This document shows positions 1 to 64,000 of a stretch of DNA of 64,000 bases, in pieces. How positions within the stretch are numbered: position 1 is the stretch's first letter; each line of letters starts with the position of its first letter. Source of the DNA: Hydrogenobacter sp. T-2 (GTDB lineage Bacteria; Aquificota; Aquificia; Aquificales; Aquificaceae); NCBI RefSeq assembly GCF_033971325.1, contig NZ_CP117180.1, forward strand, positions 936,041 to 1,000,040, in the 5' to 3' direction. A program made the position numbers and the translations under genes. Below the pieces are notes generated by a model, which made no database searches, was not told where the DNA came from, and worked only from the letters and a program-made list of their open reading frames with translations.

Positions 1-943
1 GCTCCGGCTTGGAAAATATAAAGCCTTGAATGAAGTCCACACCAAGCTCAAGGAAAAAGTCCAGCTCTTCCCTTTTTTCAACACCCTCTGCCAAAACCTT
101 TATATCAGCCTCTTTACAAGCCTGAACAAGGGCTTTTACTATGGACTGCTTTAGTCTATCCTTATGCACATCTCTGACCAAGTTCATGTCTAACTTTGCA
201 ATATCAGGATTTATCTCCACAAGCTGATAAAGCCCAGCATACCCTGCACCCACATCATCGAGGGCAACACCAATACCTGCGGACTTCAAAAAAGACCTAA
301 TCATCTTAAGAGCCTTTATGTCCAGACCCTCATATTCGTCTATCTCTACCACAATAAGATTAGGGTCTATTTCCTTTATATGAAGCGTAGCCTCAAGCTC
401 GCCCACATTTTCAAGGGGGTCCTTTAGAAATTTAGGATGGAAGTTCAGAAATAGTTTATAGTTTCCAAAAAAGCGAGCCTTAAACTCCAAGAGTGCCCTT
501 TCTCTGCAGTAGTGGTCAGATATAAAGGCTACCCTATCGCTCATCTGGAAAAGTTTCCATACAGGTATCTTTGTTCTACAAAGTGCCTCAAAGCCAAAGA
601 CCTTTTTAGTTTTTGTAGATACAATGGCATGAAAGAAGGTTTGAGCTTCACCAAGTATTTTAGACAGGTCTGTAAAAACTTTAGTTTCCACAAAATCCTT
701 AAAGCTAATGCTTCTGAAACCCAGATTAAGTAGAAGCTTTGGATCCCTTAGTTCTTCTGGTTTTGCGGAAGTTAGCTTGATTTCCTTCAATAAATGTTCT
801 TCCGCATCGTATAGGACATCCATTATATCTTCCTCAGAACCATCTATAAGGAAAACTTCACCTATCTTTCTGTAGTTCAGGCTCTTGTTAGCAAGAAGTT
901 TAACAAAGTCCTCAGAGTAGCTACCCGCGTATATAAGAAGCAT
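1..943 (-). CDS. EAL-domain cyclic-di-GMP phosphodiesterase, C-terminus beyond window edge
   Basis: Reads leftward from an ATG at 943 and leaves the window without a stop (about 314 codons visible). The first ~110 residues show no domain I recognise. The rest is an EAL domain: FGFEALCR (the EAL motif), LNFHP, EIDE, ALDDVGAGYAGL, KLDMN, AEGVE and GFIFSKP follow in the usual order, so the metal-binding acidic residues and the catalytic loop look intact. Members of this family hydrolyse c-di-GMP to pGpG. The start lies 1 nt beyond the stop of the GGDEF gene (TAA at 945-947), so the two were probably co-transcribed as an opposing synthase/hydrolase pair. No membrane segment is seen, so it is probably cytosolic. 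Confidence 0.85.
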   Translation of the reverse strand, partial: MLLIYAGSYSEDFVKLLANKSLNYRKIGEVFLIDGSEEDIMDVLYDAEEHLLKEIKLTSAKPEELRDPKLLLNLGFRSISFKDFVETKVFTDLSKILGEAQTFFHAIVSTKTKKVFGFEALCRTKIPVWKLFQMSDRVAFISDHYCRERALLEFKARFFGNYKLFLNFHPKFLKDPLENVGELEATLHIKEIDPNLIVVEIDEYEGLDIKALKMIRSFLKSAGIGVALDDVGAGYAGLYQLVEINPDIAKLDMNLVRDVHKDRLKQSIVKALVQACKEADIKVLAEGVEKREELDFFLELGVDFIQGFIFSKPE

Positions 944-944
944 T

Positions 945-1667
945 TTAGCTCTTTTTATTATACTTTATCTCATACATCCTTTTGTCCGCCAATCTAAGAA
1001 GCTCATCAAATTTTTTACCGTCATTTGGAAAGCAAGAAAAACCTATGGAGAAAGAGAGCTCAAAAGGCAAATCTCTATTTTTAGCTTCCATGTAATGTTC
1101 TATTCTAGTAACTATGACCAAAGCGTCCGCACAAGCTCTTACATTCGCAACTACAACGAACTCATCACCTCCATATCTGACTATCATGTCCTCCTCCCTA
1201 AAATTCTCCCTCAAAGCCTTTGCAAATTCCACTATGGCTTTATCGCCTGCGGAATGTCCTAAGGTGTCGTTTATCTATTTTAGGTTATCCATATCAAAGA
1301 AAAATACCACATAAGGCATCCCTAACATCTCGTATTTTTTTAGCTTTTCCCTTAGAACCTTTTCAAAATACAGCCTATTCTTGACGCCCGTGAGTGCATC
1401 AATGTATTCTCGTCCTTCTTGCCTTCTTTCCAAAACTACAAGGCGGTAGTTCATATAGAATATGAAAACCCACATGGTATATCCAAAAAAGCTCAAAATC
1501 TTGCCCGCAAAGACCGCTTGCCCTTGTATGAACCTACTAACAGAGATAAGCAAAAAGGCAACAGAATACATCAGAGAAAGCTTCCTAAATATCTGGTCAC
1601 CTACCCCAAGCCCTACTAAAAAGAACAGAACCGCCAAACCTATAGTTAGATATATTTCATAAAACAT
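945..1667 (-). pseudogene. GGDEF diguanylate cyclase interrupted by an in-frame TAG
   Basis: One reading frame runs from ATG 1667 to TAA 945-947, broken only by TAG at 1275-1277. The N-terminal ~100 residues hold about three hydrophobic segments, then IDALTGVKNRLYF, FDMDNLK, the stop, INDTLGHSAGDKA, and REEDMIVRYGGDEF. The last contains the active-site GGDEF and an RxxD inhibitory site at the normal spacing. The TAG falls between FDMDNLK and INDTLGH, in the middle of the nucleotide- and metal-binding core, so the truncated product could not be an active cyclase. The frame is otherwise undamaged, which suggests a recent mutation, a sequencing error or readthrough. The IS256 element ends about 10 bp above the start codon, so the native 5' end and promoter may be lost. 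Confidence 0.8.
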
Positions 1668-1676
1668 GCTATATAG

Positions 1677-2938
1677 AGACCCCCCTCAAAATTTGTGTAA
1701 ATTATACCACACCTCATAGCCTACCCTCAAAAAGAATTATCAGCTGGGCATATATCCTCTCCCAGTCCCTCAAAGGCTTCTTCCACTTCTCCTCTAAGTC
1801 CATAGCTACTCCATAACACACCTTCAACAACGCCTCATCCGTCGGAAATATCCTCTTGCCATATATCACCTTCCTTATCTTGCTGTTTATACTCTCCACA
1901 AAGTTCGTCGTCGCTAACATCCTCCTTATCTCATAAGGATACTTGTAAAAGGTCAATATTTCCTCAAGGTCTCTTTCCCAGTCCTTCACTACCTGTGGAT
2001 ACTCTGCTTGGTATTCCCTCTTAAACCTCTCAAAGTTCTCCTTCGCTTGCGGTTGCGTGGAGGACATGTATATTGCCCTCAATGCACTGGCTACTCTCTT
2101 CCTGTCTTTATATTTGACCTTCTTTGGGCTGTTCCTTACCTTGTGAACAAGACACTTCTGATGGTCACTCATGGGATATACGCTCCTTACAGCTTCTTGT
2201 ATACCCTTTAGCTCGTCGCTTACCACTACAAGTATGTCCTCTACTCCTCTTGCCTTGAGGTCATTGAAAACATTTACCCAAAAGCTGGCACTTTCCTGTC
2301 TTGCAAGCCAAAAGCCAAGTATCTCTTTGTAGCCATCTGTGTCTATGCCAGCTACCACATACAGGGCTTTCTTTACTACCTTGTCTGCTTCTTTGACTGT
2401 AGGGAACATGCAGTCTATGAATATGGCTACATACTTTTCTTTTAGTGGTCTTGATAGCCAGTCTTTGACTTCTGGCATTATTCTGTCAGTTAACCTTGAT
2501 ATGGTGCTTGCAGATAGTCTTGTGCCGTAGATGTCTTCAAGGATGTCTTGTATGTCTCTTGTAGATAAGCCTTTAGAGTATAGGAGGAAGAGTTTTTCTT
2601 GGAGTTCTTTAAGCAGGACTTTTTCGCCTTTTGGGACGAGAGTGGGCTCAAACTCAGATAGTCTATCTCTTGGTATAGAGACTTTGATTTGACCTGAGGG
2701 GGTATTGATGGTTTTTTCGTATGAGCTATTGTGGAGTTAGTGTTATGGGAGCGTTTGTGTTTTTCGTAGCCAAGGAATTCGTCCAATTCTGCCTGTAGCA
2801 TTTTGCCAATGGTTTGAGCCATTAGGTCTTTGAGTAGCTCCTTGAAATCCTTGCGGTATTGTTTTACTTTCTCTTTACTTGGCTGTTTAATGTTAAGACT
2901 TCCTTACTTTATTTTTACACAATGGATGAAACAGTCCC
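1677..2938 (-). mobile_element. IS256-family insertion sequence, about 1.26 kb
   Basis: A leftward transposase reading region is flanked by imperfect terminal inverted repeats. The inner core TTGTGTAAA is exact at both ends: 1693-1701 on the left, and TTTACACAA at 2914-2922 on the right. IS256-type ends typically carry a TTGTGTAAA core. The right end continues as GGGACTGTTTCATCC read inward; the left end is more diverged. Ends at about 1677 and 2938 are estimated from repeat symmetry. The 8 bp outside each estimated end do not match, so no target duplication is visible. The element is probably inactive because its transposase is frameshifted. Confidence 0.75.
1714..2822 (-). pseudogene. IS256-family transposase, frameshifted
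   Basis: The N-terminal piece starts at ATG 2822 with AELDEFLGYEKHKR, typical of IS256 transposases. After about 30 residues it leaves the correct frame: near 2733 the reading must shift by one base to continue into SYEKTINTPSGQIKV and PRDRLSEFEP. From there the frame is open to 1714. The catalytic core is complete: FIDCMFPTV (first Asp), VVSDELKGI (second Asp), HQKCLVHKVRN, and TTNFVESINSKIRK (Glu). A one-base deletion in the run around 2730-2736 would explain it. The same frame is open upstream of 2822 to about 2896 without a standard start codon, so the native N-terminus may be longer and begin at a non-ATG codon. Confidence 0.8.
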
Positions 2939-3270
2939 TCTAAATATTTGGTAGGATTTAATAAAAGGGCTGATAAGTAGTTTTGCCAAAGTTAAGACTG
3001 GGGTGTTGGTAATGTAGGACAGGAGGAAGGGGGTGGCTATTTGAGGCAAGGGAATTTTTGGCTTTTTTTCCTCTTTTTGGCTTAGTGTAATATGTGTTAT
3101 AGAAGGCTTGCATTTGAGAGAATATGTTGTGGTATAATTCCTATTGCATTTTTCCTCCCTTTAGAGAGTTAGGGTAGATGTTATATCTGCTCCTTTCCTA
3201 ATGCTTTTTCATAAAAGGATGCTACGCCATTTGAATTTTGCACCCGAAGTATAATTTTACTTACTTCTTT

Positions 3271-3302
3271 GTTAAATAACTAATAGGTTAAATAACTAAT
3301 AG
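3271..3302. repeat. Perfect 16-bp tandem repeat, candidate activator site
   Basis: GTTAAATAACTAATAG occurs twice head to tail at 3271-3286 and 3287-3302 with no mismatch. Each copy contains the small palindrome GTTA-AA-TAAC. It lies about 120-150 bp above the sigma-54 promoter of ureB, so it may be part of an enhancer. Function is inferred from position only. Confidence 0.55.
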
Positions 3303-3315
3303 AACATTGATGAAA

Positions 3316-3333
3316 TTTAACTAATATGTTAAA
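3316..3333. promoter_or_regulatory. TTTAAC-N6-GTTAAA dyad, candidate sigma-54 enhancer
   Basis: Perfect 6-bp arms with a 6-bp spacer, about 90 bp above the -24 element of ureB. A near-identical dyad (TTTAAC-N6-GTTAAC) stands at 10881-10898, also about 90 bp above a sigma-54 promoter, and a one-mismatch version at 14856-14873. These are plausible binding sites for the activator encoded at 6699-8258. Confidence 0.5.
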
Positions 3334-3420
3334 AATTAATACTCCTGTTATTAGCTTGATATACTATAGCCATTTTATATTGTTGAACTTTATTTAGTAA
3401 ATACTCATACTTCTATCTAT

Positions 3421-3437
3421 TGGCATTTTTATTGCAT
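3421..3437 (+). promoter_or_regulatory. Sigma-54 promoter of ureB-ureC-ureE-ureF
   Basis: TGGCATTTTTATTGCAT: the -24 GG (3422-3423) and -12 GC (3434-3435) are separated by the required 10 bases. Transcription should start near 3447, immediately above the AGGAAGGAGG ribosome site, so the leader is very short. This places the start of ureB at 3459 rather than at any codon upstream of the promoter. Confidence 0.9.
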
Positions 3438-3458
3438 AAAAAGAGGAAGGAGGATATT

Positions 3459-3830
3459 ATGAGACCAGGAGAACTCATAGTGGAGCAAGGATACATTGAT
3501 ATAAACAATGGCAGAAAAACTCAGAAAGTATTGGTAAAAAATACTGGTGACAGGCCTATACAGGTTGGTTCTCATATGCACTTTTTTGAAGTAAACCAAT
3601 TTTTAGAATTTGACAGAGAAAAGGCATATGGATACAGGCTAAATATTCCAGCTGGAACGGCTATACGATTCGAACCAGGTGAAACCAAAGAAGTTGAATT
3701 AGTAGAGATAGGTGGTTTTAGAAATGTATACGGCTTTAACCAATTGGTAATGGGCAATCTAGAAAGGGAAAAGAATACTGCAATTAGTAGAGCCGTAAGT
3801 TTAGGGTTTATTAAGAGAGATAGGAGGTAG
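3459..3830 (+). CDS. ureB: Urease beta subunit
   Basis: A 123-residue protein of the small structural subunit family that packs against UreC in the (alpha-beta-gamma)3 nickel urease. It begins [11 protein letters not shown] and carries the family pattern [36 protein letters not shown] and [20 protein letters not shown] 3459 is chosen because an AGGAAGGAGG ribosome site stands 5-10 bp upstream and the sigma-54 promoter lies at 3421-3437. It is first in the operon, with ureC 5 bp downstream. The usual upstream neighbour ureA (gamma) is missing and is found instead at 19624. Expression is expected under nitrogen limitation. Confidence 0.95.
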
Positions 3831-3835
3831 AGCCT

Positions 3836-5539
3836 ATGAAGATAGATAAGCTATCCTATGCAAGGATGTACGGACCAACCAGAGGTGATAGGATAAGATT
3901 GGCTGATACAAACCTTATAATAGAGGTTGAGCAAGATTTCAACATATACGGAGAAGAACTATCATTCGGCGGGGGTAAGGTGATAAGGGACGGTATGGGA
4001 CAGGGTCCATATGGGGCTAAAGACGGCGCGCCAGATTTGTTAATAATAGGAGCAGTAATAATTGATTACTGGGGAATAGTTAAAGCAGACGTTGGTATAA
4101 AGGATGGAAAGATTGTTGCTATAGGAAAAGCTGGCAACCCAAATACTCAGAGCGGGGTCACGAATGGTCTATGGGTAGGAGCAAACACTGAAGTTATAGA
4201 CGCAAGAGGTAAGATTCTCACCGCAGGAGGTATAGACTGCCATATACATTTCATTAGTCCACAGCAAGTGTGGGAGGCTTTGACTAGTGGTATTACCACA
4301 ATGATAGGGGGTGGTACTGGACCTACGGAGGGAAGCAAAGCAACTACTTGCACACCAGGACCTTGGAATATAAGATTGATGCTTGAGTCCTTGGAAGAGT
4401 TTCCCATGAATTTTGGTCTCTTAGGCAAGGGGAATTGTGCACTACCTGAACCATTAATTGAACAAATAGAGGCTGGGGCTATGGGATTAAAAATACACGA
4501 AGATTGGGGCGCGTCGCCTGCTGTTATAGATTGTGCCTTGAATGTAGCGGAGGAATACGATATTCAAGTATCTATACATACAGACACTCTTAACGAGTGC
4601 GGTTTCGTTGAAAATACTTTAAAAGCTTTTAAAGGTAGAACTATACATGCCTATCATTCAGAGGGTGCTGGAGGTGGACATGCACCAGATATAATGAAGG
4701 TTGTATCTTATGAAAATGTTATACCCTCAAGTACAAACCCTACTATGCCTTATACTGTAAATACCTACGATGAACATTTTGACATGCTGATGGTGTGTCA
4801 TCATTTATCACCCAACATACCTGAAGATGTAGCTTTTGCTGAATCGAGAATAAGACCTGAGACGATGGCAGCAGAGGATGTTCTTCATGATTTGGGTGCT
4901 ATATCTATAATGTCAAGTGACTCACAAGCAATGGGCAGAGTGGGTGAGGTAATCCAGAGGACATGGCAAACCGCTCATAAAATGAAGGAAGAGAGGGGAT
5001 ATCTGCCAGAAGATTCTGAAAGAAATGATAACTACAGAGTAAAGCGCTATATATCAAAATACACTATAAATCCGGCAATATGCATGGGAATATCTTCATA
5101 CGTAGGGTCTATAGAGGTTGGTAAAATAGCAGACCTAGTACTATGGGATCCTAAGTTCTTTGGCGTGAAACCCGAGCTTATAATAAAGGGTGGCATGATA
5201 GTAGCATCACTAATGGGAGATCCTAATGCTTCTATTCCGACACCACAACCTTTTTTTTACAGGGAAATGTTCGGAAGTTTTGGCAAAGCCAAAAAGTCTG
5301 TATCTTTTTTCTTTGTTTCTCAGGCTTCTCTTGAGAAGGGTAATCTGAATTATTTAGACAGGATTGCTTTACCCGTTAAAAATACAAGGTCAATAGGGAA
5401 AAAGGATATGATTCTTAACAACTTAACACCACAAATAACCATAGATCCAGACTCTTACAAAGTTTATTTAGACGGTAAAATAATTACGAGTAAGCCCGCA
5501 GAAAAACTACCACTTTCCCAGAGATATTTCTTGTTTTAG
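3836..5539 (+). CDS. ureC: Urease alpha (catalytic) subunit
   Basis: 567 residues, the standard length. It hydrolyses urea to ammonia and carbamate with a two-nickel centre in the cytoplasm. Visible active-site elements in order: [10 protein letters not shown] (first two nickel His), [12 protein letters not shown] (the Lys that is carbamylated to bridge both nickels), [25 protein letters not shown] (further His ligands), [13 protein letters not shown] (the mobile flap with its Cys-His), and [12 protein letters not shown] (nickel Asp). All key residues are present, so the enzyme should be active. The ATG follows an AGGAGGTAGAGCC ribosome site inside the end of ureB. ureE starts 10 bp downstream. 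Confidence 0.98.
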
Positions 5540-5549
5540 GAGGGTGTTC

Positions 5550-5996
5550 ATGCGTATTGTTATTGAACGCGTTTTAGACGGAGTGGATTTGAATAATTAC
5601 AGGATAATAGATATACCGATACCATATCATCAAAGACAAAAGTCAAGACAAAAACTAACTGTAAACGATATGGACATAATAATAACCTTAGAAAGGCACT
5701 ACAAGCTAAAACCCTACAGTGTAATCTTTGTTAGTGAGGAAGATAGAACCGCATATCGTATAGTTCCTGCTGAAGAAGAAATTATAGAAGTTAAAGTAAG
5801 AGATAAGTCTGAAGCTCTAAAGGTAGGACACATTATTGGAAACATGCACATGCCAGTTGGCTTTGACTACGAAAGAGAATCTGTAATATTGCTGTATGAC
5901 GAAAGTGTTGAGAATAAACTTAAGGAAAAAGGCTTTGAACCAATCAAAAAAATAGGTAGCTTTATAGAAATTTCAGAGGTAGAACATCATGGATGA
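5550..5996 (+). CDS. ureE: Urease accessory protein, nickel metallochaperone
   Basis: 148 residues. UreE carries nickel to the UreD-UreF-UreG-urease activation complex. The N-terminal half is the peptide-binding domain (KSRQKLTVNDMDI, LKPYSVIFV). The C-terminal half is the metal-binding domain with GHIIGNMHMPVGFD, where the conserved dimer-interface His of the family lies. There is no long His-rich tail, only VEHHG at the end, so it is the non-storing type. ATG 5550 sits after AGGAGGGTG; a GTG two codons earlier overlaps that ribosome site and is less likely. It overlaps ureF by 8 bp, indicating translational coupling. Confidence 0.93.
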   Translation: MRIVIERVLDGVDLNNYRIIDIPIPYHQRQKSRQKLTVNDMDIIITLERHYKLKPYSVIFVSEEDRTAYRIVPAEEEIIEVKVRDKSEALKVGHIIGNMHMPVGFDYERESVILLYDESVENKLKEKGFEPIKKIGSFIEISEVEHHG

Positions 5997-6645
5997 TACC
6001 CAAATAATTTACATTCTAACCCTCTTTGACTCACAACTACCTATTGGAAGCTTCGTATTCTCTTGGGGTATAGAAACATACGCAAGTGATGGGCTCACGG
6101 AAAAGGACATCAAAGAACTAATCTTATCATATGTGGAAGAGGGACAACTCTTGTTCGATTTATATACTTGCAAAATTTCATATATTAACGCTTCAATGCC
6201 TGACATTATCAGCTCTATAAATGATTTCTACACTGCATATAAATATATACCACCCGCCTGTGAATCTTCCTTGACTCTCGGAAGTAATCTGATAAGGGTA
6301 GCTCGTTCTATTTTCTCTTTAGATCTTCAGTGTTTGCCGGATGAAATCCACTTTCCTGTCGGACTCGGAATTGTCGGGAATATGTTAAATTTACCTCTTA
6401 GAGCACTTTTGCTAGCCTATGCACATAGTTCTGTAAAAGGAATTATAAATTCTGTTCTAAGATGTATACCTATATCATCCTTTAAATGTTGGTATATATT
6501 ATTTAATATGAAAGCTTCTCTGGAAAAATGTGTTGAGAAGGCATTGCACATAGAAAAGCCTGAGGATATATATATAAATACTTTACTTTGGGATGCCTAC
6601 ATTCATAAGCAGCAATTTTTAGAGACGAGGTTATTTGAGGTATGA
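5989..6645 (+). CDS. ureF: Urease accessory protein
   Basis: 218 residues. UreF forms a complex with UreD on apo-urease and gates the GTPase UreG during nickel insertion. The N-terminus LFDSQLPIGSFVFSWGIETY is the family signature, and the remaining sequence is helical as expected. It overlaps ureE by 8 bp. It ends the structural and maturation gene set of this operon; ureG and ureD are in a separate convergent unit (8253-9658). The next gene, a sigma-54 activator, begins 53 bp downstream and is probably read through. Confidence 0.9.
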   Translation: MDDTQIIYILTLFDSQLPIGSFVFSWGIETYASDGLTEKDIKELILSYVEEGQLLFDLYTCKISYINASMPDIISSINDFYTAYKYIPPACESSLTLGSNLIRVARSIFSLDLQCLPDEIHFPVGLGIVGNMLNLPLRALLLAYAHSSVKGIINSVLRCIPISSFKCWYILFNMKASLEKCVEKALHIEKPEDIYINTLLWDAYIHKQQFLETRLFEV

Positions 6646-6698
6646 TAAACAATGAAGAATAAGAATATTATGTTTTTGTTAGTTTTTAGGAGGTTTAT

Positions 6699-8258
6699 AT
6701 GGCTATGAGTTATAGTTGTCATAACTTTCTATACCGTGCCATGTCCCTTGTTGAAAATATAAGCAAAACTGCAAAACGAAAAGATAATTCTTTAGAATCT
6801 TTTCTAAAGATTTTTCTGATTAATGTATATGAATACATGGGTTTCGATAGAATTCACGTGTTTAGAAGAAAGCAAGATAACTCGTTTTATTCTATACTTT
6901 CAATAGTTGAAAATGAACTTGCTTATTTAAACATTTCAATAGATATTAGAAGATTTAAAGGTATAAAAAGTTTTAAGGGTGTTCAGATGCTATTTTACGA
7001 AGATGAATTGCTCAGCTACTTGAAATTAAAACAGTTAATAAAAGCATCACCTCAGGGAAAAGTTTTTCTCAAGTATTTGGAATTGGATGGTGAATACATA
7101 GTTATTTTTGAGTCCTATTCTATCTTTACGGAGATCCCTATTTATATGGATATTATGATTTTAGAAATCATGTTCAAGTTCTTAGAGGGTTTTGTAGATC
7201 TGCGTCAAAATTTTCAAACTGAAATAGACAAATATGAAGAAGAGAAAAATAATTTGATAGAGTTAGTAAATACACTATATGGAGATAAGTTTATTGCCAA
7301 TAATGATCTATTAATAAACAAAGTTGCTAAGACAGATGTTAATGTTCTACTTGAAGGTGAAACAGGAACTGGAAAATCTTCCTTAGCTTATCATATTCAC
7401 AATATTAGTCATAGGAAAGATAAACCCTTCGTTGTAATAGATTGTAGCACTATACCTAAAGAGCTTTTTGAGGTAGAACTTTTTGGTTATGAGAGGGGTG
7501 CCTTTACAGGAGCACAATCAAGGAAAAAGGGTAAATTGGAATTGGCTCAAGGTGGAACTGTATTCTTTGATGAAATTGGAGATATCCCACACGACTTTCA
7601 GTTAAAGTTACTAAGGTTGATTCAGGAGAAAACCTTTATGAAAGTTGGAGGCATAGAGGAAATACCTTTGGATGTAAGATTTATTTTTGCAACGAATAAA
7701 AATCTTGAAGATCTAGTAAGAAAAGGTGAATTCAGGGAGGATCTTTACTATAGAATCACTGTTTTTAAGCTTAGATTACCTCCGTTTAGAGATCGTTCTG
7801 TGAGTGAAAAGAAGTTTATAATAGATACTATTCTTAGTAAACTAGAAAGAAAATACAATAAAAGGATTAAAATTGCACCAGAAGTCTTAAAGGTATTTGA
7901 AAGGTATAATTGGCCTGGAAATATAAGAGAGTTAGAGAATGTACTAGAATATGCAGTTGTCATGTGCGATACAGATATGCTGTGTGTCAATCACTTACCT
8001 ACATGGTTAGTTACCAAAGTAACCAATATAGAGATGGATTTTCATAGTCCTGAGAAAACTAAAGAACAGGGTTCTTATATAAGCACATATAAAGAATTGC
8101 AAAATTTTGAGATAGAATCAATAATACATGCTTTGATAAGCTCTAAATTCAATGTGACTAAAGCAGCTTCAATTCTAGGCTTGACAAGGAGACAACTGGA
8201 ATACAGAATTGAAAAATATAAAATCTTTGACAAAATAAAGATGCGAAACGTCCTATAG
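6699..8258 (+). CDS. Sigma-54-dependent transcriptional activator without receiver domain
   Basis: 519 residues. Residues 1 to ~190 are a sensory region without a recognisable REC domain (GAF-like at best). Then the AAA+ domain: GETGTGKSS (Walker A), ERGAFTGAQS (sigma-54 contact loop), GGTVFFDEIGD (Walker B), NKNLEDLVRKGEFREDLYYR and YNWPGNIRELENV. The C-terminus is a Fis-type helix-turn-helix (NVTKAASILGLTRRQLEYR). It remodels sigma-54 RNA polymerase at -24/-12 promoters. Four such promoters lie within 12 kb and no other activator gene is in the island, so it is the likely regulator of all four. The start follows AGGAGGTTTAT. Lack of a receiver suggests direct sensing of a ligand or partner, as in NifA-type proteins. 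Confidence 0.92.
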   Translation: MAMSYSCHNFLYRAMSLVENISKTAKRKDNSLESFLKIFLINVYEYMGFDRIHVFRRKQDNSFYSILSIVENELAYLNISIDIRRFKGIKSFKGVQMLFYEDELLSYLKLKQLIKASPQGKVFLKYLELDGEYIVIFESYSIFTEIPIYMDIMILEIMFKFLEGFVDLRQNFQTEIDKYEEEKNNLIELVNTLYGDKFIANNDLLINKVAKTDVNVLLEGETGTGKSSLAYHIHNISHRKDKPFVVIDCSTIPKELFEVELFGYERGAFTGAQSRKKGKLELAQGGTVFFDEIGDIPHDFQLKLLRLIQEKTFMKVGGIEEIPLDVRFIFATNKNLEDLVRKGEFREDLYYRITVFKLRLPPFRDRSVSEKKFIIDTILSKLERKYNKRIKIAPEVLKVFERYNWPGNIRELENVLEYAVVMCDTDMLCVNHLPTWLVTKVTNIEMDFHSPEKTKEQGSYISTYKELQNFEIESIIHALISSKFNVTKAASILGLTRRQLEYRIEKYKIFDKIKMRNVL

Positions 8259-9056
8259 AAATGCACTACTTAAATTTTCCCATGGAATCAACGGATCGTT
8301 TCTTATTTTTTTGAATTCATTTACCATATTACAAACTCTCCTAATTAATGGATATCCTTCTTGTGCAAATCCTCTAATAAATGTTAAACCAGACTGATTT
8401 TTGCCCCATATGATCATGCCCTTGTTAAATTCTTCCAGGCCTTTATCTTCAGTTGATAAATGGTAAGTCCATATACCAGAAGCTATATATCTATAACTTC
8501 CTATTGTAGCTAAGTTTCCTCTTTTGCTTTTATCCATTGAATAGTTTTCCCAAAAAACATGCTTATTTTGTTTTTTTATATGTAAAGTATTGGAAAACTT
8601 GCCGAATAAAAATTCTTCACCTCTTTCTATCCTTCCCACACTTAAAAATTCAAGATATCCAAACCTTGCTTCAGATGCTATGTTTACATCCACAGTTTGT
8701 CTAAACATGCTGTTAGGGAAGGGTATAATTAGACCTGAGTAGAACTCTAAAACAGAATTTGTTCCAAGGTTGACACTAATCTTATTTTCTCCGTAATTTC
8801 CATTAGTACTCTTTAGGATTTTTGTAGCACTTTGGTTTATTAATATTACCTTACATCCTTCATCAGCCTCAATTTTAATCTGAAATATGTCATCAGAAGA
8901 TATGCCTGCTCCTAGGGAAATGACCTGGAGTATAAGCGTATCCTGTATATAGAAAGGCTTAACTACTCTGAGAGCTCCTGTATTGAAATTCCTATGCAAC
9001 CTTGTTAGACCCTCTGATTTTCTAAACGCCAACTCTAATATATGCCTATACTTCAT
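8253..9056 (-). CDS. ureD: Urease accessory protein UreD (UreH)
   Basis: 267 residues, the usual length. UreD is the scaffold that binds apo-urease and recruits UreF and UreG; a tunnel through it is thought to deliver nickel. It matches the family by [36 protein letters not shown] (the region next to the most conserved UreD motif) and [15 protein letters not shown]. The start codon overlaps the ureG stop in ATGA. Its stop overlaps that of the convergent activator gene by 6 bp. It is last in the porin-ureG-ureD unit. Confidence 0.9.
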
Positions 9057-9658
9057 TCGAGGAATAGCACCTCTTTTTCAATCCACAAGACTATGGGGTC
9101 AACGCTTGAGTCATCCTTTAGGCTTACAAAGAAGAACGGTCTAGATCCTCTTTTCTCTTCTGCATACTTTTTCATGGTTTCTAGATTAACACCTACGTAA
9201 GGAGCTAAGTCTATTTTGTTAATAACCAAAAGATCGCTTTGGATTATACCAGGACCTCCTTTTTTAGGTATCTTTTCTCCTTCAGCCACATCTATAACGT
9301 AAATGACACTATCAACAAGGTCTGGACTAAAGGATGCAGCTAGATTATCTCCTCCTGATTCAACAAAAATTATATCAAGGTTTTTAAATCTATTCAAAAG
9401 CTTTTCTATAGCATCAATATTTACAGACGGATCTTCTCTTATAGCGGTGTGGGGGCATCCTCCTGTTCTTACACCCAGTATACGTTCTGGTTCTAAAACA
9501 CCAGTATTAATAAGATATTCTGCATCCTCTGTTATATAGACATCATTTGTCACAACAGCTATTGAATACTTAGACTTCATCTTTTTACAAAGCTTCTCCA
9601 CTAGGGTTGTTTTACCAGAGCCTACTGGTCCTCCTACGCCTATCCTTACGGGTTTCAT
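9053..9658 (-). CDS. ureG: Urease accessory GTPase
   Basis: 201 residues. A SIMIBI-class GTPase that binds nickel and couples GTP hydrolysis to its insertion in urease. It shows [15 protein letters not shown] (P-loop), [26 protein letters not shown] (with the CPH nickel site), [12 protein letters not shown] (G3 region) and [12 protein letters not shown] (NKxD guanine specificity). The ribosome site AGGAGGTATTTAAT precedes ATG 9658. The porin gene lies 22 bp upstream and ureD overlaps by 4 bp downstream. Confidence 0.96.
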
Positions 9659-9680
9659 ATTAAATACCTCCTATATATTC

Positions 9681-10739
9681 TCAAAAGATAAAACCTGCCT
9701 CCAAAACAACTCTGGCTTGATTGTCTTTTCTACCGTTCTCATATACTTTGTCCTTTGTCTTAACATAAGAAAGCTCTCCTCTAACGAAGAGATTTGAATA
9801 GTTATATTTAGCTGTAAGAGTAGAGGTAATTGCACTATTGTTTGCGCCAATACCGTAGTAATCAAACTTCTTATCAGCCTTCACATACTCAATTCTTAAG
9901 CCGGAGGATATATTTTGTGTGAACTTGTGTTCTATAAACAAAGCTGTTCCAAAGCCAGTACCCGTTCCATTACCATTCGTACCTGTCGGTGAGTCAGGCA
10001 CAGTTATTAAATCCGGATTTAAAGTAATGCTCGTGTTACCTATAGTGTAGTTTACTGCTAATGAATATAGTCTTATTGGGTAATCGTCATACTTATTGTT
10101 ATATATAACTGTAAAGTTCACTAAAAGGTCGTCTAAGGGTTTTGATTGAAGTCCAAGCTCAAGAGCATATTTCCCATCTTTCGTGCTCCAGTCATTGGCA
10201 CCAACCGATAGTTTTAACCTGTCATGAGCTGAATATGTAAGTCTGAAACCGTTAAAAAATGAATTGTATTCTGCCCACCAAACCAGACCTCTCTGGACAT
10301 TCAAGTTTTTGTAAGTATATGGAGGCTCCCATCCATATATAGCTGGTATCTTACCTGCTATTAGATTGAAGTTTCCACTGTTTAATTCTATATATGCAGA
10401 CTGGATATCAAAATCGCTATCGCTAATAAATGGTTCAAACTCAATGCCGACTGTTGGTACAGCTCTCTTTCCAAAATCCAAGGTAAAACCTACAGGATTG
10501 TTTATAGACGGAGCATAGGATATTTGTATATGTGCTGAGGAAAGGCTACTGACGGTTGTAATATCTGAATTGGATTTTCTATCAAATGTATGCATAAAAA
10601 AGCCGGAAACTGCACCGTTAATTCGTAAGTTCTTTAAATTTGATATTAACGGATAGGATTGTTCCTGAGCAAATGAAGTAGAGGTTATAGATAAAAAGCT
10701 CACTCCAGCAATAAAAAGTTTAATGTTATTACTCCTCAT
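9681..10739 (-). CDS. Outer-membrane beta-barrel porin linked to the urease island
   Basis: 352 residues with an N-terminal signal peptide ending near TSTSFAQEQ. The rest is an alternating polar/hydrophobic pattern ending in aromatic F (VVLEAGFIF), as in beta-barrel outer-membrane proteins; it resembles the OmpL-like BBP2 barrels. First gene of the porin-ureG-ureD unit behind a sigma-54 promoter, with AGGAGGTAAGC above the start. Being co-regulated with urease assembly suggests that it lets urea or another small nitrogen solute, or nickel, across the outer membrane. That role is inferred from context; the sequence does not show the substrate. Confidence 0.8.
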   Translation of the reverse strand: MRSNNIKLFIAGVSFLSITSTSFAQEQSYPLISNLKNLRINGAVSGFFMHTFDRKSNSDITTVSSLSSAHIQISYAPSINNPVGFTLDFGKRAVPTVGIEFEPFISDSDFDIQSAYIELNSGNFNLIAGKIPAIYGWEPPYTYKNLNVQRGLVWWAEYNSFFNGFRLTYSAHDRLKLSVGANDWSTKDGKYALELGLQSKPLDDLLVNFTVIYNNKYDDYPIRLYSLAVNYTIGNTSITLNPDLITVPDSPTGTNGNGTGTGFGTALFIEHKFTQNISSGLRIEYVKADKKFDYYGIGANNSAITSTLTAKYNYSNLFVRGELSYVKTKDKVYENGRKDNQARVVLEAGFIF

Positions 10740-10776
10740 AGCTTACCTCCTTTGAAATTTTTTCATGCTACTACTT

Positions 10777-10793
10777 ATGCAAACAAAGTGCCA
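10777..10793 (-). promoter_or_regulatory. Sigma-54 promoter of porin-ureG-ureD
   Basis: Read leftward: TGGCACTTTGTTTGCAT, the best match of the four to the TGGCAC-N5-TTGCA consensus. GG is at 10791-10792 and GC at 10779-10780, with exactly 10 bases between. Confidence 0.92.
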
Positions 10794-10880
10794 ATTCTTT
10801 AATAAACTATATTACTCGCATGGTTCAGGCTCTGGATAAAGTTTGAGTCCTTTTCTCTTTGATATCCATTAATATCCTGA

Positions 10881-10898
10881 TTTAACAAAAATGTTAAC
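10881..10898. promoter_or_regulatory. TTTAAC-N6-GTTAAC dyad, candidate sigma-54 enhancer
   Basis: Same arms and spacer length as the dyad at 3316-3333. It lies about 90 bp above the -24 element of the porin promoter, matching the distance seen at ureB. It sits in the 221-bp gene-free stretch 10740-10960, which otherwise holds only the promoter. Confidence 0.5.
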
Positions 10899-10960
10899 AA
10901 TACTCGAATAAGTTGCATAAAAATAAAAGTGTCCTTATAACATGTTCCCTATGTGGTTTG

Positions 10961-11791
10961 TCATTCTTGAACATAAGAAAGTGGGGATTCATCATCTTTG
11001 TCTAGTTTAATTAGTTTATCCTCATTAATAGAAAAGAGTTTATGAGCTATTATTTTTTTTGTATTTATGAATTCTTCTGAAAACATATATTCTAAGCTAA
11101 TATCCTCTTGAAAGGATGATCTAGGTACTCTTATATCATCTATTACTTTACCAGGGGATCCACCTAAAACTATTATCCTATCACATAGGAAAGTTACTTC
11201 GTCTAAATTATGAGACACAACTATAAAAATTGTATCCCTGACTTCCAAGAAAATTCGTCTGAGGAGTGTCCAACTTGTTATAGCTGTAAACATATCAAGA
11301 GCACTAGAAGGCTCATCAAGGAGAAGTACCTTTGGAGATGTACTAAGGGCTCTACATAGAGCGACACGTTGTTTTAGTCCGCCAGAGAGCTCATGTGGAT
11401 ATGATTTTGATCTTTCTGCTATACCAAGAGTTTCCATGTAGTATAGAGTTCTTTCATAAAGTGAATAAAATTTAGAAGCACTTATATCAATGTTTCTTAT
11501 GTAAAAAGTTACATTATCAATTACATTGAGCCATGGGAAAAGCCTATAGTCTTGGAAGAGATAACTTATATCATAAGTTGGGCTATCAATCTTCCTACCC
11601 TGTAATATAACTTCACCTTGTGTAGGCTTTTCGATGCCTGCTATTATTTTTAAAAGAGTTGATTTACCACTTCCGCTTTTCCCTATTATACCAACGAATT
11701 CTTTTTTATTAATCTCTATATTTATGTTTTCTAAAATACAGTTATCCTTATAATATTTGTAAAGGTTTTTCACTTCTAATGAAATTTCCAT
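10961..11791 (-). CDS. ABC importer ATPase (guanidine/nitrate/taurine-type)
   Basis: 276 residues, SsuB/TauB/NrtD-like. GIIGKSGSGKSTLLK (Walker A), FQDYRLFPWLNV (Q-loop, typical of this subfamily), ELSGGLKQRVALCRAL (signature), VLLLDEPSSALD (Walker B) and VSHNLDEV (H-loop) are all present. It energises the permease at 11795. It is last in the four-gene ureohydrolase operon. In this subfamily the substrate cannot be read from the ATPase; the linked hydrolase suggests guanidine. Confidence 0.92.
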   Translation of the reverse strand: MEISLEVKNLYKYYKDNCILENINIEINKKEFVGIIGKSGSGKSTLLKIIAGIEKPTQGEVILQGRKIDSPTYDISYLFQDYRLFPWLNVIDNVTFYIRNIDISASKFYSLYERTLYYMETLGIAERSKSYPHELSGGLKQRVALCRALSTSPKVLLLDEPSSALDMFTAITSWTLLRRIFLEVRDTIFIVVSHNLDEVTFLCDRIIVLGGSPGKVIDDIRVPRSSFQEDISLEYMFSEEFINTKKIIAHKLFSINEDKLIKLDKDDESPLSYVQE

Positions 11792-11794
11792 ACA

Positions 11795-12577
11795 CTACCT
11801 CCTTTGTAAGTATGGGAACATATAGAACTTTAGAATTCTAAAAACTCCATCACTTAGTATCCCGATAGTCCCAATTATTAGTATGTAAGCATATATTGTA
11901 TCTATCTGTAAAAATCTTTGGCTTTTAACTAATCTGAAACCTAAACCTTCGTTTGCTGCAACTACTTCTCCTATTAAGAGATACGTCCATGCCCAACCTA
12001 AAGTTATCCTATATATATCCCATAAACCTGGTAATATTCCAGGAAATATTATACTTAGCAAAATCTTATGCCTATTCATGCCTATAGAGTATCCCACTTC
12101 CATATACTCAACAGGAAACCTTCTGATTTCGCTAGATACCATGGAAATTACTTGAACCACAGTTCCGAGAAATATCAAAAATATCTTTGAGGTTTCACCT
12201 ATACCAAACCAAACAAGAGTCAGAGGAACGAAAGCTGGAACAGGCAGGTATCTAAAAAAATCGTTTATATAATCTATAGGTTTGAGGAGTGTATAGTAAC
12301 CTACAAGAATACCTAATATCGTTCCAAGAACGATTGCGACTGCCCATCCTAAGGTTATCCTAATTACGCTTATCTTCAAGTCTGTCCAAAGAAACCCTTT
12401 AACAGCACTATCAAGTAGTGCCTCTAAAATTTTTAAGGTTGAAGGGAAAGCTATGCTTTCCGTATTGTAGGATACTATAGAGTACATCAACAGTAATCCA
12501 CTTAGGTAAACGCTAAGCAGCAATACTTGCCTATACATATTGTGAAAACTACTTGTTACCCGCATTTTTAATAACAT
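11795..12577 (-). CDS. ABC importer permease (SsuC/TauC/NrtB type)
   Basis: About 260 residues with some six membrane segments and the inner-membrane-component signature (EVGYSIGMNRHKILLSIIFP, contacting the ATPase). ATG 12577 overlaps the binding-protein gene by 29 bp. Two later in-frame ATGs (12565, 12538) are also possible because no clear ribosome site marks any of them. It forms the channel of the importer with the lipoprotein and ATPase on either side; the ATPase starts 3 bp downstream. Confidence 0.9.
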   Translation of the reverse strand: MLLKMRVTSSFHNMYRQVLLLSVYLSGLLLMYSIVSYNTESIAFPSTLKILEALLDSAVKGFLWTDLKISVIRITLGWAVAIVLGTILGILVGYYTLLKPIDYINDFFRYLPVPAFVPLTLVWFGIGETSKIFLIFLGTVVQVISMVSSEIRRFPVEYMEVGYSIGMNRHKILLSIIFPGILPGLWDIYRITLGWAWTYLLIGEVVAANEGLGFRLVKSQRFLQIDTIYAYILIIGTIGILSDGVFRILKFYMFPYLQRR

Positions 12578-13538
12578 TTTTGACTATACTATCATCTATG
12601 ATCTGGTTTATATCTACGCTTTTTGATGTAATTCCAAACCTGAGAAGATACTTATTTATCAGATTCCCGCTTTCATACAATGATACTTGTTCTGCTTTTT
12701 TATCGTTAGACATTGCCAATAAATTCTCCTCTGGGCCAAAAAACTTAATACCTTTCATCATATTCAAAACTTCATCTTTTTCTATGTTTAGTATATTTGC
12801 CATTATTGATGCTGCCTCTTCTGGATTATTTTTTATAAAATCCACAATTTTGAACCATACAGTTACGAGTTTTTGATACTCTTCTCTTCTTTTGTTTAGA
12901 CTCTCTGCTCTTACAACTAATAAGTCTGGTATGAGCCCAGGGGTTTCACGAGAGGAAATTAAGACTTTACCTTTGTTAGAACTAACAACCTTAGTAACCC
13001 ACGGTTCCCATAAAGCAGCTGCATCTACTCTTCCTTTAATCATAGCAACAGCTGCGTCTTGTGTATTCATATTTATAAGGTTAACATCTTTCTCACTCAT
13101 TCCATTACTTTCAAGCACATACAGGAGAAAGAAGTGATCTACCGCACCTAATTCAACGGCAACTTTTTTACCCCTTAATGAGCTTACGTTATCTATACCT
13201 TCTCTAACTACTAAAGCATCATTACCCGCAGAGTTATCGTTAACTAAGATTATCCTTAAGTCGACTTCTTTGTCTATAAGGGGTAATGTATCACTCAGAG
13301 TTTGGGAATTGGCATCAAGCTGTCCTGTAGCGAGTGCATTGATAGAGTCGGTGTAGATATTGAACCATACCAACTCCACGTTTAAATTAACTTCTTTGAA
13401 GAACCCCTTTTCTTGACCTATATACCAGGCAACCCAGCCGGGCCAGTCGCTGACGCCCAGCTTGATAGGTTGCTGTTTTTCGGTTTTAGTGCATCCAAAC
13501 ATAAATATAAACAAAAGAGTAAACAGTATGAGATTCAT
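12549..13538 (-). CDS. ABC importer substrate-binding lipoprotein (NMT1/SsuA-like), guanidine candidate
   Basis: 329 residues. The N-terminus MNLILFTLLFIFMFGCTKT is a lipoprotein-type signal with Cys as likely anchor. The mature part begins KLGVSDWPGWVAWYIGQEKG and continues WFNIYTDSINALATGQLDAN and SQTLSDTLP, then DAAVAMIKGRVDAAALWEPW, hallmarks of the NMT1-like family annotated as nitrate/sulfonate/taurine binding. Members controlled by guanidine-I riboswitches in other bacteria bind guanidine. The gene starts 2 bp after the ureohydrolase stop, with GGGAGGGA as ribosome site. Guanidine as ligand is inference from that adjacency. Confidence 0.85.
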   Translation of the reverse strand: MNLILFTLLFIFMFGCTKTEKQQPIKLGVSDWPGWVAWYIGQEKGFFKEVNLNVELVWFNIYTDSINALATGQLDANSQTLSDTLPLIDKEVDLRIILVNDNSAGNDALVVREGIDNVSSLRGKKVAVELGAVDHFFLLYVLESNGMSEKDVNLINMNTQDAAVAMIKGRVDAAALWEPWVTKVVSSNKGKVLISSRETPGLIPDLLVVRAESLNKRREEYQKLVTVWFKIVDFIKNNPEEAASIMANILNIEKDEVLNMMKGIKFFGPEENLLAMSNDKKAEQVSLYESGNLINKYLLRFGITSKSVDINQIIDDSIVKNVIKNAGNK

Positions 13539-13540
13539 AG

Positions 13541-14635
13541 TTAATCCCTCCCTAAGACTTTTTTCATGTCATAATTAGGTCTAATAGGCTTTCCTTCTTT
13601 CCAGCCAGCATGCCTTATTGCCAAACCACACATTACTTCAATTATCATCCTTGATGCGAAGAGGGAGGTGATACCTCCGTTGTAAGAACTTGTATCGCTT
13701 ACGTCATACATGGGTGCAACCTCAAGAATGTCAAATCCGAAGTTCCTTACATCAAGATTTTTTGCAATTAGTCTTATACCAGCTATTGCTTCTCTGGCAG
13801 TTAGACCCCCAGGCTCTGGCTCTCCCGTACCGGGACATACACTAGGATCCATTGCATCAACGTCAAAGGTAAGCCATACAGCATCAGTGCCATCAAGTGC
13901 TCTCTCTAAGGCGACCATCGCTATCTTATGTATGCCCATCTCCCAGACGTCAAAGGAGGTAAACCAACACATCCCTACATCTCTCATCCATTCATAGGTT
14001 TTTTTGTCTGGCCAGAAACCTCTTGGACCTATAAGGGTGTAATTTTCTCCGTTCAAAATTCCTAAATCCCAAATCCTTCTTATGTGTGCACCATGGTCGT
14101 ATTCAAAGCCACAAAGACCCTCATTAGCAGTATCCGCGTGACAGTCAAAATGAATCATACCTATCTTTTTATATCCACGCGCTTCTGCCCATCCTTTCAC
14201 ATTAGCATAGGTTACCGAGTGATCTCCGCCTATTATAAATGGGCATATTCCGAGCTTAGAAATATCGTGAACCTTCTTCTCAAAGCTTTTCAGAGTTGAG
14301 ACTGTATCTCCAGGAATAACCGGTGCATCTCCCGAATCAACCACAAAAAATTCATCAAAAGGATCTATACCTACTTCTATGTTAAAGTGAGAATATGGGG
14401 GTGATGGTACAGTTGACGCAGCCCTTACAGCTCTCGGACCATACCTTGCTCCTGGTCTTATAGTAGTTGCCATATCCATTGGCTCTCCTATAATGGCTAT
14501 GTCTGGCTTGAGATTTTCTAACTCCTCCAAAGAAGATACAAATGGGAGCTTTAGAAAGGTAGGTATGCCTGTGAATATAGGTTCGTTGACCTTCTCAAAC
14601 CTATCGCCGTAAAAAAGTCTACCCTTTCCTGGCAT
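13541..14635 (-). CDS. gdmH: Ureohydrolase-family enzyme, probable nickel guanidine hydrolase
   Basis: 364 residues, longer than typical agmatinases (about 300). The bimetal site of the arginase/agmatinase fold is complete: IIGGDHSVTY, IHFDCHADT, and TFDVDAMDPSVCPGTGEPEP. The extra N-terminal segment (RLFYGDRFEKVNEPIFTGIP) resembles the extended form found in guanidine hydrolase, a Ni-dependent enzyme described in Synechocystis that yields urea plus ammonia. Urease, urea import and nickel uptake are adjacent, so urea would be consumed directly. HypA/HypB (38013-42235) could stand in for the HypA/B-like accessory proteins that the cyanobacterial enzyme needs. ATG 14635 follows AGGAGGTG and lies below the sigma-54 promoter; an upstream in-frame ATG at 14689 overlaps the promoter. 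Agmatinase remains the alternative. Confidence 0.65.
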   Translation of the reverse strand: MPGKGRLFYGDRFEKVNEPIFTGIPTFLKLPFVSSLEELENLKPDIAIIGEPMDMATTIRPGARYGPRAVRAASTVPSPPYSHFNIEVGIDPFDEFFVVDSGDAPVIPGDTVSTLKSFEKKVHDISKLGICPFIIGGDHSVTYANVKGWAEARGYKKIGMIHFDCHADTANEGLCGFEYDHGAHIRRIWDLGILNGENYTLIGPRGFWPDKKTYEWMRDVGMCWFTSFDVWEMGIHKIAMVALERALDGTDAVWLTFDVDAMDPSVCPGTGEPEPGGLTAREAIAGIRLIAKNLDVRNFGFDILEVAPMYDVSDTSSYNGGITSLFASRMIIEVMCGLAIRHAGWKEGKPIRPNYDMKKVLGRD

Positions 14636-14671
14636 TTTAACACCTCCTTTTAAGTTTGCTTTGATGCTGTG

Positions 14672-14688
14672 ATGCAAAAAAAATGCCA
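14672..14688 (-). promoter_or_regulatory. Sigma-54 promoter of the ureohydrolase/ABC operon
   Basis: Read leftward: TGGCATTTTTTTTGCAT; GG (14686-14687) and GC (14674-14675) are 10 bases apart. The transcript would start near 14662, giving a leader of about 27 nt, too short for a riboswitch. Confidence 0.9.
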
Positions 14689-14938
14689 TAAAGAGCTTGT
14701 GTGTTTAAGAACATTCGGAAAATAATCTTTGGGGAAAAACCGTCTCTTAGGTCTGAGGTGTAATCTTTGTTTATTTTTAACAAAACGGTTCCATTATTTG
14801 TTTAAATTTAACAAACGGGCGGTTCCTGCATTTTCTATGGTAATAGAAGTTAGATTTTTACATTTTTGTTAACAGATTTTAAATATTGGCACTGAAAAAA
14901 TCTTGAAAAGCAAAAGAAATCCCTACGCTCTATATAAA
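14689..14938. other. 250-bp divergent control region between two sigma-54 promoters
   Basis: No gene. It separates the leftward ureohydrolase promoter from the rightward urtA promoter. It contains three dyads rich in GTT/AAC: TTGTT-N7-AACAA at 14767-14783, the perfect TTTGTT-N7-AACAAA at 14797-14815, and TTTTAC-N6-GTTAAC at 14856-14873, plus CGGTTCC repeated near 14785-14792 and 14821-14826. These are plausible sites for a shared activator serving both directions. I looked for guanidine riboswitch motifs and saw none. Confidence 0.55.
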
Positions 14939-14955
14939 TGGCATGTTTTTTGCAT
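14939..14955 (+). promoter_or_regulatory. Sigma-54 promoter of urtABCDE-ureA
   Basis: TGGCATGTTTTTTGCAT with GG (14940-14941) and GC (14952-14953) 10 bases apart. Transcription should start near 14965, followed by an AAAGGAGG ribosome site and ATG 14993. Confidence 0.9.
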
Positions 14956-14992
14956 ACTGAGAGAGCGTAAGCAAAACAAAGGAGGTAAAAGC

Positions 14993-16216
14993 ATGGACAC
15001 GAACATGTTAAGCAGGAGGAAGTTTATTTTTGGGCTTGGGAGCGCAGCAGCTGTTCTCAGTACCGTTACTGTTATTCCAAGTGGGGTCTTGGCGTCATCT
15101 AAAACAGTGAGGGTAGGTGTGCTCCACTCGCTTTCTGGAACCATGGCGATTAGCGAAATAGACGTCAGAAACGCCACGCTATTAGCTATTGAAGAGATAA
15201 ACAACAGTGGAGGCGTTATGGGACATACTATCCGAGCCATAGTTGAAGATGGTGCTTCAAATCCTGCTACTTTTGCACAAAAAGCGGAGAAACTTATACT
15301 TCGTGACAAGGTAGCCACGGTTTTTGGTGGTTGGACATCTGCAAGCAGAAAAGCCATGCTACCCGTATTTGAAAGATTGAAGAACCTCCTATGGTATCCA
15401 GTGCAGTTTGAAGGTAATGAATGTTCTGCTAACATAATATATACGGGTGCACAACCAAACCAGCAAATTCTTCCAGCTTTGGAATGGGCTTTTGCTCAAG
15501 GTTATAGAAAAATCTTTCTTGTTGGTTCCGATTATGTTTTTCCAAGAACTGCTAATCTTATACTAAAAAGACATATACAAAGTAAAGGTGGAACGGTATC
15601 TGGTGAGGAGTATGTACCGTTAGGCGGTACGGATTTTAGTTCTGTAGTAAATAAGATAAGAGCAGCTAAGCCAGACATAGTTTTCAACACCATAAATGGC
15701 GATTCCAACGTGGCTTTCTTTAAGCAAATGCAAGCTGCTGGTTTGGGTCCCAAGGTTTTACCTGTTATATCTTTTAGCATAGCGGAAGTTGAAGCTAAAG
15801 CCATAGGGGTTCCTCTCTTAGAGGGAAGTCTGGCAGCATGGAATTACTTCATGAGCCTTAACAATAGGGAAAATGCTAGATTCATAAGTGCCTACAGGAG
15901 AAAGTACGGTAGAGATGCTCTTATAACAGACCCTATGGCACATGGATATATAAACGTGTACCTATGGAAACAAGCAGTTGAAAGAGCAGGAAGCTTCGAG
16001 CCAGACAAAGTTAGAAAGGCTTTGGTGGAACTTCCCTGGATGGACAGCATATTAGGCAAGATAAAAGTTGCTAACAATCAAAGTCTGTATCAGACAGCAT
16101 ATATTGGAAGACTGCGTAGTGATGGACAATTTGAGATTATATGGTCTTCTGATAAACCAATAGCTCCAGAGCCATACGATCCTCTGGCTTTCCCAGGGAA
16201 AAAGTGCGTTTTATAG
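14993..16216 (+). CDS. urtA: Urea ABC transporter substrate-binding protein
   Basis: 407 residues. The periplasmic urea receptor of the branched-chain-amino-acid-type importer UrtABCDE. The N-terminus MDTNMLSRRKFIFGLGSA looks like a twin-arginine export signal (SRRKF). The mature domain has VGVLHSLSGTMAISE, LLAIEEINNSGGVMG, and GGWTSASRKAMLPVFE-type ligand-pocket motifs of UrtA. The start is set by GGAGGTAAAAGC directly upstream and by the promoter at 14939; earlier in-frame start codons lie above the promoter. It is first of six genes ending in ureA. Confidence 0.94.
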   Translation: MDTNMLSRRKFIFGLGSAAAVLSTVTVIPSGVLASSKTVRVGVLHSLSGTMAISEIDVRNATLLAIEEINNSGGVMGHTIRAIVEDGASNPATFAQKAEKLILRDKVATVFGGWTSASRKAMLPVFERLKNLLWYPVQFEGNECSANIIYTGAQPNQQILPALEWAFAQGYRKIFLVGSDYVFPRTANLILKRHIQSKGGTVSGEEYVPLGGTDFSSVVNKIRAAKPDIVFNTINGDSNVAFFKQMQAAGLGPKVLPVISFSIAEVEAKAIGVPLLEGSLAAWNYFMSLNNRENARFISAYRRKYGRDALITDPMAHGYINVYLWKQAVERAGSFEPDKVRKALVELPWMDSILGKIKVANNQSLYQTAYIGRLRSDGQFEIIWSSDKPIAPEPYDPLAFPGKKCVL

Positions 16217-16231
16217 GAGGGAGTGAAGCCT

Positions 16232-17113
16232 ATGGATTTCGGCTTTTTCATAAACCAACTTTTTAATGGGATAAGCATTTCTTCCATACTATTTATGACT
16301 GCTGTAGGTTTGGCCTTGTCCTTTGGATATATGAGGATAATAAATATGGCTCACGGTGAGTTTTTGATGCTTGGAGGGTATTCAACATATTTAGTGCAGA
16401 AGTTTTATCCTTCTGAGGCTTATCCCATTTTTGCCCTCCTTTTCTCTTTTATATTTCTCTCAATATTTGGCTTTTTTTTATGGGCTTTGGTTATAAAGCA
16501 TGTTCAGAGTAGACCTTTGGACACTCTTCTTCTAACCTGGGGTGTGAGTATTATTCTTCAACAGTTAGCAAGGGATATTTTTGGCTCCACTGGTGTTAGT
16601 GTAGTACCCCCTTCCTGGCTTTCAATAACTATAACGTTTGGGGAGCTAAAAATCCCCTCTGTTAGACTTTTCATAATATTTGTAATGATGCTTAGCATCT
16701 TAGCACTCTACTTGCTTTTTTTCAAGTCTGATCTCGGGCTCAGATTAAGAGCTACAAGCAAGGATAGAGAGACAGCTTCCTCTTTGGGTGTAAACAGCGA
16801 AGCTGTCAATGCATTCGTATTTGCTATCGGTGCTGGTATGGCGGGGGTTGCAGGATCCGCATTAGCTTTAATCTCTTCTGTTACTCCAACAATAGGGCTT
16901 AGTTATATAGTAGATTCTTTCATGGTTGTTATTTTTGGTGGAGTAGGAAGTCTTCTGGGCACTCTAATTAGTTCCCTCATAATAGGGACAATATCCGCAT
17001 TAACTGGTAGCTTTATGGAGATAAGCCTTGCTAAAGCACTTATATTGATATTAGTAGTCATTTTTATGCAATTTAAGCCTACTGGACTTGTATCTATTAA
17101 AGTAAGGGAGTAA
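16232..17113 (+). CDS. urtB: Urea ABC transporter permease (LivH type)
   Basis: 293 residues with about eight membrane segments. FGYMRIINMAHGEFLMLGGY and FMVVIFGGVGSLLGTLISS are conserved in LivH/UrtB permeases. It pairs with UrtC to form the channel. ATG 16232 is preferred because GGAGGGAG stands 8 bp upstream; a GTG at 16223 would sit inside that site. It lies 15 bp after urtA. Confidence 0.93.
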   Translation: MDFGFFINQLFNGISISSILFMTAVGLALSFGYMRIINMAHGEFLMLGGYSTYLVQKFYPSEAYPIFALLFSFIFLSIFGFFLWALVIKHVQSRPLDTLLLTWGVSIILQQLARDIFGSTGVSVVPPSWLSITITFGELKIPSVRLFIIFVMMLSILALYLLFFKSDLGLRLRATSKDRETASSLGVNSEAVNAFVFAIGAGMAGVAGSALALISSVTPTIGLSYIVDSFMVVIFGGVGSLLGTLISSLIIGTISALTGSFMEISLAKALILILVVIFMQFKPTGLVSIKVRE

Positions 17114-17120
17114 TGAAGCT

Positions 17121-18140
17121 ATGAGGTTGGTAAGAAGTAATAAAATGATACTGATCCTGATGATCTTAATTTTAGTTGTAGTCCCTTTTATCCCAGACTA
17201 CTATGTTAATCTCTTAGGAAGATTCTTTTCTCTAGCCATCGCTTGTATAGGTATAGCATGGATATGGGGACATATGGGTGTTTTATCTCTCGGTCAAGGA
17301 CTTTTCTTTGGTCTTGGTGCTTATTCAATTGCCATGCATTTAAAGCTAAAAAGCACAGCGGAGGGTGATATACCTGACTTTATGTTATGGAGCGGCTTAG
17401 ACACAATACCTATCTGGTGGCTGCCATTTAATAGTTTCTTATTCACGTTATTCTCTATAGCTTTTATACCAGCTTTTGTGGCTTTTGCGTTATCTTTTCT
17501 TCTTTTCAGGAGAAGCATATCTGGAGTTTATTTCACTCTAATAACTCAGGCATTAGTGTTAATTTTTGAAACTTTACTTATAAGTTTCCAACCATACACT
17601 GGTGGTTTCAATGGAATTACTGGTTTTAGTAATTTTCTCCTTTGGAATTTAGGGGACTTAGATTTTCAGCGGTCGTTACTTTTTATAGTGATAATTATAA
17701 GTTTCTCCCTCATTATATTTTCTAACCTTTTAAGAAGGTCAAAACTCGGAAAGATAGTTGTTAGCATAAGAGAAAATGAGAGAAGACTCGTATTTCTTGG
17801 ATACAATACTGTGGAAATAAAGATTGCCATTTTCACCTTTGCTTCTATCTTAGCAGGTTTAGGTGGTGCATTTTATACTTTATTTAACGGTGGCATATCC
17901 CCAGCCATAGTTGGTGTGATACCTTCAATAGAATTGGTTCTGTGGGTCGCTATAGCTGGGAGAGAAAACTTTTTAGCGGTGGTTGCTTCTGTTGTGATTA
18001 CAAACCTGGTTAAGGATCAGATAAGCACACTCTTTCCTACATTTTGGTCCTATGTGATGGGTACTCTTTATGTAATAGTAGGTATAGGGCTTTTAGCTAC
18101 TTTTGTGGCAAGATTTTACAGTCGAGGTGTATACAGATGA
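17121..18140 (+). CDS. urtC: Urea ABC transporter permease (LivM type)
   Basis: 339 residues, the second permease of the urea importer, with around eight to ten membrane segments. GVLSLGQGLFFGLGAYSIAM and NGGISPAIVGVIPSIELVLW are typical of UrtC, and the former is the family's N-terminal fingerprint. ENERRLVFLGYN forms the coupling loop to the ATPases. It is 7 bp after urtB and overlaps urtD by 4 bp (ATGA). Confidence 0.93.
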   Translation: MRLVRSNKMILILMILILVVVPFIPDYYVNLLGRFFSLAIACIGIAWIWGHMGVLSLGQGLFFGLGAYSIAMHLKLKSTAEGDIPDFMLWSGLDTIPIWWLPFNSFLFTLFSIAFIPAFVAFALSFLLFRRSISGVYFTLITQALVLIFETLLISFQPYTGGFNGITGFSNFLLWNLGDLDFQRSLLFIVIIISFSLIIFSNLLRRSKLGKIVVSIRENERRLVFLGYNTVEIKIAIFTFASILAGLGGAFYTLFNGGISPAIVGVIPSIELVLWVAIAGRENFLAVVASVVITNLVKDQISTLFPTFWSYVMGTLYVIVGIGLLATFVARFYSRGVYR

Positions 18141-18895
18141 GCTATCTTTTGGAGGTAAAAAACATTACAGTTAGGTATGGTGATTTCTTAGCCCTTGACG
18201 GAGTGGTTTTACACTTAGAGAATAATGAGGTTAGAATAATACTTGGACCTAACGGTGCTGGTAAAACAACTCTGCTTGACGCTATAGCAGGGTCTGTTTC
18301 AGTAAGCTCTGGGAAGATAATATACAAAGGTAAAGATATAACATCCCTTAGTGTAAATCAGAGGGCCCGACTTGGCATATTGAAAAAGTTTCAAACACCA
18401 AATGTATTAGATTATTTGACAGTTTTAGAAAATCTTGTAATTTCTTCCTTAGAAGCTAAAGACTTGAAAGCATTGATAATTAATAAAAAAGGGATAACTA
18501 ACAAAAAACAAGATAGAATTTATGAAATTCTCCATAGGATAGGTTTGAAGGATAAAAAAGATCAGCAAGCGAGAAATCTATCTCATGGTGAAAGACAATG
18601 GCTTGAGTTAGGAATTATTTTAGCTTCAGGAGGTGAATTGGTTCTTCTTGACGAACCTGCCATAGGTCTTAGCACTTTAGAGATGTTCAAGCTAATAGGT
18701 ATAATAGAAGAAATTTCCAAGCAATCCGCAGTCATAATAGTAGACCATAACATGGATTTTGTGAGAGAACTTTGTATAAGATTAGACTCAAAGGTTACTT
18801 TTATGCACATGGGTAGGGTAATCAAGTCAGACACCTTTGAAAACATAAAGAAAGACACAAATATTAAAAAAATTTACTTAGGAGAGGTTGTCTGA
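18137..18895 (+). CDS. urtD: Urea ABC transporter ATPase (LivG type)
   Basis: 252 residues. LGPNGAGKTTLLDAI (Walker A), RNLSHGERQWLELGIIL (signature, with the SHGxxQWLE form characteristic of UrtD), LVLLDEPAIGLS (Walker B) and VDHNMDFV (H-loop). The start ATG 18137 overlaps the urtC stop; a longer reading upstream is out of step with the operon. It works as a heterodimer with UrtE. Confidence 0.94.
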   Translation: MSYLLEVKNITVRYGDFLALDGVVLHLENNEVRIILGPNGAGKTTLLDAIAGSVSVSSGKIIYKGKDITSLSVNQRARLGILKKFQTPNVLDYLTVLENLVISSLEAKDLKALIINKKGITNKKQDRIYEILHRIGLKDKKDQQARNLSHGERQWLELGIILASGGELVLLDEPAIGLSTLEMFKLIGIIEEISKQSAVIIVDHNMDFVRELCIRLDSKVTFMHMGRVIKSDTFENIKKDTNIKKIYLGEVV

Positions 18896-19611
18896 TGTTG
18901 AGTATTCAGTCTATTTCATCAGGCTACGGGCAGACGCTAATCCTAAAGGATATTGAAATATCTCTGAGTTCATCTGAATACTTACTTATAACAGGTAGAA
19001 ATGGAGTAGGCAAGACCACACTAATGAGAACTATAATGGGACTGAACAAGGTAATGAGCGGTAAAATAATGTTTAACTCAGTAGACATAACATTTTATAA
19101 ACCTCATGAAAGAGCGCTTATGGGCTTAGGCTACGTGCCACAGGGTAGAAGGCTATTTCCATACTTGACGGTTCAGGAAAATCTGCTGGTTTCCAGATCA
19201 ACTTTCATGAACAGAAGGAGCAGAATATTCGTTAGTTTTGAAGACATGCTTGACTTCATATACGGTTTATTTCCTATTTTGATTAAATTACTTAAGAAAA
19301 CTGCGGGCTCTCTTTCGGGTGGTGAGCAACAAATTGTTGCTATAGCAAGAGCGTTAGCTACTGGTCCATCCCTTATTCTTCTTGATGAACCATTTGAGGG
19401 TATACAGCCTTCAATAGTGGAAGATATAATAAGGGCTCTTGATGGAATCAAGAAAAAACTTATGATTTCTGTAATTTTGGTTGAACACAAGATACAGAAC
19501 GCATGGGATTTGGTTGACAAAGTTTGTGTTATTGATAACGGTAGAAAAGTTTTTGAAAATTATAAGCAAAATACCACTATGCAGAACGTTCTAGAATTAA
19601 TATCTATATAG
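18895..19611 (+). CDS. urtE: Urea ABC transporter ATPase (LivF type)
   Basis: 238 residues. ITGRNGVGKTTLMRTI (Walker A), GYVPQGRRLFPYLTVQENL (Q-loop, with the QGR form of LivF/UrtE), GSLSGGEQQIVAIARAL (signature), LILLDEPFEGIQPS (Walker B, EGIQPS being typical of UrtE) and VEHKIQ. Its ATG shares one base with the urtD stop. ureA follows after 12 bp. Confidence 0.94.
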   Translation: MLSIQSISSGYGQTLILKDIEISLSSSEYLLITGRNGVGKTTLMRTIMGLNKVMSGKIMFNSVDITFYKPHERALMGLGYVPQGRRLFPYLTVQENLLVSRSTFMNRRSRIFVSFEDMLDFIYGLFPILIKLLKKTAGSLSGGEQQIVAIARALATGPSLILLDEPFEGIQPSIVEDIIRALDGIKKKLMISVILVEHKIQNAWDLVDKVCVIDNGRKVFENYKQNTTMQNVLELISI

Positions 19612-19623
19612 GAGGTTTTAGCT

Positions 19624-19929
19624 ATGCGTTTAACTCAGAGAGAAATTGAAAAAATGTTTATCTACGTTGCAGCAGATATAGCTAAGAAAAGGCGTGAGAG
19701 AGGTTTAAAGTTAAACTACGTTGAAGCGGTTGCAATTATAACAGCAGAAATACTTGAGGGCATTAGGGAAGGTAAGACTGTAGCTGAACTAATGGATATG
19801 GGAACTAAGATACTTACAAGAGAAGACGTTATGGATGGTGTGCCTGAGATGATAGATATGGTTCAGGTAGAAGGCACATTTCCCGATGGTACAAAACTCG
19901 TTACAATACACAATCCTATAAGGTATTAG
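19624..19929 (+). CDS. ureA: Urease gamma subunit, separated from ureBC
   Basis: 101 residues, normal for Ure[60 protein letters not shown] and TIHNP are family signatures. It completes the urease heterotrimer with UreB and UreC, but is encoded 14 kb away as last gene of the urea transporter operon. Ribosome site GGAGGTTTTAGC precedes the ATG. It shares sigma-54 control with ureBC through a separate promoter of the same type, which may keep the subunits balanced. Confidence 0.95.
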
Positions 19930-20036
19930 CGTCTAATCGCATAAAGTGTGGGCGAGGTAAGATTTGCTCATGCTCGCACGCAATCTTCTTGGGTAAGGTT
20001 TGAAGTTATTTAGGAAGACATAACATACAATTGTGC

Positions 20037-20065
20037 TTGACAACTAATGAAAATTCGTTTATATT
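20037..20065 (+). promoter_or_regulatory. Sigma-70 promoter of the nickel uptake operon
   Basis: TTGACA (20037-20042) and TATATT (20060-20065) with the ideal 17-bp spacer. The start of transcription near 20072 lies below the ATG at 20047, so translation must begin at GTG 20098. Confidence 0.85.
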
Positions 20066-20086
20066 ACTTTATAGAAAAAAGTAATA
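20062..20086. promoter_or_regulatory. Candidate NikR operator
   Basis: TATTAC-N13-GTAATA (within 9-bp perfect arms TATTACTTT/AAAGTAATA), overlapping the -10 box and start point. NikR sites in delta-proteobacteria are described as GTGTTAC-N13/14-GTAACAC and in Helicobacter as TATTATT-N11-AATAATA, so arms and spacing fit. Binding here would block transcription when nickel is plentiful. An identical dyad lies at 29104-29128. Confidence 0.7.
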
Positions 20087-20097
20087 CGGAGGAGTGC

Positions 20098-20778
20098 GTG
20101 CTCTTATTGTTGCTAATCTTACTGCTCTATACAGCTCAAGCTCATGAGCTGTGGATTGAAAAGGAGGGAAACCTTTTTATCCTTCTATACGGGCATATAA
20201 AACCAAATAGAGGAGAAGAGGCTACGGTCAGATACTTGCCAGAGCAGGTTCTTAGCTTTGAGTGTTTGGATGCGGAGGGTAATAGGCTCAAGGCTGAGCT
20301 TATAAAGAGCTATCCTCTCAAACTAAGGGGTAGTTGCCATATGGTTCAAGCGGTTTTCTCTTCTGGCTATTGGACAAAGACGCCTGATGGTCTTAAAAAC
20401 CTACCGAAGGACCAGGTAAAAAACCCAATAGAGAGCTGGTATTCTGTGGAAATTGCAAGAAGGATAAATGCATGGAAACCAAGAAGAGAGCCTCTAAGCA
20501 ATGATCTGGAAATTATCCCTGTAGAAAGCCCTTCAAGCCTAAGGGTTGGTGAGAAGTTTACGGTTATAGCTTATTACAAAGGAAAGCCCCTTAGAGATGC
20601 ACCTGTATACCACAATCGCAGGATAGTTGGCTCTACAGACGAAGAGGGAAGGATAAACCTAAGGGTTAGAGAAAAAGGTATTCAATTAGTGGGGGTCACT
20701 GTAAGGGAAAAGGATAGCACTGGAAAGGCAGATTATGTGCTTAAGACCTTTTATCTGATATTTGAGGTGGAGAGATGA
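20098..20778 (+). CDS. NikK-like periplasmic DUF4198 protein
   Basis: 226 residues starting at GTG 20098, after CGGAGGAGTGC. The signal peptide VLLLLLILLLYTAQA is followed at once by HELWIEKEGN, giving a mature N-terminus with an early His as in nickel-binding DUF4198/NikK proteins. The C-terminal part (LRVGEKFTVIAYYKGKPL, NRRIVGSTDEEGRINL) looks like an Ig-like fold. It is first in the nickel operon and overlaps the next gene by 4 bp. Family members accompany NikM/NikQ/NikO importers and are thought to capture Ni2+ in the periplasm. Confidence 0.75.
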   Translation: MLLLLLILLLYTAQAHELWIEKEGNLFILLYGHIKPNRGEEATVRYLPEQVLSFECLDAEGNRLKAELIKSYPLKLRGSCHMVQAVFSSGYWTKTPDGLKNLPKDQVKNPIESWYSVEIARRINAWKPRREPLSNDLEIIPVESPSSLRVGEKFTVIAYYKGKPLRDAPVYHNRRIVGSTDEEGRINLRVREKGIQLVGVTVREKDSTGKADYVLKTFYLIFEVER

Positions 20779-21188
20779 TCGTGATTTTGATTTTTCTTTT
20801 AGTTTCCCTTTCCTTTTCTCATGAGCTTTTAGAGGAGGTCCGTCAGGAAGGCAACTGCACCCTTGTGCATTTTTACTTCCAAGATGGAAGTGCCTTTTCC
20901 TACGAGGAATACGAGGTTTACAGAGAGGGCGAGAAAGCTCCCTTTCAAAAGGGCAGAAGTGATGCCCTTGGGAGAGTAGTTTTCTGCCCTGACAGAGACG
21001 GTCTTTGGTTTTTGAGGATACGCTCTCAGGATGGGCATGGTGCAGAGCTCAGGCTCAATCTAAAGGCTGGCAAGGTGGAAAAAAAACGCAGCAAGTTTGA
21101 AAGCTATCAAAGGGTTCTTTCTGGTCTTGGCTATCTTCTCGGCATCTTTGGTCTTATTAGCCTGTTTTCAAGGAGGTGGAAAAGATGA
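20775..21188 (+). CDS. NikL-like small periplasmic nickel-transport component
   Basis: 137 residues: a signal-like N-terminus (VILIFLLVSLSFSHELLEE), an early His after it, a soluble beta-rich middle (EVYREGEKAPFQKGRSDALG) and one C-terminal membrane helix (LGYLLGIFGLISLF) with a basic tail. This is the layout of NikL, which replaces NikN in some nickel ECF-type importers. ATGA overlap with the upstream gene. No NikN-like small membrane protein is found in the operon, supporting the NikL role. Confidence 0.65.
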   Translation: MIVILIFLLVSLSFSHELLEEVRQEGNCTLVHFYFQDGSAFSYEEYEVYREGEKAPFQKGRSDALGRVVFCPDRDGLWFLRIRSQDGHGAELRLNLKAGKVEKKRSKFESYQRVLSGLGYLLGIFGLISLFSRRWKR

Positions 21189-22180
21189 GAAGGTTAACCT
21201 TTGCATTACTAACCCTTTCGGGCTTAACCTTTGCCCATCATGGTGTCGCCTCTCTTGGTGCGGTCGGTCTTGAAGGACCCGGTGCACCCCTTGAAAGCTC
21301 AAGCTCCGCCACACTACCAGAAGGTTCATGGCTCTTTTATACCAAGTTAGACAGCGTAAAGTGGAAAAAATACAGCTTTTCGGAATTTCCAGACCAAAAG
21401 GACAGGTCAGACTTTTGGATGTTCGGAGTTGGATACGGTTTTAAGCCTTGGCTTTCTCTGTATCTTTTTGTTCCCTACAATGTAAAGAAGGAGCTAAGGG
21501 ATGGTGGTGAAAAGAGCTTTACCAGTAGAGGTTTTGCGGATGTCTCTTTGATGGCAGTTCTTGGCTTTAAATATGACAGAGGTCTTAGGCTACTTCCAAA
21601 GAAGGAAAGCCTTGAGGATATGATGGACTGGCACTTTACCCTTTATGGTGGCATTAGCCTACCCACTGGCAACGCTAACAAGAAAGGCTATCAAGGAGAG
21701 TTTGCACCAGATATGGCTTTGGGCTTTGGAAAGCCCACTTTAACAGCAGGCTTCACAGCCACAAAGCAGTTTGTAAATCTCCCTGAGCTTACCTTTACCC
21801 TTGACACAAGCTATCTGAAGTTTTTTGAGCATAAATACAACACAGGGGACAAGTATAAGTTTGGTGATGAGGTAAGGGTAAACACCGCCCTGAGTTATAG
21901 AGTTTTCAAGGATGTGCAAAGGTCTCTGAGGTTTGACCTTCTTACGGAGCTTAATTACCTTCACCTTCAGAAAGATAAGGAAAATGGTCTTAAGTTGAAT
22001 GACTCTGGTGGCGATATACTCTACGGAGTTCTTGGTGGAAGGATGTATTACAAAAGGGCTTCCCTTGGAGCTGGTGTGAAGTTCCCCCTATGGAAAGACC
22101 TAAACCAGCAGAGCCAACAGCAGGGTGCGGAAGGCAAGGAAAAATATAGGCTCATCATGACCTTTTCTCTCATGTTTTAG
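21185..22180 (+). CDS. Outer-membrane beta-barrel protein of the nickel operon
   Basis: 331 residues. The signal peptide LTFALLTLSGLTFAHHG leaves a mature end starting with two His. The body is beta-barrel-like with a C-terminal aromatic (MTFSLMF). I do not recognise a specific family beyond transporter-like or MetA-pathway-type barrels. ATG 21185 follows AGGAGGTG; a GTG at 21176 lies inside that site. Its place between nikL and nikM suggests an outer-membrane nickel channel. If so, this would be a TonB-independent route; that is inference. Confidence 0.65.
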   Translation: MRRLTFALLTLSGLTFAHHGVASLGAVGLEGPGAPLESSSSATLPEGSWLFYTKLDSVKWKKYSFSEFPDQKDRSDFWMFGVGYGFKPWLSLYLFVPYNVKKELRDGGEKSFTSRGFADVSLMAVLGFKYDRGLRLLPKKESLEDMMDWHFTLYGGISLPTGNANKKGYQGEFAPDMALGFGKPTLTAGFTATKQFVNLPELTFTLDTSYLKFFEHKYNTGDKYKFGDEVRVNTALSYRVFKDVQRSLRFDLLTELNYLHLQKDKENGLKLNDSGGDILYGVLGGRMYYKRASLGAGVKFPLWKDLNQQSQQQGAEGKEKYRLIMTFSLMF

Positions 22181-22182
22181 CC

Positions 22183-22818
22183 ATGCATGTCCCGGATGGA
22201 TTTATTGCACCTCAGGTTTTTTTGCCAGCGTATGGACTGGTTATAGGTCTTGCCCTCTATGGTTTTAAAAGGTTTAAGGAAAACCTAAATGAGAGAAGCA
22301 TTCCCTACTTGGCAACCCTTTCCGCCTATGCCTTTGTCCTCAGCTCCCTTTCTTTGCCACTTCCCGGTGGCACATCCGTGCATGGGATGGGTTTTGCACC
22401 CCTTTCTATACTTTTTGGTCCATGGACAGCCTATCTGTGTATGTGTCTCGTTTTCTTACTTCAGGCGGTATTATTAGGTCATGGAGGGATAACCACATAC
22501 TCGGTGAACGCCCTCGCCATTGGCTTTGTAGGGAGCTTTTGTGCCTATGGGGTTTATAGCCTTTTAACAAAAAGAAAGTATGCTACTTTCCTCTCTGGCT
22601 TTATATCCACCCTTGCGTCCGCCCTTTTTATGTCTGTTGTTCTTGGTATACATCCCTATCTTTTCACAGATGTGGACGGAAAAGCTCTTTATTTCCCCTA
22701 TCCTCTCAGCATTACAATTCCTCTTCTTTTAACTTCCCATATACCAGTTGCCCTTGTGGAGGGACTTTTAACTCAAGCGATAGTGAGCTTTGTAAGGAGG
22801 AGGGGTTTTGAAGGATAG
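22183..22818 (+). CDS. nikM: Nickel ECF-type transporter substrate-binding membrane protein
   Basis: 211 residues, CbiM/NikM family. It begins MHVPDGF: the free N-terminus and His2 that coordinate the metal in this family are exposed without a signal peptide. SVHGMGFAPLSILFGPW carries the second metal-site His. There are six to seven membrane segments. It starts 2 bp after the barrel gene and overlaps nikQ by 11 bp. The neighbouring nikR, urease and hydrogenases argue for nickel over cobalt. Confidence 0.9.
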   Translation: MHVPDGFIAPQVFLPAYGLVIGLALYGFKRFKENLNERSIPYLATLSAYAFVLSSLSLPLPGGTSVHGMGFAPLSILFGPWTAYLCMCLVFLLQAVLLGHGGITTYSVNALAIGFVGSFCAYGVYSLLTKRKYATFLSGFISTLASALFMSVVLGIHPYLFTDVDGKALYFPYPLSITIPLLLTSHIPVALVEGLLTQAIVSFVRRRGFEG

Positions 22819-23353
22819 ATTTCTCCTGTTGCTTTACATGCTGGCACTTGTTCTTTTGGCTTCTCTCTCTTCTATAAAATACTTGCTCTTATTCCTTTTT
22901 CTTCTTCTTCTTGCTAACGCAATATCCCTGAGGGGTAATTTCAGAAGGGCTATTAGACCTCCTCTCTTTGCCCTTTTTACTGCCTTTTTTATATCAACGC
23001 CCTATGCCCTCTGGACTGGACACTATTCCTATGCTCTTCTCCTTACCTTACGCGTGCTTAACCTTACGCTTCTTACTCTTCTTGTTTTGAGAAATATAAA
23101 CCTCTACTTGGCATTTGGCTTTTCAAAAACCCTTTCACAGCTTCTTGTCCTCACGTCAAGCCATATACTCCTTTACAGAAGGGTTTTTTCTGAGTTTAAG
23201 GATTCCTTAAGGAGCAGAAGCCCAGAGGGTCCACAAAGAAGGGATATGATAAACTTCTCTGGAGGTATAGGGCTTTACTTCTTTGATAGGGCTCTTAGGG
23301 ATTCTGAAGAAGTGGCAAAAGCTATGAAATCAAGGGGGTTTTATATTGATTGA
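22808..23353 (+). CDS. nikQ: Nickel ECF-type transporter permease component
   Basis: 181 residues, CbiQ/EcfT-like. Four to five membrane segments are followed by the cytoplasmic coupling helix SRSPEGPQRRDM and a C-terminal EEVAKAMKSRGF, whose Ala-Arg-Gly-type motif docks the ATPase. Starts at TTG 22808 within nikM and overlaps nikO by 8 bp. Shorter than typical CbiQ (about 225-250), so the N-terminal region is reduced. Confidence 0.82.
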   Translation: MKDRFLLLLYMLALVLLASLSSIKYLLLFLFLLLLANAISLRGNFRRAIRPPLFALFTAFFISTPYALWTGHYSYALLLTLRVLNLTLLTLLVLRNINLYLAFGFSKTLSQLLVLTSSHILLYRRVFSEFKDSLRSRSPEGPQRRDMINFSGGIGLYFFDRALRDSEEVAKAMKSRGFYID

Positions 23354-24110
23354 ACTTATAGATGTTTACTACTACTATGAAAACTACACAGCTCTAAGAG
23401 GCATAAGCCTGAAGATAGAAGAAGGAGAAAGGGTAGTTCTGCTTGGTATAAACGGCTCTGGCAAGAGCACACTTCTTAAAATCCTAAACGCCTTAATCTT
23501 TCCACAAAAGGGTTCATACCTTTATCGTGGCAAAAGGGTTGAAGAAAAGAGGCTAAAAGAAAGGGATTTTAGAAGAACCTTCAGAAGGGAAGTGGTTCTT
23601 CTCTTTCAAAACCCAGAGGTTATGATATTTAATCCTACAGTTTATGATGAGCTTGCCTTTTCTCTGAGACAGCTGGGGTTGGAGGAAAAGGTTATAAGGG
23701 ACAAGGTTCTATACTGGGCGGAGAAGTTTGGACTTACTCCCTACTTGCAAAGACCACCCTTTGAGCTGAGCACTGGTATAAAACAAAAGCTGTGCCTTGC
23801 TTGCCTTCTTGTGCTTGAGCCAAAGGTTCTTCTTCTTGATGAGCCTACCGCACATCTTGACCCAAAAACAACAGGATGGTTTGTAGACCTTCTTTGGGAG
23901 CTCTCTTGCACCACGGTGGTTTCCACGCATAACCTAAGCCTTGCAAATGAATTGGGCAGTAGATTGTTAGTCTTGGGAGAGGAGCATACTTTAGTCTACG
24001 ATGGTAAGATAGAAGAGTTTTTCAAAGATAAGGAGAACCTCATAAGGGCAGGTCTTTTGCATAGGCATAAGCACAGGAGCACTGGAGACTGGCATCTTCA
24101 CAGCCTTTGA
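23346..24110 (+). CDS. nikO: Nickel ECF-type transporter ATPase
   Basis: 254 residues, CbiO/NikO family. LLGINGSGKSTLLKIL (Walker A), LLFQNPEVMIFNPTVYDELA (Q-loop with the ECF-type NP motif), FELSTGIKQKLCLACLL (signature, with ST in place of SG), VLLLDEPTAHLD (Walker B) and VSTHN (H-loop). It starts at TTG 23346 inside nikQ. It ends with the His-rich stretch HRHKHRSTGDWHLHS, which could bind nickel. Confidence 0.9.
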   Translation: MIELIDVYYYYENYTALRGISLKIEEGERVVLLGINGSGKSTLLKILNALIFPQKGSYLYRGKRVEEKRLKERDFRRTFRREVVLLFQNPEVMIFNPTVYDELAFSLRQLGLEEKVIRDKVLYWAEKFGLTPYLQRPPFELSTGIKQKLCLACLLVLEPKVLLLDEPTAHLDPKTTGWFVDLLWELSCTTVVSTHNLSLANELGSRLLVLGEEHTLVYDGKIEEFFKDKENLIRAGLLHRHKHRSTGDWHLHSL

Positions 24111-24124
24111 TAAAATTTTAGAAA

Positions 24125-24535
24125 ATGGAAAAGAGTGTAAGATTTTGTGTATCTTTGCATGAGGGCCTTCTTGAGGAGCTTGACAAAAGAGTGATAAGGA
24201 GGGGTTATGCGTCAAGGTCCGAGCTCGTTAGAGACCTCATAAGAGACCTACTATCCCAAGAAAAATGGGAAGAAAACCAAGAAGTTATCGGTGTCCTGAG
24301 CATAATATACGACCATCACGACAAAGAGTTAGTTTACAGGCTTCTTGACCTTCAACACAAGCATCATGTTAATGTTCTCTGCTCCACTCATCTTCACCTT
24401 GACCATCATAACTGCCTTGAGGTAATAGTCTTAAGGGGTATGGCTGAGGAACTTGAGAGCCTTGCAAACCAAATAGGTGGTCTAAGAGGCGTAAAACTCT
24501 CTAAGCTAAGCAGAGTTTACCTTCCTGAGTTGTAA
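24125..24535 (+). CDS. nikR: Nickel-responsive regulator
   Basis: 136 residues. The N-terminal ribbon-helix-helix DNA-binding domain (SVRFCVSLHEGLLEELDKRV, YASRSELVRDLIRD) is followed by an ACT-like nickel-binding domain with YDHHDKELVYRLLDLQHKHH and STHLHLDHHNCLEVIVLRG, containing the conserved His/Cys square-planar site. With nickel it binds dyads and represses uptake genes. Candidate targets here are the dyads at 20062-20086 and 29104-29128. It is 14 bp behind nikO; its 3' end overlaps arsC (convergent) by 30 bp. Confidence 0.95.
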   Translation: MEKSVRFCVSLHEGLLEELDKRVIRRGYASRSELVRDLIRDLLSQEKWEENQEVIGVLSIIYDHHDKELVYRLLDLQHKHHVNVLCSTHLHLDHHNCLEVIVLRGMAEELESLANQIGGLRGVKLSKLSRVYLPEL

Positions 24536-24946
24536 GCTTTGCAGAAGGTCCCAGACCCTCTCCTCTATTTCGTCCCTAACCTTTCTAAAAAATTCAAGTT
24601 TTTCTTCTATTGTTCCCTCAAAACTTGCTGGGTCTGGAAGGTCCCAATGAACCATTTTAGAGCCGGGTAATACAGGGCATGTTTGTTTTGCACTATCGCA
24701 GAGGGTTATAACAAGGTCAAGCTCTCCATAGGGTATGGCTTCAAGCCCTTTGGGTCTTTGAGAGGTTATGTCTATGCCCTTTTCCTTCATTACCTCTATG
24801 GCAAGGGGGTTTATTTCCTTTGCAGGCTTTGAGCCAGCGGAGTATACTTGAATGTTGATTTTTAAGATTCCCGCCAGTCTTCTTGCAAAACCTTCCGCCA
24901 TCTGACTTCTCGCTGAGTTGCCAGTGCATATAAAACCTATCTTCAT
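24506..24946 (-). CDS. arsC: Arsenate reductase, thioredoxin-coupled (low-MW phosphatase fold)
   Basis: 146 residues. CTGNSARSQMAEGFAR is the P-loop with the nucleophilic Cys. LCDSAKQTCPVLPG holds the two redox Cys of the ArsC relay, and HWDLPDPA the catalytic Asp. It reduces arsenate to arsenite using thioredoxin. No ribosome site is seen; a TAGAAT hexamer lies 7 nt above the ATG, suggesting a leaderless transcript. No arsenite exporter gene is adjacent. Confidence 0.92.
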   Translation of the reverse strand: MKIGFICTGNSARSQMAEGFARRLAGILKINIQVYSAGSKPAKEINPLAIEVMKEKGIDITSQRPKGLEAIPYGELDLVITLCDSAKQTCPVLPGSKMVHWDLPDPASFEGTIEEKLEFFRKVRDEIEERVWDLLQSLQLRKVNSA

Positions 24947-24966
24947 GACTTTTATTCTACTTCTTG

Positions 24967-24985
24967 GATGTTAAGATTTTATTAA
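24967..24985 (+). repeat. 19-bp direct repeat, copy 1
   Basis: GATGTTAAGATTTTATTAA lies just before the start codon of the nucleotidyltransferase (24987). An identical copy stands at 25417-25435, just before ATG 25438 of the TetR gene. The two copies frame the nucleotidyltransferase gene. Confidence 0.8.
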
Positions 24986-24986
24986 G

Positions 24987-25409
24987 ATGATAGGCTATAA
25001 AGAGGCTTATTACTTAGCCTTGAAGAAGATAGGAGAGAATCTCCCTAAGTGTTTTGGTGAAAATCTCCTTTCCCTTGTGGTTTTTGGTTCTGTAGCAAAA
25101 GAGACCTTTTCTCCAGAGTCAGACATTGACCTACTTGTTATCCTTGGAGACTTTAAGAGTAAAAGGGAAGAGTATGTGCGTTTGTTTGAATGCCTTGAGG
25201 AAGTAAAAAGGGTAAACCCCATAATCCTTAAGAAGGAACAACTAAGAGAATCCTTATGGTTTCTATGGGATTGTAAGTTTATCATTTTGTATGACAAAGA
25301 GGGTTTCTTTGACAGTTTTGTGGAGAGGCTCAAGGAGTTTCTTCGTAAAAATGTGGTGAAGGTGGAAGGCAGGATGCCCTATTACGAGGTTATAAATGGT
25401 AAACCCTGA
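24987..25409 (+). CDS. MNT-type nucleotidyltransferase domain protein
   Basis: 140 residues, polymerase-beta-like nucleotidyltransferase. VVFGSVAKETFSPESDIDLLVIL contains the GSxA-x(n)-SDxDL motif with the two metal-binding Asp. Such proteins often act as antitoxins, AMPylating a HEPN toxin, but no HEPN gene is next to it. It lies between 19-bp direct repeats and appears inserted between arsC and the TetR gene. No ribosome site is visible. Function unknown beyond the domain. Confidence 0.75.
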   Translation: MIGYKEAYYLALKKIGENLPKCFGENLLSLVVFGSVAKETFSPESDIDLLVILGDFKSKREEYVRLFECLEEVKRVNPIILKKEQLRESLWFLWDCKFIILYDKEGFFDSFVERLKEFLRKNVVKVEGRMPYYEVINGKP

Positions 25410-25416
25410 ACTTGAA

Positions 25417-25435
25417 GATGTTAAGATTTTATTAA
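25417..25435 (+). repeat. 19-bp direct repeat, copy 2
   Basis: GATGTTAAGATTTTATTAA, identical to 24967-24985, immediately above ATG 25438 of the TetR gene. Confidence 0.8.
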
Positions 25436-25437
25436 AG

Positions 25438-26031
25438 ATGAAAAGGCAAGGCATTAAGGAAAGAAAAAGGCTTGAGATAATCAGGACCGCTTGCAGGTTG
25501 TTTTCCGAAAAGGGATACTATAACACCACCATGCCGGATATAGCACAAGCAGTGGGCATGAGCGTTGGAAACCTCTACAACTACTTTGAATCTAAGGAGG
25601 AGCTGGCAAAGGAAATAATGATGACCGTCTCTGATTGGGTGGGTGAGAAGCTCAGGAAAATAAACGAGATGGAAGTTAACATGCATGAGAAGGTAAGGAT
25701 GTTTGTTAGGAGTTTTTTTGAGATAGCCATTGAAGAGCCTGAGCTTATAAGCTACTTCCTTAGAGTTTATCTGGTAAACAGAGAAGTTTTCAGCGATGGA
25801 TGTGAGGGTTTTGCCTGCGTTGCAAGTGTGATAACGGAGGTTATGGTTTTCCTAAGCGATGGGATAGAAAAGGGAGAGTTTAGAAATCAGAGCTTTTATC
25901 CAGCATTTACTATCATAATGGGAACTCTTGGTGGTATGGTCTTTCTCCATAAAGAAGGGCTTCTTGATAAGCATCTAATGGATTACATAGAAGAGGTCTC
26001 GGAGAACATATGGAGGGCGTTAAGGGCTTAA
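25438..26031 (+). CDS. TetR-family transcriptional regulator
   Basis: 197 residues from ATG 25438. The N-terminal helix-turn-helix is clear: IIRTACRLFSEKGYYNTTMP, DIAQAVGMSVGNLYNYFESK, EELAKEI. The C-terminal ligand domain is unrecognised. An ATG at 25396 after GAGGT is the alternative start and would add 14 residues; I prefer 25438 because the 19-bp repeat shows the same upstream sequence before both genes. It faces hypX with a 12-bp overlap. It is the only local regulator that could bind the dyad TGAATGANNATTCAG found at three hydrogenase promoters, so it probably represses hydrogenase genes. Confidence 0.85.
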   Translation: MKRQGIKERKRLEIIRTACRLFSEKGYYNTTMPDIAQAVGMSVGNLYNYFESKEELAKEIMMTVSDWVGEKLRKINEMEVNMHEKVRMFVRSFFEIAIEEPELISYFLRVYLVNREVFSDGCEGFACVASVITEVMVFLSDGIEKGEFRNQSFYPAFTIIMGTLGGMVFLHKEGLLDKHLMDYIEEVSENIWRALRA

Positions 26032-27705
26032 CCTTCTATGGAGGGCCAGGTAAGGTGGTGTCCTGAAGGGTAAAAACCTTCTAACAAAATAGTAGCGAGC
26101 TATGTGATAGCTTGTATCAAAGCCGTAGAAGTTAAGCCTCATATTTTCAAGCTCCTCTTCTCTGTAAGACCTTAAGGGTTTTTTGCTCCAGTCTTTGAGC
26201 CTTTCTTCTTTTTTTCTCATTATAAAGTTCTCAAACTCCGCCGAGTCTACAAAGTCTTGTAGGAAGGCTTTGATTTTTTCCAGAAAGTCCTCAGGAGAAT
26301 TACCTAAAACTCCGTCTATCAATCCAAGCCTGAAAGCCTTTTCAGAGCTTATGGGCATTCGGTTTTCCATTATTTCCTTTCCCTTTTCCCAGCCTACTCT
26401 TTTGGGAAGTGTGTAGGTCCAGAACTCAGAGCCATAAAGGTTTCCTATATTCTTGTAGTGTGGGTTAAGCACCACTCCTTTTCTCGCAAAAACAAGGTCG
26501 CAACAAAGGGCAAAGAAAACACCGCCAGCTCCTGCATTGCCTCTTATGCCTGCCACAGTTAACTTATCAAGTGTTGTAAGTATCTCTTCGCATAGGTCAT
26601 CTATGGCGTTTATGTTTCTCCAAGACTCATCCGCTGGGCTTTCGGACGCTTCTATGGTATTTAGGTTCATGCCGTTGGAAAAGAAATCCTCACCACCAAG
26701 AAGGACTATAGCTTTTACGGGTCTTTTCTTTGCGTATTTTATAACATCAAGCAGTCTTTCACACTGCTGGGTAGACATGGCTCCATTGTAGAACTCAAAG
26801 TCTATGTATGCTATGTTTTTGTGTTCTGTGTAAACTATCTCTCTGTAAGTGGGAAAGTCTACCGTCTCCCAAGGTTTTAGAGGCTCTTCTCTTAAACCTT
26901 CAATTAAGACCTCGGGTAAAACTCTTACTGCTGGTAGCTTTATTCCATATCTTCCCTTTTCCCTGAGATGACCTATCCAAACAGCACCGTCCGTAGTCGC
27001 TATACACACCGCCTCGTCCCTTTTAGCTATCAATTCACCCGGTTTACCCCTGAGATATCCTTCAGGAAAGGCATTAAAGAGATAGTATTCTTTTCCCCCT
27101 ATAGAGGCGAGTGCACCGGGCTGACCATCGCCTGAGTAGACCTTTTTAAGCACATCCTCTGTGCGGTCTGTCTGCCAGTTAATAGCCCTTAGCCTCTTAT
27201 CCACAGTGGGTCTAAAGCGTCCATTTTCTTGCGGTTTTACTTCCACCCTTCCCCTTTCAAGGCTTTCCATTACTTCCCACAAGCACTCAACAGCACCTTC
27301 AGTTACCTCTCTCCTGTATATGCTTGACTTTTTTGCCCTTCGCATGGGAAAGGTTCTGTATGCCCATACATCTCCCGCATCGTATTCCTCCACAGCGGAA
27401 AGCATACATACACCCCATTCCTTTTCCTCTTCAAGGATAGCCCAGTCAAGGGCATTGGGACCCCTGTCGCCTGGAGGTCCGGGATGGACAACCAAGGTTA
27501 TGTAATTTTCCCAGATAGCTCTTGGTATCTTTCTCTTTAAGAAGGGTGCTATAATTAGGTCAGGCTTGAAGATGCTTACCGCTTCCACCATAAGGTTTGG
27601 GTGAACATCCAGCTCTATAGAGACTTCATGACCAGCTTCAGAAAGCTCGCAATAGAACCTCTGGGAAAGGGAATTGAACCTATGGCAGAACATAAGAACC
27701 CTCAT
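26020..27705 (-). CDS. hypX: Hydrogenase maturation protein HypX (CO-ligand synthesis)
   Basis: 561 residues, two-domain. The N-terminal half is formyltransferase-like (MRVLMFCHRFNSLSQRFYCE, LVVHPGPPGDRGPNALDW with the HxGPxG region). The C-terminal half is enoyl-CoA-hydratase-like (AIVLLGGEDFFSNGMNLN, GNAGAGGVFFALCCD). HypX makes the CO ligand of the [NiFe] active site from formyl-tetrahydrofolate through formyl-CoA and is typical of organisms maturing hydrogenase in air. ATG 27705 overlaps the hypD stop as ATGA. It is last of hypC-hypD-hypX. Confidence 0.93.
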   Translation of the reverse strand: MRVLMFCHRFNSLSQRFYCELSEAGHEVSIELDVHPNLMVEAVSIFKPDLIIAPFLKRKIPRAIWENYITLVVHPGPPGDRGPNALDWAILEEEKEWGVCMLSAVEEYDAGDVWAYRTFPMRRAKKSSIYRREVTEGAVECLWEVMESLERGRVEVKPQENGRFRPTVDKRLRAINWQTDRTEDVLKKVYSGDGQPGALASIGGKEYYLFNAFPEGYLRGKPGELIAKRDEAVCIATTDGAVWIGHLREKGRYGIKLPAVRVLPEVLIEGLREEPLKPWETVDFPTYREIVYTEHKNIAYIDFEFYNGAMSTQQCERLLDVIKYAKKRPVKAIVLLGGEDFFSNGMNLNTIEASESPADESWRNINAIDDLCEEILTTLDKLTVAGIRGNAGAGGVFFALCCDLVFARKGVVLNPHYKNIGNLYGSEFWTYTLPKRVGWEKGKEIMENRMPISSEKAFRLGLIDGVLGNSPEDFLEKIKAFLQDFVDSAEFENFIMRKKEERLKDWSKKPLRSYREEELENMRLNFYGFDTSYHIARYYFVRRFLPFRTPPYLALHRRLSP

Positions 27706-28823
27706 CCCTGCCACCTATATTTATAGTAGGCATTACAGGCACCTTCAGAGGAGACCATGCAGGAGCCTATCGGGTTTGATGGCGTGCAGACACTGGCAAA
27801 GAGCTTGCAATCCTTAGGCTGTGCAACACCTCTTATAATCTTACCGCATATACAAGCTGGATGCTCCTTTGGTCTTGGCAGGCTGATTGAAAACCTTCTT
27901 TCGGCGTCAAAGTCCGCAAACCTTGAATTTATCTTAAGAGAGCTGTAAGGTATAATGCCAAGACCACGCCATTCAAATTCCTTTCTTAGCTCAAAAACTT
28001 CAGCAACCAGTCTCTGAGCCTTGAGGTTTCCTTCTCTACTTACCGCCCTCGCATACTGGTTTTCTACCAGAGCCTTTTTCTCAGATATCTGTCTAACTAT
28101 CATATAGACCGCTTGCATAAGGTCAAGAGGCTCAAAGCCAGAAATCACCACAGGCTTTAAAAACTCCTCCGCGAAGTATTCGTAAGGCTTAGTCCCTATT
28201 ATGACGCTCACATGCCCAGGACCTATAAAGGCGTCTATTTCCACTTTTCCATACTCTCTAACTTCTGGTGCGTTGAGAATATGCTGTATTGCTGCAGGTG
28301 TGATAACGTGGTTTGAAACCACAGAGAGGTTTCTTATTCCCATCTCCTTAGCCTTTTTTATAAGCACTGCGGTTTGTGGAGTGGTGGTTTCAAAGCCTAT
28401 GGCAAAAAAGACCACTTCCTTTGTCGGGTTTTCTTGGGCTATCTTTATGGTGTCAAGGCACGAATAGAGCATTCTAACATCCCTTCCCTCCGCCCTCAGG
28501 TCAAGGAGGCTTTTCCTGTTTGAGCCTGGGACTCTCAGCACATCTCCATAGGTGCAAAGTATAACCTTTTCTTGGCTTGCCAACTCAAGGGCAAGGTCAA
28601 CCCTCTGCATAGGCAGGACACACACGGGACAACCCGGACCGTGAACAAAACGAACATAACCCTCAAGGAGCTGGTCTACGCCGTGCTTTAGTATGGTATG
28701 AGTGTGTCCTCCGCAAAACTCCATTATCCTTATGACCTTGCCCAGCCTTTCCACAGATGCCTTTATGGCTCTCTCAAGCCTTTTTATAGCATCCGCCTCT
28801 CTAAAGCTAACTGTAAGCCTCAT
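27702..28823 (-). CDS. hypD: Hydrogenase maturation iron-sulfur protein HypD
   Basis: 373 residues. MEFCGGHTHTILKHG, FVHGPGCPVCVLP, and the C-terminal CICGKIIRGVAQPKDC with its [4Fe-4S] cysteines are present. With HypC it forms the scaffold on which the Fe(CN)2CO unit is built. ATG 28823 is preferred over codons further upstream: it follows GGAGGAGGAAG and overlaps hypC by 17 bp. Confidence 0.95.
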   Translation of the reverse strand: MRLTVSFREADAIKRLERAIKASVERLGKVIRIMEFCGGHTHTILKHGVDQLLEGYVRFVHGPGCPVCVLPMQRVDLALELASQEKVILCTYGDVLRVPGSNRKSLLDLRAEGRDVRMLYSCLDTIKIAQENPTKEVVFFAIGFETTTPQTAVLIKKAKEMGIRNLSVVSNHVITPAAIQHILNAPEVREYGKVEIDAFIGPGHVSVIIGTKPYEYFAEEFLKPVVISGFEPLDLMQAVYMIVRQISEKKALVENQYARAVSREGNLKAQRLVAEVFELRKEFEWRGLGIIPYSSLKINSRFADFDAERRFSISLPRPKEHPACICGKIIRGVAQPKDCKLFASVCTPSNPIGSCMVSSEGACNAYYKYRWQG

Positions 28824-29046
28824 CTTCCTCCTCCAGAATCTGCTCAAAGAGCTTGAGGCTTTCAAGGGCGTAGTCTTCCTCTAACTTCTGGATGGCAAAA
28901 CCCACATGAACAAGAACCCAATCTCCAATGGCTACCTCATCCTGAAGAAGCTCAAGGGATACAAGCCTTTTTGCTCCAAAGGTTTCTACCACCGCAGTAT
29001 TATCTTCCCTTATCTCAACGACCTTTGAAGGCACAGCAAGACACAT
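28807..29046 (-). CDS. hypC: Hydrogenase maturation chaperone HypC
   Basis: 79 residues starting MCLAVPSKVVEI; the N-terminal Cys2 that binds iron is intact. It shuttles the iron unit between HypD and the hydrogenase large-subunit precursor. ATG 29046 follows AGGAGGTAGAC. An in-frame ATG at 29067 falls inside the operator-like dyad and is rejected. First gene of the leftward hypC-hypD-hypX unit, with a TATATT -10 at 29072-29077. Confidence 0.95.
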   Translation of the reverse strand: MCLAVPSKVVEIREDNTAVVETFGAKRLVSLELLQDEVAIGDWVLVHVGFAIQKLEEDYALESLKLFEQILEEEDEAYS

Positions 29047-29056
29047 GTCTACCTCC

Positions 29057-29070
29057 TGAATGTTCATTCA
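29057..29070 (-). promoter_or_regulatory. Candidate TetR operator at the hypC promoter
   Basis: Read leftward TGAATGAACATTCA followed by G, 1 bp below the TATATT -10 (29072-29077). It matches the sites at 29200-29213 and 42246-42259 except at two central bases. Confidence 0.65.
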
Positions 29071-29103
29071 TAATATAGGCTTTTAAATCTCCCCTGCATG
29101 GAT

Positions 29104-29128
29104 TATTACCCTTTTCTAAAAAGTAATA
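29104..29128. promoter_or_regulatory. Second NikR-type dyad, between hypC and hydrogenase genes
   Basis: TATTAC-N13-GTAATA, the same arms and spacer as the nickel-operon site at 20062-20086; the inner AAAAAGTAATA half is also shared. It is centred about 50 bp above the hypC start point and about 90 bp above that of the hydrogenase small-subunit gene. This position would suit activation rather than blocking. Confidence 0.65.
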
Positions 29129-29168
29129 AAAATTAGCCTTGCTTATAAGGTTCATAAGGAAATTTTAG

Positions 29169-29197
29169 TTGACAGTGAATATGATTGAAAATATACT
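29169..29197 (+). promoter_or_regulatory. Sigma-70 promoter of the group-1 hydrogenase operon
   Basis: TTGACA (29169-29174), 17-bp spacer, TATACT (29192-29197). The operator-like dyad begins 2 bp after the -10. Confidence 0.88.
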
Positions 29198-29199
29198 TT

Positions 29200-29213
29200 T
29201 GAATGAATATTCA
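29200..29213 (+). promoter_or_regulatory. Candidate TetR operator at the hydrogenase promoter
   Basis: TGAATGAATATTCA followed by G, covering the expected transcription start. It matches the hypC and hypB sites and the general form of TetR-type operators such as TGAATGAATATTCATTCA. Confidence 0.65.
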
Positions 29214-29228
29214 GTTAGGAGGTGTAAT

Positions 29229-30296
29229 ATGGAGACCTTCTGGGAAACCTTTAAGCGACATGGCGTCAATAGGCGGGACTTTTTAAAGTTTGCCACCACC
29301 ATAACAGGGATTATGGGGCTTTCACCTTCCATGATTCCTGAGGTGGTTAGAGCCTTAGAGACAAAGCCCAGGATTCCCGTTATCTGGATACATGGTCTTG
29401 AGTGCACTTGCTGTTCAGAGTCCTTTATAAGGTCTGCAACTCCTCTTGCCTCCGATGTGGTGCTAACCATGATATCGCTTGAATACGACGATACCCTCTC
29501 AGCAGCTGCAGGGGAAGATTTAGAAAAACATAGAAAAGAGATCATCAAGAAATACTGGGGCAATTACATCTTAGCAGTGGAAGGGAACCCACCCCTTGGC
29601 GAGGATGGTATGTATTGTATTGTTAACGGCGAGCCATTTTTGAAGCACCTCAAGGAGTCCGCAGAAGGTGCAAAGGCGGTTATAGCTTGGGGTTCTTGTG
29701 CCAGTTGGGGATGCGTGCAGGCCGCAAAGCCAAACCCAACCACTGCAGTTCCTATAGATAAGGTTATAAAGGACAAGCCCATAATAAAAGTTCCTGGTTG
29801 TCCACCAATAGCGGAGGTCATGACGGGAGTTATAATGCACCTTGTTCTCTTTGATGCCCTTCCTCCCCTTGACTCTCAAGGAAGACCAAAGCAGTTTTAT
29901 GGCAACAGAATTCACGATACATGCTACAGAAGAGCCTTTTTCAACGCGGGTCAGTTTGTAGAAAGGTTTGACGACGAGGGTGCAAAGAAGGGATGGTGCC
30001 TTTATAAGGTGGGTTGTAGGGGTCCGACTACCTACAACTCCTGCGGAAACATTCGTTGGTATAACGGGCTTTCCTATCCTATACAGGCAGGTCATGGTTG
30101 TATAGGCTGTTCGGAGGACAAATTCTGGGACAATGGACCCTTCTACCAAAGGCTTACCACCATACCAGTCCCCAATGTGGAGGCAAATGCAGACAAGGTG
30201 GGTATGGCGGTTGCGGCTGCAGCGGCGGCTGGTGCGGTAGCCCATGGCGTTATATCAAAGCTGAGGTCAAAACCTAACAAAAAAGGAGGTGAATAA
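29229..30296 (+). CDS. [NiFe]-hydrogenase small subunit, O2-tolerant group 1 type
   Basis: 355 residues. The Tat signal [18 protein letters not shown] directs export. The proximal cluster region reads [11 protein letters not shown] and later [13 protein letters not shown]: both supernumerary Cys of the [4Fe-3S] cluster are present (equivalents of Cys19 and Cys120 in E. coli Hyd-1), the hallmark of O2-tolerant membrane hydrogenases. [19 protein letters not shown] and [16 protein letters not shown] carry medial/distal cluster ligands. The C-terminal Ala-rich helix ([14 protein letters not shown]) anchors it to the membrane. ATG 29229 follows AGGAGGTGTAAT; upstream in-frame codons lie in the promoter. 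Confidence 0.95.
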
Positions 30297-30298
30297 TC

Positions 30299-32203
30299 AT
30301 GGCAAGGGTTGTAGTTGACCCAGTAACAAGGATTGAGGGACATCTCAGGATTGAGCTTATAGTGGATGAAAAGTCCGGTAAGGTGGTGGATGCGGTATCC
30401 TGTGGAACCATGTGGAGGGGTATTGAGCTCATTCTCAAGGGCAGGGACCCAAGGGATGCATGGGCTTTTGCCCAAAGAATATGCGGAGTTTGCACTTCTA
30501 TACATGCCCTCGCATCGGTAAGGGCGGTAGAAGATGCTCTTGAGATAAAAATCCCTAAAAACGCTAACTATATAAGGAATATCATGTATGGCACACTGCA
30601 GGCGCATGATCACGTGGTGCATTTTTATCATCTACACGCCCTTGATTGGGTTTCTCCTGTAGAAGCCCTTAAGGCTGACCCCGTGCAGACCGCAGTGCTT
30701 CAAAACCAGCTCCTTGAAAAGTATGGTGCCATAGCAGACCTTATGCCAGACCCAATTGGAAGGAGGGCGTATCCCAAGAAGTTTCCAAAAGCGACACCCG
30801 GATACTTCAGAGCCTTCCAAGAAAAGATAAAGAAGGTTGTAGAAAGCGGTCAGCTTGGTATCTTTGCAGCACACTGGTGGGACCACCCAGACTACAAACT
30901 TCTACCACCAGAGGTTCACCTTATGGCGGTAGCCCACTACCTTAACATGCTTGATGTGCAAAGGGAGATGTTTATCCCTCAGGTAGTCTTTGGTGGCAAA
31001 AACCCACACCCTCACTACATAGTAGGCGGTATGATGTGTTCTATTTCTCTTAACGATATGAATGCACCTATAAATGTAGAAAGGCTTGCGGTGGTTGAAG
31101 ACGCCTTATACACACAGGCGGAGGCGGTGAACCTCTTTTACCTTGTAGACCTTTTGGCTATAGGGCACATATATGTGCAAAAGGGTCAGACCTACGGAGG
31201 AGGGCTTGCTAAGAAAAGGGTAATAGGCTACGGTGAGTTTCCCGACGAGCCTTACAGCGGGATAAAGAACGGAGATTATCACGAGCAGGTGCTCTATCAC
31301 TGTAACGGCGTTGTAGAAGACTTCGCAGAAGGTATAGAGAAGGCTAAGTATTATCCCCTTGTGGGAAAGGACTTTGCGGACCCAGAGGTAATCCAAGAAT
31401 ATGTAGCCCATTCGTGGTATAAGTATCCCGATGAGAGCAAGGGCCTACATCCTTGGGACGGTATAACTGAGCCCCACTACACAAGACCAAAGGAAGGAAC
31501 CAAGACCCATTGGAAGTATCTTGATGAAAAAGGAAAATACTCGTGGATAAAGTCTCCAAGGTGGAAGGGTAAGCCCTGCGAAGTGGGACCACTTGCAAGG
31601 TATATAGTGGTCTATACGGCTGTAAAGCAGGGTCATATAAAACCCAGTTGGATGGATGAGATGATAGTAAGGCAGATAGACTTCGTTTCTAAGGTGCTTG
31701 AATTACCCCCACATGTATGGCTTCCCACAACCGTCGGAAGGACTGCGACCAGAGGTCTTGAGGCACAGGTAGGGGTGGCGGGAAACCTCTACTTTATGAA
31801 AAAGCTCTACGATAACATAAAGGCAGGGGATACATCCGTTGCCAACACAGAAAGGTGGGAACCATCCACCTGGCCCAAAGAAACAAAGGGTATAGGACTT
31901 ACAGAGGCACCAAGGGGTGCACTTGGACACTGGGTGATAATAAAGGATGGAAAGATAGCCAACTATCAATGTGTGGTTCCCACCACATGGAACGGAGGAG
32001 CAAGAGACCCCATGGGAGGTCAGGGTGCTTTTGAAGAATGCATGAAGGACACACCCCTTAAGGTGGTCAATAAGCCCCTTGAAGTCCTCAGAGGCATCCA
32101 TTCCTTTGACCCATGCCTTGCCTGTTCAACGCACCTTTATGACACAGAGGGCAAAGAGATCCTTGAGATAAAGGTTCAAGGCTCACAGCCCCTATGCTAC
32201 TGA
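30299..32203 (+). CDS. [NiFe]-hydrogenase large (catalytic) subunit, group 1
   Basis: 634 residues. It holds the nickel-iron site through two CxxC motifs: RICGVCTSIHALAS near the N-terminus and DPCLACSTH near the end. The C-terminal 18 residues after that His form the peptide removed by the endopeptidase HyaD once nickel is inserted. It oxidises H2 on the periplasmic face. It starts 2 bp after the small subunit with AAAGGAGGTG as ribosome site. Maturation factors HypA-F and HypX are all in this window. Confidence 0.97.
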   Translation: MARVVVDPVTRIEGHLRIELIVDEKSGKVVDAVSCGTMWRGIELILKGRDPRDAWAFAQRICGVCTSIHALASVRAVEDALEIKIPKNANYIRNIMYGTLQAHDHVVHFYHLHALDWVSPVEALKADPVQTAVLQNQLLEKYGAIADLMPDPIGRRAYPKKFPKATPGYFRAFQEKIKKVVESGQLGIFAAHWWDHPDYKLLPPEVHLMAVAHYLNMLDVQREMFIPQVVFGGKNPHPHYIVGGMMCSISLNDMNAPINVERLAVVEDALYTQAEAVNLFYLVDLLAIGHIYVQKGQTYGGGLAKKRVIGYGEFPDEPYSGIKNGDYHEQVLYHCNGVVEDFAEGIEKAKYYPLVGKDFADPEVIQEYVAHSWYKYPDESKGLHPWDGITEPHYTRPKEGTKTHWKYLDEKGKYSWIKSPRWKGKPCEVGPLARYIVVYTAVKQGHIKPSWMDEMIVRQIDFVSKVLELPPHVWLPTTVGRTATRGLEAQVGVAGNLYFMKKLYDNIKAGDTSVANTERWEPSTWPKETKGIGLTEAPRGALGHWVIIKDGKIANYQCVVPTTWNGGARDPMGGQGAFEECMKDTPLKVVNKPLEVLRGIHSFDPCLACSTHLYDTEGKEILEIKVQGSQPLCY

Positions 32204-32214
32204 GGAGGAAAGCC

Positions 32215-32916
32215 ATGAGAGAGGAGACAGTAAAGAGAATTTACATCTTTAGCCCATCTTTGAGGATATGGCATTGGATAAATTTCTTGGCTATAATCGT
32301 CCTCTTCTTAACAGGTCTTTACATAGGAAACCCCTTTTTCATAGGCTCTACGGGTCATGAAGCAACCTACGCCTACGCCCACAACCTTACGATGGACTTT
32401 ATAAGGCTTATTCACTTCTCTGCAGGCTACGTGCTTTTGTTTTCCTTCCTGTTTCGCCTCTTTATAGCCTTTTTCCACAAGGGAGACAGGCTCTTTATCC
32501 CAAAGGTCTGGAAGGGTCAGTTCTGGAAGGGTGTGGTGGAAATGGTCCTTCACTACCTTTTTATAAAGCCTTGGCATAGAACCTATGTGAGAAATCCCCT
32601 TGCAAGGCTTGCTTACTTTTTCCTCTATATAGCCATAGCCTTCATGATAATCACAGGCTTTGCCATGTATGGACTATCTGACCCTGACGGCTTTTGGGCG
32701 AAGGTCTTTGGCTGGGTTGTCCCAATGCTCGGCGGTGAGTTTATGGTTCATATGTGGCATCACTGGGTTGCTTGGCTTATAGTCTTCTTTGTTATAGTGC
32801 ATGTATACATGGTGGTAAGGTTTGACGTCATTGAGAAGGAAGGAGAGGTTTCTTCTATGTTTAATGGGATGAAAAACTTCAAAGAAACACCCGTGGATGT
32901 GGAGGATGTAGCTTGA
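32215..32916 (+). CDS. hyaC: Hydrogenase diheme cytochrome b subunit
   Basis: 233 residues with four membrane helices. RIWHWINFLAIIVLFLTGLY, RLIHFSAGYVLLFSF and MWHHWVAWLIVFFVIVHVYM provide the His haem ligands expected in HupC/HyaC. It passes electrons from the hydrogenase to quinone. ATG 32215 follows GAGGAGGAAAGCC. Its last codon overlaps the endopeptidase start. Confidence 0.93.
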   Translation: MREETVKRIYIFSPSLRIWHWINFLAIIVLFLTGLYIGNPFFIGSTGHEATYAYAHNLTMDFIRLIHFSAGYVLLFSFLFRLFIAFFHKGDRLFIPKVWKGQFWKGVVEMVLHYLFIKPWHRTYVRNPLARLAYFFLYIAIAFMIITGFAMYGLSDPDGFWAKVFGWVVPMLGGEFMVHMWHHWVAWLIVFFVIVHVYMVVRFDVIEKEGEVSSMFNGMKNFKETPVDVEDVA

Positions 32917-33404
32917 GGGTGCTCCTTCTGGGTGTGGGAAACGTGCTCCTCTCAGACGAAGGACTCGGTGTAAGGCTGGTAGAGGAGCTAAGGAGACGCT
33001 ACAGGTTCTCCCCAGATGTGGAGCTTATGGATGGTGGAACGCTTGGTATAGACCTCCTTTACTTTATAGAGGGCTTTGATAGGCTTTTGCTGGTGGATGC
33101 TGTGCTGGGAGGCTCTCCTCCTGGCACTCTTTATAGGTTTGAGGGTGAAGAGGTAAAGGCTTACTTTAGAAAAAAGGTCTCCGCTCACGAGCTTGGCATT
33201 CAAGAAGTGCTTGCCATAGCCCAGATGTTAGGAAAAGCTCCGAAAGAGATAGTTCTCCTCGGTATGGAACCAGAGAGCTTAGAGATCTCCCTTGAACTTT
33301 CTGAGAGTGTAAGGTCAAGGTTTGAGGAGCTTATATCTGCAGTCCTGCGAGAGTTGGAAAGATGGGGTGTGAGCTATGAAAGAGTTGAGCCTGCAGGAGT
33401 TTAA
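32913..33404 (+). CDS. hyaD: Hydrogenase maturation endopeptidase
   Basis: 163 residues, HyaD/HupD family. LLLGVGNVLLSDEGLGVRLVEEL, LMDGGTLGIDLLYFIEG and LLVDAVLGGSPPG carry the nickel-sensing Glu and Asp, and KVSAHELGIQEVL the conserved His. It clips the C-terminal tail of the group-1 large subunit. Starts at TTG 32913 overlapping the hyaC stop. The cytosolic hydrogenase at 39368 has no tail and needs no such protease. Confidence 0.92.
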   Translation: MRVLLLGVGNVLLSDEGLGVRLVEELRRRYRFSPDVELMDGGTLGIDLLYFIEGFDRLLLVDAVLGGSPPGTLYRFEGEEVKAYFRKKVSAHELGIQEVLAIAQMLGKAPKEIVLLGMEPESLEISLELSESVRSRFEELISAVLRELERWGVSYERVEPAGV

Positions 33405-33687
33405 GGAGCTTATAGCCTCTGGAAAGACCTTTGTCCTTTACGTAAGGTCTGAATCCAAGAAGAACACTATAAAAGAGGTTTTTGACACGGATGTGGTTAT
33501 TCCAGAGCTTGAAAGAGTCTATGCTGATAGCCTTGAGTTTTACTCCATAAACGCAGATGAAAACATGGAAATCCTCAAAAGCTACAGACTGCCTTCCTTG
33601 GTGCTTTTTTCTGAAGGTAAAGAAGTGAGGGTTCTTGAAGGCATAAGGGCATGGAGTGAATATATGGAGGCTCTATCATGCTTATGA
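33376..33687 (+). CDS. HyaE/HupG-like thioredoxin-fold hydrogenase chaperone
   Basis: 103 residues. Thioredoxin-like fold without redox Cys: FVLYVRSESKKNTIKEV stands where CxxC would be, then FYSINADENMEILKSYRLPS and LVLFSEGKEVRVLEGIRAW. HyaE/HupG proteins bind the Tat signal of the small subunit until assembly is complete. Overlaps hyaD by 29 bp and the next gene by 10 bp. Confidence 0.75.
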   Translation: MKELSLQEFKELIASGKTFVLYVRSESKKNTIKEVFDTDVVIPELERVYADSLEFYSINADENMEILKSYRLPSLVLFSEGKEVRVLEGIRAWSEYMEALSCL

Positions 33688-34079
33688 ACGCACCCGCTAT
33701 ACTAATGGAGCTGGTTCAGGCTCTTAAAGACCTTTATGAAAAGGGTGAGGAGCACATCATATACATAAACAAACTGCCCCTCTCTGAGGAAGACAGGGAG
33801 GTGCTTCTTGACGTGCTTGGAGAGGGTCAAGTTAGGATAAGCCTATCTTCAAAGGTTCAGCCTGTGGAGTGGAGAGAGACGAGCATAAGCGGTGTGTGGA
33901 TAGGCGTTTTCTATGACAGAGACAACAAGCCCATACTGGAAACCATAGAGGTATGCCATTTTCCACAGCTTGCGAAAGCTCAGAGGGAAGATATAGAGGA
34001 GTCAATTAGGGTTTTAAAAGAAAGGCTTGAAGCTATAGTCCCTCCGCTAAACCCCCAAAGACCGCCTGACCAAGACTAA
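33678..34079 (+). CDS. HupH/HyaF-like hydrogenase assembly protein
   Basis: 133 residues. LPLSEEDREVLLDVLGEGQV and SKVQPVEWRETSISGVWIGV are characteristic of HupH/HyaF, a small-subunit maturation factor linked to O2-tolerant enzymes; IEVCHFPQLAKAQ follows. Shorter than typical HyaF (about 280 residues), keeping only the core. ATG 33678 follows GGAGG at 33666-33670. The 3' end overlaps hypF (convergent) by 47 bp. Confidence 0.75.
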   Translation: MLMNAPAILMELVQALKDLYEKGEEHIIYINKLPLSEEDREVLLDVLGEGQVRISLSSKVQPVEWRETSISGVWIGVFYDRDNKPILETIEVCHFPQLAKAQREDIEESIRVLKERLEAIVPPLNPQRPPDQD

Positions 34080-36282
34080 GACCTCCGTCGTTAGGTGGAA
34101 CCTTTTGATGGGTATAAACCCTAAAGCCCGCATTTTCAAGAAGTTCCTTTATCTTGCTTACCAGAGGGTCGTTTTGCATAACGCCGCCAGAAAGGCATAC
34201 CCTCTCTAAGGAGACCTCCTGAGATACTCTAAGGCATATATGAGCCAAAGTGTTTATGAACCTTGAAACCGCTCTTACATGCTTTCTTTCCTCCATAAGA
34301 GCAAGGAACATGGGCTTCCAGTCTATGATGCCATCTTTTAACTCAAAAGGATAAGCGTCCTTCACAGAGTAGTCATACAGGTCTTCAAGCATCATGCTTG
34401 CCTGTCCTTCGTAGCTCAAAGTGTGCCTTATGTTAAGCAAGGATGCAACTGCGTCAAAAAGCCTACCGACAGAGCTCGTATAGGGTGAGTTTATACCCCT
34501 CTTCCATGCTATGTAAAGGTTCTTAAGCTCTTTTTCCTCAAAGCACCTAAGGGTAGGGAGCTCAAGGTCAAGAGCCTCTTCGTTAAAGAGTTCAAAAAGT
34601 ATGGAGAGGGCTACCCTTCTTGGTTCTTTTACCGCCCTTTCTCCACCTATGAGCCTAAAGGGTCTGAAATGAAAAAGCCTCATGTAGGAGCTATAATCAC
34701 ATTCTAAAAACTCGCCACCCCAGAGAGTGCCATCCTCACCGTATCCCGTCCCATCCCAAGCTATACCAAGCACCTTACCCCTTAGCTGGTTCTCCGCCAT
34801 ACAAGAGAGAATATGTGCAAAATGGTGCTGGACTTTCACAAGAGGCAGAGCCTTCTCTACACTAAAACCCTCCGCCCACCTTGTGGTTTCATACCTCGGA
34901 TGCATATCGCATACAACAACCTCTGGCTCAAACTCATAAAGCCTCATAAGGTCAAAAACCATCTCCTCAAAGGCTTTCAAGGTTTCAAGATTTTCCACAT
35001 CTCCCACATGCTGGCTGATTATCACCCTATCACCAAAGGCAAGGGCAAAGGTGTTTTTTAGCATACCCCCTACCGCAAGAACCTTTCTTTTTAGAGAAAA
35101 GGGTAAACCAACAGGCATAGGTGCGTAGCCTCTGGACCTCCTTATAGGCGTGGGAGTCCCGCCAATAACCTTCACCACAGAATCATCGCACCTTCTTTTT
35201 ATGTCTCTGTTATGAAGCAATAAAAAGTCAGAAAGCTTTGAAAGACCCTTTAGAGCCTCCACGTTATCTATAATTATGGGCTCTTCTGAAAGGTTTCCAG
35301 AAGTGGCAACGAGAGGAAAGTCTAAACCTCTCAAGAGAATATGATGCAAAGGTGAGTAGGGAAGAAAAGCTCCAAGCCTTTTTAGACCTGGTGCTACAGA
35401 GGGTGCAAGTCCCCCTTTGTATTTTGTCAAAACTATGGGTCTTTCTGGGAGTGTAAGAAGAAGGAGCTCAAGCTCAGAGGGCTCCGTGTATCCCTTGAGC
35501 TGTGATAGGTCTCTAAACATGACCGCAAAGGGCTTTTCTTTTCTTCTCTTTCTCTCCCTAAGAAGGCTTACCACCTCCTCCCTTGTGGCATCACACATGA
35601 GATGAAACCCTCCCACACCCTTTACCGCAACTATCTTGCCATCTTTTAGTAGCTTCAATGTCAAGGTCAAAGCCTCGTTCCTCTCCGCAATGAGCTTACC
35701 CTCTGATGAGTATAGGCTTAGCCATGGACCGCACTCTGGGCATGCGTTAGGCTGAGCATGAAAGCGTCTATTAGAAGGTTCATGGTATTCCCTTTCACAT
35801 TCATAGCACATTTTGAAAAGCTTCATGGTGGTGTTGGGTCTATCGTAAGGCAAACTCTCTATTATGGTGAACCTTGGTCCACAGTTGGTGCAGTTTATAA
35901 AGGGATAGAGGTATCTTCTATCAGAGGGGTCAAAAAGCTCTTTAAGGCAGTCTTCGCATGTGGACATATCTGGAAGCACAAAAACCTCCTTTTGTCCTGT
36001 ATCTGAGCTCTCTTTTATTTCAAAGTCTGAGTATCCCGCAGGCTGTAGAAAGCTAAAGTCCACAGAATGTATGCGAGCAAGGATAGGCTTTTCTCTGTTT
36101 AGCTTTATAAGAAATTCCTCAAGCACTCTCCTTTCCCCCTCTACCTCTATGTATACGCCCCTTGAATCGTTTATCACAAAGCCTCTAAGCCCAAGCTCTT
36201 TAGCAAGTCTATAAACAAAAGGTCTAAAACCTACACCTTGAACCGCGCCTTTTATGCTTACGCAAAGCCTTTCAAGCACCAT
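34033..36282 (-). CDS. hypF: Carbamoyltransferase HypF
   Basis: 749 residues, full length. Domain order: acylphosphatase-like (VQGVGFRPFVYRLAKEL), two C-x2-C-x(n)-C-x2-C zinc fingers (CEDCLKELFD, CTNCGPRFT, CYECEREYHE, CPECGPW), a YrdC-like nucleotide-binding domain (KGVGGFHLMCDAT, RKEKPFAVMFRD), and a Kae1-like domain (VQHHFAHILSCMAEN, GIAWDGTGYGEDGTLWGGEF). It makes the carbamoyl group that HypE turns into the cyanide ligands. Monocistronic leftward gene, facing the operon it serves. Confidence 0.97.
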   Translation of the reverse strand: MVLERLCVSIKGAVQGVGFRPFVYRLAKELGLRGFVINDSRGVYIEVEGERRVLEEFLIKLNREKPILARIHSVDFSFLQPAGYSDFEIKESSDTGQKEVFVLPDMSTCEDCLKELFDPSDRRYLYPFINCTNCGPRFTIIESLPYDRPNTTMKLFKMCYECEREYHEPSNRRFHAQPNACPECGPWLSLYSSEGKLIAERNEALTLTLKLLKDGKIVAVKGVGGFHLMCDATREEVVSLLRERKRRKEKPFAVMFRDLSQLKGYTEPSELELLLLTLPERPIVLTKYKGGLAPSVAPGLKRLGAFLPYSPLHHILLRGLDFPLVATSGNLSEEPIIIDNVEALKGLSKLSDFLLLHNRDIKRRCDDSVVKVIGGTPTPIRRSRGYAPMPVGLPFSLKRKVLAVGGMLKNTFALAFGDRVIISQHVGDVENLETLKAFEEMVFDLMRLYEFEPEVVVCDMHPRYETTRWAEGFSVEKALPLVKVQHHFAHILSCMAENQLRGKVLGIAWDGTGYGEDGTLWGGEFLECDYSSYMRLFHFRPFRLIGGERAVKEPRRVALSILFELFNEEALDLELPTLRCFEEKELKNLYIAWKRGINSPYTSSVGRLFDAVASLLNIRHTLSYEGQASMMLEDLYDYSVKDAYPFELKDGIIDWKPMFLALMEERKHVRAVSRFINTLAHICLRVSQEVSLERVCLSGGVMQNDPLVSKIKELLENAGFRVYTHQKVPPNDGGLSLGQAVFGGLAEGL

Positions 36283-36297
36283 TTAAAATATAGTTGT

Positions 36298-36864
36298 ATG
36301 GAACTAAAAAGGATAAAAGAAGCAAGGACTGAGCTTGAAAAACATCTATTATTCCTCGCTTGGTTGTCTGAAGAATTTAGAAGAAGGGGTAAAAATCCCC
36401 CTATTCTCGTGGGCGGTAGTGCTGTTGAAATCTATACCTACGGGCACTACATGTCTGGCGATATTGACCTTGTAGGAGATAGAGAAATGGTTAGAGATAT
36501 ATTACTTTCTACTGGCTATTTCAGAGAGTATGGAAGGCTTTTTATATCTGATGAGCTTGAACTTTTTGTAGAGGTTCCCGACTATAGGCTTAGTGGAAGT
36601 TATGAAAAGGTCAGAAGGATTAGGACAAAGGAGCTTGAAGGGGATATATATGTTATAGGCTTGGAGGACCTAATCCTTGATAGGCTCTCCGCTTGTAAGT
36701 TCTGGAAGAGCGAAGAGGATTGTAGGATGTCTGAATTTCTGATTAGGAAATATCTGGAAGAGCTTGATATAGAATACCTTCAAAATAGGGCGACAGAGCT
36801 TGGAGTTTATGAGGAGCTTTACGCTATATTATATCCTTATGAGGGAAATAAACATAAGCCTTGA
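36298..36864 (+). CDS. Nucleotidyltransferase-like protein (DUF6036-like)
   Basis: 188 residues from ATG 36298. PPILVGGSAVEIYTYGHYMS and GDIDLVGD match the GGxA...SxDIDL core of defective or active nucleotidyltransferases, and DIYVIGLEDLILDRLSACK the helical part. A 26-bp overlap joins it to the next small gene, the architecture of a toxin-antitoxin-like pair. Its role is unknown. It stands between hypF and hypA along with a second, opposite pair, so this spot collects such modules. Confidence 0.65.
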   Translation: MELKRIKEARTELEKHLLFLAWLSEEFRRRGKNPPILVGGSAVEIYTYGHYMSGDIDLVGDREMVRDILLSTGYFREYGRLFISDELELFVEVPDYRLSGSYEKVRRIRTKELEGDIYVIGLEDLILDRLSACKFWKSEEDCRMSEFLIRKYLEELDIEYLQNRATELGVYEELYAILYPYEGNKHKP

Positions 36865-37063
36865 GGACATAAGGCAAAGATACTACGAAGAAAAGTTAAA
36901 GAGGCTTGAAATGGGTTATCCTATCAAGTTTAGAAGGACAAGACCAAGAGACCCTTTTAAGTCAAAGGCTATGGTTGAATGGCTTTTAAGAATAACACCA
37001 CCTGCAAAGGATATTCTTTCTGGCGAGGCTTTTGATAGGCTTTTTAAGGAGAGGGGTAAATAA
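36839..37063 (+). CDS. Small partner protein of the nucleotidyltransferase-like gene
   Basis: 74 residues, not recognised. Strongly charged: DIRQRYYEEKLKRLEMGYPI, KFRRTRPRDPFKSK, WLLRITPPAKDILSGEAF. ATG 36839 lies within the upstream gene. By size and overlap it could be an antitoxin-like partner or a helical adaptor; no domain supports this directly. Confidence 0.5.
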   Translation: MREINISLEDIRQRYYEEKLKRLEMGYPIKFRRTRPRDPFKSKAMVEWLLRITPPAKDILSGEAFDRLFKERGK

Positions 37064-37189
37064 GCTCATCCTCAGAAACCTTTAAAACTACTCTTTACTA
37101 AAAAGCGGTGCAATCTCAAGAGGATTGGCATACAGCATAGCCCTTATAAAAAGCTCCTCCTGCTTTTCTCTCCATCACAAGAATAACTC

Positions 37190-37738
37190 TTAAGGAACTC
37201 TTTTGGGGTCATTACTGAGATTATAAGCCCTTTGTAGCTCTTCCAAAAATCTTTCAAGCCTTTTCAGAAAGTGGAAAAACTGAACATCTCTTATAGGTTT
37301 TATCAACTTCAAAACTTCTCTAATTTCCTCTGGCTTAATATTTTCCGCGAGAGCTACATCAATGGCATCTTCCCAGTCTTCTTGAGTTCCCCTGCGGAGC
37401 TTGCTTATTATAAAATCCACAGGAGAAAGCACATACAACTCCGCACCACCCCTTTTCAAAACATTAACCGCTCTATCTCTATATCCTGCAGGTAAAGGCA
37501 CAACACCCCATCTATCTATGTCTTCACCGTAGTCCGCCCTAATGCCAAGCTCGTCAAGAACAGCCTGAAGCTCCTCTATTTTTCCTTCAAACTCCGTTAT
37601 CTCAAAATCAATATCCATAGTGCTTTTTGCTTTGTTTACCTTATAGAAACTTAAAGCACTCCTTCCTATGGCTATTAGCTTGCACCTTATCCCTTTCTCA
37701 GATAACTTTTCCAACAGCCTTTCGTATACGACCCTCAT
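37190..37738 (-). CDS. Nucleotidyltransferase-like protein (DUF6036-like), second pair
   Basis: 182 residues from ATG 37738. CKLIAIGRSALSFYKVN and STMDIDFEITEFEGKIEE take the place of the GGxA/DIDL core; the first Gly pair is altered (IGRSAL), so catalysis is doubtful. LYVLSPVDFIISKLRRGTQ is the helical part common to this family, also seen at 36298. It overlaps the upstream partner by 41 bp. Function unknown; toxin-antitoxin-like organisation. Confidence 0.6.
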   Translation of the reverse strand: MRVVYERLLEKLSEKGIRCKLIAIGRSALSFYKVNKAKSTMDIDFEITEFEGKIEELQAVLDELGIRADYGEDIDRWGVVPLPAGYRDRAVNVLKRGGAELYVLSPVDFIISKLRRGTQEDWEDAIDVALAENIKPEEIREVLKLIKPIRDVQFFHFLKRLERFLEELQRAYNLSNDPKRVP

Positions 37739-37991
37739 ACCATAACCTCTCCACAAAAGCCCTATAGTATTGATTGAGTTCTTCTTTTGGGATTTGCTTA
37801 GGCTCTTTTACCCTCAGAATCTCTTCAAGATAGGCGTTCCGCAAGTTGTATATTTCAAAATCCTTTCTGAAAGTCCAATACCAAGATAGTGCTTTTTCAA
37901 GCTCTTGGCTGTCTTGAGGTAAACTCCTTGCGGTTTTTTCATCAAAAAGTGCGTCCAGCCATAGCCTTTTTATGAGCTCAAACTTCGCCAT
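37698..37991 (-). CDS. Small partner protein of the second nucleotidyltransferase-like gene
   Basis: 97 residues, not recognised. Mostly helical: FELIKRLWLDALFDEKTARS, LEKALSWYWTFRKDFEIYNL, NQYYRAFVERLWYEGRIRKA. It starts 21 bp after hypA, but a TATAAT at 37999-38004, 7 nt above its ATG, suggests its own leaderless transcript. Pairs with the gene at 37190. Confidence 0.5.
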   Translation of the reverse strand: MAKFELIKRLWLDALFDEKTARSLPQDSQELEKALSWYWTFRKDFEIYNLRNAYLEEILRVKEPKQIPKEELNQYYRAFVERLWYEGRIRKAVGKVI

Positions 37992-38012
37992 TAGATAAAT
38001 TATAGCTTTGCA

Positions 38013-38357
38013 CTAAGTTTCCAATTCAAGGCTCTTAAGCAAAAGATCTCTTCCTCCTCTAATTTCTGTGTTTAGCCCACCGCACTTGGGACAGAGGGCG
38101 TTTAGCTCTTCCTTTTCAAACTCCTCCATACAGTCAAAGCAGAAAACCTTGAGCTTTTCTATCTGTATGTGAAGCTCCGCATCCCGGGCATGAGTTCCCT
38201 CTTTGAAGGTTTCAAAGGCAAGCTGGAGAAGGTGAGGCTCAACGCCAGAGAGGACACCCACAAGAAGCTCAACCTTAAGAACCCTCTTAGCCCCATGAAG
38301 GGCTACTTGCTCTTCTATAAGCTCAAAGAGGCTCTGCACTATGGAAAACTCATGCAT
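38013..38357 (-). CDS. hypA: Nickel metallochaperone HypA
   Basis: 114 residues. It starts MHEFSIVQSL with the nickel-binding MHE motif; the zinc site is CFDC...CPKC. It passes nickel with HypB to the hydrogenase large subunits and, in some bacteria, to urease; a role with the guanidine hydrolase is possible. The ATG shares one base with the hypE stop (TGATG). Confidence 0.95.
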   Translation of the reverse strand: MHEFSIVQSLFELIEEQVALHGAKRVLKVELLVGVLSGVEPHLLQLAFETFKEGTHARDAELHIQIEKLKVFCFDCMEEFEKEELNALCPKCGGLNTEIRGGRDLLLKSLELET

Positions 38358-39358
38358 CAGCAAATCCTTGGAAGTAGCTCGCCAGCAGGTGGCTCTAAAA
38401 ACCTTTTTGTTCCGTAAGGGGTTCTAAGGACAACCGCTGGTCTGCCCTCTGGCTTGACCGCATAGCCTATAAGGCTGGCTTCTTTTGCCTTTGGATGTTC
38501 CCTTAGGACCTCTAAAGCCTTCTCCGCATCTTCTCTCTTTACCGCCAATACAACTCTTCCCTCACAGGCAAGATGGTAAGGCTCTAAGCCCAAGAACTCA
38601 CATAAACCAAGCACTTCCTGTCTTATAGGAATTTTTTCTTCCTCTACGAGAAAGGAAACCATAGAAGATTGAGCCCATTCATGAAGAACTGCGGATAGCC
38701 CTCCTCTCGTTGGGTCTCTCATGGCGTGAACCTCTACACCGCTTTTTAGAAGATGCTCTACCAAGTCCCAAAGAGGTTGGCAATCGCTTCCAAAGTCCTC
38801 ACCAAATTCAAAGCCTTCCCTTTGGGCAAGCACGCAGGCACCATGGTCTCCTATAGGTCCAGAGACTATTATGACATCGCCTTCCTTTACATTTCTACAG
38901 GATAGACCCTCGTATATGACCTCACCAATTCCAGAAGTGCTTATAAAGACGCCATCCGCCTGACCCGAGGGAACAACCTTTGTATCACCTGCCAAAAAGA
39001 GCACCCCAACCTCTTCTGCGGTCTGTGCCATACTTTTTACTATCTTCTCCAGCTCTTCGTAGGGGAATCCCTCTTCTATTATGAAGGAGACGGACATATA
39101 AAGGGGCTTTGCTCCCATTACCGCAAGGTCGTTCACAGTGCCTGCAACTGCCAACTTTCCTATGTCTCCACCTCTGAAAAAGAGAGGTTTTACGGTAAAG
39201 GCGTCTGTGGTGAAGGCTATCTTTGAAGAGAGCTTAACAATAGCAGAGTCCTCAAGGGCGGAGAGGATAGGATTTCCAAGGTATTTCAAGAAAAGCTCCC
39301 TTATTAACTTCCAAGTTTCCTGACCACCACCGCCTTCAGAAAGTCTTATCCTCTTCAT
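38357..39358 (-). CDS. hypE: Hydrogenase maturation protein HypE
   Basis: 333 residues, PurM-like fold. RLSEGGGGQETWKLI, FTTDAFTVKPLFFRGGDIGK, GTVNDLAVMGAKPLY and MRDPTRGGLSAVL form the ATP site. The C-terminus PRIC bears the Cys that is carbamoylated by HypF and dehydrated to thiocyanate. It lies 9 bp after the cytosolic large subunit and overlaps hypA by 1 bp. Confidence 0.96.
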   Translation of the reverse strand: MKRIRLSEGGGGQETWKLIRELFLKYLGNPILSALEDSAIVKLSSKIAFTTDAFTVKPLFFRGGDIGKLAVAGTVNDLAVMGAKPLYMSVSFIIEEGFPYEELEKIVKSMAQTAEEVGVLFLAGDTKVVPSGQADGVFISTSGIGEVIYEGLSCRNVKEGDVIIVSGPIGDHGACVLAQREGFEFGEDFGSDCQPLWDLVEHLLKSGVEVHAMRDPTRGGLSAVLHEWAQSSMVSFLVEEEKIPIRQEVLGLCEFLGLEPYHLACEGRVVLAVKREDAEKALEVLREHPKAKEASLIGYAVKPEGRPAVVLRTPYGTKRFLEPPAGELLPRIC

Positions 39359-39367
39359 GGTTCTACC

Positions 39368-40675
39368 TCAGTGGGTTGTGCATACAGAACACAGGTCAAA
39401 ACTCCTCAGCACCATCTGAGCATGAAGTTTGCTTTTTAAACCAACCATCGCCTTCTCCGCTACACCAAGAAAGTTTTCACACCTTGGACCAAGGTTCCAT
39501 TGGGAAGGTGTGATTATTGCATAATCTTGTATAGTTCCATTCCTTACGCTAAGCCTGTGTATGAGTGTGCCTCTTGCCGCCTCCACTATGCCGTATCCTA
39601 TACCTGTAGCCTTTGAGGGGAATCTTCCAAGGCTTGTAGATTTCTCCTGTAGCACTTCCTTTAACCTCTCTATCCAAAGCTCTATGACTTCAACTATACT
39701 CCATACTTCAAGAATCCTTGCCAGCACACGCACCGCAAAGGAATCTTTGAACTCTTTGTGCATACTCTTTACCATAAGGTTTCCCGACATAAGCTGTCTT
39801 GCGAGGGGTCCTGTCTCAAAGGGCATGCCTCTGTATCTTACAGGCTTAGTTCCCGAATAAGAGGGTGCATTAAGCTCTTCAATCTGGTCAACCTTCAACC
39901 TTCCATGCACTACCCTTTTCATAAAGTAGCCACAGGGAGCATAAAGACCGCCACCGCTTATAAGCCTGTCGTAAGAGCTTCCCAAGGTGAGCAAACCTTC
40001 CCTATGGCAAAGCTCAAGGAAAAGCCCAGCATCACCATTGAGCTTCTGCCAGCTTCCTTCCTTTAAACACTTGACAAACTCAGCCTCTTCCATGCCTACC
40101 ACATAGCTTAGGAAAAAGTGCTTCAGCTCAAGAAGTATCTGCCTAAGGGATGTCAGCTCTTTTACAAAGGGTTCTGAGGTTATGCCACCGGGAATGGCGT
40201 AGGAAGAGTGGGGCCACTGACCAGAGAATAGAGCTATTCCCTTTGCTATTTTTGAAGCCATGTTTATAGCTATGTGCCATCTTTCACCTCTAAAGGGCTC
40301 GTAAAGACCTCTGAGCCTTTCTTCCAAAAGAATAAAGTCAGGCATCATAAACAGGTAAAACCATTTCACGTGGTTCTGTAGAACTTCAAGGCTTTGTGTT
40401 ATGTTTCTTACGAGCCTTGCCTTCTCCGTTGGCTTTATACCAAGGGCGTCCTCTATTGCTCTAACTGACGCTATAAGATGTGCATGACCGCATATGCCAC
40501 AGACCCTCGGTGTTATCACAAGGGCATCCATGTAGTGCCTTCCCACAAGAACCCTCTCTATTCCCCTCATGGAGTTGATGCGTATTCTCGCATCCTCTAT
40601 AAGCCTATCCTTCCAAAAAAGCTCAAGCCTTGCCTCTCCCTCAACCCTTGGAAGTTCTAAGTTTTCAACCTTCAC
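39368..40675 (-). CDS. Cytosolic [NiFe]-hydrogenase large subunit (group 2 type, no C-terminal tail)
   Basis: 435 residues. It has the nickel motifs RVCGICGHAHLIAS and LCSVCTTH, and the protein ends exactly at that His, so there is no peptide to cleave. This is as in regulatory or group 2 hydrogenases. It resembles the group 2d soluble enzyme of Aquificales, proposed to reduce low-potential acceptors for CO2 fixation, or alternatively an H2 sensor. No sensor kinase is adjacent. It overlaps its small subunit by 11 bp and sits between hypB and hypE. Confidence 0.9.
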   Translation of the reverse strand: MKVENLELPRVEGEARLELFWKDRLIEDARIRINSMRGIERVLVGRHYMDALVITPRVCGICGHAHLIASVRAIEDALGIKPTEKARLVRNITQSLEVLQNHVKWFYLFMMPDFILLEERLRGLYEPFRGERWHIAINMASKIAKGIALFSGQWPHSSYAIPGGITSEPFVKELTSLRQILLELKHFFLSYVVGMEEAEFVKCLKEGSWQKLNGDAGLFLELCHREGLLTLGSSYDRLISGGGLYAPCGYFMKRVVHGRLKVDQIEELNAPSYSGTKPVRYRGMPFETGPLARQLMSGNLMVKSMHKEFKDSFAVRVLARILEVWSIVEVIELWIERLKEVLQEKSTSLGRFPSKATGIGYGIVEAARGTLIHRLSVRNGTIQDYAIITPSQWNLGPRCENFLGVAEKAMVGLKSKLHAQMVLRSFDLCSVCTTH

Positions 40676-41522
40676 CCTTTAACCTCTCCGGTGCAAACAT
40701 CTTGGCAATGCCAGAGAGCATTATGTATCCTCTCTTTGAAACTCCTATGGGAAGCTCCGCAGGAATGCCTGCATACTGCTTTGTCTCCCAAAGACCTAAC
40801 CTTGGAAAGTCATACTCCGTGCACCCAAAGCAGGGTGTCCCCGCCCTTGTCTTTGAGCTAACCTCGTTCCAAAGTATGGTATTGCAAGAGCTGTAGCTAA
40901 GTGGCCCTCTACAGCCAAAGTGATAAAAAAGACATCCCCTCTTTGAACCTAGCTCCTCCGCCTCCACCTTCCATTCAAAGTATTCGTTCCTCGTGCATCC
41001 CCAGTGGGTAAGAGAAGAATAAAAGACTTTTGGTCTACCCCACTGGTCAAGCTCTGGCTCCATACCCTCCGCAAGCATAAGCATGGTTCCCACTATCCAT
41101 TCTGGATGTGCTGGACAGCCAGAGAGGTTTATCACCGGCATACCACCTCTTGACTTAAAATCCTTATCCAGCAGTCCCCTTCTTTCCTTAAACCTATAAG
41201 AAAGACCACATACAGTCTCATCCGCAAGAGCTGGGATGTTCCCATAAACCGCACAGTTTCCAACCGCTATCACATATTTGGCAATTTTACACAGCTCTCT
41301 TGTTTCTACTTCATCGGTTCTCACCGCACCCTCCACTATGAGTATATCAATACCCTCACCGCTCTTTATAAGCTCTTCAACCGTCTCTTCTTGAGCTTTG
41401 AGAGAAAGGCTGGGATGATAAAGAAATTCAAACCTCTTAAAGAGAGTGTGAAGGCTTTCATAGTTCAAAAAAGAGTGTGTATTCCCACAACAGGTAAGCC
41501 TCTGAAGCCAGAAAACTCTCAT
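40665..41522 (-). CDS. Cytosolic [NiFe]-hydrogenase small subunit (group 2 type)
   Basis: 285 residues, no Tat signal: it begins MRVFWLQRLTCCGNTHSFLN, so it stays in the cytoplasm. Proximal cluster: LTCCGNTHS, VGNCAVYGNIP, SGCPAHPEW. The other clusters use HWGCTRNEYFEW, FGCRGPLSYSSCN and GTPCFGCTEYDFPR. The extra Cys of O2-tolerant group 1 enzymes are not present in that arrangement (VGNCAVYGN). ATGA overlap with hypB. Confidence 0.9.
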   Translation of the reverse strand: MRVFWLQRLTCCGNTHSFLNYESLHTLFKRFEFLYHPSLSLKAQEETVEELIKSGEGIDILIVEGAVRTDEVETRELCKIAKYVIAVGNCAVYGNIPALADETVCGLSYRFKERRGLLDKDFKSRGGMPVINLSGCPAHPEWIVGTMLMLAEGMEPELDQWGRPKVFYSSLTHWGCTRNEYFEWKVEAEELGSKRGCLFYHFGCRGPLSYSSCNTILWNEVSSKTRAGTPCFGCTEYDFPRLGLWETKQYAGIPAELPIGVSKRGYIMLSGIAKMFAPERLKGEG

Positions 41523-42235
41523 ACCAAACTTTTTCTAAAGGCTTTTACCTTAAATCGGAGATATTCAAGCCACTCCTCCATACACTCTCCAGTCTTTGCA
41601 GATAGCCTTAGGATATCTATGGAAGGGTTTACCCTTCTGGCAGACCTTATGGCTCTTTCTATGCTGAAGTCCACATATGGCAGGAGGTCTGTTTTTGTTA
41701 TCACCATTAGCTGTGCATTTCTGAACATAACAGGATACTTCTCTGGCTTGTCATCGCCTTCTACTACAGAGAGAAGAACCACGTTCATGTGAGCTCCCAC
41801 GTCATAGCTGGCAGGGCAGACAAGGTTTCCCACGTTTTCTATAAAGACTATGTCAAGCTCCGCTAAGGGAAGTTTATGTATTCCCTCATGCACCATAAAG
41901 GCATCAAGATGGCAAGCAGAGCCCGTGCTTATCTGCACCGCAGGTGCGCCCTTTGCCCTTATCCTCTGGGCGTCTCTGTCCGTTTCCAAATCTCCTTCTA
42001 TAACTCCTACTCTTAGGTCTGAAAGGGACTCAATAGTCCTTTCAAGTAGTGAGGTTTTTCCCGCACCCGGTGAAGACATAAGGTTTATGGCAAATACACC
42101 ATGCTCCTCAAAGTGCTCTCTGTTCTCCTCCGCCTGAAGGTCGTTCCTTTCAAGCACCTTTTTGAAAAGGTTTACCTCTTCTCTATGGCTGTGTTCATGC
42201 TTATGGTTTATGGAACATCCACACTCTTGACACAT
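41519..42235 (-). CDS. hypB: Nickel-inserting GTPase HypB
   Basis: 238 residues from ATG 42235 after AGGAGGAAATC. MCQECGCS is the high-affinity N-terminal nickel site, followed by a short His-rich stretch (NHKHEHSH). The GTPase domain shows LMSSPGAGKTSLLERT, EGDLETDRDAQRI, GSACHLDA with the second metal site, ENVGNLVCPA and ITKTDLLPYV. First gene of hypB - small - large - hypE - hypA behind its own sigma-70 promoter. Confidence 0.96.
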   Translation of the reverse strand: MCQECGCSINHKHEHSHREEVNLFKKVLERNDLQAEENREHFEEHGVFAINLMSSPGAGKTSLLERTIESLSDLRVGVIEGDLETDRDAQRIRAKGAPAVQISTGSACHLDAFMVHEGIHKLPLAELDIVFIENVGNLVCPASYDVGAHMNVVLLSVVEGDDKPEKYPVMFRNAQLMVITKTDLLPYVDFSIERAIRSARRVNPSIDILRLSAKTGECMEEWLEYLRFKVKAFRKSLV

Positions 42236-42245
42236 GATTTCCTCC

Positions 42246-42259
42246 TGAATGGTCATTCA
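42246..42259 (-). promoter_or_regulatory. Candidate TetR operator at the hypB promoter
   Basis: Read leftward TGAATGACCATTCA followed by G, 3 bp below the -10. Third member of the TGAATGANNATTCAG set. Confidence 0.65.
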
Positions 42260-42262
42260 TTA

Positions 42263-42290
42263 AATATAGACCTTTAACGGGCTTCGTCAA
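42263..42290 (-). promoter_or_regulatory. Sigma-70 promoter of the hypB operon
   Basis: Read leftward: TTGACG (42285-42290), 16-bp spacer, TATATT (42263-42268). It is in the short gap between proS and hypB. Confidence 0.8.
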
Positions 42291-42310
42291 TCACTGTCAA
42301 GAGAATCCCT

Positions 42311-44023
42311 TTATATTTTATCCTTCTGAACCAAATCCCTTACAGTCTCCACAGCCTTGTCTATTTCCACATCCCACCTTTCTCCCGTGTGCCTGCTTTG
42401 AACCTCTACTTTTCCTTCTTTTACCTTTCTGCCTACCACTATCCTGTATGGAAATCCGCACAAGTCCGCATCCGCAAACTTAAAGCCTGGGCTTTGGTCT
42501 CTATCGTCGTATATGGTTTCTATACCATGTTCCTGTGCCAGCATATATAGGTTTTCCGCCACCGCCTTTTGCTCTTGGTCTTCCATGTTTACGCATATTA
42601 TGTCAAGCTCAAAGGGTGCAACCGAAATGGGCCACTTTATTCCCTTTTCGTCGTGATACTGCTCCACGATTGCGGATATGCACCTTGAAATGCCTATACC
42701 GTAGCAACCCATTATGATGGGTTTTTCTTGTCCTGTAGGGTCTGTGTAGTAGGCTCTCATAGGTTCAGAATACCTTGTCCCAAGAAGGAATATATGTCCC
42801 AGCTCAAGACCTTTGCTTACCTTAAGGGAAGAGCCACACTTAGGGCATGGGTCGCCTTCTTCTACCTGACACACATCCACAAACTCTCCATACTGAAAGT
42901 CCCTCCCTGGGTTGGCGTTTATGTAATGATAATCTGGCTTATTAAAGGCTATTACCGCGTTCTTTAGTCCGTAGGTAGAGTTGTCCCAGTAGACCTTTAT
43001 CTGAGGTGGAAGGTTAAAGGGTCCTATAAAGCCCTTGCTGGTTTTCAAAAGATTTTTGACCTCCTTGTCTTCCGCCAGCCTAAAATTCTCCGTTCCCAAA
43101 ACAGCCTCCACCTTATTCTCATCTATGTTCCTGTCTCCCCTTATAAGGAACATAACTGGCTCTTTTCCATTTACCATATAAAGCACCGCCTTTGTTATCT
43201 TCCTTGCAGGCACTCCGAGGAAAGAGGAGAGCTTCTCAATGGTGTCTGTGCTTGGCGTATGGACTTCCTTTAAAGGTAAAGGCTCTTCTTCCTCTTCCTG
43301 AGGCTTGGAAAGTCTTACTATTTCTGCGTTTGCACCATAGCCACAGCTTTCACAGTAGGCAACCCTTGCCTCTCCGTAGGGAGTTAGAGCGACAAACTCA
43401 TGAGAGCTTATGCCACCTATAGTCCCCACGCTTGCTTCCACAAGCAGTGTCTTTAGCCTGAGCTTTTTAAATATCCTATCGTAGGCAAACTTCATGCTTT
43501 CATAAGACATCATAGCGGAAAACTCATCTGGGTCAAAGGAGTAGGCATCCTTCATGATAAACTCCCTTCCCCTTATAAGACCAAAGCGAGGTCTTTTTTC
43601 ATCTCTGAACTTGACCTGTATCTGGTAAAGAACCACAGGGAGTTGCCTGTATGAGTTTACAAAGGACCTAACAAGGTCTGTTATTTCCTCCTCATGGGTT
43701 GGTCCAAGGCAGTATTCTCTGCGGTTTCTGTCTTTTAGAGTAAAGAGCTCTCTACCATATAAGTCCCACCTTCCCGTTTCCTTCCAAAGCTCAGCAGGGT
43801 TCAATACGGTAAGCAAAACCTCCTGAGCTCCGCTCCTGTCCATTTCCTTGCGAACTATGTTTTCTATCTTTCTTAGAACTCTCACACCGGGTGGAGTAAG
43901 CTCATATATGCCCGCAGAGACCTGCTTGATAAAGCCAGCCTTAAGGAGTAGTTTATGCGAGGGTGCTTCCGTGTCCGCAGGGTCTTCTTTGGATGTATAC
44001 CAGAAGTATTTACTCCAACGCAT
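42311..44023 (-). CDS. proS: Prolyl-tRNA synthetase (bacterial type)
   Basis: 570 residues. Class II synthetase: TSKEDPADTEAPSHKLLLKA, PPGVRVLRKIENIVRKEMDR (motif 1), FRDEKRPRFGLIRGREFIMK (motif 2), GCYGIGISRCISAIVEQ (motif 3), with the bacterial editing (INS-like) insert between motifs 2 and 3 and a C-terminal anticodon-binding domain. No ribosome site is visible; a TATAAT lies 10 nt above the ATG. Confidence 0.96.
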   Translation of the reverse strand: MRWSKYFWYTSKEDPADTEAPSHKLLLKAGFIKQVSAGIYELTPPGVRVLRKIENIVRKEMDRSGAQEVLLTVLNPAELWKETGRWDLYGRELFTLKDRNRREYCLGPTHEEEITDLVRSFVNSYRQLPVVLYQIQVKFRDEKRPRFGLIRGREFIMKDAYSFDPDEFSAMMSYESMKFAYDRIFKKLRLKTLLVEASVGTIGGISSHEFVALTPYGEARVAYCESCGYGANAEIVRLSKPQEEEEEPLPLKEVHTPSTDTIEKLSSFLGVPARKITKAVLYMVNGKEPVMFLIRGDRNIDENKVEAVLGTENFRLAEDKEVKNLLKTSKGFIGPFNLPPQIKVYWDNSTYGLKNAVIAFNKPDYHYINANPGRDFQYGEFVDVCQVEEGDPCPKCGSSLKVSKGLELGHIFLLGTRYSEPMRAYYTDPTGQEKPIIMGCYGIGISRCISAIVEQYHDEKGIKWPISVAPFELDIICVNMEDQEQKAVAENLYMLAQEHGIETIYDDRDQSPGFKFADADLCGFPYRIVVGRKVKEGKVEVQSRHTGERWDVEIDKAVETVRDLVQKDKI

Positions 44024-44043
44024 AGGATTTAAAATTATACTTC

Positions 44044-46083
44044 ATGAGCCTTAGAGAAGGGTGGGTTATTCTTGCTTTTGTGGTTATACTAAGTGCCATA
44101 GTCCTGCCCGTGCCTGCCTCTCTTCTTGACATTTTATTGGCTCTTAGTATTACCTTTTCAATGACAGTTCTGGTGCTTACCACTTTTATAAAAGAACCCT
44201 TGGAACTTTCCGCCTTTCCCAGCATTTTGCTTATTGGAACGCTTTTGAGGCTTTCTCTCAACATCGCAGCCGCAAGGAGGATACTTCTCTACGGACACGA
44301 GGGAACCTCTGCCGCAGGTCATATCATAGAAGGCTTCGGCACTTTCGTGGTAGGTGGTGATGTGGTGGTGGGTCTTATAGTGTTCCTTATATTTATAGTT
44401 ATAAACTTTATTGTCATAACCAGGGGTGCGGAGAGGGTATCTGAGGTCGCCGCGCGCTTTACCCTTGATGCCATGCCTGGAAAGCAGATGAGCATAGACG
44501 CAGACCTCAACGCAGGGCTTATTACAGAGGAGGAAGCTAAAAAAAGAAGGGCTCAGCTTGAGCAAGAGGCGAGCTTCTTTGGTGCTATGGACGGTGCCAG
44601 CAAGTTTATAAGGGGAGATGCCATAGCTGCTTTGATAATACTCTTCCTTAGCCTTGTGGGCGGTCTTCTTGTAGGTCTGGTTTTTAAGGGTATGGGTTTC
44701 TCCGATGCTATAAGGACATACACCCTTCTTACAGTGGGTGAGGGGCTTGCCAGCCAAATACCTGCCTTAATGCTTTCCACCTCTGCGGGCATTGTGGTGA
44801 CCAAATCCTCTTCAAAGGAGGAGCTTGGGAGGGTGCTTTTCAAGGAGTTTTCAAAGGAGCCAAGGGTTTTTCTCTTTTCCTCCGCCTTGTTGGTCTTCAT
44901 AGGTCTCATCCCCGGCTTTCCCAAACTTCCCTTTTTCTTCATGGCAGGTCTGCTCGGAGGACTATACTATGCTCTAAGCAGGGCACTTAAGGAAGAAGAG
45001 CTTAAGAAACTTGAAGAGCTACTCAAAGAGCAGAAAAAACCACCTACGGAGAAGAGAGAAGAGGAGATGATCACTCAACCAGAAACCATAGCCCTTGAAA
45101 TAGGTTATGGACTTATTCCCTATGTAGATGAATCTCAAGGGGGCGATGTGCCAGAGAGGATAAAGACTATAAGAAGACAGCTTGCAAGTGAATATGGCGT
45201 TGTTATACCTCTTGTGCATATAAGGGATAACCTAAGACTTAGACCTCACCAGTATCGCATACTCATAAGGGGTATAGAGGTGGACTCTTATGAAATAGTG
45301 CCAGGGCACTGGCTTGCCATAGACTTGGGTAATGCCAGAGAGCCACTTCAAGGTATAGAGACCAAAGACCCATCCTTTAAGCTAAAAGCCTATTGGATAA
45401 GGGAAGACCAAAAGGAAAAGGCACAAAAGCTGGGCTATATGGTGGTGGACATATCCACGGTTATGATAACTCACATAAGCGAGACTATAAAGAAAAACTT
45501 GCATGAAATACTCGGAAGGGCGGAGGTTCTTGAGCTTGTGGAAAACCTCTCAAAGAAGTATCCAAAGGCAGTGCAGGGGCTCGTGCCTGATGTGGTGCCA
45601 GTTTCCGTGCTTCATAGGGTGCTTCAAAACCTTCTCAGGGAGGGCATACCCATCAATGACCTTCTTACCATCCTTGAAACCCTTGCGGACTACATAGAGC
45701 AAACAAGAGACCCAGACCTTCTTACAGAGTATGTTCGTCAAAGGCTTGCCAAGAGAATAACAAGACTTTATTCCACAGATGGCACTCTGTATGCCATGAT
45801 ACTGTCTCCAAAGTTAGAAACAAAGCTCACCGCCTTGGTGCAGGAGGGTAAGGAGGAGGAATTTTTAGACCTTCTTATAAATGGACTCTATCCAAAGCTC
45901 TCTCAGGAGGTCACAAAGTTTACCCAGTATCAGGCTATGCCTCTTCTCATAACCTCAAGCTCTGTAAGAAGACATATAAGAAAGGTCCTTGAAAACTACA
46001 TGCCAAACCTCATTGTGCTGTCTTATAATGAACTTGATAGGCAGTTAAACCTAAAGGTCATAGGTGTCATAGATGAAAATTAA
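44044..46083 (+). CDS. flhA: Flagellar export gate protein FlhA
   Basis: 679 residues. The N-terminal half has about eight membrane helices and the FHIPEP-type loop ([20 protein letters not shown]). The C-terminal half is the cytoplasmic export-gate ring domain ([20 protein letters not shown]). It uses the proton gradient to export flagellar subunits. First of flhA-flhF-flhG, overlapping flhF by 11 bp. Confidence 0.96.
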
Positions 46084-47179
46084 AAAGTTGGTGGTGGACT
46101 CTCTTCAGGAGGCGGTGGAGGAAGTAAGAAGCCTATATGGTTCAGAGGCGGTGATACTATCCACAAGGGTTATAAAGCAAAGGTTATTGCCCTTTTTACC
46201 CTTCCCTCAAAGGTCAAAACTTGAGATAACGGTTGGCATACCAGACAAAGAGGACTTTGGAGAGGAGCTTAAGAGAGAAGAAACCCTATACCAGGAGATA
46301 AACAGACTAAAGGAAAACCTAAAAGAGGTTATGGAGCTTGTTAAAAGACAGAAGGTGGAAAAGGAGGAGATAAAAAGGGATGACCTTGAGGGAGAATATT
46401 CCCTCAGAGCCTTATACCTAATGAATAAGCTCATAAACAGAGGAGTTTCAAGGGATGTGGCACAGAAGATAGTAGAATCCGCATGCGGATATGACTTTGA
46501 ACTAAAAAGGCTTGACCTAAAGGGAGAAAACCTTGAGTCTCTCATAGAAGGCTTTAGCAAGAATTTAAGGCTTGTGGAGAGCTTTCCAGAAGAAGGCTTT
46601 AACGTGGTCGCCCTTTTGGGTCCAACGGGTGTGGGTAAAACCACCACAATAGCTAAGTTGGCGTATAACCTAAAGCAAAAAGGTAAAAGGGTTGGACTAA
46701 TAACCATAGACAGCTACAGGACGGGTGCGGTTCAACAGCTTCAAACCTATGCCAACATAATGGAGCTTCCCTTTAGAACTGCGGACACACCTTATAGACT
46801 TAGGGAATGCATAGGCGAGCTTTCCTCTTTGGATGTGGTGCTTGTAGATACCGGTGGAAGAAGTCAGTATAATGAGGTCAAGCTAAAGGAGCTCGCATCC
46901 TTCTTTACAAAGCTTCCAGCACTTAAGGCATACATAACCCTAAGTGCCAACACAGAAGAAAGGGTTCAGTATGAGATAATACAGAGCTTTAGCGTGGTAG
47001 AGCCTTTTGGTCTCATATTTACCAAATTGGACGAGACCAACTACTTTGGGACTTTAGTTAATGTTGCCTACAGAACCCAGATACCTATCCTATGCCTTAC
47101 AATTGGTCAAAGGGTTCCCGAGGATATGGTTATGGCAAGCTACGAATACTTGGCTAAGATATTCTTAGAGGTGCAGTAA
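46073..47179 (+). CDS. flhF: Flagellar SRP-like GTPase FlhF
   Basis: 368 residues. A variable N-terminal part with a coiled-coil-like charged stretch (residues ~65-110) is followed by an SRP-type NG domain: [47 protein letters not shown] and [15 protein letters not shown]. It places flagella at the cell pole. It overlaps flhG by 1 bp. Confidence 0.94.
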
Positions 47180-48006
47180 TGGAGGCTCAGGCTCTTCATC
47201 TTATGAGAGTGGAAGGTAAGGAGAAAAAAACGGGATACATTGCGGTGGCAAGCGGAAAGGGTGGTGTTGGTAAAACGCTGATAACCATAAATATGGGAAG
47301 GATAATAGGGAGGAATGGCAAAAGGGTGTTAATAGTTGACGGAGACCTTGGGCTTAGCAATGTGCACATAATGCTTGGGATAACTCCAGCAAAGAATTTG
47401 TATCACTTCTTCATGGGTGAAGCGTCCCTTGAAGAGGTAGTAGTCCCTGTAGAAGAAAACCTTTACTTTATCTCCAGCGGTAGTGGAATCAGAGAGCTTG
47501 TCAACCTGCCACCTGCACAGCTCAGAAACCTCATATACAAACTACAAGAATACGCAGAGAAAAACTATGAGTGGGTGATATTTGACACACCACCCGGCAT
47601 ACATTCAGACACCACGGCCCTCGTTTCCTCTTCCCACATACCTGTAATAATAACCACCCCAGAACCTACCGCTATAGCGGACGCCTACGGGCTCATAAAG
47701 GTGCTAAACCAAGAGGAGAAAGTAAAGGAGTTTTATGTGCTTGTGAATAAGGTAAGTAGCAATGAGGAGAGCCTTAGGGTTTACGAGAGCATAAGGGTAG
47801 TGTGTGAAAAGTTCACATCCGCAGAGACAAGATACCTTGGAGGTATAAGATACAACCCTAAAATGATAAGAAACATAGTAAACCAAAATCCCTTCAACGA
47901 AGACTTAACAAAGGACCTCACAAAGGCATTGCTTAAACTACCTCTTGATATAAAGCCTTACGCTCCAAGTTTCTGGGAGAGACTACTATCAAAACTGAGG
48001 AGATAG
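47179..48006 (+). CDS. flhG: Flagellar number regulator FlhG (FleN), MinD-like ATPase
   Basis: 275 residues. VASGKGGVGKTLITINMGRI (deviant Walker A), VDGDLGLSNVHIMLGI (switch I) and FDTPPGIHSDTTALVS (Walker B). The C-terminus KPYAPSFWERLLSKLRR is an amphipathic membrane-targeting helix. It limits flagellar number together with FlhF. Confidence 0.93.
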   Translation: MEAQALHLMRVEGKEKKTGYIAVASGKGGVGKTLITINMGRIIGRNGKRVLIVDGDLGLSNVHIMLGITPAKNLYHFFMGEASLEEVVVPVEENLYFISSGSGIRELVNLPPAQLRNLIYKLQEYAEKNYEWVIFDTPPGIHSDTTALVSSSHIPVIITTPEPTAIADAYGLIKVLNQEEKVKEFYVLVNKVSSNEESLRVYESIRVVCEKFTSAETRYLGGIRYNPKMIRNIVNQNPFNEDLTKDLTKALLKLPLDIKPYAPSFWERLLSKLRR

Positions 48007-48008
48007 GC

Positions 48009-48779
48009 ATGGTGCTGGGAATTATAGGCTATGGTAATATGGGAGAGAGCTTTGCTAAGGCTCTAAAAGGTCATGTGGAGGTGCTTGTATACGATGTGAG
48101 CGAGGAGAAAAGGTCAAAGGCACTTTCTGAAGGTTTTGGGGTTGCTTCTGACCTTGAGTTTCTTCTAAAGAACTCCAATTGGCTTTTGGTGGCGGTAAAG
48201 CCAAAGGATGTGGAAAGGCTCTTAGAGAGTCTTAGAGGAAAACTTGACCAAAGGATTCTCATAAGTCTTGTGGCTGGGCTTTCTCTTGAGAGGATAAGGG
48301 AGCTTTCTGGAACTTCAAGGGTCATAAGGCTTATGCCAAACATAAACGCTCTTGTAGGAAAGGCGGTCATAGCCTTTGTTTGTGGTGAGGCTATAGAAGA
48401 AGGTGAAAGGGAAAAGTTCATATCTCTTTTTTCTCACTGTGGAAGTCTTTATGAGCTTGAGGAAAGCCTTTTTGACGCCTTTACCGCTCTTGCAGGTTCT
48501 GGTCCTGCCTTTGTCTTTAGCTTTATTCACGCCCTTTCTCTTGCTGGCGTGCTTGAGGGATTTCCCTACGAGAAGGCAAAGGCTATAGCCATAGACATGG
48601 TGCTTGGCTCTTGTGAGCTACTCAAAAGGCTTGGTGGAAACCCAGAGGAGTGGATAACAAGGGTTGCCTCTCCGGGTGGGACAACCATAGAAGGTATAAA
48701 GGTGCTTGAAGAAAGAGGCTTTAAGGGCATAATAATGGAATGCGTGCAAAAAACCTCAGAGAAGGCAAAGAAGCTCTAA
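48009..48779 (+). CDS. proC: Pyrroline-5-carboxylate reductase
   Basis: 256 residues. The N-terminal NAD(P)-binding fold has GIIGYGNMGESFAKAL. VIRLMPNINALVGKA, ALAGSGPAFVFSFIHAL and RVASPGGTTIEGIKVLEERG are the family signatures. It performs the last step of proline synthesis. It starts 2 bp after flhG and overlaps pgeF by 40 bp. Confidence 0.93.
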   Translation: MVLGIIGYGNMGESFAKALKGHVEVLVYDVSEEKRSKALSEGFGVASDLEFLLKNSNWLLVAVKPKDVERLLESLRGKLDQRILISLVAGLSLERIRELSGTSRVIRLMPNINALVGKAVIAFVCGEAIEEGEREKFISLFSHCGSLYELEESLFDAFTALAGSGPAFVFSFIHALSLAGVLEGFPYEKAKAIAIDMVLGSCELLKRLGGNPEEWITRVASPGGTTIEGIKVLEERGFKGIIMECVQKTSEKAKKL

Positions 48780-49357
48780 TATTTGCTTTACAAAAAGGAA
48801 GGGCAAGGCTTGCCATAAAAAGGTGGCAAGAGGACAAGGATGTGCTAACTCTTAAGCAAGTGCATTCTGCGAGGGTCTATCTGCTCTCAGAGGTAGTTGA
48901 AGGTTTGGAGGGAGATGGCATAATAACCCAAACCCCTGGGTTAAAGATAGGTATTAGGACTGCGGACTGCGTGCCTGTTGCCTTTCTTGGAGAAAAAACT
49001 GTGGCGGTGGTGCATGCAGGCTGGAGAGGTCTAAGGGAAGGCATAATAGAAAAAACCCTTGAAATACTCTCAAGCCTTGAAAGACTTGAAAACTTCCTCG
49101 CCTTTGTGGGACCCTCTGCGAGAGCCTGCTGTTATGAGGTGGGTGAAGAGTTCAAAAATTACTTTGTGAGCCTACATTACAAAAAGGGAAGGCACTACAT
49201 GGACACCCAGTCAGAGACCATCCTAAGGCTAAAAAAAGGCGGAATAGGGCAGGTTTTCCAGTATGGCGTATGCACCATATGCCACCATAGCTTACCTTCA
49301 TACAGAAGAGATAAAACGCAAGAGAGAATTTTAACCCTTGCGGAACTTGTTGCCTAA
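48740..49357 (+). CDS. pgeF: Peptidoglycan editing factor PgeF-like (laccase-domain/YfiH)
   Basis: 205 residues. LKQVHSARVYLLSE, IRTADCVPVAFLGEKTVAVV, HAGWRGLREGIIEKTL and GPSARACCYEVGEEF form the Cys/His metal site and Arg-rich pocket of the YfiH family. It removes misincorporated residues from peptidoglycan precursors; other members are called polyphenol oxidases or purine-nucleoside phosphorylases. ATG 48740 is inside proC. Confidence 0.88.
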   Translation: MRAKNLREGKEALIFALQKGRARLAIKRWQEDKDVLTLKQVHSARVYLLSEVVEGLEGDGIITQTPGLKIGIRTADCVPVAFLGEKTVAVVHAGWRGLREGIIEKTLEILSSLERLENFLAFVGPSARACCYEVGEEFKNYFVSLHYKKGRHYMDTQSETILRLKKGGIGQVFQYGVCTICHHSLPSYRRDKTQERILTLAELVA

Positions 49358-49387
49358 GAAGAGAAAAGGTTTAGAATATTCTATGGT

Positions 49388-49786
49388 ATGGACTATATAC
49401 TTGAAAGAAAAATCAGAGAGCGTGCACCTGCATACTTTGGAAGGTATTTTAGAAGGGTAGAGGCGGTCCCTATAGAGGAGTGGTCAGAGAAATTGGAAGA
49501 TGCTCTGGATGGTGGGCTCATAAGTGAGGAAGAAAGGAAAGACACACTAAACCTTGATGCATTAATAAGGGTGAAGTCTGAAGATGGTAGAAACCTTCTT
49601 CTTGCAGTGGAAGTATCCCACACACTTGAGGACAAGGATGCGGATAGGGCTCTTAGAAGGGCTAATGTTATCGCAAGGGTATATGGCATAGAGACCATTC
49701 CTGTGGTAATTGGAGCATATGTTCCAGAAGGCTTGCAGGACAGACATCCAAAGGTGCTTGTAGTTCAGGTCTCAGATGATAACTAA
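49388..49786 (+). CDS. Unrecognised protein, PD-(D/E)xK-like
   Basis: 132 residues. I do not recognise the family. The middle part LDALIRVKSEDGRNLLLAVE followed by VSHTLEDKDADRALRRANVI looks like the beta-hairpin-helix core of PD-(D/E)xK nucleases, but the catalytic Lys is replaced (EVS), so activity is doubtful. It lies 30 bp after pgeF and overlaps the methyltransferase by 11 bp. Confidence 0.55.
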   Translation: MDYILERKIRERAPAYFGRYFRRVEAVPIEEWSEKLEDALDGGLISEEERKDTLNLDALIRVKSEDGRNLLLAVEVSHTLEDKDADRALRRANVIARVYGIETIPVVIGAYVPEGLQDRHPKVLVVQVSDDN

Positions 49787-50429
49787 AAAAACCGTAGGAG
49801 AGGTCTTTTCCTCTGTAAGCAAGAAATATGACTTTTTCCTAAACCTCATAACCTTCAGAAGAATAGACCATTGGCAAAGAGACCTGTTGAATATGCTAAG
49901 TCCAGAGGGCAACAGGCTTGATGTTGGCACTGGCACGGGCGAAGTTCTTTTAAAGTCTCAAAACAAGGGCATGAGGGTAGGAATGGACCTATCCCTTGAG
50001 ATGCTAAAGCTGGCAAAGTCCAAGTGTAAGGTTTGTAAGTTTGTGGTAGCGGACGCAGAGAATATGCCTTTTAAAGACTCTTCCTTTGGCTCTATAACTC
50101 TATCCCTCGTATACAGGCATCTTTTAGATAGAAAAGCCTTTTTAAGAGAAGCCTACAGGATTTTGGAAAAGCACGGACAAATTGCTATGCTTGACATAAA
50201 CCGCTTTAGTTTAACGCCTATTCTTATATTCCTCATGAAGTATCCACTAAAACCCTTGGGACTTCTCCTCTTTGGCAGAGAAAAGTGGGACTTTTTTATC
50301 CACTCTTTGGAGAACTCCTTGAGCATTGAGGAAGTGAAAAAGGAGTTTGAGGAGGAGGGCTTTGAGGTTTTGGAAGTCCAGAAAAGGCTTTTTGGACTTG
50401 TCTACCTTATCCTTTCCAGAAAGAGGTGA
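49776..50429 (+). CDS. UbiE/MenG-type methyltransferase
   Basis: 217 residues. SKKYDFFLNLITFRRIDHWQ is the UbiE/MenG N-terminal signature, NRLDVGTGTGEVLLKS the S-adenosylmethionine site, and DAENMPFKDSSFGSITLSLV the rest of the fold. It probably methylates the quinone ring; Aquificales use menaquinone derivatives such as methionaquinone. The exact substrate is uncertain. Confidence 0.8.
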   Translation: MITKKTVGEVFSSVSKKYDFFLNLITFRRIDHWQRDLLNMLSPEGNRLDVGTGTGEVLLKSQNKGMRVGMDLSLEMLKLAKSKCKVCKFVVADAENMPFKDSSFGSITLSLVYRHLLDRKAFLREAYRILEKHGQIAMLDINRFSLTPILIFLMKYPLKPLGLLLFGREKWDFFIHSLENSLSIEEVKKEFEEEGFEVLEVQKRLFGLVYLILSRKR

Positions 50430-51636
50430 GCTTTTACAGTTTTTGCTTTTTCTTTTCCTTTTAGCCTTTAGCCTTTGGAGGTTAGAGAGGGAAAACAGGT
50501 ATCTTTGGTTTGAGGATGAGGGTATTGTTTGGCTAAGGCTTGAGGGAGTGCCAATAGAAACAGACAGGGGCTTGAGGTTTAGGGCAAAGGTAGTGGGTGG
50601 AGACCTTCCAGACATATACGGTAGGACTGCCTTTGTAAACATATACGGTCTCAAAGACCTTCCAACAGAGTCCTTTAGCCTTTATGGAAAGGTTAGGGCA
50701 GAAGGCTCAAGGCTTTTTATTAGCGGTAGCTATAGGGATATAGAGGATTTACTTTCCGAAAAGACTTTGAGAAAATCCTATATAAACCGTGTTCAAGAGA
50801 GAATACAAGACCCGCAAGTGAGAGCCTTTGTGCTTACATACCTTCTTGGCGAAGCCCGTGAGAGCCTTCCTCAAGACCTTCAGTATTACTTTACCAAAAC
50901 GGGTCTTATTCACCTTCTTGTAATATCTGGCTTTCATGCGGGAATGGTTTTTCTCCTTCTTAGGTATCTCCTACCCTATCCTTACGGTTTGCTTTTGGGT
51001 GTTGTGGGTGTGAGCCTTTATGTGCTTTTGCTTGTTCCTAAGGAAGCTCCAGTTCTTAGGGCATGGCTTATGCTTTCGCTTTGGGTCTTAGTGAGGCTTT
51101 CTGAAGGTAGACCAAACTCTCTTGGCATACTGCTCTTTTCTGGTTCTCTCTTGCTTTTGTATAGACCTGAGTTTTCCCAGTCCTTTTCCTTCTGGCTTTC
51201 CTTCTTTGCGGTCCTATACATAATTCTTGGTCTTAGGCTTTTGCCTTCAGAAGGCTCATGGGTATACAGAAACTTGGGACTACCCTTTGGAGTTTCTCTT
51301 TTTGCCTTTCTTGGAGTGTCTCCTCTATTGCTTTCCTTTACCCATACAAGTCTTGGCAGTGTGCTTTTTAGTCCCCTTGTGGGCTATATGCTACTTCCCT
51401 TTACCGCCTACGGAGTTTTGGAGCTTATCACCTTCTTTAGCCTTCCCACCCTTCCTTTGGAGCTCATGGGTAAGGCTGTCATACAGGTAGTGGAACTTCT
51501 TTCAGTTTTTGACTTGAGGGTAGGTTTTGACCTGTCTGTAGGAAGCTCCTTTGCAATAAGCACTCTTGGAGCTTTTCTGCTATACCTTTTATCCCTTGTG
51601 CCTACCTCCTCAAGGCATAAAGCACCTTCTCCATAA
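50347..51636 (+). CDS. comEC: Competence membrane channel ComEC/Rec2-like, membrane part only
   Basis: Up to 429 residues. After an N-terminal helix and an OB-like soluble segment (EDEGIVWLRLEGVP, GDLPDIYGRTAF), the competence region follows: LTYLLGEARESLPQDLQYYF and TKTGLIHLLVISGFHAGMVF with several helices. It moves single-stranded DNA into the cytoplasm. The C-terminal metallo-beta-lactamase-like domain of long ComECs is absent. Start uncertain: TTG 50347 or TTG 50362; the latter follows GAGGAGG. Confidence 0.85.
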   Translation: MRRRALRFWKSRKGFLDLSTLSFPERGELLQFLLFLFLLAFSLWRLERENRYLWFEDEGIVWLRLEGVPIETDRGLRFRAKVVGGDLPDIYGRTAFVNIYGLKDLPTESFSLYGKVRAEGSRLFISGSYRDIEDLLSEKTLRKSYINRVQERIQDPQVRAFVLTYLLGEARESLPQDLQYYFTKTGLIHLLVISGFHAGMVFLLLRYLLPYPYGLLLGVVGVSLYVLLLVPKEAPVLRAWLMLSLWVLVRLSEGRPNSLGILLFSGSLLLLYRPEFSQSFSFWLSFFAVLYIILGLRLLPSEGSWVYRNLGLPFGVSLFAFLGVSPLLLSFTHTSLGSVLFSPLVGYMLLPFTAYGVLELITFFSLPTLPLELMGKAVIQVVELLSVFDLRVGFDLSVGSSFAISTLGAFLLYLLSLVPTSSRHKAPSP

Positions 51637-52012
51637 GGCTATAGGCTACCTCTAACTCTCTAAATATTTCTTCCGCAAGCTCTTCATCGTAGGTGTGTGC
51701 GGTTAAGTTTCTCAAGTCCACAAGCCTCAAAAGCCCTATTCCTTCCTCTTCTGAAAAAGCCTCTCCAGACATGCCTAAATATTCTCTTAGGCACATCCTT
51801 GGCGAATTGCACACAACACCATGAACCTCATAAAGGTAAACCTTCACACACTTCCAAAGAAGCTCATAGGTAAACTCAAACCTTTGAATTGCGGAATCTC
51901 TAAAAAACTCATACAGCTCTGAACATTCTTCTTCCTTTGCCTTCAAAAGGGCACTTTTGAACCTTTTCATAGCCTTCTCAAAAGCCTCAAGAGTGTCTCT
52001 TAGCCTACCCAT
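51602..52012 (-). CDS. HEPN-domain protein (HI0074-like), toxin-like partner
   Basis: 136 residues. All-helical with the RNxxxH motif of HEPN RNases: LVDLRNLTAHTYDEELAEEI. HEPN proteins of this kind are held inactive by an MNT nucleotidyltransferase that adds AMP to the Tyr beyond the His (present here: AHTYDE). It overlaps the MNT gene by 13 bp and ends 35 bp inside comEC (convergent). Confidence 0.85.
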   Translation of the reverse strand: MGRLRDTLEAFEKAMKRFKSALLKAKEEECSELYEFFRDSAIQRFEFTYELLWKCVKVYLYEVHGVVCNSPRMCLREYLGMSGEAFSEEEGIGLLRLVDLRNLTAHTYDEELAEEIFRELEVAYSLMEKVLYALRR

Positions 52013-52305
52013 AGAACCGCCTCTTTGAGAATCTTTTCTCTAAAGTCTTTGTTTACCTTTGAAAGCTCCACAAGGTCTACCTTGTATGGAAGCCAAGACT
52101 CTTCCAGAAGTTCTGATATATAGGTAAGGTCTTTGGAGAGGTCTTCTTGACTTTCAAAGGCGAGGTCTACGTCAGAGAACGCTCTGTTGTCTTTTCTTGC
52201 CCTTGAGCCAAAGAGGTATACTTTGACCCTTCTGTCTTTGAAATACTCCCTTAAGAAACTTCTTAGCTCCTCAAGGTTTTTGAACTTGTTTGGAAGTGCA
52301 TACAC
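52000..52305 (-). CDS. MNT-type nucleotidyltransferase, antitoxin-like partner
   Basis: 101 residues from GTG 52305. VYLFGSRARKDNRAFSDVDL carries the GSRAR...SDxDL catalytic motif. Starts further upstream are rejected because they would run through the terminator at 52321-52346. A TATAAT at 52312-52317 leaves only 6 nt to the GTG, suggesting a leaderless transcript. Forms a HEPN-MNT pair with the gene at 51602. Confidence 0.82.
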   Translation of the reverse strand: MYALPNKFKNLEELRSFLREYFKDRRVKVYLFGSRARKDNRAFSDVDLAFESQEDLSKDLTYISELLEESWLPYKVDLVELSKVNKDFREKILKEAVLWVG

Positions 52306-52320
52306 AGACCAATTATAAAA

Positions 52321-52346
52321 CAAAAAAGCCCCGCACAAGGCGGGAC
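52321..52346 (-). terminator. Rho-independent terminator after the porin gene
   Basis: Read leftward: GTCCCGC, loop CTTGT, GCGGGGC, then TTTTTT. The 7-bp stem has one G-T pair. It lies just beyond the stop at 52368. Confidence 0.88.
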
Positions 52347-52367
52347 TAAGAGGAAGTTTTTACACCC

Positions 52368-53645
52368 TTAGAACTGCACTTGGAAGGCGAGGGTTACGTC
52401 GGTGTAGTCTTTTTGTTTTACTGTTACATTATTAGCACTGGACTTATAGTTAGGCACATCTACCCTATCTACTGCAAGCTGTATCATAGCATCTTGACCC
52501 TTGAGGAAGTAGTTAAAGCCTACACCCCACCTCTTGTATTTATCTTTGCTTATTTGCCTGGTTACACTCGTGTCTGGGTCAGTGTAGCTTCTAGGTGTTG
52601 CATATTTGTGCTCCGCATAGTCATACCTTAGGGCAATACCTGGCTTTCCTATACCAACCACTTGGTCATATATGGCACCTACTTGGATGTAGTAGCCTTT
52701 CCTATCATCTTTGTATATGTTGCTACCTATTTGATAAACATTTACATCCTTAACATCAAAGTATGCCGCTTCCCAGTTGGCTATGAAGTCGCCAAACTTC
52801 TGCTCGTGCTTTGCGTCAACGGTCCATGCCTTTGTGGTAAAGGACAAAGTTGGTGTGCCAGGTGAAATTGGCTGAGATGTTCCACAGAATATTGAAGCAG
52901 AGGGACTGCTTATACTAGTGTATGTTGTGCTTGAAGCTGAAGCTGGGCTACATTTCTGAGTAGCATAACCTACACCAAAAGATAGAACATTCTGCCTGCC
53001 AAGGCGGGTATCCCTTAAACCATAACCCTTTTCACCCTTGAAGCCGAGCATTGTAGGAGTAAACTGAAGTCTTACAGTATACATAAGGTTATCCTTACCC
53101 CACCTATTAGTGCCGTTGTTGTATTGACCGTCAAACACGCCTATGTAGTATTTGATCATTGCATCAGCTATATCACCCCATACAGTAAGACCTGCGTTCC
53201 TGTATGTGGTTGGACCCTGCAGTGGTGCATCTACTGCTAGACCACCATAGAAGTATCCTGTAGGCACCAAGTAGGTATAGCTGTCTGTTAGCGCTGCCCT
53301 TGAGAAGGGTGTCCTATAGAGACCTGCTTGGATACGAAGCTCATCCATAAACTTGAGACCTATACCTGCATCTGTTGCATTTGCACTTGTGGGTGTAAAA
53401 TCCATGTTGGAGAAGAAATACATATACTTACCCACATTTCCGTTGGCGTAAAGCCTTACATTTCGCAGTCTAAAGTCTGTGGCACTCTTGTTTCCGCTGG
53501 TTCTCTCGCCCAAGTATTGTCCCCAGATTTGGGCTTTGAAGCCCATGTTTCCTTGGACATCCTCGGAGACTTTAAAGCTTATGGCTTGGGCTGGCAATAC
53601 GCTTGCACCCATCAGGGCTGCTACTGCAAGTAGGCTCTTCCTCAT
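52368..53645 (-). CDS. Outer-membrane porin (phosphate-selective porin-like)
   Basis: 425 residues with signal peptide KSLLAVAALMGASVLPAQA. A beta-barrel pattern ends with AFQVQF. IWGQYLGERTSGNKSATDFR, LRNVRLYANGNVGKYMYFFS and FMDELRIQAGLYRTPFSRAA resemble the porin O/P family; selectivity is not evident. Two Cys in a Ser/Thr-rich loop (KCSPASASS...FCGTS) may form a disulfide. It has a strong promoter and terminator of its own, so probably abundant. Confidence 0.85.
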   Translation of the reverse strand: MRKSLLAVAALMGASVLPAQAISFKVSEDVQGNMGFKAQIWGQYLGERTSGNKSATDFRLRNVRLYANGNVGKYMYFFSNMDFTPTSANATDAGIGLKFMDELRIQAGLYRTPFSRAALTDSYTYLVPTGYFYGGLAVDAPLQGPTTYRNAGLTVWGDIADAMIKYYIGVFDGQYNNGTNRWGKDNLMYTVRLQFTPTMLGFKGEKGYGLRDTRLGRQNVLSFGVGYATQKCSPASASSTTYTSISSPSASIFCGTSQPISPGTPTLSFTTKAWTVDAKHEQKFGDFIANWEAAYFDVKDVNVYQIGSNIYKDDRKGYYIQVGAIYDQVVGIGKPGIALRYDYAEHKYATPRSYTDPDTSVTRQISKDKYKRWGVGFNYFLKGQDAMIQLAVDRVDVPNYKSSANNVTVKQKDYTDVTLAFQVQF

Positions 53646-53679
53646 GTTGGTACCCTCCTTAAAAGGTTTTGATAACTAC

Positions 53680-53708
53680 ATAATAGCAGATAAAACTCCT
53701 CTTGTCAA
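53680..53708 (-). promoter_or_regulatory. Strong sigma-70 promoter of the porin gene
   Basis: Read leftward: TTGACA (53703-53708), 17-bp spacer, TATTAT (53680-53685), followed by an AAGGAGGGTACC ribosome site above ATG 53645. Confidence 0.88.
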
Positions 53709-53716
53709 GCCTTTTT

Positions 53717-54268
53717 TTACTTTTGCACTTCTGCAGAGGGCTCTTTTAACAAGGCTTGCTCATTTGCAAAATTTCCAATCTCTTTCCTTAGGTCTCTTGT
53801 CATGGCTTCCTCGTATGTGTAAGGACACTCTTCTGGAATTGCAGAGATAAGCTCCTCTTTGCCTACATCCTTTAGCCAGAGCTTTAGTTCATCAACCGCA
53901 TCTTGCCATGCAAGTTTTAGATATTCGGGTAGCTTTGCCCTAAGGCTTGGATGCCTCCTGAAGAGTTTGTTTATCTCTACCCTTGCCCTTTCTATGCTTT
54001 TTATCCATCCAAGCCCTCCATGTTCCTCTCCCGCTCTTGTATATTTCCTCAAGTTATCCCACTTATAAAGATGCTCTAAGATAACTGCCAAGTGGCTTAT
54101 ACCAGAGTCCAAATGCCTTCTTCCCATATCCCATATCTCCTCCAGCAGGTTTTCCCAATCCACAAGCTCGTAAGCCTTCTCCTTTAAAAGCTCGTAGTTT
54201 ATCTCCGCCCAAAGTGGAAAGTCCTTGTGATAAAGTTCTTTAAGCTCTTTCTTGCTTATGGTCTTCAT
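53717..54268 (-). CDS. DUF29-family protein
   Basis: 183 residues from ATG 54268. The DUF29 pattern is visible: DFPLWAEINYELLKEKAYEL, DWENLLEEIWDMGRRHLDSG, LAVILEHLYKWDN, with a helical C-terminal half (YLKLAWQDAVDELKLWLKDV). Function unknown. A TATATT lies 7 nt above the ATG and no ribosome site is present. Divergent from moaC with 37 bp between starts. Confidence 0.7.
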   Translation of the reverse strand: MKTISKKELKELYHKDFPLWAEINYELLKEKAYELVDWENLLEEIWDMGRRHLDSGISHLAVILEHLYKWDNLRKYTRAGEEHGGLGWIKSIERARVEINKLFRRHPSLRAKLPEYLKLAWQDAVDELKLWLKDVGKEELISAIPEECPYTYEEAMTRDLRKEIGNFANEQALLKEPSAEVQK

Positions 54269-54305
54269 GATTTTAAATATAGGCTTTTGCTTTATAGTTT
54301 TTAGT

Positions 54306-55073
54306 ATGAAAACCGTAGATGTTAGCACAAAGCCTGAGACCCTTAGGAGTGCCAGTGCCTACGGCAGGATAAGACTAAAAAAAGATACGGTGCAGGCAAT
54401 AAGAGAGGGTAGAGTGCCAAAGGGAGATGTGCTTTCCGCATGCAGGCTTGCAGGCATTATGGCTTCAAAGAAAACTCCAGAGCTTCTGCCCTTTTGCCAT
54501 CCTGTGAGCTTGGAGCATGTGGAGATAAAGGCACAGCTTGGAGAGGACTATTTAGAGGTTTTTTCCTATGTTAAAGGCATAAACAAAACAGGCTACGAGA
54601 TGGAAGCCTTAACAGCGGTAAGCGTAGCCCTACTTACCGTTTACGATATGTGTAAGGGCATGGACGATAGCATGCTTATAGAGGAGATAAGGCTTTTGGA
54701 AAAGACTGGTGGAAAGTCCCAGTGGTCAAAGACCTTAGAAGGAATAAAAGTAAAGGTTCTCTCCGAGTGTGGTTTGAAAGAGTTTATAGAGGGTAAACTT
54801 CTCAGTCTTGGTGCGGAGCTTAGTGAGGAAGGGTTTGAGCTTCTTGTGTCCACTCAAAGCCTGTCCTTTTCTGAGGTGTGGCAGGTCTCCTCTGTGATAA
54901 ACCAAAAGCTCTTTAGCCTTTTGCCAGAGGCTCTAAAAAGAGGTGTAAGGGTGGGTCTTTGCAACGGAAGGCTTTGCATAGAGCTTGAGGAAGACAAGGC
55001 TATTATCTCTGCCTTCTTTGAAAGTTTTGGAGGACTTATAGGAAATTGGTTAAGGGATGGAAAGGCTGTATAA
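54306..55073 (+). CDS. moaC: MoaC (cyclic pyranopterin monophosphate synthase) with decayed MoaB-like tail
   Basis: 255 residues. The first ~145 are MoaC: VDVSTKPETLRSASAYGRIR, GDVLSACRLAGIMASKKTPE, LLPFCHPVSLEHVEI, GINKTGYEMEALTAVSVALL, TVYDMCKGMDDSM. It forms cPMP in molybdenum cofactor synthesis. The extra ~110 residues look like a degenerate MoaB/MogA domain: the end RVGLCNGRLCIELEEDKAII aligns with the RNGxLVINLPGSPKAV stretch but lacks its PGSP motif. ATG 54306 has TATAGT 7 nt upstream. Serves the molybdoenzyme at 60636 and others. Confidence 0.88.
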   Translation: MKTVDVSTKPETLRSASAYGRIRLKKDTVQAIREGRVPKGDVLSACRLAGIMASKKTPELLPFCHPVSLEHVEIKAQLGEDYLEVFSYVKGINKTGYEMEALTAVSVALLTVYDMCKGMDDSMLIEEIRLLEKTGGKSQWSKTLEGIKVKVLSECGLKEFIEGKLLSLGAELSEEGFELLVSTQSLSFSEVWQVSSVINQKLFSLLPEALKRGVRVGLCNGRLCIELEEDKAIISAFFESFGGLIGNWLRDGKAV

Positions 55074-56070
55074 CTGGCTTTTGCTAAAGGCTATAAAGGG
55101 TCTTGGTGAGGTTTCTATAAAAAGGCTTTGGCTAAGGTTTGGAAAGGCAGATAGCATCCTCTCTGGAAGCTACGAAGATATAAGAGAGCTTTTAGGCGAG
55201 GAGAAAACAAGGGCTTTTTTCAAAAAAGAGCTTTCCTTTGACCCAGAGGAGGTCATAAGGCTGGTAGAAAGAGAAAAGATTCAATGGCTGACCCTTGAAG
55301 ACCAAGAATACCCAGCACTTCTAAAAGAAATAGATGACCCGCCACCTGTGCTTTTCCTCACAGGAGCTTTGAAAAACACATCCCTTATTGCAATAGTTGG
55401 CACAAGGAAGCCAGACACACAAAGCCTCTGGTTTATCAGTAAGTTAGTAAGAGAGTTGGTGCAAAGAGGATATGGAGTAAGCTCTGGCGGTGCCATAGGA
55501 TGCGACTATCATAGCCACAGAGAGTGCCTACAGGCAGGTGGCTTTAGTGTTTGCTTTCTTGGTATGGGTATTTTGAATATTCCTCATTATCTCCAAAAGC
55601 TAAGAGGAGAAAACATGGTCTTTGTGTCTGAGTTTTTACCCGATGCACCCCCAGAGGAGTTTACCTTCCCAAGAAGAAACAGGCTAATAAGTGCTATATC
55701 CAAGGCGGTGGTAGTGGCAGAGGCAGGACAAAAGAGCGGAGCACTCATAACTGCGGACTATGCGGTAAAACAGAAAAAGCCCCTTTGGGTATACATAGGA
55801 AACTCTGCAAGCCAAAGGTGGCTCGGATGTGTAAACCTCGTAAACAGTGGAAAAGCCAAGATAATACACAGCCCCCTTGACCTCTTTGAAAGCATACCCA
55901 ACGCAAACATCCAGAAAGACCCTCTCCTTGACCTTCTGTCCACTCCGAAGACCTTTGATGAGCTACTTTTGCTTACAGGATTTGGATATTCTGAGCTAAG
56001 TGTAAAACTCTCAAACCTTGAAGTGCAGGGAAAGGTTGCTCGGCAAGGAAACTTTTATATGGCTTTGTAA
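55057..56070 (+). CDS. dprA: DNA processing protein DprA
   Basis: 337 residues. An N-terminal helical region is followed by the Rossmann-like fold: ALLKEIDDPPPVLFLTG, IAIVGTRKPDTQSLWF, GYGVSSGGAIGCDYHSHREC, FTFPRRNRLISAISKAVVVA and GQKSGALITADYAVKQKKPL. The C-terminus is a winged-helix-like domain. It loads RecA on incoming single-stranded DNA. With comEC 4 kb away this supports natural transformation. Overlaps moaC by 17 bp. Confidence 0.93.
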   Translation: MERLYNWLLLKAIKGLGEVSIKRLWLRFGKADSILSGSYEDIRELLGEEKTRAFFKKELSFDPEEVIRLVEREKIQWLTLEDQEYPALLKEIDDPPPVLFLTGALKNTSLIAIVGTRKPDTQSLWFISKLVRELVQRGYGVSSGGAIGCDYHSHRECLQAGGFSVCFLGMGILNIPHYLQKLRGENMVFVSEFLPDAPPEEFTFPRRNRLISAISKAVVVAEAGQKSGALITADYAVKQKKPLWVYIGNSASQRWLGCVNLVNSGKAKIIHSPLDLFESIPNANIQKDPLLDLLSTPKTFDELLLLTGFGYSELSVKLSNLEVQGKVARQGNFYMAL

Positions 56071-56119
56071 AAGTTGAAACCACCATTGGTTAACCTTCAA
56101 AAGCGTATACTAATATAAT

Positions 56120-56980
56120 ATGAAACTGCTTTTAGCGGTAAGTTTATATGTTCTTGTTTTATTACCTGTTCTCCCAGCTTACACACAGGAGATAAAAGTT
56201 GGCTTTACCGCGGTGATAACAAGAGAAGATGCGGAAAGTATATATTCCTTCTTAGACTATATCTCGAAAAAGACAGGACTTGCACTAAAGCCTGTTTTTG
56301 CTAAGTCTTACGATGAAATGGACTATTTTTTATCAATAGGCAAGGTTGATATTGCATACATATGTGGAGGTCCTTATGTGGAGGGTAGAGAAAGATATGG
56401 TTATAAGATACTCGCTGTTCCTCTTAACCATGAGGGAAAGCCATATTACTATTCCTTAGTTATAACGCGAAAGGAGAAGCCCTACAAAAGCATCTTAGAC
56501 TTTAAAGGAAAGCCTTACGCCTTTTCAGACCCGAAGTCCAATTCAGGCTCCCTCGTTCCTACCTATATACTTTTAAAGAAGGGATTAAAGGCTGACGAGT
56601 TTTTTAGACCTGTGGTTTATACATATTCCCATTACGAGTCCATATTGGCTGTGTATAAGGGATTCGTAGAGGGTGCAAGTGTGGACAGCCTTGTTTACGA
56701 ACAGGCAATAAGACTTGACAAAAGACTGGAAAGGGAGATTAAGGTGGTGGAAAAGTATGGACCCTTTCCAATAACACCCTTTGTATACAGAAGAGGTTTA
56801 GACAACCTAACAGTTGAGAGGATTAAAGATGCATTGCTTAAAATGAAGGAAGACGAAGAAGGTAGAAGGATACTGAATGTATTGGGCATATCTGGGTTTA
56901 GGACAGTAAGAGATGAGTTTTACAAGCCAATAGAAGAGATGCTTGATTATGTGAAAAGAAATGTCACCTCTAATAAGTAA
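56120..56980 (+). CDS. PhnD-like periplasmic binding protein
   Basis: 286 residues with signal peptide LLLAVSLYVLVLLPVLPAYT. PhnD/phosphonate-binding family: EIKVGFTAVITREDAESIYS, GLALKPVFAKSYDEMDYFLS, GKVDIAYICGGPYVEGRERY, FSDPKSNSGSLVPTYILLKK. No permease or ATPase is nearby; instead it overlaps a histidine kinase gene by 20 bp. It probably serves as periplasmic receptor for that kinase. Ligand unknown (phosphite, phosphonate or another oxyanion). Confidence 0.85.
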   Translation: MKLLLAVSLYVLVLLPVLPAYTQEIKVGFTAVITREDAESIYSFLDYISKKTGLALKPVFAKSYDEMDYFLSIGKVDIAYICGGPYVEGRERYGYKILAVPLNHEGKPYYYSLVITRKEKPYKSILDFKGKPYAFSDPKSNSGSLVPTYILLKKGLKADEFFRPVVYTYSHYESILAVYKGFVEGASVDSLVYEQAIRLDKRLEREIKVVEKYGPFPITPFVYRRGLDNLTVERIKDALLKMKEDEEGRRILNVLGISGFRTVRDEFYKPIEEMLDYVKRNVTSNK

Positions 56981-58637
56981 AATCTTAAGATTAAGCATAG
57001 GCTTTAAATTGTCTATAACTTTTCTTGCAGTTATACTGTGCGTCTCTCTGCCGTTGTCTTATCTGATAATAAAATATTCAGAAGACCTCTTAAGAAAGCA
57101 AATAGAAGAAAGTATTTTAAAGAGCGTTGAAGCGGAGGAAGGAAACCTTAGAACAGCTATCATTAACGGAGATTACTGGCAGATCTTCAAACGGGTGGAG
57201 GCTTGGTCAAATTTTAAGGGTATAGAGTATGTTGCCATTCTTGACCCTCAAGGTTTTGTTTTGGCACATTCAAAACCGCAAAGTTTTCCCATATATACTT
57301 ACTATTTCCCACAGGAGGGAGAAGTCAGTGTTGACATAAAGGGTTTTAATAGAATTATAGGAAGGGTGGTCTTCAAAGTAGATAACAAATATGTAGAAAA
57401 CTCTCTTAAGCCTGTAAAGTTGTTTTCCGCAGGCTTTACCTCCCTTTTTGCCACGTTCGGTTTTATGTTAGGACTTTCAATATCTTTAAGGATATACGGA
57501 AGGCTTAAACGCATATTAAAGATGGCAACAGATGCAGAAAAGGGAAAGGTCTATCCTGTGTCCTTTATTGAAAAGGATGAAATTCAAGAATTTGCAAACC
57601 ACTTATATCAAAGCTTTAAAAACATAGAGAGGCTTTTGGAAAACGCAAGGTTTGAAGGAAGTTTCTTTTCCAACCTTATAAACTCCCTTGGCGAAATGAT
57701 TTTTGTTTTGGATACAGAAGGTAGAATAATTTTTGCAAACAGTGTTATAAGCCATTTTCATTATAGATATAAAGACCTTATAGGGAGACGGTTTATTATC
57801 TTAGTCTGTGACCCGAAGGTGCGTTCAAAGCTAAGAAGTGCTATGGCTTTAAGAGAAAGCGTAATACTTGACTGCTACTTTAGAGGCAGAAGTAGAAAGG
57901 TTAATGTTCTTCTAAACTTCATGTGGAAAGGAGAGTTTTACCTTGCCACTATGAGAGATATAAGTGAGCTAAAGGAGATGGAGAAAAGGGTTAGGCTCAT
58001 GGAAAACCTTAGCCTTCTTGGAGAGATGAGTGTGGGACTCGCCCATGAACTAAAGAACGCCCTCTTGCCCATAAGACTTTTGGCGGATGTGGAAGAATGG
58101 GATGAGGAAGATATTAATGTAGTAAAACAGTCTTTAGTGAGGGTGGATAGAGTTCTTATAAACATGCTTAACTTTGCAAGGCAGGATAAGGAAGTAAAAT
58201 CGCAATTTTCTGTTGGAGAACTTGTAAGAGGTATATACAATCTCTTTGAGCCTCTGCTTAAGGAAAAAGGTATAAATTTTATAATAGACATTCAAGAGGA
58301 TATAAGCCTTTTTATGGAGAGAGGATACTTGGAGCTTATACTTGTGAACTTACTTAAAAACGCAGTAGATGCAGTTAAAGTGGGTGGAAATGTGGGTTTA
58401 GAGACCAAAGTCAAAGGGAACATGTTAGTTTTTTGTGTGTGGGATGATGGTCCAGGCATAGATGAGGATTTGAAGAATAAAGTATTCGAACCCTTCTTTA
58501 CCACAAAAAAGGGAGGAACTGGACTTGGTCTTTCTATAGCTTTGAGATACACTTACATGCTAAAGGGATACCTTACCTTTGAATCTAAAAAAGGTTATGG
58601 AACAAGGTTTTATCTGGAGGTTCCCCTCAATGGGTAA
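56961..58637 (+). CDS. Sensor histidine kinase (HAMP-PAS-HisKA-HATPase)
   Basis: 558 residues. TM1 at ~15-38, a periplasmic domain ~40-155, TM2 at ~156-178, then HAMP, a PAS domain (SLGEMIFVLDTEGRIIFANS), the H-box GLAHELKNALLPIR with His ~362, and an ATPase domain (NLLKNAVDAV, DDGPGIDEDL, TGLGLSIALRY). NtrB-like kinase half. The periplasmic part is large enough to contact the PhnD-like protein encoded just upstream. It overlaps the regulator gene by 8 bp. Confidence 0.93.
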   Translation: MSPLISKILRLSIGFKLSITFLAVILCVSLPLSYLIIKYSEDLLRKQIEESILKSVEAEEGNLRTAIINGDYWQIFKRVEAWSNFKGIEYVAILDPQGFVLAHSKPQSFPIYTYYFPQEGEVSVDIKGFNRIIGRVVFKVDNKYVENSLKPVKLFSAGFTSLFATFGFMLGLSISLRIYGRLKRILKMATDAEKGKVYPVSFIEKDEIQEFANHLYQSFKNIERLLENARFEGSFFSNLINSLGEMIFVLDTEGRIIFANSVISHFHYRYKDLIGRRFIILVCDPKVRSKLRSAMALRESVILDCYFRGRSRKVNVLLNFMWKGEFYLATMRDISELKEMEKRVRLMENLSLLGEMSVGLAHELKNALLPIRLLADVEEWDEEDINVVKQSLVRVDRVLINMLNFARQDKEVKSQFSVGELVRGIYNLFEPLLKEKGINFIIDIQEDISLFMERGYLELILVNLLKNAVDAVKVGGNVGLETKVKGNMLVFCVWDDGPGIDEDLKNKVFEPFFTTKKGGTGLGLSIALRYTYMLKGYLTFESKKGYGTRFYLEVPLNG

Positions 58638-59967
58638 GGTTTTGGTGGTTGATGATGAGAGGCTTGTTTTACATGCAATAAAAAAGGTGCTCTCTAAGGA
58701 AGGCTTTGATGTGTTGACCTTTTTAAGTCCTGAAGGTTTGGAAGAGCATATTGCTGAAGCGGAGCTTCTCATAATGGATATTAGACTTTTGAACAAAAAC
58801 GGCGTGGAAGTGGTAGAAGGGCTTAGAGCCAAAGGGCATAACATACCAGTGGTTTTTATAACCGCTTACACTGACCCCGATATGATAGTCAAGGCTTCAA
58901 GGCTTGGAGCCCTTGATGTGCTTAAAAAGCCCTTTGGTGTCGAAGAGTTGCTGAGGGTTATAAAAGGTGTTACCGCACAAAAGCCCACTATAAAGACTGT
59001 TCTTTTGGAGTCCAAAAGTGTGGTATGTGCATCAAAGGAGATGTTTGAAGTTCTTAAACAAGCTGGTGTTGCGAGCGGATGCGATCTCAATGTGCTTATA
59101 ACGGGCGAAACTGGCGTCGGTAAAGAAATAGTAGCAAGGCTTATACATGCAAACTCCGCAAGGGGAAAGAAGCCCTTTGTTGCTTTAAATTGCAGTGCCA
59201 TACCAAAGGAGCTTTTTGAAGCAGAGCTTTTTGGATATGCAAAGGGAGCTTTTACAGGTGCGGTTTCAGATAGGAAAGGTAAAGTGGAGCAAGCTGAGGG
59301 TGGAACTCTATTCTTGGATGAAGTAGGTGAGCTGCCTTATGGTAAGCAAGCAAAGCTGTTGAGGTTTATAGAGGAGAAGAGCTTCTACCCTTTGGGTTCA
59401 AGCAAAGAACTACACGCGGATGTTAGGATTATATGTGCTACCAACAGAAATATAAAAGAACTTGTTCAGAAACAAGAATTTAGAGAAGACCTCTTTTATA
59501 GAATATCCCAGATACACATACATATCCCTCCTCTAAGAGAAAGGAAAGAGGATATACCTCCCCTTGTAGAACATTTTATTAGCCTTGCCAATAAAGAGCT
59601 TGGCACAAATGTGCAAGGTGCGGACAATTCATTTATAGAAAGAGCTATTAACTATCCATGGCCTGGGAATGTGAGAGAGCTGAAAAATATAGTTTTCAGA
59701 GCATGTATAAAGAAAAGATACGGAGTGCTTACAGAAATAGACCTTGAGCTTAAAGAATTAGAGAAAGGTAAAAAAGAGAACCTTGACCTTATTATAGAAA
59801 ATTGCTTACAAGGAACCTCTGAGGAAGAGCTCGCAAATTTCCTTGAAAGAATAGAGCTTATAGTCATAAATAAGCTTCTTGAAAAGTTTGAAGGGAACAA
59901 AAGCAAAGTAGCTCGGATACTTGGAATATCCAGAAACACGCTAACATCTAAGCTAAAAGGAAAATAA
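58630..59967 (+). CDS. NtrC-family sigma-54 response regulator
   Basis: 445 residues from ATG 58630. A REC domain (KVLVVDDERLVLHAIKKV; phospho-acceptor Asp ~50 in LLIMDIRLL) is followed by AAA+: ITGETGVGKEIVARLIH, AKGAFTGAVSDRKG, GGTLFLDEVGELPYGKQAKL and NYPWPGNVRELKNI. The C-terminus is a Fis-type helix-turn-helix (KSKVARILGISRNTLTSKL). Partner of the kinase just upstream. The target promoter is not identified. Second sigma-54 activator in the window, distinct from the receiver-less one at 6699. Confidence 0.94.
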   Translation: MGKVLVVDDERLVLHAIKKVLSKEGFDVLTFLSPEGLEEHIAEAELLIMDIRLLNKNGVEVVEGLRAKGHNIPVVFITAYTDPDMIVKASRLGALDVLKKPFGVEELLRVIKGVTAQKPTIKTVLLESKSVVCASKEMFEVLKQAGVASGCDLNVLITGETGVGKEIVARLIHANSARGKKPFVALNCSAIPKELFEAELFGYAKGAFTGAVSDRKGKVEQAEGGTLFLDEVGELPYGKQAKLLRFIEEKSFYPLGSSKELHADVRIICATNRNIKELVQKQEFREDLFYRISQIHIHIPPLRERKEDIPPLVEHFISLANKELGTNVQGADNSFIERAINYPWPGNVRELKNIVFRACIKKRYGVLTEIDLELKELEKGKKENLDLIIENCLQGTSEEELANFLERIELIVINKLLEKFEGNKSKVARILGISRNTLTSKLKGK

Positions 59968-60093
59968 CGGTAGTGTTTCAAACTCACGAATAAAGCAGTC
60001 CAAATAAAACTCTTGCACCGGCTTCTTTGGCACTATAAAGCCTTCTTGCCTCAGAAAAATCCTAATCTTTGAAACCACTTCAAGCTCGTCCAT
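59953..60093 (-). CDS. 46-residue small protein
   Basis: ATG 60093 with an AAAGGAGGTTTAGAG ribosome site; stop TAG at 59953-59955. It begins MDELEVVSKIRIFLRQEGF and continues IVPKKPVQEFYLDCFIREF. Not recognised. It overlaps the cytochrome gene (14 bp) upstream and the response regulator's end (15 bp, opposite strand). Last in the leftward cytochrome/molybdoenzyme region; the strong ribosome site argues that it is translated. Confidence 0.6.
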   Translation of the reverse strand: MDELEVVSKIRIFLRQEGFIVPKKPVQEFYLDCFIREFETLPLFSF

Positions 60094-60481
60094 CTCTAAA
60101 CCTCCTTTGTAAGACTATCAAGCCTATGGCAAGCAACACCAGAGGTAAAAGCCATAAATAACCATCTCCTTTGGCTGGCGGTATCTGGTCAATGAAGGTT
60201 ATAAGCTCGTCCACATCCTTAGAATATATTTTCCCTTCTATCAGAGCCATTTCGGGAACATACTTAGATGGATATAGAAAAAATTCGTAAGGGTCAACCT
60301 TATACTTTCTTTCTATATAAGCAACGAAGCCTCCTTCCTTCTTGGCTTTATAGGCTATCTCAGAAAGGTCAGGTGCGGAGCGTCCCTGTTTAAGATTTAA
60401 AGTTTTTACCGAGTGACAGCTTGAGCAAACCTGGTAATAAACTTCTGGCACTTTAATCAAGGGTAAAACCTCCATCTGCAT
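60080..60481 (-). CDS. c-type cytochrome with C-terminal membrane anchor, no export signal in frame
   Basis: 133 residues from ATG 60481. One haem motif CSSCHSV near residue 20, a likely distal Met (YVPEMALIEGKIY) and a C-terminal helix GYLWLLPLVLLAIGLIVLQ with a basic end. Haem attachment requires export, but no signal peptide precedes the haem motif in this frame. A hydrophobic signal-like stretch does lie upstream in another frame (about 60590-60550), so the gene may be frameshifted near its start. It probably carries electrons for the adjacent molybdoenzyme. Confidence 0.75.
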   Translation of the reverse strand: MQMEVLPLIKVPEVYYQVCSSCHSVKTLNLKQGRSAPDLSEIAYKAKKEGGFVAYIERKYKVDPYEFFLYPSKYVPEMALIEGKIYSKDVDELITFIDQIPPAKGDGYLWLLPLVLLAIGLIVLQRRFRDGRA

Positions 60482-60571
60482 ACTGTCCAGTATCCCATTT
60501 CAGGCTTCGGCATGCCTTTTTCTTAGCCTTTTCATTCCCAAAAGGCTTGTGCTCTACTCTCCTTTCAAAAC

Positions 60572-60612
60572 TACCACAAAAGATAATGAAAAGGAGGGCA
60601 AAAACCGCCCCC
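60572..60612 (-). terminator. Possible terminator after the molybdoenzyme gene
   Basis: Read leftward: GAGGG, loop of about 11, CCCTC, then CTTTTC and another T-rich run. The stem is G/C-rich but short and may be extended with a mismatch. It occupies the same bases as the signal-like reading frame mentioned under the cytochrome. Confidence 0.45.
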
Positions 60613-60635
60613 TCTTTAACCAAGCTATAGATATG

Positions 60636-63600
60636 TTATGCTTTAACAACCTTTACATTACCGCTGTAGAAGGCTACACCACCACCAAACCACTCCATCT
60701 GCGGATAGACCACCCCAGTAGGTAGTTTTGCATTAGGATACATGGCTATGTATGGAGCACCTTTGTCTCTCCTGGGGTCTGAAAGTATTCTGTTGCCGTC
60801 CGCTATCTTCATAGTTCCATGAAGTGCCTTTATTCTCCACTCTGGGAAATCTTTGAACTTTGCAAGACCCAGCAGAACCTTTTCTGGGTTCTGTATTTCA
60901 AGGGGAACTCTATACGTGCCAGAATAACACCAGTGACCGAAGGTTGTGGATATGGCTACTACGCCCTGCCTTATCCTGTTGGTTACATACGCCTTGATCT
61001 TATACTCCACCCTTTTACCGTTAACATCAACCGCCCAATCCTCATAACCGGGTGCAAGAACCTTTACATAGTCACCCTGTTTAATGCCGAGCCTCTGAGC
61101 ATCAACAGGATTTATCCAAAGCATGTTTTCGGGCTCAGATTCAAGTGCCCATATGTAGTTTATGGTTCTGGACTGGGTGTGTAAGGCAGGTTTGTAGGTT
61201 GTGAGTTTTAAGGGATATTCTTGCTCTATCTTGTCTGGGTCAAAGCCCTGATACTGACCTGCTTCTCTCAAGGATACATATCTCGGATGTCCGGGCATGA
61301 ATTTGCCTGTTATAGGGTTGTGTCTTAGTGCAAGCCCTTCGAAATAGAACCTTACTATATTGTCCTTATTAAGCGGGAATTTGTATAGACCCTCGCTAAA
61401 GTGATCCTCATAGCCTATGAAAAAGCCTCCTCTTGAAAGCAGGAAGGCAACCTTTGGCCATTCTTCTGGAGAAACCGCATCCTTATACTTGGCTATTGGA
61501 TAGTTCTTTTCCACAAACTCCACATCTTCCTTCTTGGGGTTTATCTTATATCCCTTTGACTCAAGGTCGTGGACAAGATTTGCTATTTGTTTAAGGTGGT
61601 AGTCTTCCGCTCTCATGAGAGGATAGGTTTTGCCTTCATTGGGTCCCATTCCCTTTATAGCCTTTTCTCCCCAGATGGGAGAGCCAATCTTTCTGCCTAC
61701 ATCTACGAGGAAGGTCTCAAGTTGCATAGGTCTTCCATCGGGTGTCTTGTCTGTGAGAGGCTCTATTATGGGGCATCTTATCGCATTGAAGAAAAAGTAG
61801 TGGTAGAGCGAATGCACACCTGTAAATCCTTCCGCATAGGTTATGTCTGGCACTATGTAGTCCGCAGCAAGATAGGAGGTATCGTCAATAACCGTAGTTA
61901 TGTGTATCCATAAGCCAACCTTCTTTGTATCGTTAAGTATATCTTTGTAATGTAGCTGTGCTGGGTAAGTAAAGAGCGGATCGGACATATACTGGATAAC
62001 CGCATAGGGGACACCAGCCTTTTTCTGGTCATAGGGATAATCATGAGCCATGGAGGGGAACATGCCCGTGCAGTGATATTTCGAAGCTATAAACTTAAAC
62101 CAGGGCATTTTTGCGGGATAGGGGTTTTTACCTTCCATCTTTGCCCTATAGTAGAAGGCGGTCTCTTCGTAGTTTTTCTGAGTTCTATGGAGCTTTAGAC
62201 CCCATGGCTTTCTTCCCCCACCAAGGTCATACCTGCCCTTACCCCTCTCACCAGTTCCCACTCGCCATATCATTCCGCCCTTATGTCCTATGTTTCCTAT
62301 AAGCATGTTTATGGAGTCTATAAGCCACTGTGTAATAGAGCCGTTCATGTGCATCACTGGACCCCTGTAACTAACAACGCAGGCTTTCTTTCCGTAGGAT
62401 GTAAGCTCATCTGCGGTATCTATGACATCTTTTGGGTTCACTCCTGCTATCTTACACCAGCCTTCTACGGTTTCTACAGATACAAAGTCCTTTAGAAGTT
62501 GTAGGGCGGTGGTTACATAAACTGTAGACCCATCTTTGAGCTTGACCTCTAAACCCTTCGTCTTCTTGGGATACTTTTCTGCCCTCTTTGGGTCTGTATC
62601 CTCTTCATCGTATAGGTTGTTTGGTATCTCTTTTGCTTCCTTGTATTCATCCATAAGGATGTATGCACTTTTTGACCGGGTATTTGCTTTTAAACTGCCC
62701 GTATCCTTGTCTACCACCACAAACTCATCTTCACCGCCAAGTCCCAGCTCGGAAGCCCTTAGGAGCTTCCTAAAGTGTGGGCTGTCCTTTGGACCAACTA
62801 CCACAAGATGGCTCGCATTAGAAAAGACAGCTTCACCATCTTCTTTTGCCGCATTAAGGTTTGGGTTTTCCAAAAATCTTCTGTCAAAGGATTGCTTTTC
62901 AAATATGCGCCTTATGATGGCTGAAGCTGCCGCAGCATCCTCACCGGGTTTTGGCATTATATGCCTGTGAGAATAGGCTACCACTCCATTATGAGCCCTT
63001 ACATCCACCCAAACAACTTTTAGGTCTCCATTCCCTCTTCTATAATGGAATATACTCCATACTGGCACTGCAGGGTTGAAGGCTTCTCCGATTTGAGCAC
63101 CCCAAGCTACTATATAGTGGGCGGACTTTATGTCTGGTCCCACGTGTGGTCTGTCAAAGGCAAAAATTTGACCTGCCCACTTGGGCCACTGGCAAACGTC
63201 CGCGTGTCCAAGAAAGTTACTAGAACCTACAGTTCCATAAAGGAAACGTTCAAGAAACTCAACCCTGCCCTCTGTGAGTCTACCACCGACAACTAAGACA
63301 AAGTTTGACTTTGGACCAAGGGCTGGCATCTCAGGGTCTATTAGCTTTCTCTTTATGTCTTCGGGGAGCTTCTCCGCTTCCTCTTTTGGTAGCCAGAGTT
63401 TGTCTATGTTTTCCTCTAAGAACTTTTTCCAGTCTTCAACGGGCTTCCCATGGGTTATGGCATTTGCCCACTTTTTGAGAAAATCCATGCTAACATGTTT
63501 CAGAACCGCTTCTATGACCTCTTCCTCAGACACATAAAGGTCCGCATACATCTTAAAGCCAGGCAGTTTTTCACCCGTTTCTTCTATAACTCCACCGTTC

Positions 63601-64000
63601 ACTACCTCATTTATGAGCTGTTCCCAGCTTATGGGTTTAAACTTTCCTTCTCCGCGCTTTCCAGCCCTCTTTAGTGGTGTTACTATTCTATAGGGGTCGT
63701 ATGTATAGTGGGCTATGGATTGCCCTTTGAGACACATCTGTCCTACATGCTTAAAACTTTCTTCCAAAGGTGTATCCATGGGAAGAGGTTCCCAGAAGCT
63801 GTTTGACATGCAGTAGGGATTTCCTTCTACCTTGTAGACCATACCGTCGTAGACCCTTGCTCTTAATCCGCACCTTGCATTACAACCGAGGCACAGGGAA
63901 TGAACTACCTTCATCTTCTCCGCATCAGCCATAGACAGTGGTGCAGCGTTGGCGTAGGGTATGGGCTTGAAGGGACCCTTTATTATATCCTTGAGGGCTG
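60636..64000 (-). CDS. Molybdopterin oxidoreductase catalytic subunit, N-terminus beyond window edge
   Basis: At least 1121 residues; the frame stays open to the right edge, so the internal ATG at 63932 is not the real start. CLGCNARCGLR and later GQMCLKGQS bind an N-terminal [4Fe-4S] cluster. GHADVCQWPKWAG may provide the molybdenum ligand Cys. The following bis-MGD domains (VQYMSDPLFTYPAQLHY-like region, TVIDDTSYLAADYIVPDITY, and the C-terminal MLWINPVDAQRLGIKQGDYV) are typical of the DMSO-reductase family. It resembles polysulfide/thiosulfate/tetrathionate reductases or the sulfite-oxidising SoeA; the substrate cannot be told. A Tat signal is expected beyond the edge. Confidence 0.88.
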   Translation of the reverse strand, partial: ALKDIIKGPFKPIPYANAAPLSMADAEKMKVVHSLCLGCNARCGLRARVYDGMVYKVEGNPYCMSNSFWEPLPMDTPLEESFKHVGQMCLKGQSIAHYTYDPYRIVTPLKRAGKRGEGKFKPISWEQLINEVVNGGVIEETGEKLPGFKMYADLYVSEEEVIEAVLKHVSMDFLKKWANAITHGKPVEDWKKFLEENIDKLWLPKEEAEKLPEDIKRKLIDPEMPALGPKSNFVLVVGGRLTEGRVEFLERFLYGTVGSSNFLGHADVCQWPKWAGQIFAFDRPHVGPDIKSAHYIVAWGAQIGEAFNPAVPVWSIFHYRRGNGDLKVVWVDVRAHNGVVAYSHRHIMPKPGEDAAAASAIIRRIFEKQSFDRRFLENPNLNAAKEDGEAVFSNASHLVVVGPKDSPHFRKLLRASELGLGGEDEFVVVDKDTGSLKANTRSKSAYILMDEYKEAKEIPNNLYDEEDTDPKRAEKYPKKTKGLEVKLKDGSTVYVTTALQLLKDFVSVETVEGWCKIAGVNPKDVIDTADELTSYGKKACVVSYRGPVMHMNGSITQWLIDSINMLIGNIGHKGGMIWRVGTGERGKGRYDLGGGRKPWGLKLHRTQKNYEETAFYYRAKMEGKNPYPAKMPWFKFIASKYHCTGMFPSMAHDYPYDQKKAGVPYAVIQYMSDPLFTYPAQLHYKDILNDTKKVGLWIHITTVIDDTSYLAADYIVPDITYAEGFTGVHSLYHYFFFNAIRCPIIEPLTDKTPDGRPMQLETFLVDVGRKIGSPIWGEKAIKGMGPNEGKTYPLMRAEDYHLKQIANLVHDLESKGYKINPKKEDVEFVEKNYPIAKYKDAVSPEEWPKVAFLLSRGGFFIGYEDHFSEGLYKFPLNKDNIVRFYFEGLALRHNPITGKFMPGHPRYVSLREAGQYQGFDPDKIEQEYPLKLTTYKPALHTQSRTINYIWALESEPENMLWINPVDAQRLGIKQGDYVKVLAPGYEDWAVDVNGKRVEYKIKAYVTNRIRQGVVAISTTFGHWCYSGTYRVPLEIQNPEKVLLGLAKFKDFPEWRIKALHGTMKIADGNRILSDPRRDKGAPYIAMYPNAKLPTGVVYPQMEWFGGGVAFYSGNVKVVKA

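Follow-up and report, generated by a model that had tools for sequence, protein, structure and literature searches.

Autoregulation of a nickel importer by NikR is a known kind of circuit, and the closest described systems are compared here. In delta-proteobacteria, NikR has been predicted to control nikKLMQO-type transporters, with the consensus GTGTTAC-N13/14-GTAACAC (PMC545781). In H. pylori, the NikR consensus is TRTTA-N15-TAWTA, and direct activation by NikR has been questioned even there (PMC5385501). Control of Ni-Fe hydrogenase by NikR has also been predicted previously (stated in PMC2667541). The window that we analyzed, a stretch of 64,000 nucleotides from Hydrogenobacter sp. T-2, resembles the delta-proteobacterial system in combining NikR, a putative nikK/L/M/Q/O set and an inverted repeat at the transporter promoter (27-28 bp with an N13/14 spacer in that system), and in that NikR is predicted to act on one hydrogenase operon in addition. 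It differs in its arms (TATTAC here, GTGTTAC there) and in the extra target, which is a [NiFe] hydrogenase together with hypC here and an iron-only hydrogenase there; the available part of the delta-proteobacterial account also does not mention a second, TetR-type operator, unlike what we describe below (PMC545781). The H. pylori consensus contains TATTA-N15-TAATA, and NikR is likewise tied to a nickel enzyme in that species (PMC5385501). That enzyme is urease, whereas the enzyme-side site here lies at hydrogenase and hyp genes, and the urease genes of our window, which carry no perfect dyad, were set aside as NikR targets. The importer control predicted here would be nickel-responsive and act through a promoter dyad, as that of E. 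coli NikR at nikABCDE does, but the operator there is GTATGA-N16-TCATAC and the importer is NikABCDE (PMC7055735). Among the matches listed in our search of the open-licence literature, none described NikR sites in Aquificales or a regulon of hydrogenase and nickel genes under a TetR-type regulator, which is weak evidence of absence. What the locus would add to the known circuit is a testable two-input promoter, with nickel sufficiency as one input and the other common to hydrogenase and its maturation genes, as well as a candidate NikR site between hypC and hydrogenase and a named candidate for the hydrogenase regulator. The matching of metal import to metalloenzyme demand thus becomes testable with two proteins and three promoters.

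The nik operon lies on the + strand and begins with a nikK-like gene (DUF4198; 20098..20778, PF10670 match) and a nikL-like gene (20775..21188) whose match to the NikL family NF058648 falls below the cut-off. These are followed by a gene for a Phenol_MetA_deg-family protein (21176..22180, PF13557), which we infer to be an outer-membrane barrel, and by nikM (CbiM family; 22183..22818, PF01891), a gene in the nikQ position (22808..23353) and nikO (ABC/ECF ATPase; 23346..24110, domain and family matches). In the NikKLMQO set expected of a nickel ECF transporter, K, M and O were therefore matched, L reached only a below-cut-off match, and Q was assigned by position alone, with neither Pfam nor NCBIfam yielding a match. 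The original prediction had placed nikR last in the operon, and the open reading frames and domain matches agree: nikR (24125..24535), with an RHH domain (PF01402) and NikR_C (PF08753) above their cut-offs, ends the run. The encoded protein scores above the cut-off for four of five NikR models, with TIGR02793 below it. Among solved structures it is nearest to H. pylori NikR, and the alignment of the two keeps the metal-site His/His/His/Cys set (QH, THxH, NC), which we take to be the residues that bind nickel.

Upstream of this run we located a sigma-70-type promoter (20037..20065, + strand), with a -35 element TTGACA at 20037-20042, a spacer of 17 nucleotides and a -10 element TATATT at 20060-20065. 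It had been called perfect, which is correct for the -35 element and the spacing; read directly, the -10 element agrees with TATAAT at 5/6 positions. This promoter scored 11/12 in a scan of 19.5-30 kb, the top value there, which no site other than the hydrogenase promoter equals. In all, 13 sites were found versus 14.6 in shuffles, so the hexamers by themselves are little proof, and a similar promoter layout was seen by eye at nik in most relatives. The predicted dyad TATTAC-N13-GTAATA is present by direct reading at 20062..20086 (no strand), where it overlaps the -10 element and reaches from approximately -11 to approximately +14 relative to the expected transcription start (~20072). It fits the published form of NikR operators, namely an inverted repeat with an N13/14 spacer and arms of 6-7 bp in the promoter of nickel genes (PMC545781, PMC5385501). 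The proposed start of the nikK-like gene at GTG 20098 is likewise supported. GGAGG (20088-20092) precedes the GTG codon (20098-20100), both by direct reading, the relative G007 has ATG at the equivalent position, and the in-frame upstream ATG (20047) falls between the -35 and -10 elements.

We then compared nik promoters in a set of 61 genomes (the genome studied here and 60 relatives), of which 21 match NikR and 19 match nikK. Eighteen genomes were scored, as G032, with a single weak nikK match (E 4e-4), was left out; 7 of the 21 NikR-positive genomes have no nikK match and fall outside this comparison. With TATTAC arms and an N13 spacer, the dyad at the nik promoter scored 12/12 in eight of the 14 NikR-positive genomes, 11 in three and 10 in three, versus 9, 8, 7 and 7 of 12 in the four NikR-negative genomes. 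A score of at least 10 was thus reached in 14/14 versus 0/4 genomes (Fisher exact p = 3.3e-4, a value that ignores relatedness and uses a cut chosen after the scores were seen). Because the genomes are related, these counts are not independent. The presence of the dyad at the promoter tracks nikR in 18/18 genomes, and over the 14 nik dyads the arms are 95% conserved compared to 66% for the spacer. In G034 the dyad is kept at a nik run that has no terminal nikR; nikR lies on another contig. We also observed that both arms of the nik dyad carry the same C-to-A change in G050 and G056 (L249 and L250; TATTAA-N13-TTAATA), which perhaps reflects an altered NikR specificity in that genus.

Perfect copies of the dyad are rare. 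Within the window, two matches to TATTAC-N10-16-GTAATA were found and none in 100 dinucleotide shuffles, and the genome of 1,692,950 bases holds exactly two perfect TATTAC-N13-GTAATA sites, both at nickel genes, where base composition predicts ~0.3. Allowing one mismatch gave seven dyads in the genome versus 0 for a reversed control; the five inexact copies were rejected as extra regulon members, since all lie inside open reading frames. Dyads with up to three mismatches are not enriched in the window (46 found versus 36 expected). A urease alpha gene, a run of urea-type ABC transporter genes (identified by eye) and a urease gamma gene share the window, at 3836-5539 and 14903-19929. When six NikR-positive members of the genus were searched whole (G000, G004, G007, G009, G011 and G013), we found nine perfect dyads, eight of which lie at nik or hydrogenase; all nine come from four of these genomes, with none in G004 or G009. 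The third perfect dyad of G007 (L133, G007:C1:755042) was discarded as a target: it is part of a long hairpin-like palindrome, and no open reading frame of at least 90 amino acids starts within 200 nt. Among the matches listed, four NikR-negative genomes also show one perfect dyad each (G016:C1:358715, G018:C1:934664, G026:C6:27744 and G032:C4:5050), and in G034 there is an additional copy at some distance from nik. A looser scan of 80 named NikR loci (L020-L099) gave matches in 27. One of these loci, L021, encodes a NikR 76% identical to that of the window in a record titled 'Acidobacteria bacterium J001', which is probably mislabelled.

We propose that nickel-loaded NikR bound at 20062-20086 would block RNA polymerase at the -10 element and start point, so that sufficient nickel would turn the nikKL-MQO-nikR operon off. 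We base this on the position of the dyad, on its tracking with nikR and on published NikR operators (PMC545781, PMC5385501). With nikR closing the operon, the loop would be self-limiting. We put the probability that NikR represses nik through this dyad at roughly 0.8. The perfect dyads in some NikR-negative genomes could instead mean that another regulator reads the site, but we consider this very improbable, as the nik dyad follows nikR through all genomes scored, nikR itself sits inside the operon, and the geometry agrees with published NikR sites (PMC545781, PMC5385501). The original prediction had described a simple autoregulated nickel-repression loop. Comparison between genomes supports the NikR-type dyad, the nickel operon and autoregulation in this description; 'simple' does not hold, given a second dyad at hypC and hydrogenase and a second operator at the nik promoters of most relatives.

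The second perfect dyad (29104..29128, no strand) is intergenic and lies between two divergent promoters. On one side is hypC (28807..29046, - strand), behind which, also on the - strand, come hypD (open reading frame 27702-28865) and a gene at 26020-27714 that, from its domain make-up, we take to be hypX-like. On the other side, the promoter TTGACA-N17-TATACT (29169..29197, + strand) precedes the gene for a [NiFe]-hydrogenase small subunit of the hydA family (29229..30296, + strand, starting at ATG 29229; TIGR00391 above the cut-off) and that for the large subunit (30299-32203, + strand), for which the large-subunit models match below their cut-offs. In 20 genomes we scored the 300 nt that precede the match to hydrogenase, leaving out G032 (L187), whose match begins elsewhere than at the start of the gene. 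The dyad scored 12/12 in G000, G003, G007, G011 and G013, in each case at -125 from the hydrogenase start, and 11/12 in G009, at -124. It is thus kept in six of the seven NikR-positive members of the genus, the exception being G004 with a score of 7. Scores of 7-9/12 were obtained in the 13 others, which comprise two NikR-negative members of the genus as well as seven NikR-positive and four NikR-negative genomes of other genera, so that the hydrogenase-side dyad is present in 0/2 NikR-negative genus members and in 0/7 NikR-positive genomes of other genera. A further match of 11/12 in G019, 207 nt upstream of hydrogenase, has looser arms and a 12-nt spacer and was not counted. Over five hydrogenase-side dyads (that of G007, identical to that of G000, was omitted), the arms are 98% conserved versus 75% for the spacer.

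These observations suggest that the dyad at 29104-29128 is probably a NikR site as well, a reading of which we are slightly less sure than of the nik loop. If NikR also binds here, nickel status would feed into the production of the nickel enzyme. Alternatively, only the nik loop might be real and the second dyad a relic or a chance occurrence that plays no part in hydrogenase or hyp expression. Its absence in NikR-positive G004 and in all genera tested besides this one would fit such a copy, as would the perfect dyads of some NikR-negative genomes and the number expected by composition alone. We nonetheless find this unlikely: the dyad is intergenic, it has been kept in nearly all NikR-positive genus members while the spacers diverged, its distance to the hydrogenase -35 element is fixed at 40 nt in five genomes and 39 in one, and it is absent from the two NikR-negative genus members tested that have this hydrogenase.

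The position of this dyad bears on how NikR would act from it. The centre lies at about -88 from the expected start point of hydrogenase and about -51 from that of hypC, upstream of both promoters, where activation fits slightly better than repression. NikR could also repress hydrogenase, hypC or both, for example by covering the -35 region of hypC. By eye, 0-5 nt separate the edge of the dyad from the presumed -35 element of hypC (which is poor in the genome studied here), repression is the best-known role of NikR, and an iron-only hydrogenase isozyme of Desulfovibrio has been predicted to be NikR-repressed (PMC545781). Shutoff of a nickel enzyme by nickel-loaded NikR is hard to rationalise, however, and it is the distance to the hydrogenase -35 element that is fixed, whereas that to the TetR-type operator at hypC varies (by-eye counts of 33, 33, 33, 35, 38 and 38 nt). 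We therefore regard repression from this dyad as possible but doubtful. An inverted repeat CTTAT-N7-ATAAG (29142..29158, no strand) lies upstream of the hydrogenase -35 element and is a possible activator site. Counted without a shuffle control, CTTAT/ATAAG repeats scoring 9-10/10 with 6-7 nt spacing occur in 13 of 19 hydrogenase promoters, including those of NikR-negative G006 and G016.

The other shared element is a putative TetR-type operator, TGAAT-N4-ATTCA. In the window (no strand in each case) it is found as TGAATGTTCATTCA at the hypC promoter (29057..29070), as TGAATGAATATTCA where transcription of hydrogenase is expected to start (29200..29213) and as TGAATGGTCATTCA at the start of hypB (42246..42259; hypB open reading frame 41519-42256, - strand). 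The corresponding position in the nik promoter, CTAATGAAAATTCG (20044..20057), is degenerate, and its score of 7/10 is reached in 63% of shuffles and is thus not above chance. Among 19 hydrogenase promoters of the family, the operator is perfect in 13 and scores 9/10 in six, at most 160 nt from the start (no shuffle control); in most it directly follows the -10 element, and in G021, G022 and G028 it lies elsewhere. A candidate reader is the TetR-family regulator encoded at 25396..26031 (+ strand; TetR_N domain, PF00440). All 19 operator-bearing genomes match this protein with at least 62% identity, except that G036 matches in two pieces (59-64%). In all seven f2 genomes, hydrogenase is present, the best operator score is 6-7/10, and there is no match to the TetR-family protein; this scoring leaves out L199 and L200 (G052 and G056), which do not begin at the gene start, and the more distant hydrogenase of G060, all of which also score 6-7/10.

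Ten chosen genomes searched whole contain 31 perfect operators versus 19 for the reversed control, and 21 of the 31 are at the starts of hydrogenase, hypC, hypB, hypF or nik, as judged from coordinates or from the gene read downstream (hypF and the hyp genes of relatives were identified by eye); the other 10 are unassigned. With one mismatch, the operator is not enriched in the genome studied here (25 sites versus 70 for the reversed control), and the case for it therefore rests on where the sites are located. At 17 scored nik promoters, the operator reads 9-10/10 in 12 and 7-8 in five, the genome studied here being one of the latter with 7, and G004, read separately, has 9/10; the operator lies just upstream of the -10 element and, by eye, in most cases between the -35 and -10 elements. 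In the NikR-negative genus members G002 and G006 (L245 and L246), nikK is divergent from hydrogenase, and the nik promoter lacks the NikR dyad but keeps the TetR-type operator, which shows that the two elements can occur apart.

These findings point, with modest confidence, to joint TetR-type control of nickel import and hydrogenase across the order; that the operator still works at nik in the genome studied here, where it is degenerate, we consider tentative, with somewhat less than an even chance. In the circuit that we propose, the regulator encoded at 25396-26031 would recognise TGAAT-N4-ATTCA at hydrogenase and at the maturation genes hypC and hypB, as well as at nik in most relatives, and would hold these genes down until a signal releases it. 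Because this regulator would be common to hydrogenase/hyp and nik, nickel import and nickel use would be switched together. The broadest version is an order-wide regulon in which nickel import and [NiFe]-hydrogenase stand under the TetR-family regulator; its operator would lie within the nik promoter beside the NikR dyad, with nik as a two-input gate for nickel sufficiency (NikR) and hydrogenase demand (TetR). Within the genus, NikR would also have been recruited to hypC and hydrogenase, its nickel-loaded form promoting the enzyme while shutting import. Taken as a whole and drawn from sequence comparison, this version is speculative and rather unlikely to hold in every part.

Lastly, one perfect TGAAT-N4-ATTCA in G029 (L262, G029:C1:480664) lies 12 nt before the candidate start of a CPYCSVSC protein and also within that open frame; by eye, this protein resembles formate dehydrogenase.

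Follow-up and report, generated by a model that had tools for sequence, protein, structure and literature searches.

A conserved NikR-type operator between the divergent hypC and hydrogenase genes of Hydrogenobacter sp. T-2, with a probable role in matching hydrogenase production to nickel supply

We have found a conserved dyad, TATTAC-N13-GTAATA, in the divergent region between hypC and the [NiFe]-hydrogenase genes of Hydrogenobacter sp. T-2. The dyad lies in a 64,000-nt stretch of NZ_CP117180.1, hereafter the window, which is part of a complete genome of 1,692,950 bp. Sequence comparison makes us highly confident that it serves as an operator of the NikR encoded at 24125-24535. The explanation that we consider probable is that NikR acts on two copies of this operator, turning nickel import off and most likely turning hydrogenase and maturation genes up.

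Results

Genome setting and rarity of the dyad

The named close matches of the hydrogenase come from Aquificaceae, Hydrogenobacter, Thermocrinis and Aquifex, within an order of H2-oxidising thermophiles. The nickel uptake operon runs in the order DUF4198/nikK, nikL, an outer-membrane-type protein gene, nikM, nikQ, nikO and then nikR. For nikK we prefer the GTG start, because GGAGG stands before it. The dyad of interest is flanked by hypC-hypD on the minus strand and by hynS-hynL-cytochrome b on the plus strand (Table 1). The genes for both subunits, small and large, of another [NiFe]-hydrogenase also lie in the window (38013-42256, minus strand), in one apparent operon with hypB, hypE and hypA; this operon has no exact NikR dyad, and a TetR-type palindrome stands at its start.

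An earlier note on this DNA had reported a dyad at 29104-29128 with the same arms and 13-nt spacer as one at 20062, and both prove to be exact. The genome-wide search that it proposed gives no chance excess: the whole genome holds just these two exact copies, both at nickel genes, where 0.11 are expected under a first-order Markov model, and the reversed control pattern has no exact copy. Relaxed searches were dropped. With two mismatches allowed the window yields 8 matches against 3.8 expected, which is near chance level, so these matches are mostly noise. Five one-mismatch matches in the genome were not accepted as sites either; the two with inspected flanks (L003, L004) lie inside reading frames. 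The two dyads do share a AAAAAGTAATA half, as had been noticed, but its spacer part drifts in relatives, so that this half was ruled out as a signal and only the 6-bp arms were kept.

The centre of the hydrogenase copy (29116) lies ~113 bp upstream of the hynS ATG at 29229 and ~70 bp upstream of 29046, probably the start of hypC (MCLAVPSKV after AGGAGGT). Distances of about 50 bp to hypC and 90 bp to the hydrogenase start had been given before; the former holds for the longer reading frame starting at 29067 (~49 bp), and the latter for the predicted hynS transcription start (~88 bp) rather than the start codon.

Table 1. Coordinates of genes, predicted promoters and candidate regulatory sites in the window
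Feature	Position	Strand	Remarks
Predicted nikK promoter, TTGACA-17-TATATT	20037..20065	+	-10 covered by the operator at 20062-20086
TetR-type palindrome variant	20046-20059		nikK -35/-10 spacer
First operator copy, exact dyad TATTACTTTATAGAAAAAAGTAATA	20062..20086	.	Overlaps -10; ends immediately ahead of the nickel uptake operon's Shine-Dalgarno
nikK-like, DUF4198	20098..20778	+	Preferred start GTG 20098
nikL, outer-membrane-type protein, nikM (CbiM family), nikQ (by position), nikO	20775..24110	+	ECF nickel uptake
nikR	24125..24535	+	RHH domain and NikR_C; closest solved structure H. pylori NikR 2ca9
TetR-family regulator gene	25396..26031	+	Travels with the hydrogenase/nickel cluster
hypD	27702..28865	-	
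hypC	28807..29046	-	Preferred start MCLAVPSKV
TetR-type palindrome, GAATGAACATTC on the minus strand	29055..29068	-	hypC start region
Candidate hypC -10, TATATT	29072..29077	-	No good -35; operator edge 26 bp upstream
NikR-type operator TATTAC-N13-GTAATA, exact dyad TATTACCCTTTTCTAAAAAGTAATA	29104..29128	.	Between hypC and hynS
Imperfect dyad CTTATAAGGTTCATAAG	29142..29158	.	CTTATA-N5-TATAAG in relatives; ~54 bp upstream of the predicted hynS transcription start
Predicted hynS promoter, TTGACA-17-TATACT	29169..29197	+	Hexamers kept in relatives
TetR-type palindrome AATGAATATTCAGT	29202..29215	+	Overlaps predicted hynS +1; 16/17 columns of 29199-29215 invariant
hynS, [NiFe]-hydrogenase small subunit	29229..30296	+	Tat signal
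hynL, [NiFe]-hydrogenase large subunit	30299..32203	+	
b-type cytochrome subunit, HycI-type protease, HyaE-like, HupH-like	32194..34079	+	Apparently same operon as hynSL
TetR-type palindrome variant	42247-42260	-	Start of the hypB-hydrogenase-hypE-hypA operon

The NikR protein and known NikR operators

The nikR product scores above the cut-off for PF01402, PF08753 and several NCBIfam NikR models, and its closest structure in the PDB is H. pylori NikR (2ca9, E 1e-42). The nickel ligands of E. coli and H. pylori NikR are three histidines and a cysteine; here H78, H89, H91 and C97, which do not vary among 11 relatives, align with those of H. pylori in 2ca9. Read as TATTA-N15-TAATA, the dyad agrees at every position with the consensus that footprints gave for H. 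pylori NikR, TRTTA-N15-TAWTA (PMC5385501), with half-sites 20 nt, i.e. two helical turns, apart from centre to centre. The delta-proteobacterial NikR signal GTGTTAC-N13/14-GTAACAC has the same core, TTAC-N13-GTAA (PMC545781).

At the uptake operon the dyad goes with nikR across the order. Allowing up to one mismatch, it is present upstream of nikK in 14 of the 20 genomes with nikR, compared with 1 of the 9 in which no nikR was found (Fisher P 0.005, which is only a guide because the genomes are related); this one genome with the dyad and no nikR, G086, is incompletely assembled. In most cases a TTGAC -35 precedes the nikK dyad, whose end lies right in front of the Shine-Dalgarno sequence, a predicted repressor geometry. 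Other arrangements of nikR were also seen. In a genome of another genus (G016, L115 7293-7908) a dyad with one mismatch lies between nikK and a nikR-hynSL unit, with nikR directly upstream of the hydrogenase, and in three genomes of another family (G071, G061 and G009) nikR is followed within a few kb by hydrogenase genes on the same strand.

Conservation at the hydrogenase locus

Six genomes of the genus carry the hypC/hynS dyad (G000, G001, G028, G026, G034 and, with one mismatch, G044), in each case 124-125 bp ahead of the start codon of hynS. It lies upstream of the hynS -35 by 40 bp in five of them and by 39 bp in the other. Across the six, 11 of the 12 arm columns are invariant, compared with 4 of 13 in the spacer (hypergeometric P 7e-5); since G000, G001 and G028 are near-identical, these amount to ~4 independent lineages. 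The hypC side is looser, with 3 of 32 columns invariant and a distance of 22-27 bp from the dyad, although the candidate hypC -10 is 26-27 bp away in five of the six. This pattern is a phylogenetic footprint, with constraint on the half-sites.

The site is confined to one genus. Two members without nikR (G007 and G066) have no dyad upstream of hynS, nor do most relatives that carry nikR, and other genera lack it there. Among the upstream regions of 80 named hydrogenase loci, many of them from other phyla, the dyad (at most one mismatch, N13) occurs in two loci, both of this genus. G062 has nikR and a hynS that is 97% identical, and has lost the right half-site by deletion (L104 2497-2583). It is therefore a natural operator mutant, in which the control must be dispensable.

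Exact dyads in G004 and G038 lie inside reading frames and were not counted. A third exact copy in G001, at 755042 (L019 1501-1525), was also left out; it falls inside a hairpin-like repeat with the long, perfect palindrome TATTACTTTACGCAGTAAAGTAATA, no nickel gene was recognised in its neighbourhood, and it is probably unrelated to NikR.

A TetR-type palindrome and a third dyad

A second palindrome, GAATGAATATTC (also AATGAATATTCATT-like), occurs at the starts of hynS, hypC, nikK and the hypB-hydrogenase-hypE-hypA operon. The genome contains the exact form GAATGAAnATTC twice, at the hynS and hypC starts within the hypC/hynS intergenic region. In a loose scan of the window (three mismatches) the motif does not rise above chance; its support comes from the exact matches and their conserved positions. 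A version of it is found near the hynS start in most relatives, with or without nikR, and is thus more widely spread there than the NikR dyad. The TetR gene itself follows the hydrogenase: 51 genomes have both it and hynS, 17 hynS only, 5 the TetR gene only and 28 neither (P 1e-8, a value that ignores phylogeny).

We infer that the TetR protein (25396-26031) binds this palindrome, and its gene is a candidate for a master or core regulator of hydrogenase and nickel genes. Nickel control by NikR seems to have been added within the genus to an older hydrogenase circuit of the TetR type. Degraded TetR orthologues were also observed: a match with two stop codons in G004 (L245) and a partial one with one stop codon at G019:C3:246828-247103. 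No hynS was found in either genome, which suggests decay after loss of the hydrogenase.

Many relatives have a CTTATA-N5-TATAAG-type dyad at about -54 of hynS. Genome-wide there are 9 copies of the perfect CTTATA/TATAAG form (N3-N6) and 1 of the reversed control, and it is possible that this is the activator site of some further regulator.

Promoter geometry

On the predicted map the operator is centred at about -88 for hynS and -51 for hypC. Its end is 40 bp upstream of the predicted hynS -35, i.e. upstream of the core promoter without overlapping it, and simple occlusion of the hynS promoter is therefore excluded on this map. A centre near -51 from the candidate hypC start would be an activator-like place. 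Activation by Ni-NikR is thus favoured, since the predicted hynS promoter is out of reach of occlusion by the site and the adjoining hypC promoter has no good -35. That said, with its near-consensus sequence and a conserved TetR-type site of its own, the hynS promoter may need no activator.

Discussion

The earlier note had read the dyad as nickel control of hydrogenase and maturation genes through NikR, possibly by activation. This reading has gained a nikR gene in the same cluster, a consensus match, the tracking of nikR at the uptake operon, conservation at the hydrogenase and a geometry that is compatible with activation. Sequence comparison supplies the site, its conservation, its association with nikR and its place relative to predicted promoters; NikR binding, its nickel dependence, the responding promoter and the sign of control are what we infer from there.

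We propose the following model. When cytoplasmic nickel is sufficient, a Ni-NikR tetramer would occupy both dyad copies. At nikK it would sit on the -10 and start region and shut off nickel import. In the divergent hypC/hynS region it would sit upstream of both core promoters, where it would most likely raise transcription of the hydrogenase and/or the maturation genes, so that the nickel enzyme would be made when nickel is available. It is likely that the operator controls at least one of the hypC and hynS promoters. We lean only slightly towards activation over repression as the sign of that control: NikR is almost always a repressor, and direct activation of H. pylori urease is debated (PMC5385501).

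A rival reading is repression of hypCD-hoxX: Ni-NikR would block the DNA immediately upstream of the core promoter of hypC, or else a hypC promoter overlapped by the dyad, and would not act directly on hynS. NikR works mainly as a repressor (PMC5385501), its operator at nikK is in a repressor position, and the dyad is near hypC, with the candidate -10 only 26-27 bp away in five of six genomes. However, that -10 is not covered by the dyad, the distance is better conserved on the hynS side (39-40 against 22-27 bp), and switching maturation off when nickel is plentiful makes little physiological sense; we consider this reading unlikely. A little less likely still is opposite or unequal control of the divergent pair by the one operator, as at ureA/Nrr2, possibly together with the TetR-type regulator and another factor at CTTATA-N5-TATAAG. 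The divergent layout with a single operator is as reported for ureA-Nrr2 (PMC5385501) and TetR-type palindromes stand at both gene starts, but there is no known reason why hyp and hyn should respond in opposite ways.

The site could also be a genuine NikR site that has no effect on the hydrogenase, whether as a relic left when the cluster was rearranged or as a NikR sink. The operator between nikK and nikR-hynSL in G016 means that the association may be historical, and the site is lost in G062 and absent upstream of hynS in other genera. Yet the arms are kept in ~4 lineages in which the spacer has diverged, and the spacing to the hynS promoter is fixed, which makes a relic or sink improbable. 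As for a chance palindrome in AT-rich intergenic DNA, relaxed matches are indeed common and G001 has its exact copy in a hairpin-like repeat with no recognised nickel gene; set against genome-wide rarity, the consensus match, the conserved footprint and the correlation with nikR, we give chance very little credence.

The closest parallel to the activation that we prefer is the H. pylori ureA/Nrr2 region, where nickel is reported to induce the urease operon through one NikR operator while the divergent Nrr2 is repressed (PMC5385501). The regulators are close relatives, half-sites and spacing are the same, and in both cases a single operator lies in a divergent region beside a nickel-enzyme operon. 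They differ in the enzyme, which is a hydrogenase here and urease there, and in the divergent transcript, hypCD here and a small RNA there. The delta-proteobacterial NikR regulon shares the TTAC-N13-GTAA core, the operator at nikKLMQO-type uptake operons and one predicted site at a hydrogenase operon (PMC545781). That hydrogenase is a nickel-free [Fe]-enzyme predicted to be repressed, unlike the [NiFe]-hydrogenase here, and the outer positions are GTG...CAC rather than TA...TA. The E. coli NikR/nikABCDE system resembles ours in having an RHH protein with a C-terminal nickel-binding sensor that represses nickel uptake. Linkage to hydrogenase runs through other regulators in E. coli. The E. coli operator, GTATGAT-N13/14-ATCATAC (PMC545781), also differs, and has a single uptake-operon target.

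NikR control of [NiFe]-hydrogenase genes had been called little described, which is fair, although there are partial precedents. H. pylori hydA was earlier reported to be under NikR control, which ChIP-seq and RNA-seq did not confirm (PMC5385501); a site at the D. desulfuricans [Fe]-hydrogenase was predicted in 2004 (PMC545781); and a 2006 study, cited in PMC2667541, predicted that NikR controls [NiFe]-hydrogenase (Rodionov 2006). We found no literature on NikR in the Aquificales. The hypC/hynS operator thus adds a well-supported case to the NikR regulons, where direct control of [NiFe]-hydrogenase has elsewhere been predicted or disputed.

More tentatively, NikR in this Aquificaceae lineage may directly activate both the respiratory [NiFe]-hydrogenase and its maturation genes through a single operator, on top of an order-wide TetR-type regulator of hydrogenase and nickel genes with palindromes at the hynS, hypC, hypB-operon and nikK promoters. 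If this is true, one nickel signal would switch import off and nickel-enzyme production on. The locus offers a simple test of NikR as an activator beyond H. pylori urease, because the operator is clean and conserved and comes with a natural loss mutant (G062) and relatives that lack nikR. It also bears on how a deep-branching H2 oxidiser matches hydrogenase production to nickel supply, which probably sets the amount of hydrogenase that is made.
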